A stretch of DNA of 33,627 bases from Candidatus Nanopelagicales bacterium (GTDB lineage: Bacteria; Actinomycetota; Actinomycetes; S36-B12), in assembly GCA_023263845.1 (NCBI GenBank), contig JALQUH010000184.1, positions 1 to 33,627 of the forward strand, in the 5' to 3' direction. Both the position numbers and the translations under genes were made by a program. Within the stretch, counting starts at the first letter, position 1. Every line of letters begins with the position of its first letter. Under the pieces are notes generated by a model. The model saw only the letters and a program-made list of their open reading frames with translations, was not told the DNA's origin and did not search any database. Below, one piece after another: positions 1 through 33,627 of this stretch.

Positions 1-17
1 TCCGTACTGTCCAGTCC

Positions 18-1658
18 GTGTATGCAGACATGGTCTTTATCGGTGGATCGATCTTCACTGCGGGGATGGCATCCTCCGCTCCTGGCGCGGTGGCGGTGAC
101 GGGTGGTCGCGTCACTGCGCTCGGCAGTGACGAGGAACTCCTGGATCTTCGCGGATCGGCGACGACAATCGTCGAACTCCACGGCGGACTTGTCATCCCG
201 GGGTTTCAGGATGCGCACGTGCACCCGGCGATGGGGGGTGTCGATCTGCTGCGCTGCAGTGTCTTCCACTGTGACTCCGCCGAGGAGGATCTTGAGGTCA
301 TCAGCGCCTATGCGGCCGCCCACCCTGAATTGGAGTGGATCATCGGTTCAGGCTGGAATATGACGCACTTCCCCGGAGGCACACCGACGCGACACATGCT
401 CGACAGCGTCGTGCCGGACCGTCCGGCCTTCCTGCCGAACAAGGATGGGCATGGCGCCTGGGTCAACACGGCGGCGCTGCGGGCCGCGGGTGTCACCGAG
501 CAGACTCCGGATCCTTCCGATGGTCGTATCGAACGCGAAACGGATGGGTATCCGTCTGGAACGCTGCACGAGGGGGCTGCCGACCTGGTCGGACGCCTCC
601 TGCCGAAGACGTCACGGGAGGAGACTTTGCGGGGTCTGCTTCTCGCGCAGGAGAAGTTGCTCGCACTTGGCATTACCGGCTGGCAGGACGCCGCCGTGGG
701 CGACGTGTTTGAGCAGGGTGACCTTCTCGAGACGTACCTCGCTGTGGCTGCGCGGGGTGCCTTGACCGCGCGGGTGGTCGGCGCGCTGTGGTGGGACCGG
801 GAGCGCAGCAGTGATCAGATTCCCGACCTGGTGCAACGCCGCGGCGACGGTGCGGCAGGTCGGTTCGTGCCCTCCACAGTCAAGATCATGCTCGATGGGG
901 TTGCGGAGAATTACACCGCTGCCATGCTCGAGCCCTATCTCGATGGCTGTGGCTGCCACACCGACAACTCCGGACTCGACTTCGTCGACCCGGATGGTCT
1001 GAAGGAGTACGTCACCGAACTCGATCGACTCGGCTTCCAGGTCCACTTCCATGCCCTCGGGGATCGAGCCGTACGACAGGCCCTTGACGCCATCGAGGCG
1101 GCTCGCTCGGCCAACGGGCCCGACGGCGGTAGGCATCACTTGGCCCACCTGCAGGTAGTCCACCCCGACGACATCCCAAGGTTCGCCGCACTCGGCGCGA
1201 CCGCCAACATGCAGCCGCTGTGGGCCTGCAACGAGCCGCAGATGACCGAACTCACCATCCCCTACCTCGGCGACCGTCGGTCAAGGTGGCAGTACCCGTG
1301 GGCAGACCTTCTGAATTCGGGGGCGATGATGGCCGCGGGAAGCGACTGGTCCGTGAGTAGTCCGAATCCGCTGGAGGGTATCCACGTCGCGGTCAACCGC
1401 CGCGCACCAGGCGATCACGAGGCGGACGTTTTTCTGCCGGAGCAGCGCATCAGCCTCGCGGACGCCGTGGGCGCCTATACGGCGGGATCCGCCCGAGTTA
1501 ATGGGCGGGACAACGACACCGGCGCCCTGAGGGCCGGCTACCTCGCCGATCTCGCCGTCATTGATCGCGATGTCTTCGCTCGACCGGATGAAGAGATCGC
1601 TGACGCCCGTGTGACGGCGACGTACGTTGAAGGTGAGTGTGTCTACCGCTCGTCCTAA
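18..1658 (+). CDS. YtcJ-like metal-dependent amidohydrolase (amidohydrolase family 3)
   Basis: The 546-residue protein has the length and layout of the YtcJ/amidohydrolase-3 family: a short N-terminal beta-domain, a metal-binding HVH motif at about residues 67-69 (in GFQDAHVHP), the family-typical stretch GSGWNMTHFPGG, then VHFHALGDRAV and AHLQVVHPDD carrying further histidine ligands, and GSDWSVSSPNPLEGI near the C-terminus with the metal-ligand aspartate. Members hydrolyse amide or related C-N bonds in the cytosol, but substrates are rarely known and cannot be read from the sequence. The GTG at 18 is followed by the usual family start (ADMVFIGGSIFTA). No ribosome binding site is visible in the 17 bases before it, and the frame is open to the window edge, so a longer start is possible. 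It has no clear functional link to the downstream island. Confidence 0.85.
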   Translation: MYADMVFIGGSIFTAGMASSAPGAVAVTGGRVTALGSDEELLDLRGSATTIVELHGGLVIPGFQDAHVHPAMGGVDLLRCSVFHCDSAEEDLEVISAYAAAHPELEWIIGSGWNMTHFPGGTPTRHMLDSVVPDRPAFLPNKDGHGAWVNTAALRAAGVTEQTPDPSDGRIERETDGYPSGTLHEGAADLVGRLLPKTSREETLRGLLLAQEKLLALGITGWQDAAVGDVFEQGDLLETYLAVAARGALTARVVGALWWDRERSSDQIPDLVQRRGDGAAGRFVPSTVKIMLDGVAENYTAAMLEPYLDGCGCHTDNSGLDFVDPDGLKEYVTELDRLGFQVHFHALGDRAVRQALDAIEAARSANGPDGGRHHLAHLQVVHPDDIPRFAALGATANMQPLWACNEPQMTELTIPYLGDRRSRWQYPWADLLNSGAMMAAGSDWSVSSPNPLEGIHVAVNRRAPGDHEADVFLPEQRISLADAVGAYTAGSARVNGRDNDTGALRAGYLADLAVIDRDVFARPDEEIADARVTATYVEGECVYRSS

Positions 1659-1679
1659 GCGTGCAGCGATAAGCATGGG

Positions 1680-3413
1680 ATGCCGTACGCTCAGGCGGTG
1701 ACGTCACTGAGCGGCGAGCCGCAGACAGCCTTTTCCGATCTCGGCCTCCGCGATTCCCTGCTCCGGGCGTTGACGGCCCAGGGCTACGAGGAGCCAACCC
1801 CGATCCAGGCCGCGGCCATCCCCGTGTTGAAGACCGGCTCCGACGTCGTCGGCCAAGCGGCCACCGGCACGGGCAAGACCGCGGCATTCGCCCTGCCCAT
1901 CCTCGATGGCCTCAATCACTCCGGCGATGATCGAAAACCGAAAGCGCTCGTGCTTGTGCCAACCCGTGAGCTGGCGCTCCAGGTCTCGCAGGCCTTCCAC
2001 GCGTACGGCCGGGATCTCGGCGCGCGACTGGTGGCCGTTTATGGCGGTGCGCCCGCACGCCACCAGATTGACGCCCTAAAGCGCGGAGTTGACGTGGTCG
2101 TCGCCACACCTGGTCGCGCGCTCGATCTCATTGATCGCAAGGCCCTCAAGCTCGATGCTGTGCGCACCGTGGTGCTCGACGAGGCCGACGAGATGCTCGA
2201 GATGGGGTTCATCGAAGACATCGAGTCGATCCTGGCCCTGACGCCAGCGGACCGGCAGACCGTGCTCTTCTCCGCCACCATGCCCAAGCGCATCGCCGCA
2301 CTCGCCGATCGTCACCTGCGCGACCCGCAGCGCATCTCCATCGCATCGAAGGAGTCCGTCGCCGACGAGGTACCTCGCGTCCGGCAGACGTCGTACGTCG
2401 TTACCCGCAACACCAAGCCGGCAGCGCTCGGTCGGGTGCTCGATGCGGAGGATCCCAAGGCGGCCATCGTCTTCTGCCGTACGCGAGGTGGGGTCGATGA
2501 ACTCACGGATCAGTTGAAGGCTCAGGGCTATCAGGCTGAGGCACTACACGGTGGTCTCACACAGGAGCAGCGTGACCGCGTCATGGGCCGCCTGCGCTCA
2601 GGCGCGACCGAGATCCTCGTCGCCACTGATGTCGCCGCCCGTGGACTCGACGTCGATCGCCTCACGCACGTGGTGAACTACGACCTGCCGGTGTCCCCGG
2701 AGGCATATATCCATCGCATTGGCCGCGTGGGCCGAGCCGGCCGTGAAGGCGTGGCCATCAGTCTCGTCGAGCCACGCGAACGCCGACTCCTTGCGGCGAT
2801 TGAGAAGCTCCTCAGGGGGCGCATTCCCACGGCGCCCATCCCCACGGCGGCTGATGTGCGCAGCATGCGGCTACAGCGCACCAGCGATGCCATTGGCAGT
2901 CTGCTTGTCGATGACCTTGCACGCGAACGGTTGGAGTCCTATCGAGACGCTGTGGAGGGCCTTCTCGACGAGAACGACGTGCTCGATGTCGTCCTTGCCG
3001 CGTTCGCCTTCGCGCATGAGGCCACCCAGGGTGTCGCCGGTGATGATGGCGATATCGACTTCAATCCGCCGCAGGAGCCGAAGGCAAAGACGGGCAAGAA
3101 GGGCCGGGACAAAGACCGCTTCGACGGGCCGGACAAGAACGGCAAGAACAAGAAGAAGAATCGCCTTGATGTGCCGACCGAGCGTCTATTCGTCTCGGTG
3201 GGGCGACGATCCGGCGTCACCCCTGCTGACATCGTGGGTGCACTCACTGGTGAAACCGACCTCAGGGGCCGCGACATCGGGGTGATCACGGTGCACGACT
3301 CCTATTCGCTCGTCGAGGTACCGGACAAGCTCGCCCGCAAGGCCATCAAGGACCTCAACCGATGCACGATCAAGGGCAACCGAGTCAAGGTTCGGCTGGA
3401 CCGCGGTCGCTAG
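1680..3413 (+). CDS. DEAD-box ATP-dependent RNA helicase with DbpA-type RNA-binding domain
   Basis: All core helicase motifs are present in order: Q-motif (YEEPTPIQAAAIP), Walker A (AATGTGKT), PTRELALQV, TPGR, DEAD (DEADEML), SAT, then in the second RecA lobe ARGLDVDRLTHVVNYDLP and HRIGRVGRAG. After a basic, lysine-rich linker (about residues 465-495) there is a C-terminal DbpA/CsdA-like RNA-binding domain (RLFVSVGRRSGV through VKVRLDRGR). It should unwind structured RNA in ribosome assembly, mRNA decay or cold adaptation, as for DeaD/CsdA. The start is uncertain: ATG 1680 has no good Shine-Dalgarno sequence, and GTG 1698 lies six bases after a TACGCT (1686-1691) that could be a leaderless -10. 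A strong hairpin follows the stop codon. Confidence 0.93.
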   Translation: MPYAQAVTSLSGEPQTAFSDLGLRDSLLRALTAQGYEEPTPIQAAAIPVLKTGSDVVGQAATGTGKTAAFALPILDGLNHSGDDRKPKALVLVPTRELALQVSQAFHAYGRDLGARLVAVYGGAPARHQIDALKRGVDVVVATPGRALDLIDRKALKLDAVRTVVLDEADEMLEMGFIEDIESILALTPADRQTVLFSATMPKRIAALADRHLRDPQRISIASKESVADEVPRVRQTSYVVTRNTKPAALGRVLDAEDPKAAIVFCRTRGGVDELTDQLKAQGYQAEALHGGLTQEQRDRVMGRLRSGATEILVATDVAARGLDVDRLTHVVNYDLPVSPEAYIHRIGRVGRAGREGVAISLVEPRERRLLAAIEKLLRGRIPTAPIPTAADVRSMRLQRTSDAIGSLLVDDLARERLESYRDAVEGLLDENDVLDVVLAAFAFAHEATQGVAGDDGDIDFNPPQEPKAKTGKKGRDKDRFDGPDKNGKNKKKNRLDVPTERLFVSVGRRSGVTPADIVGALTGETDLRGRDIGVITVHDSYSLVEVPDKLARKAIKDLNRCTIKGNRVKVRLDRGR

Positions 3414-3424
3414 CGACTACTCAG

Positions 3425-3477
3425 ACGAACTTTGCGAGCAAGCGATCGTCCAGCGACCGTTTGCTCGCAAAGTTCGT
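3425..3477. terminator. Long perfect hairpin between convergent genes (likely bidirectional terminator)
   Basis: The arms at 3425-3441 and 3461-3477 are perfectly complementary over 17 bp (arm core CGAACTTTGCGAGCAA), separated by 19 bases that can partly pair themselves. It lies between the stop of the helicase (3413) and the stop of the convergent secreted-protein gene (3494). No T-tract follows on either strand, which is common for actinobacterial terminators. An alternative is a small palindromic repeat element. Confidence 0.65.
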
Positions 3478-3493
3478 GCTTGAGGGCGATCTA

Positions 3494-4474
3494 TCAGCGC
3501 GTGAAGTACTCCATGTAGTCGCTGTAGGGGACCTGCCCGGCGGTGGGGCTGTCCTTGGGCGTCGCGCGGATAGCCTTGGCGACCTCTGCCGGAACCGGTT
3601 CCCAGTAGGCGGGCATTTTCGCTGCCTCATCCGGATTCAAGGCATAAATGAGCAGGAAGTTGACGATCCAGATTGACGGGGCCATCGCCATCCCGACATG
3701 GGTGCGTTTCGTGCCTTTGCGGTTGGGGGCGAGCACCCACGGATCCTGACTGGTCTGCGACTTTGAGCCGTATGGAACCTCGGGGGTGTAGGCCGAGCGG
3801 TAAAGCGCCGCGAGGGTGTCCTTGGCGCCGTTCTTCCTCATCCAGTCACCCATGTAGCCACACGGGATGCCCTCCGGGGGAACTGCGTTGGGGAAGTCAC
3901 ACACGGCTTGGGGAGCGAGGACCCAGTTGATCTGGCGCACGGGCGAGGTCGGGTTCGCCGGACTCTCCAGCATCCCGTCCTTGTTGACGATCAACCCGTA
4001 GCTTCCGATCAGCACCTCGGTGCGCTTGCCGTCAATCATGCGGTAGATCGGATTGGCGGTGGTGTTCGTCAAGTAGCTCACGCTTAGTCGACTGAGTTTC
4101 GCAGCTTCGACGGCTTCGGCCTTGGTGGAGATACCGCGGTAGCCACGCGCGTTGATGAAGTCGCGGTACTGCTTCTTGCTGAAGACTTTCGTCGTATCGA
4201 ACCCGAGGTCCTTGGCAATTTGGTCCGCGCGTTCGCGGCCCAGCGGTTGATTGACCTGCCGGGCGTTGGTGGCCTGTGTTGGTGCGTACGGCAGGTAGCG
4301 AGCGGGGCCCGAGTACGGCTTGGCGAAGCCGGAGTCACCGATCGGGGCGGCTACGGCGGCGGACTGCGCGAGGCCGATTGGTGCGAGCAGGAGAGCGGAG
4401 GCCGCCGTGGCAACCAAGAGTTTCGTTCTGCGCCGTGTGGGGCGAGGTTGTCGTACGGGAGCGGACATGATCAT
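3494..4474 (-). CDS. Secreted protein of unknown family, paralogue of the gene at 4927-5937
   Basis: This 326-residue protein has a basic N-terminus (RQPRPTRRRTK), a hydrophobic core (LLVATAASALLLAPIGLA) and an AVAAP cleavage region, so it is exported by the Sec or Tat route. I do not recognise the mature domain. It aligns along its whole length with the gene at 4927-5937: shared features are YAP.(E/Q)AT, QVN.PL, YLTNT, GYGLIV.K(E/D)GML, INWVL.P.A.CD, PP.GIPCGYM..WMR.NGAKDTL and the C-terminal PYSDYM.YFTR. Two cysteines (CDFPN and PCGYM) are conserved in both and could form a disulfide. ATG 4474 is chosen because GGAGG lies nine bases upstream, with the same spacing and the same CCGCC context as in the paralogue. 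Translation upstream of that ATG in the open frame is not protein-like. Confidence 0.75.
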   Translation of the reverse strand: MIMSAPVRQPRPTRRRTKLLVATAASALLLAPIGLAQSAAVAAPIGDSGFAKPYSGPARYLPYAPTQATNARQVNQPLGRERADQIAKDLGFDTTKVFSKKQYRDFINARGYRGISTKAEAVEAAKLSRLSVSYLTNTTANPIYRMIDGKRTEVLIGSYGLIVNKDGMLESPANPTSPVRQINWVLAPQAVCDFPNAVPPEGIPCGYMGDWMRKNGAKDTLAALYRSAYTPEVPYGSKSQTSQDPWVLAPNRKGTKRTHVGMAMAPSIWIVNFLLIYALNPDEAAKMPAYWEPVPAEVAKAIRATPKDSPTAGQVPYSDYMEYFTR

Positions 4475-4517
4475 GGCGGGATGCCTCCAGACGGTGGTGC
4501 AGGTGGGGGGACCGTGC

Positions 4518-4769
4518 TCATGCTGCCTCAGGGCAGCAAGCCTTCCTGTGTGATGAGGTCGCTGACCGACGATCGTCGTGCGGGCACTCGGTGATTCGAT
4601 CACCGCTGCCTACGGACACGAGTGTGGACTCTGCGGCGGCGGTGGGCTCCGCCTCGGATGTCGCACTCGCTGACATTGCCGTGGTTCCGAGCGCGACGGA
4701 GGCTGTCACGGCTGCGGCCGTGGCGACGATCAAGGCGGAGCGTGCGGAGTTGCCTTGGCGAATACCCAT
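4518..4769 (-). CDS. Small secreted protein (83 aa), possible remnant of a paralogue
   Basis: The predicted peptide starts MGIRQGNSARSALIVATAAA and has a clear signal peptide ending near SASA-TSEAE, followed by a short polar tail with three cysteines (ECPHD and KACCPEAA). AGGAG lies seven bases before ATG 4769. It lies between two paralogous secreted genes in the same orientation, and a 21-base element 81 bases upstream (4850-4870) recurs upstream of the gene at 4927-5937. It may be a real small exported peptide, or the promoter plus signal-peptide part of a third paralogue whose body was lost. A small hairpin (4522-4537, GCTGCC/GGCAGC) covers its last codons. Confidence 0.45.
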   Translation of the reverse strand: MGIRQGNSARSALIVATAAAVTASVALGTTAMSASATSEAEPTAAAESTLVSVGSGDRITECPHDDRRSATSSHRKACCPEAA

Positions 4770-4849
4770 GGTGGATCTCCTGGTCGAGACGATTCGGCCA
4801 GGCGCGCACCGAACGAACGACTCCATACCACCGCGTAGCAGCGGCACGC

Positions 4850-4870
4850 TCTACCGTGCTGACCGCAGAC
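4850..4870 (-). promoter_or_regulatory. 21-base conserved upstream element, copy 1
   Basis: Read on the plus strand it begins TCTACCGTGCT and ends CCGCAGAC. It matches the element at 6056-6076 at 19 of 21 positions; the two differences are an AG/GA swap in the middle. It lies 81 bases upstream of the 83-aa secreted ORF. It could be a regulator site or part of a promoter. No standard -35/-10 pair fits it well. Confidence 0.4.
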
Positions 4871-4926
4871 GATGCACTTCGCCTTCTGGGGAACTCCCGT
4901 GAGGAGATGCCGTCACTGCATGGACC

Positions 4927-5937
4927 TCAGCGCGTGAAGTACGACATGTAGTCGCTGTACGGGGCCTGCCCATTGCCCTCCGGATCTGCGAGGGCGTCGA
5001 CCACGGGTTGCGGAATGGCCGTCCACGAGGATGGATAGAACCGCGCCGTCTCAGGCTCGAGGATGTAGTTCAAGATGTAGTTGAGGATCCACATGGCGGG
5101 AGCGACGGGCACACCCACGGTGAAGTCGGTGCCGTCACTTCTTGTGCCGTAGATCAGCTGGCTGTCCCCACCTTCCTTCTGGGACTTGTCAGCGAAATAT
5201 GCTTCGCCAAGCCATGCCGACTCGTAGAGCATCTTCAATGTGTCCTTGGCGCCATTCGCGCGCATCCAGGCATTCATGTAGCCGCACGGGATCCCCGCCG
5301 GAGGCACATTGTCAGGGTTGTCGCAGAAAGCCTCAGGCGTGAGAACCCAGTTGATCAGCCGGACCGGTGAGCACAGGGCGAAATCCGAAGAATTCGGATC
5401 GGGGCAGTTGGCCGGAACTCTCAGCATTCCCTCCTTGTCCACGATCAACCCGTAACCCGCGAGCTTCACCTTTACGCGCTCACCATTGATCATGCGGGTG
5501 TAGGTATTTCCCTTGGTGTTCGTGAGGTAGGTCGTGGCGAGGCGAGTAAGTTCCGCGGCCTTGCGGGCCTCGGCCTTGGTGTAGCCCTCCGGAATCGTTC
5601 CCTTCCCGGATAGGAAGTCCTTGCGCTGCTTCTTGGTAAACGTCTTGGCCTTGTCAATGCCGAATATCTTCGCCAAGCGATCGGCCTTCTTCTGCGTGGG
5701 TAGCGGGGCATTTACCTGTGCTGGCTTGGTGGCCTCGCGCGGTGCGTACTTGACGTACCTCGGAAGGCCGGCATTGGTCTTGCTGAAGCCGCTATCAAAG
5801 GGAGCGGGGGCCGCAGATGCGGTCGGAGCCATGGCAATCGGGGCGACAAGCAGCGTGGTGGCCACGGTAGCCGCCAGCAGCGAGGTGATTCGTCGCGCTG
5901 AGTGGCCGCGTAGGAATGGCGTAACGGGCGTGTTCAT
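4927..5937 (-). CDS. Secreted protein of unknown family, paralogue of the gene at 3494-4474
   Basis: This 336-residue protein has a signal peptide (basic ARR, hydrophobic SLLAATVATTLLVAPIAMA, cleavage near SASA-AP) and the same mature domain as the 3494-4474 protein, ending APYSDYMSYFTR. It has an extra insertion with a second cysteine pair (NCPDPNSSDFALC), besides the two cysteines common to both proteins. A long lysine-rich segment (about residues 80-125) sits before the conserved YLTNT motif. ATG 5937 follows TGGAGG with nine bases between. The family is not known to me. Two or more copies side by side indicate tandem duplication. Export suggests a wall-associated or extracellular role. 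Confidence 0.75.
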   Translation of the reverse strand: MNTPVTPFLRGHSARRITSLLAATVATTLLVAPIAMAPTASAAPAPFDSGFSKTNAGLPRYVKYAPREATKPAQVNAPLPTQKKADRLAKIFGIDKAKTFTKKQRKDFLSGKGTIPEGYTKAEARKAAELTRLATTYLTNTKGNTYTRMINGERVKVKLAGYGLIVDKEGMLRVPANCPDPNSSDFALCSPVRLINWVLTPEAFCDNPDNVPPAGIPCGYMNAWMRANGAKDTLKMLYESAWLGEAYFADKSQKEGGDSQLIYGTRSDGTDFTVGVPVAPAMWILNYILNYILEPETARFYPSSWTAIPQPVVDALADPEGNGQAPYSDYMSYFTR

Positions 5938-6419
5938 GGCGGAACCCCTCCAAACGTCTGTGGCTAGCGTGACCCCGCGGGAGGGGTGGGTCTAGCCGGC
6001 GGGACGGACTCGGTCGCCCGCGCCGCTGCCATCCAATGCCCACGCAGTCATCGTGTCTACCGTGCTAGCCGCAGACTTCAGAATTTGGGGGCGAGCCTTC
6101 GTCGGCTCTGAGGGAGATCCCGTTGGGCCGAGGTTCCGCATCGCCTGATCCAGAGTCGACAGACAGCGGCGAACCGTGCGATTCACTCACGATATGGCTC
6201 AGGACGTGCCATCGGGCTCTTGCAGGCTAACGCTCCGGGAAAAATTCATGCATTCTCTTCGTTGTGCCTTCTCCGCGATCGCTAGCCGCACCCGCAGAAC
6301 GTCATGGGGTGGTTCAGCACGACGAACTGGGGCTAGGCGCGGGTGCACTTGATCAGGACCGTGAAAGCGAGTACGTGGCCAATGGCCGTGCGGCCCAATG
6401 ATGACAGTGCGCGGGCTCC
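5938..6419. other. Noncoding stretch upstream of the secreted-protein cluster
   Basis: This 482-base stretch holds no convincing gene; short open frames on the minus strand lack a ribosome binding site and protein-like composition. It must contain the promoter for the gene starting at 5937 and the 3' end of the AIR-synthase-like transcript. It includes the conserved 21-base element at 6056-6076 and several CTAG-containing GCTAGC/GCTAGCC words. Confidence 0.6.
6056..6076 (-). promoter_or_regulatory. 21-base conserved upstream element, copy 2
   Basis: This is the second copy of the element at 4850-4870 (19 of 21 bases the same), 119 bases upstream of the secreted-protein gene that starts at 5937. 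Two copies in the same orientation, each upstream of a signal-peptide gene of the cluster, suggest shared control or duplication of the promoter together with the gene. Confidence 0.4.
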
Positions 6420-7376
6420 CTAGTTCCGAGCAATCCCCGTCACCCCCGCGACGTTAAGCACTGGAACGACCGCGTTCCCATCGCGAAGGCTGATCACCCC
6501 GCTTGTGTCGAGTGACCCCACCGCTGCGGCTGAGAGACCCTGCTCGCGAAAGGCCGATACACACGCATCTGTCCTGTGAGGCTGGCACGTGAGGAGGAAG
6601 CCGAAGCACGGAAAGCAGTTGAACCACTTCTCGAGCGGTACTCCCTGGGGAGCCGGCACTCGGCGGACATCCACGACGACGCCGAAGCCACCTAGTTCGA
6701 GCAGCATGGCCAGCGACCCCACCAGCCCGGCCATGCTGATGTCCTTGGCAGCCTCCGCCAGAGTCTCACGCGCGATGCGAGCAAGCAGGCGCACATCGTC
6801 GGCCAGGCGTGCCCCACGCTCATCGAAGGACCGGAAGAAGGGAAAGTCCTCGCGCATGGTGCCCTCGACGCACGCGGCAACCACGAGGTCCTGCCCGGCG
6901 CGCGCGCGAGTGACCGAAAGCACGGCGTCGGCGTGACCCAACGCGAAGGCGGATAGTGACGCAGGACCCTCCGACGGCGTGTAGTGGCCGCCTACGATCG
7001 GCACCCGATATAGATCGGCCGCCCATTTCATCCCCTCGAGAATCTGCTGTGCTTGTTCCGCGGGAGCGACCACGGTGTCAACGATCGCCATCGGCTCACC
7101 GCCCATGGCGGCGACGTCGTTGACATTCGCGAGCACCGCTGCGACCCCCGCTCCGTAGGGGTCCTCGGCCACGAAGGGCGGATAGATTGCCTCGCCGCAG
7201 GCGATGGCGGTGGACCCGCCCAAGGGCAGTGCTGCACCGTCGTCGCCGGGCCCGCGCAGCCAGTCACCCGGTGGCAGAACGTCGGAGATCAGGCCGATGC
7301 TTCTCTTGCTGGTGATGGACGGATTCGCCGCCACCGCGGCGGCGATCCTCTCAAGGCCCTCCGCGCCGCCAGTCAT
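6420..7376 (-). CDS. AIR-synthase-like protein of the Nit1C type (Sll0787 family)
   Basis: The 318-residue protein has a PurM/AIR-synthase fold. The N-terminal half carries GPGDDGAALPLGG and VLANVNDVAAMGGEP, the usual ATP/metal-binding motifs, and the C-terminal half carries the AIRS_C-like region (GLVGSLAMLLELGGFGVVVD). Length and motifs fit the Sll0787 family, whose members occur in Nit1C clusters next to a nitrilase, a radical SAM protein and a GNAT. The reaction is unknown; the fold suggests ATP-dependent activation of an amide or similar group. It is divergent from the ComA-type operon with only 59 bases between the starts. ATG 7376 has a weak GGGG five bases upstream. Its Nit1C partners are at 18875, 21127, 25667 and 26854 in this window. 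Confidence 0.8.
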   Translation of the reverse strand: MTGGAEGLERIAAAVAANPSITSKRSIGLISDVLPPGDWLRGPGDDGAALPLGGSTAIACGEAIYPPFVAEDPYGAGVAAVLANVNDVAAMGGEPMAIVDTVVAPAEQAQQILEGMKWAADLYRVPIVGGHYTPSEGPASLSAFALGHADAVLSVTRARAGQDLVVAACVEGTMREDFPFFRSFDERGARLADDVRLLARIARETLAEAAKDISMAGLVGSLAMLLELGGFGVVVDVRRVPAPQGVPLEKWFNCFPCFGFLLTCQPHRTDACVSAFREQGLSAAAVGSLDTSGVISLRDGNAVVPVLNVAGVTGIARN

Positions 7377-7435
7377 GCAAGCCCCGATCTGCCGAGAAAG
7401 GTGTCCGAAAGTGAATGGTCTCCTATCATAGTGAT
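7377..7435. promoter_or_regulatory. Divergent promoter region with likely leaderless start for the ComA-type operon
   Basis: On the plus strand TATCAT (7424-7429) is followed six bases later by the GTG at 7436, the spacing expected if transcription begins at the start codon. No ribosome binding site precedes that GTG. On the minus strand the same bases give TATGAT, a possible -10 for the AIR-synthase-like gene. ATCA-TAG-TGAT (7425-7435) forms a short inverted repeat over both. No good -35 box is visible. Confidence 0.45.
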
Positions 7436-8215
7436 GTGAGTCCCGATTTCCTCCGGCTTGGGCAACTGCCCTCGAAGCCGCGCCAGATCGGTCTCACCCA
7501 TGCCCTCGACAAGGGCATCAGCGTCGAAGCCATGGTGGGCATTCTCACGTCCTATCGGGAGTTCATCGACATCTGGAAGTTCGGTTGGGGCACCTCCTAT
7601 GTCGAGCCTCGCCTCGCAGAGAAGATGTCACTGCTGAAGGCGCATGGCGTGCAGGCTTGTGTCGGTGGCACCCTGCTGGAGATCGCATGGTCGCAGGGAC
7701 GGGTGGAGGAGTGCCTTGACTGGGCGCAATCCGCTGGCTTCGAAGCGGTTGAAGTCTCGCGCGGCGTGGTGCCGATGTCGCTGGATGACAAGCAGTCGAT
7801 CATCCGTCGCGCGGCACCTGAATTTACGGTCTTCGCGGAGACGGGCTATAAGACCGAGGAGCGACTGCTACTCCCCGACGAGTGGCGGCGTGAATTCCTC
7901 GAGGATATGGCCAGCGGTGCACGCTACGTTGTCGCGGAAGGCCGTGAGAGCGGCACGATCGGGGTGTACGACGCTGCTGGGCGGACCCAGGTCGATGTCG
8001 TCGATGCGGCCGTGGAGGCGGCGGGTATCGAGCGAGTCATCTTCGAGGCTCCGCGTAAGGACCAGCAGGTGTGGTTCATTGAGCGGCACGGCCACACTGT
8101 GAACCTCGGCAACATCGGGGTCTTCGACGTTCTCGCCTTGCTCACCCTGAGGATGGGCTTGCGTGCCGACACCGCTCATCTCTCAACGGGCGAGATCACC
8201 CAGGTACGGGTATGA
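7436..8215 (+). CDS. Phosphosulfolactate synthase (ComA) family protein
   Basis: The 259-residue protein resembles ComA, the TIM-barrel enzyme that adds sulfite to phosphoenolpyruvate to give (2R)-phospho-3-sulfolactate, the first step of coenzyme M synthesis. Visible family motifs are KPRQIGLTHALDKG near the start, WKFGWGTSY (catalytic Lys region) at about residue 45, GGTLLEIA, FEAVEVSRGVV, GYKTEER and FEAPRKDQQVWFIE. GTG 7436 is preferred over ATG 7415 because it gives the usual N-terminus and fits a leaderless promoter. It is the first gene of a seven-gene operon in which every junction overlaps. Two aspartase-superfamily lyases and a PLP enzyme follow, as in the bacterial xcb coenzyme M genes. 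Another nucleophile than sulfite is conceivable. Confidence 0.85.
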   Translation: MSPDFLRLGQLPSKPRQIGLTHALDKGISVEAMVGILTSYREFIDIWKFGWGTSYVEPRLAEKMSLLKAHGVQACVGGTLLEIAWSQGRVEECLDWAQSAGFEAVEVSRGVVPMSLDDKQSIIRRAAPEFTVFAETGYKTEERLLLPDEWRREFLEDMASGARYVVAEGRESGTIGVYDAAGRTQVDVVDAAVEAAGIERVIFEAPRKDQQVWFIERHGHTVNLGNIGVFDVLALLTLRMGLRADTAHLSTGEITQVRV

Positions 8216-9117
8216 CAATGCTGGGGCGCGCAACGCGCAACGCTGTCCCGAGTGCCTATCGCGGCGTCGCGATTGCTCACCTCGATGCCCCTCTCACCGA
8301 GCAGTCCCTCGTGGGATATTTCCTCGGGCGAGAGTCCTATCGGCGCACGCGCTTCATCGTGGCGCGCGGACCTGGCGATGAGACCGCCCTGCTGCATGTG
8401 AGTCGGGATGATCACGACTCCCTCTTCGCGCCGATCACCGCCGTTGAGGTACTCGCTCTGCCTCCCGAGTCGGCCTACGTCGTCGCCCCGGACGCCGACA
8501 CCGCCGTCCCGTCGAGCCTCGCCGCCGTCGCCGTTCACCGGGCACCCGGCGCCAAGGCGGTCGTCGTCGAGGGTAGGTATCGACATGTCAACTTCATCCT
8601 CAATCCCGATCCCATCCGAATCACTGTGCTTGAGGTCGTTCCGCCTCGCCCAGCGAAACTCGCAGACCAGGTACAGCGGCTCCTGGACGTCGCGGAAGAC
8701 CTTGTTCCGATGGTCGTCGACGTGCAGGCAACGGATCTTGGCGAACTCGCAACCGAGATGACCTCGCCGACGTACCTCATGCCATGCCGTGGATCGGATG
8801 CCACCGTGGTGGGCGCGCAGGTGCGCTACCTCGACGAGCGACCCCCGCGTGAGGACTGGGTCCTCCTCGGATGCGATCGCTCACGAGAGATACACGAGTG
8901 GTTCTATGGCGATGTCCCGCCCGGGGCCGATGTGTGCCCACGGAAGGTCGCGGTCGCCGACGGCTCCGCCGCGCTCGCCAAGTGCTGCCTCCTCGAGTCC
9001 AGCATCGAGGTTGATGAGGACAAGATTGTGGTGCCCTGGGGAGCCTCCATGGCACAGGTGCGGGAAGCACTGACGCTCATCGCGAGGGCACGGGAACCCG
9101 AGTGGTCAGCCGTCTAA
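8212..9117 (+). CDS. Conserved-looking protein of unknown function with C-terminal cysteines
   Basis: I do not recognise this 301-residue protein with confidence; it may belong to an actinobacterial domain of unknown function. It starts at an ATG that overlaps the previous stop (ATGA). It has no signal peptide or membrane segment. The first 190 residues contain no cysteine, whereas the last 110 contain five (about residues 192, 221, 242, 258, 259, in MPCRG, LGCDRS, VCPRK and KCCLL), with a His in REIHEWFY. That distribution suggests a metal or Fe-S site or a redox-active centre. Other distinctive stretches are HVNFILNP and PPRPAKLADQV. Position two in the operon suggests a role in the same pathway, possibly the thiol-forming or sulfur-handling step that the recognised enzymes leave open. 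Confidence 0.7.
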   Translation: MTMLGRATRNAVPSAYRGVAIAHLDAPLTEQSLVGYFLGRESYRRTRFIVARGPGDETALLHVSRDDHDSLFAPITAVEVLALPPESAYVVAPDADTAVPSSLAAVAVHRAPGAKAVVVEGRYRHVNFILNPDPIRITVLEVVPPRPAKLADQVQRLLDVAEDLVPMVVDVQATDLGELATEMTSPTYLMPCRGSDATVVGAQVRYLDERPPREDWVLLGCDRSREIHEWFYGDVPPGADVCPRKVAVADGSAALAKCCLLESSIEVDEDKIVVPWGASMAQVREALTLIARAREPEWSAV

Positions 9118-10433
9118 CGGAGTCTGCGACGTACCGGCACGGCTGGACGACGCCGGAAGCCGACGCCATCCTCTCTGAGCCCGCCCGGATCGCCGCTTGG
9201 GTGCAGATCCTGTCCGTACTCGCACGCGAGCAGGCGGCCATGGGCTTCATCCCCGAGGAGTCAGCCCGGGATATCGCGCGCATCGACCCCGACGACCTTG
9301 ACATCGAGGCCGTGGCGGCAGGCACCCGTGAAACGTCGCATTCCACACTGGGCTTCATCCATGTCTTGCAGCAGGCGTTGCCGGAAGAGTCACGCGAGCA
9401 CGTGTATTTCGGGATCACGGTGCAGGACCTCACCGACACATGGTTTGCCCTCGTCATGCGCGACATCGCTTCGCTCGTGCTGGCAGACCTGCGTGAGTGC
9501 CAAGACGCCTGCGTCGACCTGGCACGGCGCTATCGCGTCACCGTGATGCCCGGGCGCACGCACGGGCAGGCTGGAGCACCGATCACTTTCGGTTTCAAGG
9601 CGGCCACGTGGGCAGATGAGATCAGCCGCCAGCGCGAACGGGTAGTGCAGGGTCTGCGTCGCTGGTCGGCGGGTCAACTGGCCGGAGCAACGGGGACGAT
9701 GGGCTTCTTCGACGGCCGTGGTGGTGAGCTTCGCGCGCGAGTGTGCGATGGGCTTGGGCTTGCGGACCCGGGCATGTCGTGGACGTCGAGCCGGGACCGG
9801 ATTAGTGAGTTCGGCACGACCATGGCGTCGGTCTGCGCCACTCTCGCCCGTATCGGCAATGAGGTCTACGAGCTCCAGCGGACTGAGATCGGTGAACTTC
9901 GCGAGGCACGCTTGCCCGGCACGGTCGGCAGCATCACGATGCCACACAAGCGCAATCCGGAGCGCAGTGAGCACCTCGACACGCTCGCGCGCGTGGCACG
10001 CGCGGCCGCGAGTGTCCTCCTCGAAGCGCAGGTGGGTTCGCATGAGCGGGACGGCCGTGCGTGGAAGTCGGAATGGTTCGCGCTTCCCGAGATCGCGCTT
10101 GTCTCCGCGACGGCGGCGCGCCAGGCCGCCGCTCTCCTCAGCGGCCTTGAGATCGACACGCAGGCGATGGAGAGGCATGTCCTTGCGGATGACACATGGG
10201 CGTCGCAGCAGATCCTCGTCGGCCTGTCTGCCCACCTCGGAAAGCACCGTGCTCAGGCGCTCCTCCAGGATGTTCTCGAGCGTGGGCTTGGCGGTGAACC
10301 TCTCATCGACGAAGTGGCCTCAGCCGCGGGTGTGCATCGCGAGATCGTTCGCGAGTGGCTCGTGGCACCCGATGTGCGTGAGGCCGTGGCCATGGTGGAC
10401 GACGTGACGAGACGGCTCGGCGGCTCGACATGA
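9102..10433 (+). CDS. Aspartase/fumarase-superfamily lyase, adenylosuccinate-lyase-like
   Basis: The 443-residue protein shows the three conserved regions of the superfamily: TSHSTLGFIHVL (about 78-89), GRTHGQAGAPITFG (about 151-164, with the general-acid His) and the flexible-loop signature GSITMPHKRNP (about 276-286). Members catalyse reversible beta-elimination or addition at fumarate-like carboxylates. In the bacterial coenzyme M pathway two such lyases act after ComA: one removes phosphate from phosphosulfolactate to give sulfoacrylate and one adds ammonia to give cysteate. This gene and that at 11368 could fill these two roles. GTG 9102 overlaps the preceding gene by 16 bases. It is clearly not the housekeeping purB, given its context and its divergence from that family. 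Confidence 0.82.
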   Translation: MVSRLTESATYRHGWTTPEADAILSEPARIAAWVQILSVLAREQAAMGFIPEESARDIARIDPDDLDIEAVAAGTRETSHSTLGFIHVLQQALPEESREHVYFGITVQDLTDTWFALVMRDIASLVLADLRECQDACVDLARRYRVTVMPGRTHGQAGAPITFGFKAATWADEISRQRERVVQGLRRWSAGQLAGATGTMGFFDGRGGELRARVCDGLGLADPGMSWTSSRDRISEFGTTMASVCATLARIGNEVYELQRTEIGELREARLPGTVGSITMPHKRNPERSEHLDTLARVARAAASVLLEAQVGSHERDGRAWKSEWFALPEIALVSATAARQAAALLSGLEIDTQAMERHVLADDTWASQQILVGLSAHLGKHRAQALLQDVLERGLGGEPLIDEVASAAGVHREIVREWLVAPDVREAVAMVDDVTRRLGGST

Positions 10434-11371
10434 TCAAGGACATCGCCCGCTGCTCGCTCGGGCACTTCCCTACGCCCCTGCACACGTTGCCGGACCATGA
10501 CGCACTCTGGGTGAAGCGTGATGACCTTGCGGGCTTCGTCTGGGCGGGTAACAAGACCAGGTCATTGGAGTTTCTCATGGCCGAGGCCCTGGGGAAGGGA
10601 GCGTCCTGCGTCGTCGGTGGTGGCGTGTCGACGTCCAACTTCATCGCTGCTCTCGCTGTGGCTGCATCTCGTCTGGGACTGCGCTGCCACCTCCTCGTGC
10701 CCGCGCCCGTAGAGGCGACCACGAGTATTCGCCTCGCCCGCCTTGTCGGCGCCGTCGTGGAAGAAGTGCCCTTTTCGCGCGATGAGCTCGACGAGGCCAT
10801 CGGGCGACGCGCAGCCGAACTCGACGCGCAGGGCCATGTCGCCTACCCGATCGCCCGCGGTGGAGCGACCGCTACGGGCGCCCTGGGATTCACCGCAGCA
10901 GCTGCTGAACTCAAGGAGCAACTTCTGGCTCAGGGCTGGTCGATAACCGACCCCTGCACGGTCGTCATCCCGGTCGGCTCTGGAGCGAGCATCGCCGGAC
11001 TCCTCGCTGGGACGTCGCTGACTGAGACGCCCTTCAGGGTCGTCGGCATCAGCGTGAGTCGCCCACCCGCCGACGTCGAGTGGGGGATCACCCGATTGGC
11101 TGGCGAGGTGCTCGCCCGTCTCGGCGCCAACCCTTCTCGGCTGGCTTCGTGCGATGTGGAGGTGATCGATCGCCGGCGTGCCCCGGGCCCGGAGGATGCT
11201 CGCCAAGCGGCCGCGTCCCTCGCACGTCAGGGTTTGCTCGTCGACGACCACTACGGGCTGCCCACGTGGCTTGCGGCTCAGGGCATCGTGAAGGAGCAGC
11301 ACCCCGTCGTCGTCTGGCAGACGGGGGGCCTGGCGGGCGTTCCGCAACTGCTGGCGGAGGTAGGGCAATGA
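10430..11371 (+). CDS. PLP-dependent enzyme of the D-cysteine desulfhydrase / ACC deaminase family
   Basis: The 313-residue protein has the fold-type II motifs of this family: WVKRDDLAG, AGNKTRSLEFL with the Schiff-base Lys at residue 42, VVGGGVSTSN, and a phosphate-binding loop PVGSGASIAGLLAG. The usual QSNH motif is changed to TSNF (residues 68-71), so the histidine typical of D-cysteine desulfhydrase is missing and the chemistry probably differs. In the xcb pathway the PLP enzyme of this family acts on cysteate to give sulfoacetaldehyde. Alternatives are beta-elimination or beta-substitution on a cysteine-like amino acid. ATG 10430 overlaps the previous stop by four bases; the ribosome binding site is weak, so translational coupling is likely. 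Confidence 0.82.
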   Translation: MIKDIARCSLGHFPTPLHTLPDHDALWVKRDDLAGFVWAGNKTRSLEFLMAEALGKGASCVVGGGVSTSNFIAALAVAASRLGLRCHLLVPAPVEATTSIRLARLVGAVVEEVPFSRDELDEAIGRRAAELDAQGHVAYPIARGGATATGALGFTAAAAELKEQLLAQGWSITDPCTVVIPVGSGASIAGLLAGTSLTETPFRVVGISVSRPPADVEWGITRLAGEVLARLGANPSRLASCDVEVIDRRRAPGPEDARQAAASLARQGLLVDDHYGLPTWLAAQGIVKEQHPVVVWQTGGLAGVPQLLAEVGQ

Positions 11372-12828
11372 GCGACAGCAGTAGCGATTTGCGCGGAGCG
11401 GCAGAGCTCGAGGCCGCGGGCTACGCATGGGAAATCGGGGATGCGCCGGTCCTGCACCGCTGGCTGACGCTCGCCGACCTTGCCCATGCCCTCGAACTTC
11501 GACGCCTTGGCGCACTGCCACCGTCGTCGCGGCTCATCGAAGGGCTGCTGCTCCTGTGGGACACCAACGCTGACGCGATGGGCTACGCCCCCGAGTTTGG
11601 CGAGGTCTACACCTCGCGTGAGCACTGGCTGCGTGGCCGAATCGGGGATGATGCGGGCCATCTCCATCTCGGTCGCACCCGACGCGAGGCTGTGCGCACC
11701 GCGTTCCGCATGTGTTGTCGCGTGGCTATCGCTGACCTCATCGACAGCCTGACGCACGCCGTGGCGGTCATCTGTGACAGATCGATCTCCTGGTCTGATG
11801 TGCTTGTTCCTGACTACACCTACTTGCAGCCGGCGCAGCCCACGAGCTTCGGTCACTACCTCCTGGGGTTCGCGGAGCCACTGGTGAGGGATGCGCGGCG
11901 TCTTCTCGCAGATGTGCGCGACGTCGATGCGAGTCCGGCCGGGTCAGGAGCCGCCAACGGCTCCACCCTCGCCCTCGACCGGGATCGGGTGGCGCGCCAG
12001 CTTGGGTTCGCGCGTCCCATCCGGCACCTGCGCGATGCCATGTGGCAGACGGATCCCTTCCTGCACGCGACGTGTGATGCAACATCGGTCGTCCTCACCC
12101 TGGACCGCTTGGCCGAGGACCTCGAGATCTACTCGAGCCGTGAGTTCGGCTTCGTCTCGTTGGGTGACGGGCTCGTGCGTCCGAGTGTCCTCATGCCCCA
12201 AAAACGCAACCCCTACGCGCTCTCGGTGGTGCGCGGAACTGCTGCTTTGCTCATTGGCCGATCCGGCACGCAGATGGCTCTGGCGAAGTCCCCTTCCGCG
12301 CGCAGCGACGCCCTCATCTACGCCTACGGGGAGGTGCCGAGAGCACTGGAGTGGGCCGCTCGGAGCACGCGTCTCATGGCGGCTATCGTCGACACGCTTG
12401 CCCTGAACTCCGACCGGATGCGGGAGGCGCTCGCGGGCAGTCATGTCGAGGCGGCGGACGTCGCGCACGCGCTGTGCGCCGCCACCGAAATCGACTACGG
12501 CAGCGCCCACGCCGTGGTCGCGCACGCGCTACGCAGTGGAACCCTGAGCGCATCCTCGCTGCAGCAGGCGGCAGCGGAGCTCCTCGGCCGAGAGGTCACC
12601 GTCGACGCTGCTGACATCGAAGCCCTGTCCGATCCGCAGACGCTCCTGCGCCGTCGCCAGCTGCCGGGTGGTCCTGGTGACGTCGTCGACATGGCTGCGG
12701 AGTACGAGACTGAGCTGCGCGACATCAGGGCGCTCGTGGAAGATGCACGGGCCCGCTGGGGTGCGGCGGAAGAGCGAACGATCGACGAAGCGCGCCGAGC
12801 GGCGGGCACCAGAGGAGGACGGACATGA
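11368..12828 (+). CDS. Aspartase/fumarase-superfamily lyase, argininosuccinate-lyase-like but lacking the usual catalytic His
   Basis: The 486-residue protein aligns with argininosuccinate lyase at GHLHLGRTRREAV (about 97-109, cf. KLHTGRSRND), at DYTYLQPAQPTSFGHYLLGF (about 149-168, cf. THLQ.AQP..FGH) and at LMPQKRNP (about 275-282). The THLQ histidine, a catalytic acid in argininosuccinate lyase, is replaced by Tyr (TYLQ, residue 152), and the loop lacks the GSS preceding LMPQK (it reads RPSV). It is therefore unlikely to make arginine. It probably acts on another substrate in the operon, for instance phosphate elimination from a phosphosulfolactate-like acid. GGAGG lies seven bases before ATG 11368, which overlaps the previous stop (ATGA). 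Confidence 0.82.
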   Translation: MSDSSSDLRGAAELEAAGYAWEIGDAPVLHRWLTLADLAHALELRRLGALPPSSRLIEGLLLLWDTNADAMGYAPEFGEVYTSREHWLRGRIGDDAGHLHLGRTRREAVRTAFRMCCRVAIADLIDSLTHAVAVICDRSISWSDVLVPDYTYLQPAQPTSFGHYLLGFAEPLVRDARRLLADVRDVDASPAGSGAANGSTLALDRDRVARQLGFARPIRHLRDAMWQTDPFLHATCDATSVVLTLDRLAEDLEIYSSREFGFVSLGDGLVRPSVLMPQKRNPYALSVVRGTAALLIGRSGTQMALAKSPSARSDALIYAYGEVPRALEWAARSTRLMAAIVDTLALNSDRMREALAGSHVEAADVAHALCAATEIDYGSAHAVVAHALRSGTLSASSLQQAAAELLGREVTVDAADIEALSDPQTLLRRRQLPGGPGDVVDMAAEYETELRDIRALVEDARARWGAAEERTIDEARRAAGTRGGRT

Positions 12829-14234
12829 GCACGCGCGCGCTTCCCGATACGGGGACCGTCATCAATCTCGGACTCCCGCTCTTCGCCGAGTCTTTGGAGG
12901 AGCAGGGCGCCCGAGTGCTCCAGGTCGACTGGAGCATCCCCGCTGAAGGCGATGCCGACGACATCGCGGTGCTCAAAGAACTCTCGGGCACGCGGTCGGT
13001 CGCGATCGATGAGGCAAACGCCGAGGTGCTGCGCAGACTCGACACCGGCACTCCCATGCTCACCGGCGTCGTGCCGGCCCACGACGTCGTTTCTGCCATG
13101 TCGGAGGGGAGACTTCTGCTGCATGCCGGTCCGCCGATTGCCTACGCGCAGGTCTGCGACCCGCTGCGCCGGTCGATGCGCGCGGCGACGGTCGCCGAAG
13201 GCTGGGCTCCGAACGTGGCCGAAGCCGAACAGTTGCTTGTCGAAGGCGCGATCCGCATCGACTCCGCCAACGACCACGGTGTTGTGGTGCCGATGGCCAC
13301 GGCCCTCGGCCCTTCGATGCCGCTTTGGGTGGCCGACAATGCCGCGGGTGGCACGGTGGGCTACTCGCCGGTGAGCCAGGGACCGGGGGATGTCGCGTGG
13401 TTCGGTCGCGACAGCCAGGGTGCGATTGAACGGCTGGTGTTCCTTCGCGACGTGGCACAGCCGCGATTTGCGGCGATCCTGGCTGACATCGGTCCTGTCG
13501 ACATCATGGCGCTCGCCACTCAGGGCGTGCAGATGGGCGACGACGTCCATATGCGCACTCAGGCGAGCACCAACTTGCTCATCCGCGACATGCTCCCGGG
13601 TCTCGCCGCCCTAGCCGGAGACGCCGGCACCGTCGAACTCGGCGTCTACCTCTCCTCGAATCACCTCTTCTTCCTGACAATCGCGATGGCGGCGGCCAAG
13701 TCACTCACCGCCTCGGCCGAGACCGTGACGGGATCCACGATCGTCACGACGATGGCGCGCAACGGCACGACATACGGCGCAAAGGTCGCGGGGTCGGCAC
13801 AGTGGTTCACCGCGGATGCGCCCCCGGTGGCCGAGGCTCTGTACTACGCGGGCTTCTCGGAGGACGACGCCGCCCCGGACATAGGTGACAGTGCCGTGTT
13901 GGAACTCGTGGGTCTCGGCGGAGCCGCAGCGGCTGGCTCCCCGGCTGTGGCCGCCTTCCTTGGTGGCTCCATGGCCGACGCGGCGCGCGCGACGGACGAG
14001 ATGCGCCAAATTTGCGCGGGGAGCAGCAGTCGCTTCAAGTTGCCGATTCAGGAGTATCGCGGGACCCCCTTGGGGGTCGACGTACGCAAGGTCGTGCGGA
14101 CTCGACTACGTCCCAAAGTGACCACGGGAATCCTGCATGCATCGTCCGGCCACGGCCAGATCGGTGCGGGTGTGGCGACCGCACCACTGGGGGTCTTCCG
14201 CGACGTGGCGGCGCGCTTGGCCAGCGGCACGTGA
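12825..14234 (+). CDS. DUF1116 family protein (YlbE/AllG-like subunit of an oxamate carbamoyltransferase type system)
   Basis: The 469-residue protein has the DUF1116 hallmarks: LLHAGPPIAYAQVCDPLRR, ATVAEGW, NDHGVVVPMATALGPSMPLWV, QMGDDVHMRTQASTNLLIRDMLP and a glycine-rich C-terminus (GILHASSGHGQIGAGV). In E. coli the FdrA, YlbE (DUF1116) and YlbF (DUF2877) proteins, beside a carbamate kinase, form the system that splits oxalurate to oxamate and carbamoyl phosphate in allantoin use. All four parts are in this window: DUF2877 next door, FdrA at 22278-23813 and carbamate kinase at 23810-24811. GGAGG precedes ATG 12825 by six bases, and the start overlaps the previous stop. The true substrate here is unknown. 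Confidence 0.85.
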   Translation: MSTRALPDTGTVINLGLPLFAESLEEQGARVLQVDWSIPAEGDADDIAVLKELSGTRSVAIDEANAEVLRRLDTGTPMLTGVVPAHDVVSAMSEGRLLLHAGPPIAYAQVCDPLRRSMRAATVAEGWAPNVAEAEQLLVEGAIRIDSANDHGVVVPMATALGPSMPLWVADNAAGGTVGYSPVSQGPGDVAWFGRDSQGAIERLVFLRDVAQPRFAAILADIGPVDIMALATQGVQMGDDVHMRTQASTNLLIRDMLPGLAALAGDAGTVELGVYLSSNHLFFLTIAMAAAKSLTASAETVTGSTIVTTMARNGTTYGAKVAGSAQWFTADAPPVAEALYYAGFSEDDAAPDIGDSAVLELVGLGGAAAAGSPAVAAFLGGSMADAARATDEMRQICAGSSSRFKLPIQEYRGTPLGVDVRKVVRTRLRPKVTTGILHASSGHGQIGAGVATAPLGVFRDVAARLASGT

Positions 14235-15079
14235 TTCCGACCATCGGTAGCCGGGCGCGGCTCGCCGTGACCGCGGGTCAGTTCGGACGCGTCGTGGCTG
14301 TCTTCCCCCGTGCCATCTACGTGCGCTTCGCCGGCGCCGTAGGGGTCGTGGCCATTACCTCCATTGACGCGCCGTCCGGTCCGTTGCATATGCGCGTCAC
14401 CGAGCTGCCGAAGGCCTGCGTCGGAGACACGGTGGTGTGGCACGGGGACTCTCTTCTGGTGGGCGTGCATCGCCTTGGCATACCTGCCCAAGAGTGGGCG
14501 CCCACGCCTGTCGACCAGCTGATCGAACGGCGTGCGACGGCGGTCCGCGTTCTTCGCGACGTGCTCGGAACGACGCGGATGTTGGATCTGGACGGGCGTC
14601 CCTGGAATGTACGGGGCGACCTGCGCCGTCACGGTCTCCGTATGGCCATTGCCCATCTCGCCGGACGTGGAGCGGGTCTCACTCCCGCGGGTGACGATTG
14701 CGCCGGCGGAATCCTGTTCGTTACGGCGCTTCTTCGTGAGGCGGGCCTGTCGACCTGGTCTTCATCAGCGCTCGTCGAACTCGCATCCGGTCACGCTTCG
14801 CATGAGATCGCGGTGGCCTTCCTCGTGGAGGCGGCGCGAGGGGAATGCATCGAGCCCCTGCATGAGCTTCTCGGCTCTTCCGCGCTCGGTGATCGGCGCG
14901 AAGCAGCCCACACGATGTGCATCCTCGACAGAATCGGTCACACCTCGGGGCGCGACATGGCCTTCGGGATGCTGGTCGGGCTCGAGCTGGCCGACGTCAT
15001 CGCCGGTGACTGGCGCGTGGATCGTGACCATGTGAACAGTGCAAGCCATAGCCCGACGTACACGGCGACGATGAGGTAG
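14231..15079 (+). CDS. DUF2877 family protein (YlbF/AllH-like)
   Basis: The 282-residue protein carries the DUF2877 signature GLTPAGDDCAGG at about two thirds of its length, followed by a helical C-terminal half with SHEIAVAFLVEAARGE. It is the third component of the FdrA-DUF1116-DUF2877 carbamoyltransferase set. The GTG at 14231 shares bases with the stop of the DUF1116 gene (GTGA), so the two are translationally coupled. Its last 142 bases overlap the 3' end of the convergent cobalt permease gene (14938-15978). The last residues (HVNSASHSPTYTATMR) look like a non-conserved tail read from that overlap. Confidence 0.83.
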   Translation: MIPTIGSRARLAVTAGQFGRVVAVFPRAIYVRFAGAVGVVAITSIDAPSGPLHMRVTELPKACVGDTVVWHGDSLLVGVHRLGIPAQEWAPTPVDQLIERRATAVRVLRDVLGTTRMLDLDGRPWNVRGDLRRHGLRMAIAHLAGRGAGLTPAGDDCAGGILFVTALLREAGLSTWSSSALVELASGHASHEIAVAFLVEAARGECIEPLHELLGSSALGDRREAAHTMCILDRIGHTSGRDMAFGMLVGLELADVIAGDWRVDRDHVNSASHSPTYTATMR

Positions 15080-15978
15080 CCCATCCACTCGAAGTGGTCC
15101 GCGAGTCCGGCGATGGGGGAGAGCAACTCAAGGCCAAACTCCGCCCGCAGCAATTCCGAAAGATAGACCGCACCGACGACAAGGGCGATCGCGGCCGTCA
15201 GCCCGGTGACCGCGATGTTGAAGTGGAGTCGCACTCGCGCGGTGGTGGTTTCGGAGGTGTAGAGGTGCGTCATCATCAGCGAGTCCAGGGTGTCGAACAG
15301 CGCCATGCCGGCGGCGAAAAGAAGGGGCAGCGTCAGCAGGGCCCACCACGGAGCTCCCTGACTGCCCGCTGTCGCCGACAGGCCGAGGAGTGCGACCTCC
15401 GATGCCGTCTCCATCCCCAGGCCGAAGATGAAACCCACGGGCACCATCTGCCAGCCCGAGTGGATGCGTCCCCTCAGCCGGCCACCCATCGCCTTGCTCA
15501 GCACCCCCGTGGCCGCCAGGGGAATGTCTTCGGCTGGGTTGTCCGCTCGTGCCCGCAGCAGTCGGCCCACCAAGCGCGCGTTGAGGATGCCGATTGTGAG
15601 CAGGAAGGCGGCGGCGACGGTCATGGCGATGCGTCCGCCCAACTCCGCGAACGATGTGTCGCCGACGCGAGCCGCCGCCAACCCGACGACGATGAAGAGG
15701 AGGAAGACGACGAGTGAGTGACCGGTTGCAAAGCCGAGGCCGAGTGAGACTGGGGCTTTGCCTCGGTTGACGAGTAGCCGGGTCGTGTCGTCGATGGCCG
15801 CGAGGTGATCGGCGTCGAAGGCGTGCCGCATGCCCAGCACGAAGCACAGAACTCCCGCACTGGCGAAGGTCGCGCTCGGTGTGCTCGTGACGAGGTAGGC
15901 CGCGAAAGCTCCCCAGGCGACGAGGTTGAGTGCCACGACCGCGCCGAGGACGCGAATCACCTGGCGACGTTGCAGCAT
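14938..15978 (-). CDS. NiCoT family nickel/cobalt permease, likely cobalt supply for nitrile hydratase
   Basis: This 346-residue membrane protein has about eight hydrophobic segments and the NiCoT signature RHAFDADHLAAIDD in the second segment (about residues 51-64), plus the second family motif FIFGLGMETASEVALL and LFAAGMALFDTLDSLMM. NiCoT proteins (HoxN, NixA, NhlF) import Ni2+ or Co2+. In Rhodococcus rhodochrous J1 nhlF lies beside nitrile hydratase genes, and here a Co-type hydratase is about 3.5 kb away. There is no ribosome binding site before ATG 15978. Instead a -10-like TAGTCT (complement of 15985-15990) ends six bases before it, suggesting a leaderless mRNA. The last 28 or so residues overlap the convergent DUF2877 gene and are polar and Ser/Pro-rich. 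Confidence 0.92.
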   Translation of the reverse strand: MLQRRQVIRVLGAVVALNLVAWGAFAAYLVTSTPSATFASAGVLCFVLGMRHAFDADHLAAIDDTTRLLVNRGKAPVSLGLGFATGHSLVVFLLFIVVGLAAARVGDTSFAELGGRIAMTVAAAFLLTIGILNARLVGRLLRARADNPAEDIPLAATGVLSKAMGGRLRGRIHSGWQMVPVGFIFGLGMETASEVALLGLSATAGSQGAPWWALLTLPLLFAAGMALFDTLDSLMMTHLYTSETTTARVRLHFNIAVTGLTAAIALVVGAVYLSELLRAEFGLELLSPIAGLADHFEWMGYLIVAVYVGLWLALFTWSRSTRQSPAMTSASSSPTSIPKAMSRPEV

Positions 15979-16010
15979 GGTGTGAGACTAAAACGCTGTC
16001 GTCATCTTGT

Positions 16011-16025
16011 ATGGTGAATGACCAT
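16011..16025. promoter_or_regulatory. Inverted repeat between the cobalt permease and OsmC genes (candidate operator)
   Basis: ATGGT-GAATG-ACCAT is a perfect 5-5-5 inverted repeat in the 80-base gap between two divergent genes. It overlaps the expected -35 position of the leaderless permease promoter (17 bases upstream of TAGTCT), where a repressor would block transcription. Metal-dependent control is possible, but no regulator gene next to it supports that. Confidence 0.4.
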
Positions 16026-16058
16026 TTACTGTTGGGAATGCACCGCAGGAGGCAGGCC

Positions 16059-16454
16059 ATGGCCGACCGTGTGATCACCGCGCAGTGGCAGGGCGACTTC
16101 CGTGTCGACGTCGAGGCGGGTCGCTTCCCCCTTCGCGTAGACGAGCCGGAGCGCGTAGGCGGATCGGACACCGGCCCGCAGCCGACTGACCTGCTTCTCG
16201 CCGCTGTTGCCTCCTGCATGGTGCTGTCGGTTGCCTACAGTGCACGTAAGCGCAACCTTGAGTTGCACCACATCGATGTGACCGTGGGTGGGCACTACGA
16301 AGGCGTGCGATTCCGGTCGATCGAGGTGGCGGTATCGACAGATGCTCCAGACGACGTCGTCGACGTCCTCATGGCTTCGGCGCAACGGGTCTGCTACGTG
16401 ACGAACACTCTGCGGGACTCGCCCGAGATCACAGTGACCCACCACTCGGTGTAG
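16059..16454 (+). CDS. OsmC/Ohr-family protein
   Basis: The 131-residue protein has the OsmC fold features: GPQPTDLLLAAVASCMVLSVAYSARKR with the first redox Cys (residue 64) and ASAQRVCYVTNTL with the second (about residue 113). OsmC-type proteins reduce organic hydroperoxides through these two cysteines; many actinobacterial YhfA-like members have unknown substrates. AGGAGG lies six bases before ATG 16059. It is divergent from the cobalt permease and convergent with the regulator at 16475. It may protect the cysteine-rich enzymes of the island from oxidation, but this is a guess from position only. Confidence 0.85.
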   Translation: MADRVITAQWQGDFRVDVEAGRFPLRVDEPERVGGSDTGPQPTDLLLAAVASCMVLSVAYSARKRNLELHHIDVTVGGHYEGVRFRSIEVAVSTDAPDDVVDVLMASAQRVCYVTNTLRDSPEITVTHHSV

Positions 16455-16474
16455 CCGATTCGGCGCCCACCAGG

Positions 16475-17113
16475 TCAGGTGCCCCGGAGCACGACCCACA
16501 TGAGTTCGGCCTTGCCGTCTCCGTGATTCTCCCAGGAATGGGGGATATCACCGGACCAGTGGAGGGAGTCGCCCTCGGTGAGTAGGAACTCCTGGCCGCC
16601 CACGGTGAATCGTGCCGCGCCGCTGAGGACATAGACCAGCTCCTCGCCGGGATGCCTGAGGTGCTTCTCCCCGCTGTGCGCCCCGGGCTTCATCGAGGCG
16701 ACTGCTGCCGCCGCCTGGAACTGGCGGTAAGAACCGCTTACTCCGTCGAGGCGCAGGCCTTTGTGCGGGGTGTACACCTGCCGGCGCTCGGCAACGGGAG
16801 TGTGGTGGACGGGCTCGGGATGCAGTTCCTGCTCCTGCACGAAGTAACTCACTGGGACCCCCAGTGCGTTTGCGAGTTTGAGGAGTGTGGTGATCGTTGG
16901 CACCATGCCGTTTCGCTCGATCTTGTGAATCGCCGCGGCGGAGACGTCGCTCTTGGTGGCGAGCTGCTGCAGCGACAGCTTCTGGGCCTTGCGCAAGCCC
17001 GCCACCTTCGGTCCGATGTCGCTGACGATCTCCTCGAGGTCGGTCGAGGGCGCGATCGGGTCGGGTTCGCTGGTGGTGAGCGCAGCGGGGGGCCGCGACT
17101 TGCTCTTAGGCAT
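16475..17113 (-). CDS. XRE-family transcriptional regulator with C-terminal cupin sensor domain
   Basis: The 212-residue protein has an N-terminal helix-turn-helix (about residues 30-90: KVAGLRKAQKLSLQQLATKSDVSAAAIHKIERNGMVP, quoted in part as LQQLATKSDVSAAAIHKIER) and a C-terminal cupin-2 domain (about 130-205, with EKHLRHPGEELVYVLSG and GDSLHWSGDIPHSWENHG giving likely metal or ligand histidines). Such regulators sense a small metabolite through the cupin. ATG 17113 is preferred to GTG 17119 because GAGG is then eight bases upstream. It is divergent from the reductase/nitrile hydratase operon, with a promoter and palindrome at 17145-17187 between them, so it is the best candidate to control that operon and itself. 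Confidence 0.88.
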   Translation of the reverse strand: MPKSKSRPPAALTTSEPDPIAPSTDLEEIVSDIGPKVAGLRKAQKLSLQQLATKSDVSAAAIHKIERNGMVPTITTLLKLANALGVPVSYFVQEQELHPEPVHHTPVAERRQVYTPHKGLRLDGVSGSYRQFQAAAAVASMKPGAHSGEKHLRHPGEELVYVLSGAARFTVGGQEFLLTEGDSLHWSGDIPHSWENHGDGKAELMWVVLRGT

Positions 17114-17144
17114 GGACACTCCCTCGGCCGGCGCCTGCGGTCAC

Positions 17145-17187
17145 ATTAGGCTAATCGGTTGACAGGGAGCAGGGTCTTCAGGATAGT
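17145..17187 (+). promoter_or_regulatory. Sigma70-type promoter with adjacent palindrome, upstream of the reductase operon
   Basis: TTGACA (17159-17164) and GATAGT (17182-17187) are separated by exactly 17 bases, giving a good housekeeping promoter whose transcript would begin near 17194, about 56 bases before the ATG at 17250. Just upstream of the -35 lies the perfect palindrome ATTAG-G-CTAAT (17145-17155), a likely operator. It is 32 bases upstream of the divergent XRE-cupin gene start, so it could serve both directions. Confidence 0.65.
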
Positions 17188-17249
17188 GAACGAGCAATAG
17201 CCGATGGTGTACGCCGCTCCCCGTGGCGACACCCGATGCCGGAGGCGAA

Positions 17250-18596
17250 ATGGCACAGCGGATCGTCGTGATTGGTGGCGGAGGCGGCGGCTTGGGGGCT
17301 GCCGGTGGAGCCAAGGCAGTCGACCCGGGGGCGTCGGTGACGGTGTTCACCGAGTTCGAGGACGTCGCCTACAGCCCCTGCGGGATCCCCTTCGTGCATG
17401 GCAAGGAGATCCCGAGTTTCGAAGCGCTCTTCCTCGCCGACAAGCAGGCGTATGTCGATGCGGGCATCGATATCCACTACAACACCACGGTGTCGTCGAT
17501 CGACGTGAATGCAAGGACCGTGGAGGTCGTGGGCAAGGGCACCGTCCCTTACGACTCCCTGGTGATCGCAACGGGCTTCTCGTATGCGGATCCCGGGGTC
17601 CCGGGTGCTGACCTCGATGGCCTGTACTACGTGAAGAACATCCGTTCCGCGATGGAGTGGGATAAGCGCCTCGACAGCGTGAAGAAGGCCGTGGTTCTGG
17701 AAGCCGGACCGCTGGGCATCGAGATGGCGACTGCGCTCGCCCATCGCGGCATCGAAACTCACATCGTGGACCCCAACCCGTGGGTGTTGGGTGAACTGTG
17801 CGACCCCGATATCGCGGAATTGGTGCAGGAGTCCTGGACCGAGATGGGTGTCCAGATGCACTGGAACACCAAACTCAACGCCTTCCTGGGCGACGACGCG
17901 GGATCAGTCCGCGGCGTCGACACGAGCGCCGGCGTGATCGACTGCGATCTCGTCGTTGTCGCCACGCATAAGGAGCCCAACAGCGCTCTGGCTGTCGCCG
18001 CCGGTATCAAGACCGGCTCGACCGGCGGCCTCATCGTGGATAGCAGCATGCATACGTCGGCACCTGGGGTGTGGGCGTGCGGGGACGTCTGCGAACTGCC
18101 ACATCAGTTAGGCGGACTCCCGCTTCAGGGCCTCACCGGGAGCCACGCTTACGCCCAGGGCAAGGTCGCCGGCGCCAATGCGGCGGGAGGCAGCCGCGAG
18201 TACCAGCCCGTCTACGTGCCGTGGGGCATGGTCGCCGGCAAGTGGATGATCGGTGGAGTTGCGCTCGGCGAGACTGCCGCGACGGCCCTCGGCATGCCCT
18301 ACGTCGTCGGTGCCGCCGATGGAATCTCTCGGGCCCGTTACTACCCGGGGGTCAAGAAGGTGCGCGTGAAGCTCCTAGCAGAGCCGGGCAGCCTGCGTCT
18401 CATCGGCGCCCAAATGGCTGGTGGTGAGGGCATCAAGGAGCGCGCAGACTTCCTCGGTGTCGCTGTCAAGAAGGGTCTCACCCTGCGAGACCTAGCCACG
18501 ATGGAAAACGTCTACTCACCGCCGATCGGTGCCCTCAATGAGCCCATCGCCGTAGCGGCGCAAAATGCCCTCGCCGCATTAGCGAAGGGCAAGTGA
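17250..18596 (+). CDS. FAD/NAD(P)-dependent oxidoreductase of the CoA-disulfide-reductase (class III) type
   Basis: The 448-residue flavoprotein has an N-terminal FAD motif (RIVVIGGGGGGLGAAGGA), the active-site region YSPCGIPF with a single redox Cys (residue 44) as in CoA-disulfide reductases and NADH oxidases, a second FAD motif (GVWACGDVCEL) and a dimerisation domain (about 320-448). The NAD(P)-binding loop reads VLEAGPLGIE, in which the first Gly of GxGxxG is Glu, so pyridine-nucleotide binding may be altered. The reductant target is unknown; a low-molecular-weight disulfide, for example a CoM-type disulfide, would fit the neighbouring ComA operon. ATG 17250 follows GGAGG by four bases and is preferred to GTG 17223. 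It is first in the nitrile hydratase operon. Confidence 0.85.
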   Translation: MAQRIVVIGGGGGGLGAAGGAKAVDPGASVTVFTEFEDVAYSPCGIPFVHGKEIPSFEALFLADKQAYVDAGIDIHYNTTVSSIDVNARTVEVVGKGTVPYDSLVIATGFSYADPGVPGADLDGLYYVKNIRSAMEWDKRLDSVKKAVVLEAGPLGIEMATALAHRGIETHIVDPNPWVLGELCDPDIAELVQESWTEMGVQMHWNTKLNAFLGDDAGSVRGVDTSAGVIDCDLVVVATHKEPNSALAVAAGIKTGSTGGLIVDSSMHTSAPGVWACGDVCELPHQLGGLPLQGLTGSHAYAQGKVAGANAAGGSREYQPVYVPWGMVAGKWMIGGVALGETAATALGMPYVVGAADGISRARYYPGVKKVRVKLLAEPGSLRLIGAQMAGGEGIKERADFLGVAVKKGLTLRDLATMENVYSPPIGALNEPIAVAAQNALAALAKGK

Positions 18597-18847
18597 TGGC
18601 GCGCTTCACCACATGGCTGCGCGTCAACTCACAGCACTATCTGCTGCAGGATGCCCACGTGCGCATGGCACGTAAATACGGCTATCCGACGCCTCCGGTG
18701 CGCGGATCCGTCTTCTGGAGCAAGATCTTCGTCCCCGTGTATCGACTGATGCCCTGGGGGCTAAGGCGGCCCATCATGACTGCCATCCCCGGGAGTCACC
18801 GCAAACGTTGGCCCGTCCAGATGCAGCCGGAGGGTCCGGCCATCTAA
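18596..18847 (+). CDS. Small basic protein of unknown function
   Basis: The 83-residue protein starts MARFTTWLRVNSQHYLLQDA and is rich in Arg, Lys, Trp, Tyr and Pro, with a moderately hydrophobic stretch (VFWSKIFVPVYRLMPWGLRR). I know no family for it. Its ATG shares its first base with the last base of the preceding TGA, so it is coupled to the flavoprotein; a GTG three bases upstream is an alternative. It may be an accessory protein or membrane-associated partner of the reductase. Confidence 0.65.
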   Translation: MARFTTWLRVNSQHYLLQDAHVRMARKYGYPTPPVRGSVFWSKIFVPVYRLMPWGLRRPIMTAIPGSHRKRWPVQMQPEGPAI

Positions 18848-18874
18848 GTAGCGCAGTTCACGAATGGAGGCACC

Positions 18875-19363
18875 ATGCCGAAGACCGTCAACAGGACCCT
18901 GCCGGCCGATGGCGAGGTCATGTTCAATGTCGAGGAGAAAATCTTCCCCGACATTCAGGCGAAGCCCGGCCAGAAGGCGTTCATCTTCATCCACACCGTG
19001 CCCTACGAGGGTTCGGTTCTCCTGGTCAACCTGCTGACGTCGACACGTCTGGTCCGCAAGGGCTTTGATGTGAACATCGTCCTGTACGGCCCTGGTGTCC
19101 TCGCAGCCGCTGGCACGCGCGGTTACCCGGGCGTCGGTCAGGCGGCCTTCCCGGGCCACCTGGCGATCAACGAGCAGATCAAGACCCTCCTCAAGGAAGG
19201 GGCGACGATCTACGCATGCCGCTTCGCCATGGGTGCCCTATACGGCTTCGGCGAGGATGACCTGATCGTGGGCGTTAAGCCCTTCAACCCGCTCGATGTG
19301 CTCGACGCTGCGCTCACCGCGTGGAGCGAGGGCGCCTTCCAGATGAACACCTGGACTGTCTAG
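18875..19363 (+). CDS. MSMEG_0572/Sll0783-family nitrogen starvation response protein (DsrE-like)
   Basis: The 162-residue protein matches the Sll0783 family in length and in its distinctive stretches: FIFIHTVPYEGSVLLVNLLT, LVRKGFDVNIVLYGPGV, GYPGVGQAAFPG, YACRFAMGALYG, FNPLDVLDA and the terminal NTWTV. The fold is DsrE-like, and one Cys (YACRF) is in the position used for sulfur or ligand chemistry in related folds. In cyanobacteria sll0783 is induced by nitrogen starvation and is the neighbour of the Nit1 nitrilase gene; its function is unresolved. GGAGG lies four bases before ATG 18875. Here it directly precedes nitrile hydratase instead of the nitrilase. Confidence 0.87.
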   Translation: MPKTVNRTLPADGEVMFNVEEKIFPDIQAKPGQKAFIFIHTVPYEGSVLLVNLLTSTRLVRKGFDVNIVLYGPGVLAAAGTRGYPGVGQAAFPGHLAINEQIKTLLKEGATIYACRFAMGALYGFGEDDLIVGVKPFNPLDVLDAALTAWSEGAFQMNTWTV

Positions 19364-19378
19364 TCGACGAGTTCCTGG

Positions 19379-19412
19379 CTGACGGGAGCGAGAGCTCTCT
19401 CGCTCCCGTCAG
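19379..19412. terminator. Perfect 16-bp hairpin between the Sll0783-like gene and nitrile hydratase
   Basis: The arms CTGACGGGAGCGAGAG (19379-19394) and its exact complement (19397-19412) are separated by two bases, and two further G-T pairs can extend the stem outward. No T-tract follows. It could be a partial terminator that sets nitrile hydratase expression apart from the upstream genes, or an RNA-stability or processing element. Confidence 0.6.
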
Positions 19413-19431
19413 TTCACGTCGAAGAGGCGGC

Positions 19432-19463
19432 ATGTGAATTTCGATGTGAAGATCTAGATGTGA
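19432..19463 (+). repeat. Three ATGTGA direct repeats in the nitrile hydratase leader
   Basis: ATGTGA occurs at 19432, 19444 and 19458, with periods of 12 and 14 bases, between the hairpin at 19379-19412 and the GGAGG of the hydratase beta gene. TTCAC (19413-19417) and GTGAA (19434-19438) also form an inverted pair. This may be a regulator-binding or translation-control site; it may also be chance. Confidence 0.35.
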
Positions 19464-19473
19464 GGAGGTTGCC

Positions 19474-20157
19474 GTGACCACTGTTCAACCAGCGAGTGGC
19501 ATTGCCGACATGGGTGGTGACGATGGCTGGGGCACCGCACCCCGCCCGGATCCGCAGGAGCCCCCCTTCAAGGAGGACTGGGAGAAGCGCGCCTTCGCAA
19601 TGGCGCTGCTGTCCATGCGACTGTCGGGTACCAACCTCGATGCCTTCCGGCACGCTATGAATCGCCTCGATCGCGCCCACTACATCGACGACGGCTACTA
19701 CGGGCGCTGGCTCTATGGAGCCGAGAACCTCCTCATGGACAGCAGCATCATTGCTCCTGGCACCGTCGAGGCTCGCGCCGTGAACATGTCTGGTGGCCAG
19801 GCCGAGGAGCCCGCAGCACCTGAGCCGCACAAGCCCGACTATGCGCCGACCGCGGCGGGCTCCATTCGCCAGATTGATGCGCCGCAGAAGTTCCGTGTCG
19901 GCCAGCGAGTCCGGGCCAAGACACTCAAGGCCCCGGGGCACACACGCTTGCAGAAATACACCCAGGGGCACGTCGGCACCGTGGCCATCGTCGAACCGGC
20001 ACAGGTCCTGCCCGATACGCACGCCCACTTCATCGCCGAGAACGCCCAATGGGTCTACACCGTGGCCTTCGACTCCCATGAGCTCTTCGGCCCGGACGCT
20101 GAGAAGTTCACCCTCAACACCGACATGTACGAGGACTACCTGGAGGACGCGTCGTGA
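19474..20157 (+). CDS. nhlB: Cobalt-type nitrile hydratase, beta subunit
   Basis: The 227-residue protein has both parts of a nitrile hydratase beta subunit: a helical N-terminal region ([19 protein letters not shown] through [14 protein letters not shown]) and a C-terminal SH3-like barrel ([31 protein letters not shown] through [14 protein letters not shown]). GHTR carries the conserved Arg that binds the oxidised metal-ligand cysteines of the alpha subunit. The enzyme hydrates nitriles to amides in the cytosol. The extreme N-terminus ([14 protein letters not shown]) is longer and different from the usual MDG.HD.GG. GTG 19474 has AGGAGG five bases upstream. The order beta-alpha-accessory matches the nhlBAE operon of Rhodococcus rhodochrous J1. 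Confidence 0.9.
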
Positions 20158-20753
20158 GCAGTGACCTTACGGTGAATGACCACATACCCATTGCGCTCCG
20201 CGCGGAGGCTCTGGAGCAGATCCTTGTGGAGCGGGGTCTTGTGGACCCGGCCGTGATGGACGGCTTCATCAAGGCCTACGAGCAGGATGTCGGCCCCCTC
20301 AATGGCGCCAAGGTGGTCGCCAAGGCATGGACCGATCCCGACTACAAGTCCCGTCTTCTGGATGACGGCACCGCTGCCGTCGGTGAACTAGGCTTCAAGG
20401 GACCTCAAGGCGAGCACATCGTCGTGGTGGAGAACACCGACGACGTGCACAACGTCGTCGTCTGCACACTGTGTTCCTGCTACCCGTGGCCGCTGCTGGG
20501 CTTACCGCCGAGTTGGTACAAGGACCCGGCGTACCGATCCAGGGTCGTCAAGGAGCCGCGCACCGTCCTGTCCGAGATGGGACTTGACGTGCCTGACGGC
20601 ACGGAGATCAAAGTGTGGGACTCCAGCAGCGAAGTGCGTTTCTTCGTGCTGCCTCGTCGCCCCTCCGGCACCGAGGGCATGTCCGAGGAAGACCTGATCC
20701 CACTTGTCACCCGCGACGCCATGGTCGGCGTGGCCGAGGTGACGGCGTCGTGA
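20154..20753 (+). CDS. nhlA: Cobalt-type nitrile hydratase, alpha subunit
   Basis: The 199-residue protein contains the metal-centre motif [21 protein letters not shown]. Cys104, Cys107 and Cys109 with Ser108 form the claw setting, where two cysteines become oxidised to sulfinic and sulfenic acids. Thr at position 105 (CTLCSC) marks the cobalt type; iron enzymes have Ser (CSLCSC). The rest ([46 protein letters not shown]) is close to low-molecular-mass Co hydratases. It pairs with the beta subunit encoded just upstream, with a four-base GTGA overlap. A thiocyanate hydrolase gamma subunit is the nearest alternative, but the two-gene beta/alpha layout and YPWP favour nitrile hydratase. Confidence 0.94.
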
Positions 20754-21130
20754 CGGTCGAACTCGATCTCGACGGAATAGCTGCTCCGCCTCGGTCCAAT
20801 GGCGAACTCGTCTTCGCTGAGCCGTGGCAGAGCCGCGCCTTTGGCATGGCCATGAGCCTGACGGAGGCGGGGGCCTTCACGTGGGATGAGTTCCGCGAAC
20901 GCCTCATCCACCAGATCTCGTCGTGGGAGTCCAGCGCTGCGCCGGGCGAGTGCTATAGCTACTACGACTGCTGGGTGGCCGCACTCGAGCAGGTCGTCGT
21001 CGACAAGGGCATCGTGGCGACGGGCGCTCTCTCCGATCGCGCTGCGGAACTCGTGAGCCGCCCCGCGGGCTACGACCACGGTCACGAGCATGGCCACGAT
21101 CACGATCACGACCACGATCACGACCACTAG
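20750..21130 (+). CDS. nhlE: Nitrile hydratase accessory (cobalt-insertion, subunit-swapping) protein with His-rich tail
   Basis: This 126-residue protein resembles the N-terminal half of the beta subunit ([49 protein letters not shown]), as expected for NhlE/P14K-type activators that form a complex with alpha, load cobalt and swap with the beta subunit. It ends in a tail of alternating His with Asp, Glu or Gly ([17 protein letters not shown]), which should bind Co2+ or Ni2+ strongly; the DNA there is a degenerate run of CACGAT/CACGAC units. GTG 20750 overlaps the alpha-subunit stop (GTGA); upstream open frame is only antisense-like. Its stop codon shares CTAG with the stop of the convergent glycosyltransferase gene. 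Confidence 0.9.
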
Positions 21131-22281
21131 TCGGTCTGCTGGAGCACGTCCTCGTAGATGACCTCGTGCCGGCGAGCGGATTCGGCCCACGTGAAGTGCG
21201 GCAGGACCTGCTCCCCTCCGCTGATGAGGGCGGCGCGCAGCGCGCTGTCGGTGGTGGCGCGGTATAGGGCGTCGGCGATCGCCTGCGGATTGCCCACCTC
21301 GGGCAACAGCGCGCTGGTCCCGTCGGAGAGGAACTCTGCGAAGACCGGAATGCTGCTGGCCACCACGGGCACCTGCGCGGCCAGCCCTTCGAGGGCGACG
21401 AGCCCGAACCCTTCCTTCGTGGAGGGCATCGCGAGTACGTCGGCCGAGCGGAACCACTGACCGAGGACCTCGTCGCTCACCGTGCCGACGTCGACCACAT
21501 CACGTCCGAGTTCGAGGCCAAGGTCGGGCAGTCGGGCAAGGGCGGCCTCCCGGTAGGCGCGGTAGTCCTGGAAGGAGTGCCCGCCCAGCACGGCGAGCAC
21601 GGGATCGATTCCGCGTTCGCGCACGAAGGGCAATGCCTCGAAGAGGTCGCGGGTGCCCTTGCGGGGCTCGATTCCGCCCACGGTCAGGTAGAGGGGGCGG
21701 TCCGTGGCGCCGACGCTTGCCCGCAGGCTCGCCCGCACCTCGGGGGGGATCGGGCGCAGGCGCTGAGTGTCGACGCCGTTGGGCACGACGCGGGAGTCGC
21801 GACCGAAGTCCTCTCGCATGATGCCCTGCCACAGATGACTCACGACGAGGATGTGGTCGGGTTCGAGCACCGCCTGCCGCTGGCACTCGATGAGCGCCTG
21901 GGTGGTGAAATCGTCAATGTGGTGAACGGTGCGTACCACGGGCGGGCCGCCGAGCGCATCCCGCACGCGCGTGGCCGCGCGTGCCGAGATGCAGTCCTGG
22001 GCGTGGAGGAGCGCGAAGTCGCCGGCGACGCCGGCCAGCCCCTCGGCGAGGGAGTCCACGGAGCGAAAGACCTTCTCGTCCAGGGTGTCGGCCGAATCCA
22101 CGGCGGGATAGAGCGTGAAGGGTACGGCGAGGGGTCGGTAAAAGGCCCCGTCAGCGGGCCCGAGGCCGAAGACGTGTACGTCGTGCCCGCGATCGGCGAG
22201 GCTCTCGGCGAGCGCCAGCGTGTGCACGACTCCGCCGCGGGGCTTCGTGGAGTACGTGAGGAGCGCGATCCGATGCGTCAC
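21127..22281 (-). CDS. GT4-type glycosyltransferase, MSMEG_0565 family (Nit1C associated)
   Basis: The 384-residue protein has a GT-B fold: N-terminal TYSTKPRGGVVHTLALAESLADRGHDVHVFG, central VVPNGVD, then GGIEPRKGTRDLFEAL and PSTKEGFGLVALEGLA with the EX7E motif that binds the donor sugar nucleotide. Length and the start THRIALLTYSTKPRGGV fit the MSMEG_0565 family, which occurs in nitrilase Nit1C clusters; its acceptor is unknown. GTG 22281 is chosen because it overlaps the fdrA-like stop (GTGA) and gives the family N-terminus. It is the last gene of the carbamate kinase-FdrA-glycosyltransferase operon and meets nhlE at a shared CTAG. Confidence 0.88.
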   Translation of the reverse strand: MTHRIALLTYSTKPRGGVVHTLALAESLADRGHDVHVFGLGPADGAFYRPLAVPFTLYPAVDSADTLDEKVFRSVDSLAEGLAGVAGDFALLHAQDCISARAATRVRDALGGPPVVRTVHHIDDFTTQALIECQRQAVLEPDHILVVSHLWQGIMREDFGRDSRVVPNGVDTQRLRPIPPEVRASLRASVGATDRPLYLTVGGIEPRKGTRDLFEALPFVRERGIDPVLAVLGGHSFQDYRAYREAALARLPDLGLELGRDVVDVGTVSDEVLGQWFRSADVLAMPSTKEGFGLVALEGLAAQVPVVASSIPVFAEFLSDGTSALLPEVGNPQAIADALYRATTDSALRAALISGGEQVLPHFTWAESARRHEVIYEDVLQQTD

Positions 22282-23813
22282 AGGGGGAGCCTGAAGATAC
22301 CGGGGTCGCGACCAGCGATGGCGGCGGCGAGGAGAGCAGCCCGAGCGTTCGTCTCGGTGACCATGCACCCGGCCTCCACGAGTGTGTCGACCTGTCGCTG
22401 GTATCCCTGCGGGTCTCGGGTGGTGCCCAGGACGTAGGTGACCACCTGGGTTCCCGACCCCTGAAGCCGAGTAAGGGTCGGGGCGAGCACACCTGCGGGA
22501 TCAGGGTGCGCGCCGTAACCGAGCACCACGTCGAGCAGGACGACAGCGACATTGGGATCGCCGACCAGTCGCTCGAGCATGTCCAGGCGCAGTGATGGAT
22601 CGATCATCGGGTGGGGGCGTCCCTGCGTGTACTCCTCCTCGCCCAGGTCGAGCAGGACGGACGCACCGGTGGGAGCGGGGAGGCCGAGCGATGCGTCGAG
22701 CGGGATATTGGAGTAGACGGGTCGAGGGAAGGTGCGACCGAGGAGCACCAGTGCCTCGTAGCAGAGTGTGCCGCCGGAGTAGAGGCCCTGGATGGTCGTT
22801 CGCTGCGTTGCAAGGCGGTCGATCACCTCGTCAACACCCGGTCCCTGGATCGCGAAAAGGTCGGGCACGTCGCGTCCGAGGAGTTTGAGGGTGGCCACGA
22901 CACCACCCTCGAGAGTGTCGCTCACCACCGCTCCCGAGCGCGGACCCGTCTCGGCGATGCCCATGAAGGCGGCCGCCATGGACGTTGGATGCTCCCGATC
23001 CAAGATCGCGGCGGCCACCTGAGGTGCCGGGGGCTTGGAGACCATGAGGATGACATCGGTCTGCGGGTCGTTCTCGAGTGCACGGACGGAGAGTGTCGCC
23101 ATCCGTCCATTGATGTCGGAGTTGAGATCGCGGCCGCCGAGCCCGATGACGTGCGAGACCCCCACACCCCACCGGTCGAGGAGCGACATTGCTTCCTGCG
23201 CACCGGTTCCGGCCGCGGCTGCGACGCCCACGGGACCGGGTCCAACGGCGTTGGCGAACCCAAGGCCGACTCCACCGAGGTATGCGGTGCCCGCCCCGGG
23301 CCCCATGACGAGACGGTCGCGCGCGGCAGCATGTTCTTTGAGGGCGATCTCGTCCTCGCGTGTCACGTTGTCGCTGAAGAGCAGAACGTCGAGGCCGCGC
23401 GCGAGCGCCGCATGCGCCTCAAGTGCGGCGTAGTCGCCGGGGACGGAAATCACGGCGATGGTGGTCTCCGGTTGCTCCTCGAGGGCTTCGTCAATGGAGC
23501 GTGGTGCGGGTTTGTCGGAGGAGCCCACCGGTGTGCGGGGCGCGAAGAGGACCTCGCGAGCCTGTGCCATGGCTGCCTCGATGGACGAGTCGGCATCGGC
23601 CTCGATAGCGACGAAGAGATCGCTCGGTTTTGCCTGCGCGATGTCGGACGGGTCGAAGCCGCGGCCGGCGAGGGTCTCGACGTTGGCGGCAGTCGCCATC
23701 GCAGCTGCCGCCCACATGACGCCGGACACCTGCTCCATCGCGCGCGTGCCGGACATCTGTAGCACGGAGTCGAGATAGGTATCGGGGTAGAGGACAAGAT
23801 GCCGGGCGGTCAT
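22278..23813 (-). CDS. FdrA family acyl-CoA-synthetase-like protein (AllF-like)
   Basis: The 511-residue protein has the FdrA layout: a short N-terminal region (YPDTYLDSVLQMSGTRAMEQ), a succinyl-CoA-synthetase-alpha-like Rossmann part (VISVPGDYAALEAHAALARGL, GPGAGTAYLGGVGLGFANAVG), a GTGAQEAMSLLDRWGVGVSHVIGLGGRDL segment and a C-terminal ligase-like part (LYSGGTLCYEALVLLG). No synthetase phosphohistidine is evident. In E. coli FdrA works with DUF1116 and DUF2877 proteins in oxamate/carbamoyl phosphate chemistry; both partners are in the plus operon at 12825-15079. The ATG at 23813 overlaps the carbamate kinase stop (ATGA). Confidence 0.88.
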   Translation of the reverse strand: MTARHLVLYPDTYLDSVLQMSGTRAMEQVSGVMWAAAAMATAANVETLAGRGFDPSDIAQAKPSDLFVAIEADADSSIEAAMAQAREVLFAPRTPVGSSDKPAPRSIDEALEEQPETTIAVISVPGDYAALEAHAALARGLDVLLFSDNVTREDEIALKEHAAARDRLVMGPGAGTAYLGGVGLGFANAVGPGPVGVAAAAGTGAQEAMSLLDRWGVGVSHVIGLGGRDLNSDINGRMATLSVRALENDPQTDVILMVSKPPAPQVAAAILDREHPTSMAAAFMGIAETGPRSGAVVSDTLEGGVVATLKLLGRDVPDLFAIQGPGVDEVIDRLATQRTTIQGLYSGGTLCYEALVLLGRTFPRPVYSNIPLDASLGLPAPTGASVLLDLGEEEYTQGRPHPMIDPSLRLDMLERLVGDPNVAVVLLDVVLGYGAHPDPAGVLAPTLTRLQGSGTQVVTYVLGTTRDPQGYQRQVDTLVEAGCMVTETNARAALLAAAIAGRDPGIFRLPL

Positions 23814-24811
23814 GCGCCGCCTCGCCCGTGGGCCATGAGTTCAGCAGTCGCGACCACGCGCGTGCCGACGGTGGCATCGGGCGCGAGTGCCTCCGCGAGG
23901 TGCGCCGCACTCGTGATCACCGCGGTCCCTCCTGAATGCTCGGCGAAGGCGATGGCAGCCTCGACTTTCGGGCCCATACTGCCGGAGGGGAACTGGCCCT
24001 CCTCCAGCAGCCCGCGCATGCGCTCGGTACTCACGTCAGTGAGTTCCTGCGCCTTCGGTGTGCCGAAGTCCACCATGACCGAGTCGACGCCAGTGACGAG
24101 GATGAGGGCATCGGCATTGAGTTCCGCGGCGAGCACTGCGGCCGAGCGGTCCTTGTCGACGACGGCTTCAATGCCCTGGATCTCCCCCTCCGTGGTGATC
24201 GGGATCCCGCCCCCGCCGCACGCGATGACGAGTATCCCCGCGTCGATCATCCTCCGTAGGGCTTCCACCTCGAGGATGCCTAGGGGTCGGGGCGAGGCCA
24301 CCACGCGTCGCTGGCCGCGGGAGGCGTCGTCGATGACCTGCCAGCCATGGAGGGCGGCCAGGTGAGCACCTTCCTCGAGCGAATAGAAGGGTCCGATGGG
24401 CTTGGTGGGAGTAACGAACGCCGGATCGTCGTCCTGCACGATCACGTGGGTGACGACACTGGCGACGGGTGGCGCCTGCCCTCGCGCCTCGTTGACGATG
24501 GCCAGCTCGATGAGATGGCCGATGAGGCCCTGCGTCATGGCATCGAGGGCATGCAGGGGTAGGTCAGGTACCTCGTCGGCTGAGCGCATGCTCTGGATGG
24601 CGAGGTTGCCCACCTGCGGTCCGTTGCCGTGCGTGACCACGACCCGCCAGCCACTGTCGATGAGGGCCCAGAGGGAGCGGGCCATGTCGCGGCAGTTCTG
24701 TGCCATCTCGACGTACGTGCCCGCCTGAGTCTCTAGGGTGATGGCGTTGCCACCCAGGGCAACGACAGCGAGGCCGGGAACAGCGCCCCTACGTGAGGAG
24801 GGATGGGTCAC
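23810..24811 (-). CDS. Carbamate kinase
   Basis: The 333-residue protein has the amino-acid-kinase motifs of carbamate kinase: VVALGGNAI near the N-terminus, VVTHGNGPQVGN, GPFYSLEEG, VASPRPLGI, LVIACGGGGIPI, VVDKDRSAAVLA and SGSMGPKVEAAI. It converts carbamoyl phosphate and ADP into ATP, CO2 and ammonia. Paired with FdrA (and DUF1116/DUF2877 elsewhere in the window) it would draw energy and nitrogen from a carbamoyl-transfer reaction, like the YbcF step beside E. coli fdrA. GTG 24811 has GGGAGG six bases upstream; open frame further upstream is only the antisense of the divergent gene. Confidence 0.93.
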   Translation of the reverse strand: MTHPSSRRGAVPGLAVVALGGNAITLETQAGTYVEMAQNCRDMARSLWALIDSGWRVVVTHGNGPQVGNLAIQSMRSADEVPDLPLHALDAMTQGLIGHLIELAIVNEARGQAPPVASVVTHVIVQDDDPAFVTPTKPIGPFYSLEEGAHLAALHGWQVIDDASRGQRRVVASPRPLGILEVEALRRMIDAGILVIACGGGGIPITTEGEIQGIEAVVDKDRSAAVLAAELNADALILVTGVDSVMVDFGTPKAQELTDVSTERMRGLLEEGQFPSGSMGPKVEAAIAFAEHSGGTAVITSAAHLAEALAPDATVGTRVVATAELMAHGRGGA

Positions 24812-24934
24812 GTGCTGCCTCCCGGGTGGGTCCAATCGGGGGACTTCCCCAACAGCGTACGTAATACGACACGACTCGCCTACGATAGTAAACGAGTGAC
24901 TCGCTCGTCGGCACTTCGGAGGAAGGAATGGAGC
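24812..24934. promoter_or_regulatory. Divergent promoter region of the carbamate kinase and 212-aa gene operons
   Basis: Plus-strand TACGAT (24881-24886) is a plausible -10 for the operon starting at 24935; a -35 is not clear. On the minus strand TATTAC (complement of 24863-24868) could serve the carbamate kinase operon. ACTCG (24874-24878) and CGAGT (24893-24897) form an inverted repeat around the plus -10. Assignments are tentative. Confidence 0.35.
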
Positions 24935-25573
24935 ATGGATCCAGGTAGGGGCGTTCCCAGCGACCTCCACGCCTGGGCAGAGCGGTGGCGGGCGGCCGAG
25001 GATGCCGTCTATCCGCTCGCCGTGACCGATTCCGACGCCTATCAGCAAGCCGTGCAATTGGTCGGTCTGCTCCGCCCGTACTTCGACACCGAGGCTGTCC
25101 AGGCATCGGATCTCCCCGATGTCGCAGGACGCGCGGGCGCGGTGCTGCGGTCGCTCGCGGCACGCGAGGGCCTGTCGACCGCGGGTCTTGATGCCGACGC
25201 CCTTGTGGGTTGCGCGGCGGCGGCCCGCCTCCGGACACTGCTCGTAAGCATTGATGCTGGGACCGAAGATGCTGCACTTGAGTCGGCGCGGGCGGCCGGC
25301 CTGCGGTGGGCGGTCGTGCAGGAGCCAGATCTCAGCCTTGCCGGAATGGGATTGGCTCAGCAATGGGTCGAAGTTCACGTCGAATCGCGCGCCCGTTTGG
25401 TTCGTGGCATTGCGATGCAGCCCGCCACGGGGGAGGCGCTTTTCAGCATCGAGGTCCTGGCCCCAGGAGATTCCCGGCCCAGCCTTCGCCTCGAGTTGGA
25501 CAGCCGCCAGGAGTGGCTGGAGGAGGCGGAGGAGATGCGGAAGGCTTTCGACGAGTTGGGTGCGGGCAAGTGA
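24935..25573 (+). CDS. Protein of unknown function at the head of the radical SAM operon
   Basis: The 212-residue protein starts MDPGRGVPSDLHAWAERWRA. It is alanine- and leucine-rich and mainly helical in its first half, has no signal peptide or membrane segment, and ends in an acidic helix (RQEWLEEAEEMRKAFDELGAGK). I do not recognise a family. ATG 24935 has GGAGGAAGG upstream (12 bases from the GGAGG); a GTG at 24896 in frame lacks a ribosome binding site. It is 93 bases before the Nit1C radical SAM gene, in the same direction, so it is probably part of that operon. Confidence 0.7.
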   Translation: MDPGRGVPSDLHAWAERWRAAEDAVYPLAVTDSDAYQQAVQLVGLLRPYFDTEAVQASDLPDVAGRAGAVLRSLAAREGLSTAGLDADALVGCAAAARLRTLLVSIDAGTEDAALESARAAGLRWAVVQEPDLSLAGMGLAQQWVEVHVESRARLVRGIAMQPATGEALFSIEVLAPGDSRPSLRLELDSRQEWLEEAEEMRKAFDELGAGK

Positions 25574-25666
25574 CGAAACCAACCTCCCAGCGCACATTGC
25601 GATCTAGACTCAAGCCAGGCAGTGGGCGGTGCTCCCCGGCCGCCATCCCAGGAGGGAGAACTCCCC

Positions 25667-26857
25667 GTGACAGCGCTGATTGACGACTACCCGGTCCTCG
25701 TCGAACCGCCGGAGGCGGATGGCCGTTTCCTTGCCGGAGCGCCTGCCGCCTGGGATCTCAGCACTCTCATCATGGATATTCAGGCGCGCGGCATGCACGT
25801 CGAGGTTGAGATGGAGCGTCGTTCAGGCGGTGCCGGCCCCACGGATTCGGGGATGATGTGGATCGAGGGATTCCCCGTCACCGTGCCGACAGGAAACGAT
25901 GTGGCTGCGACGTCGCCGTACACCCTGCGCGGCGAGGATGAGGGATACGGCGTCTATCGCGGTGAGGTCCGCCTCGCCTCGGCGCGCGCGGAGCGTCGTC
26001 CGAGGTTCTACGACCTGAAGACGGCCGATGGCGTCCCGTATGAGGCGATTGCACTTCTGCATCTCGACTCCTTCGCCAGCACCGTTGTGCAGACCTGTAC
26101 CTATTGGAATACGTCTGACCAGTGCACCTTCTGTGGCATCGGCGTATCCCTCTCGTCAGGCCGCACGATCGTGAAGAAGACGCCGGAGATGCTGGCGGAG
26201 GTCTCCGTCGCGGCCGTCGAACTGGATGGTGCGGTTGATGCCACGTTGACCACCGGGAGCTCGAAGGGCGTCGATAGGGGGGCCCGCTACGTCGCGCGAT
26301 GTGGACAGGCGGTCAAGGAGGCGAGTGGGCTGCCGGTTCAGGTGCAATTCGAGCCTCCGGCCAAACTTGACATCATCAACGAGGTCGGCGACATGGGAGT
26401 CGACTCGGTGGGTATTCACATCGAGACGTTCGATCCTGACGTACTGGCGCGCGTCGCCCCTGGCAAGGCCCGTATCGGCATGGACGCATACTTCGCGGCG
26501 TGGGAGCGCGCGGTGGACGTCTTCGGCTACGGACAGGTGTCGACGTACGTGATCCTTGGCATGGGCGAGGATCCCGATCTCACGCTTGAGGGAGTGCAGC
26601 GCGCCGTTGATATCGGCGTCTACCCCTTCGTGGTGCCACTGAAGCCCGTGGCCGGCTCGCTCATGGAGCACTGGCCCTCACCGCCGCGTGCCTACGTCGA
26701 GCCCATCTATCGCCGGGTGCAGGCATACATGGCGCTCAAGGGGATGCATAGTGGCATCGCCAAGGCAGGGTGCGCGCGCTGCCAGGCATGCAGCGGCCTC
26801 CAGTCCCTTGAGTCGTCCAGCACCGCGGTACCCCTCACCTTGACCGTGCGCCCTTGA
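25667..26857 (+). CDS. Radical SAM protein of the MSMEG_0568 type (Nit1C associated)
   Basis: The 396-residue protein has a long N-terminal region before the cluster motif CTYWNTSDQCTFC (Cys144, Cys153, Cys156), a CX8CX2C variant of the usual CX3CX2C, followed by a radical SAM barrel (VDATLTTGSSKG, VQVQFEPP, VDSVGIHIETFD, YGQVSTYVILGMGED). A second cysteine group GCARCQAC (about residues 368-375, CXXCXXC) near the C-terminus may hold an auxiliary cluster. Length and motifs fit the MSMEG_0568 family, always found with the Nit1C genes; its substrate is unknown. GTG 25667 has GGAGGGAG upstream. The GNAT gene follows with a four-base overlap. Confidence 0.88.
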   Translation: MTALIDDYPVLVEPPEADGRFLAGAPAAWDLSTLIMDIQARGMHVEVEMERRSGGAGPTDSGMMWIEGFPVTVPTGNDVAATSPYTLRGEDEGYGVYRGEVRLASARAERRPRFYDLKTADGVPYEAIALLHLDSFASTVVQTCTYWNTSDQCTFCGIGVSLSSGRTIVKKTPEMLAEVSVAAVELDGAVDATLTTGSSKGVDRGARYVARCGQAVKEASGLPVQVQFEPPAKLDIINEVGDMGVDSVGIHIETFDPDVLARVAPGKARIGMDAYFAAWERAVDVFGYGQVSTYVILGMGEDPDLTLEGVQRAVDIGVYPFVVPLKPVAGSLMEHWPSPPRAYVEPIYRRVQAYMALKGMHSGIAKAGCARCQACSGLQSLESSSTAVPLTLTVRP

Positions 26858-27327
26858 ACCGCGTCGACACCTTGCAGACTTCTCAGGTTCGGGTGGCACA
26901 TAGCCCTGACGAGATTGCGGCCGCGGGGCTAATTCGTCACGAGGTTTTCGTCGTCGAACAGGGACTATTCGTGGGCTCGGACCAAGACGCCCACGATGAA
27001 GACCCTCAGACCCTGCATCTCGTCGCGCTCGTCGATCGTGAGGTCATTGGCACGGTGCGGATCTATCCCCTGGACGACGTCGGCACATGGCTCGGTGACC
27101 GACTTGCGGTCGCGGAGCCTTATCGAGTGCTCCACCTTGGAGTCGAACTCGTCGGCCTCGCCGTCGAGACCGCGAGGCTCCGCGGCGGCAGCGTGATGCA
27201 TGCCCACGTCCAGCTACCCAACGTGAAGTTCTTCACCCGACTCGGGTGGCGGTCGTCAGGCCAGGCGGAGGAGTACTGCGGCGCACCTCATCAACCGATG
27301 AGCATCGACGTGAGGACGGCAACGTGA
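26854..27327 (+). CDS. GNAT N-acetyltransferase of the MSMEG_0567/Sll0786 type (Nit1C associated)
   Basis: The 157-residue protein has a GNAT core: [11 protein letters not shown] near the start, [15 protein letters not shown] on the central strands, [21 protein letters not shown] around the acetyl-CoA pyrophosphate loop, and [12 protein letters not shown] at the C-terminus. The VRHEVFVxEQ start and FFxRLGW end fit the Sll0786 family of nitrogen-starvation acetyltransferases found next to the radical SAM gene in Nit1C clusters. The likely start is TTG 26854, overlapping the radical SAM stop (TTGA); this start is not certain. The acceptor is unknown. Confidence 0.82.
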
Positions 27328-27794
27328 GCGAGATGCGGCCTCCTCTTCCACCGTTCGACCAAGAGTCAGCTGCTCAAAAGGTGCGTATGGCGGAGGACGC
27401 TTGGAACACGCGCGATCCGGATCGTGTCGTGCTCGTCTACACACCGGATACGCGATGGCGCAATCGTAGTGAGTTCCTCAGTGGCCGTGATGAGGTTCAT
27501 GCTTTCCTCGTTCGCAAGTGGGACCGGGAACTGGACTATCGGCTGATAAAAGAATTGTGGGCGACAGAGGGCAATCGCATCGCGGTCCGATTCGCCTACG
27601 AGTGGCATGACGACTCGGGCAATTGGTTTCGCAGCTACGGCAACGAGAATTGGCAGTTTACGGAACACGGTCTGATGGAGCGACGTCACGCCAGCATCAA
27701 CGATCTGCCGATCGCAGAGTCGGAGCGGCTCTTCCGCTGGCCCCTGGGCCCGCGGCCGACCGACCACGGATCACTGACGGACCTCGGCCTTTAG
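27324..27794 (+). CDS. DUF1348 / NTF2-like (SnoaL-type) protein
   Basis: The 156-residue protein has the length and sequence of the DUF1348 group of NTF2-fold proteins: [84 protein letters not shown] and the terminal [13 protein letters not shown]. The cone-shaped fold binds small molecules, but no enzyme function is established for the group. GTG 27324 overlaps the GNAT stop (GTGA), making it the last gene of the operon begun at 24935. A 12-bp hairpin follows 19 bases after the stop. Confidence 0.85.
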
Positions 27795-27813
27795 GTTGTA
27801 GGGGGCACGGACC

Positions 27814-27841
27814 TTTGTCCGGAGCGTTGGCTTCGGACAAA
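27814..27841. terminator. Hairpin ending the radical SAM/GNAT operon
   Basis: The arms TTTGTCCGGAGC (27814-27825) and GCTTCGGACAAA (27830-27841) pair over 12 bp (one G-U) around a GTTG loop. It lies 19 bases after the stop of the last operon gene. No T-tract follows. Confidence 0.65.
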
Positions 27842-27979
27842 TCCATCAGGACACGATCTGTGCCGCGACAAGTGCGGCGTCCAGCGAATGCGTAAGTGGT
27901 AGTTGGGGGATTTGTCGAGCATGGACGGCGTCCCATGTTGCAGATTGTTGCTGCCCGCACCCATGTCTCGGAGGTCCTC

Positions 27980-30349
27980 ATGTCCCGTCACGCGATTGCC
28001 CAGACCCTGTCCGCGAGCGGAGCGGCCGTTGTCATGCTCGCCGCGTCGCTGGTGAGCGCAGCCCCGGCGGTGAGCGCGCCGTCCACCGAGATCGCGCCCG
28101 CGGCCGGCAGTAGTGGCCCGGTCAAGGCATGGGTGAGCCAGGCCGATGTGGGCACGAGCGGCACCGCGATCCTGGGTCGGAATACCGGCACGCTCGACGG
28201 CTACGTCTACGCCCTGACGTCACGTCGGTCCCCCACCTGGGCAATGGTCTTGTCTCGCTCACAGGGGGGGCGCGCCGACTGGGAGGACGTCGCAATGTGG
28301 GACGCGGTTCCTGGTCAGGAGCATTCGGGTCAAGCCGCGCTTACGGTCAGGCCAGACGGACGCGTCCATGTGGCGTGGGTGGAAATTGGCCCCGACAAAG
28401 AGAGAATCTATTCCGGGACTTGGCGTCCTCAGTCCGGTTCAACCTTTGCAGAGCTTGCGCGCGCATCGATCGGCGCATTATCGAACCTCAACCTCGTCTC
28501 CACCGCTGACGGTCGGAGCGTCATGGTCTATACCGAAACGTTCGACGACTGCCAGGATGGGTTTTGCGATACCAGTCGAATTTCGGTTCAGTCCTGGACT
28601 GTCGAAAGGGGATGGGGCAATCCAGACACTCTCGCGTCTCGTGGAATTAATCAGGGGATTCGCGGGCTCGTGGGCGATTCCCAAGCGGGGGTTGACGGCT
28701 CGGGACGTCTCTTCATCGGTTGGCGGAGTTGGTACGAAGGCACGCCTGACACGGGGCGCGTGACCGCGGCGGTGGAGATAGCGGGCCAATTCACTTCCGC
28801 TGCTTTGCCGCCCGTTGTTGATTCGCGCGTGTGGGAACTGGCGACAGACCCGCGCCCCACGGGCGGGGCCGCAGTGGCACTGCACAGCTCAGAGAACGAT
28901 CAATACGCGATTGAACTGTACACGTGGGCGGATACCGATAATTGGACCAGGTCTGCGACCCGAAACACGGAGGTGTTGTCGGAGTTGACCCTCTCACTTG
29001 CTGATGGAGTCGCTGCAGTGGGCTACGTCTGGGGTCTCGCGCCGCAGGTGCTGCAGTTGAGTGCTTTCACCGTTCGCAATGACCAGTTATCGGATCTCGT
29101 GACTGACGTAATGCAGATCGGTGGCAGCGCGGTCCCCGGCTTCATGCTGGCCTCGACCTGGGACCGCGACTCGGGGAAGGCGTATCTCGCGGTGGCGGGT
29201 CGGAACGAGGCAGACCCCGAAGCCGGGCATGTCCTGACGGTGGTGGGCGAAGATCGGGCTGGTACGCCGTGGAGGGAGCTAAAGGTTGCGGCCAAGACGG
29301 AAATCCTTGGGATACTGCCATCCCTGCTCCCGTTGGGATCGGGCGATATCTCGGCCCTGTGGTTGGAGTACTTGGGCGACAGGTATCAGGCGCGGGCGGC
29401 ACGCTATGCGATTCCCGACCCGCTGCCAGTCGTCGGTGCTCCAACAGCAGTGCAGGCACAAAACAAGGCAGATGTGGACGTCGCCTGGATCGTGCCCGAG
29501 CGTAACCCCAACTCCTTGCCGGTGACGAGGTGGTCGGTAGCGGCGGTCCCACCTGCGGACTCTGAGGACCAGACGATCAGACGCTGCTTTGTTGCTGCTC
29601 CGGCAAACTCATGCACCGTCCCATCTATATATCCCAATACCGTGTATGGGATCGCGGTGACTGCTGAGGCTGACACGGGAGACGAATTTGTTCCGACCAT
29701 GGTAGGGGACCCCTCTGCCGCGGCTGCCTATTCATGGACGTCCGTGCCGTTGCCGGCGCCTACGGGGCTGAGGGTGACCGTGCGTGACGTGCCGGGTGAG
29801 GTGGACGTGTTTTGGGATCCGGTGGTCCCCGGACCTGGCGAGCCCGAGGTGTCAGGCTACGCAGCATTGACGACGGACCGTGCGTTTGGCTGTCAGGTCG
29901 TGGCCCCGGCGACGGCTTGCCGAATCGTGGGGCTGAATCCGGCGTTGGTCTACCGCGTTGAGGTATTCACGTACAACTCCGATGGTCATCCGGGGCCCTT
30001 CAGCGAGCCGTCGGCCCCCTTCATCGCCGATCCGGATGCGCCGCCTCTGCAGTCGCTAGTCATCGTTGGAACTCGGTCCACGGTGAAGGGCAAGCCGGGA
30101 ATCGAGTTCTCTGGGGCGGCGGTTGGCCTGCCTGAAGGCTCGGCTGTGGTGCCGTATCTGAAGTTCCCAGGTCAGGCATCCTATGAGGCAGGCAAAGCGC
30201 GGCCGAAGGTTACGGCGGAAGGGGTCTTCGCCTGGGCGCGCAAGTCGGGGAAGAAGGTTTACGTCTACTTCAAGCCTGAGTCAAACCCCAATATCAAGTC
30301 CAACATGGTGGTGCTGCCTTCGAATAAGGATTGGAAGGCGAACCGCTAG
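27980..30349 (+). CDS. Secreted protein with beta-propeller-like N-terminal region and fibronectin type III domains
   Basis: This 789-residue protein has a signal peptide (MSRHAIAQTLSASGAAVV... cleaving near AVSA-PS). Residues of about 45-470 contain repeated strands with W and G (GRVHVAWVEIG, GRLFIGWRSW, ISALWLEYLG), typical of a sialidase-like beta-propeller. Two FnIII-type domains follow (PTAVQAQNKADVDVAWIVP and PTGLRVTVRDVPGEVDVFWDP, about 480-680). The C-terminal module (GKPGIEFSGAAVGLPEGSAVVPYLKFPG) resembles repeats seen at the end of actinobacterial surface proteins. ATG 27980 has GGAGG five bases upstream. Ligand binding or cell-surface adhesion is likely; there is no catalytic motif. 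G+C seems lower in part of the propeller region. Confidence 0.8.
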   Translation: MSRHAIAQTLSASGAAVVMLAASLVSAAPAVSAPSTEIAPAAGSSGPVKAWVSQADVGTSGTAILGRNTGTLDGYVYALTSRRSPTWAMVLSRSQGGRADWEDVAMWDAVPGQEHSGQAALTVRPDGRVHVAWVEIGPDKERIYSGTWRPQSGSTFAELARASIGALSNLNLVSTADGRSVMVYTETFDDCQDGFCDTSRISVQSWTVERGWGNPDTLASRGINQGIRGLVGDSQAGVDGSGRLFIGWRSWYEGTPDTGRVTAAVEIAGQFTSAALPPVVDSRVWELATDPRPTGGAAVALHSSENDQYAIELYTWADTDNWTRSATRNTEVLSELTLSLADGVAAVGYVWGLAPQVLQLSAFTVRNDQLSDLVTDVMQIGGSAVPGFMLASTWDRDSGKAYLAVAGRNEADPEAGHVLTVVGEDRAGTPWRELKVAAKTEILGILPSLLPLGSGDISALWLEYLGDRYQARAARYAIPDPLPVVGAPTAVQAQNKADVDVAWIVPERNPNSLPVTRWSVAAVPPADSEDQTIRRCFVAAPANSCTVPSIYPNTVYGIAVTAEADTGDEFVPTMVGDPSAAAAYSWTSVPLPAPTGLRVTVRDVPGEVDVFWDPVVPGPGEPEVSGYAALTTDRAFGCQVVAPATACRIVGLNPALVYRVEVFTYNSDGHPGPFSEPSAPFIADPDAPPLQSLVIVGTRSTVKGKPGIEFSGAAVGLPEGSAVVPYLKFPGQASYEAGKARPKVTAEGVFAWARKSGKKVYVYFKPESNPNIKSNMVVLPSNKDWKANR

Positions 30350-30365
30350 ACGCCTCATCGGTGGA

Positions 30366-30382
30366 GGCGCTCCGAAGGCGCC
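30366..30382. terminator. Short hairpin after the FnIII protein gene
   Basis: GGCGC (30366-30370) and GCGCC (30378-30382) pair around a seven-base loop; CGCCT (30351-30355) with AGGCG (30365-30369) is an alternative fold. It lies between convergent genes. There is no T-tract, so it is weakly supported. Confidence 0.35.
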
Positions 30383-30407
30383 GCGTCATGTGTGAGGTAG
30401 CTGACTC

Positions 30408-31313
30408 CTAGGCGCAGAAGCGATCGAGAGTTTCGCTTTTCCCGTCAAGGGCGGTGGCGAGCTGGTCGGCGCTGATCGGTGCCCCGTTGGACTGGGCGGC
30501 GGCCACCCAAGGCTCGCCGAACGCAATCTCAGTGATGGCGTTCGTGGCGTCAGCAGCGAGGAGGTTGGCGCAGAACTTCTCCTTCAGCGGATCGAACTGA
30601 TCGTCACTGTCCGCCACGGCGACCAAAACGACGAAGCCCTTGCCAAAGCACAGGATCTCTCGGGCCAAGAGCCCCTCGTCAAGAAGGCTGTTGTCGGCCG
30701 AGTCCATTGCACAGTCGATGCCAGCGTCGGCTAGGCGCGAAATCACGGAGTCAGCGAATCGTCTCCCGCCGGTTGTGCAGTATTCGTCGACAGGGGATGC
30801 GGTTCCACCGAGGATCTCCGCAACCTTGACGGCATCCAGGTCGCGCTGTGAGTCAGTAAGGGCGACCGCGACCCAGTTGTCGCCGTGAGCAACGGCGCCC
30901 GTGTCACCTTGCCCGACAGCCTTGCGACACATACTGCCCCGCACCCATGAGGTGTCGGCTTCCGTTCGAGCGACGAGAAGGTAGACCGCCGCGGTGGGTC
31001 CGATGCAGGAGAATCCCGAGGCAGCAAACTCGCCTGCGGACACATCTTCGGGCGAAGTATCGCCACACTCGACGTCCGCGTCGGCGAGGCGGAGAAGAAG
31101 ATCGTCACCGCCAGGAGCGGCCGTCGGCGCAAGTGACGACGAGGTCGTCGTGGTCTGATCGGATGAAGATTCCGCTGAGGCTCCCGTGCTTGGGGTGCCG
31201 GGGTTGGGTGTTTCCGGAGCTGTTGCGTTGCCACCACAGGCTGAGAGCGCCACTGCCAGGAGGCCAGCACTCATTGCTGTTCGCCGTGTGATTCGCAGAC
31301 CCATCTCTTTCAC
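30408..31313 (-). CDS. Lipoprotein with two tandem copies of a four-cysteine domain
   Basis: The 301-residue protein has a twin-arginine-like, hydrophobic leader (RITRRTAMSAGLLAVALSAC) ending in a lipobox (LSAC, Cys26), then a Ser/Thr/Pro-rich spacer (about 30-68) and two homologous domains (about 72-180 and 186-301). Matching parts are LADADVEC/LADAGIDC, FSCIG/ILCFG, YLLVART/VVLVAVA, GSMC/EKFC, GDNWVAVA/GEPWVAAA and VDEYC/LDRFC, so each copy has four cysteines, likely two disulfides. I know no named family. It should be anchored on the outer face of the membrane. GTG 31313 is given as start; ATG 31304 is equally possible and neither has a strong ribosome binding site. Confidence 0.8.
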   Translation of the reverse strand: MKEMGLRITRRTAMSAGLLAVALSACGGNATAPETPNPGTPSTGASAESSSDQTTTTSSSLAPTAAPGGDDLLLRLADADVECGDTSPEDVSAGEFAASGFSCIGPTAAVYLLVARTEADTSWVRGSMCRKAVGQGDTGAVAHGDNWVAVALTDSQRDLDAVKVAEILGGTASPVDEYCTTGGRRFADSVISRLADAGIDCAMDSADNSLLDEGLLAREILCFGKGFVVLVAVADSDDQFDPLKEKFCANLLAADATNAITEIAFGEPWVAAAQSNGAPISADQLATALDGKSETLDRFCA

Positions 31314-31471
31314 GCTAGCAGCCGATCACCCGCTCTTGGCGTTCATGAGCGCCGCGTGTGACCGTCGCCGTGCAACGATGACGTGGCCGGTCAGGGGTTT
31401 CCATGCACGCCTTTCCCGTGGTGCGCAGCTGTGCATGTGCGCGGAACCGGGGGGTGGACGGTGGGCCTGGC

Positions 31472-31855
31472 TCAGCGTTGGGAAGGTTCCACTTCTCCGG
31501 GGCGCCACGTCTTGGCGAACCACGGCTCCAGGGGGCCGTACAGGCGCAGAATCCCAAACCAGCCTTTCCCTGGGCGCGTTTGTATCCAGTTGCCATCACC
31601 GTCCGCCGGGCGATCCGGCCCGATCGTCAGTAGCACGCCGCCGTCGGACTCCGTCCGCAGATTCTCGCGCATGCTATTGACACTCGGGAACTTCTGTTCC
31701 GGGGTTTGCAGCATCGATCGTGTCTGCGGGTCGTAGATGACGAAAGACCAGAAGTTATTGGCGGGGACGTCGCGGGGGATGCGTAGCGTGTAGGTCTCAC
31801 TGAGCACACCCATTGACAAGATCACCGTCAGTCGTCTGTGCGACGAGAGCGGCAT
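31472..31855 (-). pseudogene. C-terminal remnant of a DUF1254/DUF1214 protein
   Basis: From about residue 19 the frame matches the C-terminal DUF1214 domain: SETYTLRIPRDVPANNFWSF, VIYDPQTRSMLQT, FPSVNSM, ADGDGNWIQTRPGKGWFGIL and RLYGPLEPWFAKTWRPGE. Intact proteins have more than 300 residues with an N-terminal DUF1254 domain, which is missing here. The first 18 residues of the open frame (MPLSSHRRLTVILS...) are not part of the family and are the antisense of the TetR-like remnant that starts at about 31800. The gene is thus cut off at its 5' end, probably by a deletion, and should be inactive. Confidence 0.72.
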
Positions 31856-32339
31856 CTCCAGGTCGTCGTTCTATCGACAGTTAGACGGCATTGACGGGGC
31901 ACTCCACGCGTTGTTCGACACGGTGATTGCCGAGATGGTCGGTGCCGCCGAGCCGTGGCTTAGCGGCCAAGACCTCAAGGTTGAACCTCATCTGCGCGCC
32001 GTCATGCGGGCATATCTCCACCATGGGCCGTTCCTCCGCGCCACCGCAGATGCCCAAGTGGGACCGTTGTCGGCGGCCTCAGAACGCTACCGGGCGATGA
32101 TGGCGATGTGGGATGAGGCGGTGGCCGAACGTCTCGCCATCTCTTACCCGTGGCTTCCCGAACCTCGCCTCTCCTCGCATGCTCTCAATGCCGCAGGCGA
32201 ACGGATCATGTACTACGACCTCGGCGGTGGTGTCGAGGACGTGGGCGAAGAGCAGTTCGAGAGGGCCGTGGGCATGCTGTATGGGCTTTGGTGTGACGTG
32301 CTCGGAATCCGGCGCGGTTCGGAGGAATGCGTCCGCTGA
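31794..32339 (+). pseudogene. TetR-family regulator lacking its N-terminal helix and start codon
   Basis: The frame from 31794 reads a clear TetR helix-turn-helix, ITVSRLCDESGISRSSFYRQ, followed by LDGIDGALHALFDTVIAEM and a helical ligand-binding domain to the stop at 32339 (about 180 residues). A TAG at 31791 closes the frame upstream, and no ATG, GTG or TTG occurs between it and the TTG at 31911, which lies after the DNA-binding helices. The first helix of the TetR fold is missing. A shorter protein from TTG 31911 would lack DNA binding. The break lies at the same point as the break in the DUF1214 remnant on the other strand. Confidence 0.65.
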
Positions 32340-32400
32340 CCGTCAAGCGTTGGAGGTCAGCCTGATCTGCCCTGCGGTCGACCCGCGCCAGGTGGAGTCG

Positions 32401-33405
32401 CTACTGCGGTGACATCTTGCTGCAGGGCAGGTGAGCGTGGACCATCGTGGTCATCGTCAACTTCTTGGACTTGATCGTGAAGCGGGCCTGCTTGGGCTGG
32501 TGCTTCTGCGACTTCACGGTGACCTGATTCTTCTTGATCTCGGACGCTGATGGCGCCTTCATGTCCGCAGGTGCGTGCTCATGGGTGAGCTGTAGTAGGC
32601 CGCTGCGCTCGTAGCCGCTGGGGCACCTGAGCGTGACCTTGCGGGTGTCGTAGGGCTTCACTGTGATCCGGTGCCACGCGAGCACATGTGTGTCCGAATC
32701 ACCGGACCGTGGGATGACCCGCTTGCGCTCGGCCGGGGATGGATTATGGGTGTAGCGCAACGCGGGCGAGCCCTGCTCCGGAGCGGATACCGACCCCGAA
32801 TAGGTCCCGTAGGGCTGGACGCCAACGGACTGTGCCTCGAGGCAGGCCAGGGCGTACTGGGCGGATTTGGAACTGAACAGGTCCGGGTTGCCAAAGGCCA
32901 TGATTCCGGTGCCCCAGCCGACGGAACCAGCTACGTTGCCGTCCCAGTTTCCGTAGAACGCATCTATGTCTTCCGCAACATCTGAGTCGATATCGCTGCC
33001 TTGCCAGGCGATCCCGACGCCACCCAAAGGGGCCGCGACTGACTCGTTCATTGAGGCGCCGTTATACCAAGCTTGGCCGGAGAACACCCACTGCGGCTCA
33101 TCGGTATTGGCCCAGGAGGGGTATAAGGACGACACCGGATAGGGGCCATTCAACGTATCCTCACACGTCGGCGTCGCATTGAAGATGGTCCATGGTTTGA
33201 CAGTGACCCAGCCCGACAATGACTGTACGCAGGCTCCGAATGACTGGTCTGAGAACGTGCTGTTACCGAGGCTCGTGCATGCGCCGAACCCGTTGCTTCC
33301 CCAGTTCTCCGAGCCGGCCTGCGCCGACCCGGTCGCCGCACCCATACTGGCCACAGCGAGTGCTACAGATGCTCCCCAAGCGGATAATCTCCCCATGCGC
33401 GCCAT
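32401..33405 (-). CDS. Secreted protein of unknown function
   Basis: The 334-residue protein (from ATG 33405; ATG 33396 is an alternative) has a signal peptide MARMGRLSAWGASVALAVAS with cleavage near AQA-GSENW. The mature part is rich in Gly, Ser, Trp and Asn in its first half, with cysteines in GACTSLG, GACVQS, TCEDTL, LACLEA, LRCPSG and LPCSK that may form disulfides, and ends in a lysine-rich region (IKKNQVTVKSQKHQPKQAR). I do not recognise a family. There is no ribosome binding site near either ATG. The upstream leader is unusually AT-rich. Confidence 0.68.
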   Translation of the reverse strand: MARMGRLSAWGASVALAVASMGAATGSAQAGSENWGSNGFGACTSLGNSTFSDQSFGACVQSLSGWVTVKPWTIFNATPTCEDTLNGPYPVSSLYPSWANTDEPQWVFSGQAWYNGASMNESVAAPLGGVGIAWQGSDIDSDVAEDIDAFYGNWDGNVAGSVGWGTGIMAFGNPDLFSSKSAQYALACLEAQSVGVQPYGTYSGSVSAPEQGSPALRYTHNPSPAERKRVIPRSGDSDTHVLAWHRITVKPYDTRKVTLRCPSGYERSGLLQLTHEHAPADMKAPSASEIKKNQVTVKSQKHQPKQARFTIKSKKLTMTTMVHAHLPCSKMSPQ

Positions 33406-33627
33406 GGAACCAAAATTTTCGAATTTTTTTCCTTCAGCGCTTCGCGCCAAAAGTTCCCAAATACCAATTTTTGACCCCCTTAACCCCAAATCACTATAAC
33501 AAGTGCTTTTACCACGCTGACGCGGAGCCCTGAAGAAATGATAGACATCGCAACGCGTAAAACGCAGGACATTAAATCTGCTTACGATTTGATTCGAAAG
33601 ACGCGCGAGTGAAGGGCTAGTTAACAG
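33406..33627. other. AT-rich leader/promoter region at the window end
   Basis: No supported gene. The first 110 or so bases have long A and T runs (for example AAAATTTTCGAATTTTTTT), unlike the GC-rich rest of the window. TATAGT on the minus strand (complement of 33494-33499) is a possible -10 for the secreted-protein gene. A 24-codon open frame at 33538-33612 (+) begins MIDIATRKTQ but has only weak support. Confidence 0.4.

Follow-up and report, generated by a model that had tools for sequence, protein, structure and literature searches.

Bacterial coenzyme M synthesis genes in a second genomic context: linkage with nitrile and carbamoyl genes in a Nit1C-type locus

In this article we describe an operon of a Candidatus Nanopelagicales bacterium which is predicted to encode all five bacterial coenzyme M (CoM) synthesis proteins together with two subunits of oxamic transcarbamylase (AllG and AllH), and which is one part of a conserved 20-kb unit. 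Judged by these genes, there is a second and so far undescribed context for CoM synthesis in bacteria, and it is quite probable that the synthesis is functionally linked there to a nitrile and carbamoyl pathway, with no metabolite, protein or phenotype data at hand. What was observed directly is which genes are present, their conserved linkage, the division of the CoM genes into two lineages, the invariance of the catalytic residues and the lack of an epoxyalkane:CoM transferase (EaCoMT) homologue.

The operon and the unit around it

The window, i.e. the whole stretch of DNA analysed (33,627 nucleotides), contains seven real ORFs at 7415-15079 (ComA, XcbA, XcbD-like, XcbE-like, XcbC-like, AllG, AllH in order), which by ORF calling overlap by 4, 16, 4, 4, 4 and 4 bases; the first-pass annotation had described seven overlapping genes with five 4-base junctions and one of 16, and the ORF coordinates agree. 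The starts of XcbC and AllH were separately checked. That annotation ended too soon: conservation extends from about 6420 to 27327, and this larger unit also holds AllF/FdrA, carbamate kinase, a cobalt nitrile hydratase (NHase) with its activator, a CoA-disulfide-reductase-like flavoprotein, OsmC, a cupin regulator and the Nit1C core (MSMEG_0572, radical SAM, GNAT, AIR-synthase-like protein, glycosyltransferase). The features are the following.

6420..7376, minus strand: AIR-synthase-like protein, sll0787/MSMEG_0567 C-terminal family, NitF-like (Pfam AIRS/AIRS_C; TIGR04049, 263 bits)
7415..8215, plus: putative ComA, phosphosulfolactate synthase (PF02679, 251 bits; PDB 1qwg/1u83 relatives); the start first annotated, 7436, is an alternative in-frame GTG inside this ORF
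8212..9117, plus: XcbA (DUF7714), CoM-locus protein (NF052538, 346 bits, cut-off 150; PF24830, 296 bits)
9102..10433, plus: XcbD-like aspartase/fumarase-superfamily enzyme (NF052536, 520 bits, cut-off 600)
10430..11371, plus: XcbE-like PLP enzyme, D-cysteine desulfhydrase family (NF052537 as best match, 164 bits, cut-off 450)
11368..12828, plus: XcbC-like aspartase/fumarase-superfamily enzyme (NF052535, 402 bits, cut-off 575)
12825..14234, plus: AllG, carbamoyltransferase subunit, DUF1116 (PF06545, 216 bits; PDB 3clq relative)
14231..15079, plus: AllH, carbamoyltransferase subunit, DUF2877 (PF11392, 65 bits)
14938..15978, minus: NicO-family Ni/Co transporter, 3' overlap with AllH (PF03824, 182 bits)
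15930..16454, plus: OsmC-like protein, start probably near 16059 (PF02566)
16475..17119, minus: HTH-cupin regulator (HTH_3 and Cupin_2)
17223..18596, plus: CoA-disulfide-reductase-like FAD protein, single-Cys motif PCGIP (TIGR03385, 236 bits)
18593..18847, plus: small conserved protein of 84 aa, 4-base overlap with the flavoprotein gene (36 of 43 loci)
18875..19363, plus: MSMEG_0572/Sll0783 protein, DsrE-like, NitB-like (TIGR04044, 198 bits, cut-off 110)
19474..20157, plus: NHase beta subunit (TIGR03888, 163 bits, cut-off 152)
20154..20753, plus: NHase alpha subunit, cobalt type, VCTLCSC (TIGR01323, 310 bits)
20750..21130, plus: NHase activator with His-rich tail (NHase_beta_N, 52 bits; conserved after NHase alpha)
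21127..22368, minus: MSMEG_0565 family glycosyltransferase (TIGR04047, 351 bits, cut-off 260)
22278..23813, minus: FdrA/AllF, carbamoyltransferase subunit with succinyl-CoA-synthetase alpha-like domain (PRK06091, 387 bits; PDB 3dmy relative)
23810..24790, minus: carbamate kinase (TIGR00746, 338 bits, residues 278-582 of its ORF)
24803..25573, plus: conserved protein, roughly 200-250 aa long if it begins, as is probable, near 24935 (27 of 43 loci)
25622..26857, plus: MSMEG_0568 family radical SAM protein, NitD-like (TIGR04043, 390 bits, cut-off 304)
26854..27327, plus: MSMEG_0567 family GNAT acetyltransferase, NitE-like (TIGR04045, 108 bits, cut-off 68)

The loss of ComA active-site residues, which had been set beforehand as a refutation, was not seen: the protein aligns with 1qwg and 1u83 across 230-244 residues, and at its four motif positions K55, G85, R177 and E211 there is no variation in 110 of 110 sequences. 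The match to the fold family and the conservation of the catalytic motifs place it among the ComA proteins, its activity on PEP and sulfite being inferred. A Cys protein left without identity in the first-pass annotation proved to be XcbA, the missing member of the CoM synthesis set claimed there, so this claim holds; in the genome searches XcbA was detected by Pfam PF24830. Its AlphaFold model is confident (pLDDT 92, pTM 0.87), but since the model had no Foldseek match below E 0.001 and VIA-align gave Z at most 6 over about one third of it, the fold yields no function. Signature residues are invariant in the remaining enzymes as well (Ser, Lys and His of XcbD in 104 sequences, the PLP Lys of XcbE in 75, Ser and Lys of XcbC in 83). 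All five proteins are, by family assignment, encoded together, and CoM as their product is an inference.

Only XcbA passes its curated NCBIfam cut-off; ComA, XcbC, XcbD and XcbE are best family matches below theirs. ComA, XcbC (378) and XcbE (315) of Nocardioides JS614, whose XcbD passes, and XcbC of Mycolicibacterium chubuense (396) are likewise below, and because strains known to use CoM also fall short, these scores count little. The cysteate and sulfoacetaldehyde route suggested earlier found no support: NCBIfam names XcbD '3-sulfopropionylcysteine synthase', and PMC8727900 (reviewing Partovi 2018) gives different xcb steps, in which XcbC leads to sulfoacrylate, XcbD adds an undetermined co-substrate and XcbE thiolates.

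The predicted oxamic transcarbamylase set (AllF, AllG and AllH) is entire; its substrate, oxalurate/oxamate or other, is inferred. Carbamate kinase was over-called by an ORF of 595 aa reaching 25597, and the idea of a fusion protein was rejected, as the N-terminal part of this ORF is antisense to the conserved gene at 24803..25573. The cobalt NHase set likewise appears complete (alpha, beta and activator), with the three metal Cys of alpha in 46 of 46 sequences; the NicO transporter, present in only a few of the loci, is likely to supply its cobalt. Two Cys of the OsmC-like protein are invariant (both in 58 of 58 sequences), the MSMEG_0572 protein has one invariant Cys (Cys115, 46 of 46), and the PCGIP Cys of the flavoprotein aligns with solved relatives and is present in 55 of 62. 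The MSMEG_0572, radical SAM, GNAT and glycosyltransferase proteins all score above their NCBIfam cut-offs, and the AIR-synthase-like gene is conserved beside ComA. Among the window proteins scanned there was no Nit6803-type nitrilase, MSMEG_0569 flavoprotein, amidase or allantoin gene product. On its predicted gene set the locus is a Nit1C variant and not a canonical Nit1C.

Recurrence of the unit and comparison with known systems

The unit recurs, often rearranged, around the xcb genes of 43 loci in Actinomycetota, Pseudomonadota and one Dormibacterota MAG. Other Nanopelagicales genera keep the gene order of the 20-kb unit, with many proteins only 31-66% identical, and other phyla have it rearranged, so that the arrangement is not due to chance. 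A tree of ComA, XcbA and XcbD that included the xcb genes of alkene loci and was built without gene-context information separated the two contexts perfectly, at a single branch with a support of 100. The nitrile and carbamoyl link proposed in the first-pass annotation is accordingly real and conserved (43 loci, synteny, tree); that it is undescribed was borne out as far as open-access literature goes, where full-text search turned up nothing on CoM in connection with nitrile or Nit1C genes.

The two contexts differ clearly in their neighbours. AllG (33), AllF (24), OsmC (39), MSMEG_0572 (36) and NHase alpha (23) were found among the 43 Nit1C-type loci and in none of the 14 alkene-type ones, which contained no Nit1C or carbamoyl gene, whereas CoA-transferase (12), acyl-CoA synthetase (13) and SDR (9) were confined to the latter, with no alkene-type CoA-transferase or SDR gene next to xcb in any of the 43. 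Carbamate kinase was found in 24 of the fetched stretches around loci; AllG was not seen in 10 of the 43 loci, most of those stretches being short, and six loci showed no XcbE close to their xcb genes. In the order of the source organism XcbA is present in 14 of 15 genomes with MSMEG_0572 versus 6 of 151 without it, and most of the NHase-bearing genomes checked have NHase alpha no more than about 18 kb from XcbA. A nitrilase, of the Nit6803 type in those tested, occurs in three pseudomonadotal loci (L074, L086, L106); in several actinobacterial loci there is neither NHase nor nitrilase but an amidohydrolase-2. The idea that this amidohydrolase-2 stands in for NHase was weakened by its presence in most canonical Nit1C loci too, where it is an ordinary neighbour. 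Carriers among sequenced isolates are Pseudonocardia dioxanivorans CB1190, Actinomycetospora, Nocardioides, Kribbella and Ruegeria THAF57.

In the alkene degraders Xanthobacter autotrophicus Py2 (pXAUT01), JS614 and M. chubuense NBB4 the CoM loci have the same ComA, XcbA, XcbC, XcbD and XcbE with common signature residues, and the order ComA-XcbA-XcbD-XcbE-XcbC is that of JS614, an ethene and vinyl chloride degrader. The locus studied here forms a sister branch, in which Nit1C, AllFGH, carbamate kinase and NHase stand instead of EaCoMT, SDR, CoA-transferase and acyl-CoA synthetase. The absence of EaCoMT claimed at first was confirmed at the level of the 93%-complete genome, where PF01717, covering the whole MetE/EaCoMT family, had no match (10 of 14 controls matched). 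With Nit1C (Pseudomonas cyanide assimilation; MSMEG_0565-0572; sll0783-0788) the locus shares MSMEG_0572, radical SAM, GNAT, glycosyltransferase and the AIR-like protein, and differs by having no MSMEG_0569 flavoprotein and no nitrilase found in the window; the canonical loci examined are without xcb, AllFGH, carbamate kinase, OsmC, NHase, the CoA-disulfide-reductase-like and the small proteins. Three ORFs tested from a gap in canonical loci were MSMEG_0569 flavoproteins. In the allFGHK oxamic transcarbamylase operon of Escherichia coli AllF, AllG and AllH occur together with carbamate kinase, as here; the differences are that no allantoin pathway genes were found, that another substrate is expected, and that AllG and AllH lie in the CoM operon while AllF and the kinase lie in another.

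A possible carrier function of coenzyme M

The best explanation, which we hold tentatively and without metabolite data, is that the locus makes CoM and uses it as a thiol carrier by which the nitrogen of cyanide or a nitrile is released and assimilated, in a variant of Nit1C that conserves energy. By homology, ComA, XcbC, XcbD, XcbE and XcbA would convert PEP, sulfite and probably cysteine to CoM-SH (2-mercaptoethanesulfonate). Cyanide would attack the CoM disulfide to give CoM-S-CN, the disulfide being handled by the CoA-disulfide-reductase-like flavoprotein, OsmC and the DsrE-like MSMEG_0572 protein; the cobalt NHase would then hydrate CoM-S-CN to CoM-S-C(O)NH2. This amide needs a fate other than that by an amidase, none having been found among the scanned window proteins, and AllFGH with carbamate kinase supply one. 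AllFGH may phosphorolyse CoM-S-C(O)NH2 to carbamoyl phosphate and free CoM, an inference drawn from the kinship of AllF with succinyl-CoA synthetase, an enzyme that phosphorolyses a thioester. Carbamoyl phosphate is a product of AllFGH in E. coli (PMC11326118). In general chemical terms only a carbamoyl group bound to S, N or O can be phosphorolysed in this way, and CoM offers S. Carbamate kinase would finally yield ATP, NH3 and CO2, the known activity of its family. The exact chemistry from CoM-S-CN through CoM-S-CONH2 and carbamoyl phosphate to ATP, NH3 and CO2 is all inference and is somewhat less likely than not to be right in this form.

Several points count against this mechanism. NHase is not universal among the loci, and a nitrilase would release NH3 directly; the known AllFGH substrate is a ureido compound and not a thiocarbamate. 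HypE dehydrates a thiocarbamate to a thiocyanate, and as the AIR protein is a member of the HypE/ThiL/SelD superfamily, a reversed flow is possible. The HypE/HypF pathway connects carbamoyl phosphate with an S-carbamoyl thiol and an S-cyano thiol. The likeness to this hydrogenase-maturation route for the cyanide ligand is by analogy only: the AIR protein is distantly related to HypE, the thiol of HypE/HypF is a protein cysteine, the flow is biosynthetic, and no HypF was among the scanned window proteins.

It is unlikely, but has to be considered, that CoM is conjugated to a nitrile-bearing electrophile (epoxynitrile or acrylonitrile-like), with NHase acting on the conjugate and the carbamoyl genes handling later nitrogen. 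In alkene oxidation CoM is known to attack epoxides as a nucleophile (PMC8727900). Organic nitriles are substrates of NHase, and CoM genes stand with NHase in many genomes. Against it, no EaCoMT homologue exists in the genome and no other candidate CoM transferase was recognised in the locus; moreover, no known chemistry phosphorolyses a carbon-bound amide to carbamoyl phosphate, so that the presence of AllFGH and carbamate kinase would have no explanation. Even less likely is a product of the xcb-like genes other than CoM, either another sulfonate or another thiol. XcbC, XcbD and XcbE form their own clade with scores under the NCBIfam cut-offs, and the two contexts are on separate branches; nevertheless the alkene degraders JS614 and M. 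chubuense, too, have an XcbC and XcbE that stay below, and the signature residues are invariant across both clades. Furthermore, the operon of one genome (G090) has no XcbA within it, and its contig carries a divergent copy (39% identity), which suggests a shared product.

The reversed flow, where carbamate kinase and AllFGH would carbamoylate CoM and the HypE-like AIR protein would form CoM-S-CN for a cyano or nitrile product, we regard as improbable. Besides the superfamily of the AIR protein, it is favoured by the reversibility of AllFGH in vitro (PMC11326118), and by the biosynthetic-looking Nit1C core (radical SAM, GNAT, glycosyltransferase), which has no assigned product; however, the nitrile would be undone by NHase, and canonical Nit1C loci, whose function is cyanide degradation (PMC11049912), have the AIR protein as well but no CoM genes. 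That the operon is simply an alkene/epoxide CoM locus of the usual kind, or one for purine (oxalurate) catabolism, beside unrelated genes can practically be dismissed: although ComA-XcbE are those of alkene degraders and AllFGH is known from allantoin catabolism (PMC11326118), the alkene pathway, the allantoin pathway and a chance neighbourhood were rejected on the missing EaCoMT and, among scanned window proteins, allantoin genes, on the absence of CoA-transferase and acyl-CoA synthetase from all 43 loci, and on a linkage conserved across phyla with differing gene orders.

Meaning for coenzyme M and Nit1C

CoM has been described for archaeal alkane and methane metabolism and for bacterial alkene metabolism (PMC12068725). 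It is conceivable, though not to be taken as probable, that carrying cyanide as CoM-S-CN and CoM-S-CONH2 is a third role of this low-molecular-weight thiol, present in several phyla, in which the nitrogen of nitriles would leave as carbamoyl phosphate and ATP would be gained. The bacterial CoM genes are found in two old branches, one with alkene genes and the other with nitrile and carbamoyl genes, and this points to an undescribed use of CoM in at least 40 bacterial genomes. Since the carriers include culturable Pseudonocardia, Actinomycetospora and Nocardioides, the question is testable at once. If the second branch makes CoM, the cofactor would have a new job in nitrogen metabolism and the long-unexplained Nit1C genes would get a chemical setting; if the proposed mechanism is true, there would be a route from cyanide to ATP and ammonia.

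A complete coenzyme M gene set in the operon

The first-pass annotation had described seven overlapping reading frames combining a coenzyme M (CoM)-type enzyme set with carbamoyltransferase subunits; all seven were present at 7436-15079, with overlaps of 4, 16, 4, 4, 4 and 4 bases, the finding is real and its interpretation was largely right. According to family searches the products are, in order, ComA, XcbA, an XcbD-like lyase, an XcbE-like PLP enzyme, an XcbC-like lyase, AllG and AllH. The protein previously left unnamed (8212-9117) scored 346 bits in NCBIfam's XcbA family, whose cut-off is 150; with it the bacterial CoM gene set is complete. The CoM genes stand in identical order in Nocardioides JS614, where they form part of a vinyl chloride/ethene cluster (PMC8727900). 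ComA, XcbC, XcbD and XcbE of the window score under the NCBIfam cut-offs, as do XcbC and XcbE of Nocardioides JS614 and M. chubuense. Among the aligned sequences, from alkene degraders and from the present type alike, there was no variation at the signature residues of both aspartase-superfamily enzymes, at the PLP lysine or at four conserved motif residues of ComA.

XcbA (8212-9117; DUF7714) has five invariant cysteines and a confident AlphaFold model (pLDDT 92) without clear match in the PDB, and a Methanosarcina acetivorans protein also matches its family. The AllH and NicO transporter genes share about 140 bases at their 3' ends (14938-15079), an arrangement kept in a relative from the same genus (G028, locus L022). 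In loci L059, L091, L097, L099 and L103 XcbD lies directly 5' of XcbC and no XcbE was seen nearby, thus the PLP step may be done there by another enzyme.

A larger locus related to Nit1C

The conserved locus exceeds the operon and extends from 6420 to 27327. It includes OsmC, an HTH-cupin regulator, a CoA-disulfide-reductase-like flavoprotein with a single active-site cysteine, a small unknown protein, the beta and alpha subunits of a cobalt nitrile hydratase with their activator, the NicO transporter and, outside the seven genes, FdrA/AllF and carbamate kinase. In E. coli, AllF, AllG and AllH constitute oxamic transcarbamylase, which with carbamate kinase converts a carbamoyl group to carbamoyl phosphate and ATP (PMC11326118). 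Also present are an AIR-synthase-like protein, MSMEG_0572, the MSMEG_0565 glycosyltransferase, the MSMEG_0568 radical SAM protein and the MSMEG_0567 GNAT protein, members of the Nit1C cluster, which in Pseudomonas has been linked to the assimilation of cyanide (PMC11049912). Two proteins in the locus, the small one among them, have no assigned function:

18593-18847, small conserved protein of unknown function, belonging to the locus
24803-25573, plus strand, conserved protein of unknown function, antisense within the long stretch by which the carbamate kinase ORF is spuriously extended

The next-best family matches of the glycosyltransferase (21127-22368) include MshA and BshA, which catalyse the first step of mycothiol and of bacillithiol synthesis, and the invariant cysteines of the radical SAM protein (25622-26857) are oddly spaced (C159, C168, C171).

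Among 166 genomes of the order, MSMEG_0572 was found in 15, 14 of which also have XcbA, the sole exception being a 77%-complete MAG; XcbA occurred in 6 of the 151 genomes without MSMEG_0572, in alkene-type clusters wherever the neighbours were read (Fisher p 7e-15, not to be taken literally since the genomes are related). Across the wider class MSMEG_0572 without XcbA is common (61 and 15 of 395 genomes). Such loci are canonical Nit1C, with MSMEG_0572, radical SAM, GNAT, AIR and glycosyltransferase genes, often a nitrilase, and the MSMEG_0569 flavoprotein in all three tested for it; none of those examined contained xcb, AllFGH, carbamate kinase, OsmC or nitrile hydratase genes. By this difference the present locus is a variant of Nit1C, the usual flavoprotein and, in most cases, the nitrilase having given way to a module for CoM, carbamoyl and nitrile hydratase functions. 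An amidohydrolase-2 gene adjoins MSMEG_0572 in most canonical actinobacterial loci (L223, L224, L227-L230, L233-L235); it was not found as a listed Nit1C gene in the Nit1C literature examined.

Conservation of the linkage and two CoM lineages

The entire gene order is kept in other Nanopelagicales genera, and it varies among Pseudonocardia, Nocardioides, Acidimicrobiia, Kribbella, Dormibacterota, Ruegeria, Nitrobacter, Methylocystis and Sphingobium. This variation speaks for selection acting on the gene set rather than for simple descent. From 80 loci obtained by scanning genome contigs, with wider stretches added, 43 of the present (nit) type were compared with 14 of the alkene type; most stretches span only 15-20 kb, which makes the counts minimum values.

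Gene content of the two types of CoM loci (nit type; alkene type)
OsmC: 39/43; 0/14
MSMEG_0572: 36/43; 0/14
Small unknown protein: 36/43; 0/14
AllG: 33/43; 0/14
AllF: 24/43; 0/14
Nitrile hydratase alpha: 23/43; 0/14
Acyl-CoA synthetase: 0/43; 13/14
CoA-transferase: 0/43; 12/14
SDR: 0/43; 9/14

Since sorting by gene context would be circular if used alone, a tree of ComA, XcbA and XcbD was built without context information, and one branch with support 100 parted all 40 nit-type rows from all 16 alkene rows.

Both contexts occur within the window's own genus, where the close relative G027 (L025/L026) has an alkene-type cluster instead. In another genome, G090 (L217, G090:C65; 159-1013 and 12672-14808), the nit-type operon lacks XcbA between XcbD and ComA, and the opposite end of the contig encodes a divergent XcbA (39% identity, within the range of alkene-type ones), which suggests that its own XcbA was replaced by a different one.

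Proposed chemistry and its standing

Nitrile hydratase alpha lies about 3-18 kb from XcbA in most of the nitrile hydratase-bearing genomes checked; without this enzyme, three Pseudomonadota have a nitrilase within the cluster instead, and several actinobacteria only an amidohydrolase-2 gene. A second, more divergent alpha subunit is encoded elsewhere in the source genome (G000:C245:497-1042). No match to PF01717, to which epoxyalkane:CoM transferase and MetE belong, was found in this genome (2.5 Mb, 93% complete).

Apart from the family identity of the proteins, all steps of the following scheme, the favoured reading, are inferred. CoM would be synthesised to act as a thiol carrier, its disulfide would react with cyanide to CoM-S-CN, and nitrile hydratase, which counts thiocyanate hydrolase among its relatives, would hydrate this to S-carbamoyl-CoM. 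AllFGH would then release carbamoyl phosphate; such a thiocarbamate substrate fits, since AllF is related to succinyl-CoA synthetase, which phosphorolyses a thioester. Carbamate kinase would yield ATP, ammonia and CO2. Control of the thiol/disulfide state would fall to three proteins whose cysteines are conserved in the alignments: the flavoprotein, OsmC and the DsrE-like MSMEG_0572 protein. In its favour, the inferred scheme assigns every module a task and accounts for no amidase having been found. Against it, nitrile hydratase is not universal among the loci, no role is given to the radical SAM, GNAT, AIR and glycosyltransferase proteins, and the kinship of the AIR protein to HypE would be just as compatible with flow in the opposite direction.

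No published description of CoM synthesis in this context was found in the open-access papers searched, subscription papers and preprints being outside the scope. The chemistry linking CoM, nitrile and carbamoyl metabolism is a proposal; the association itself is well shown, and on this genomic evidence bacterial CoM synthesis would have a second, widespread context.
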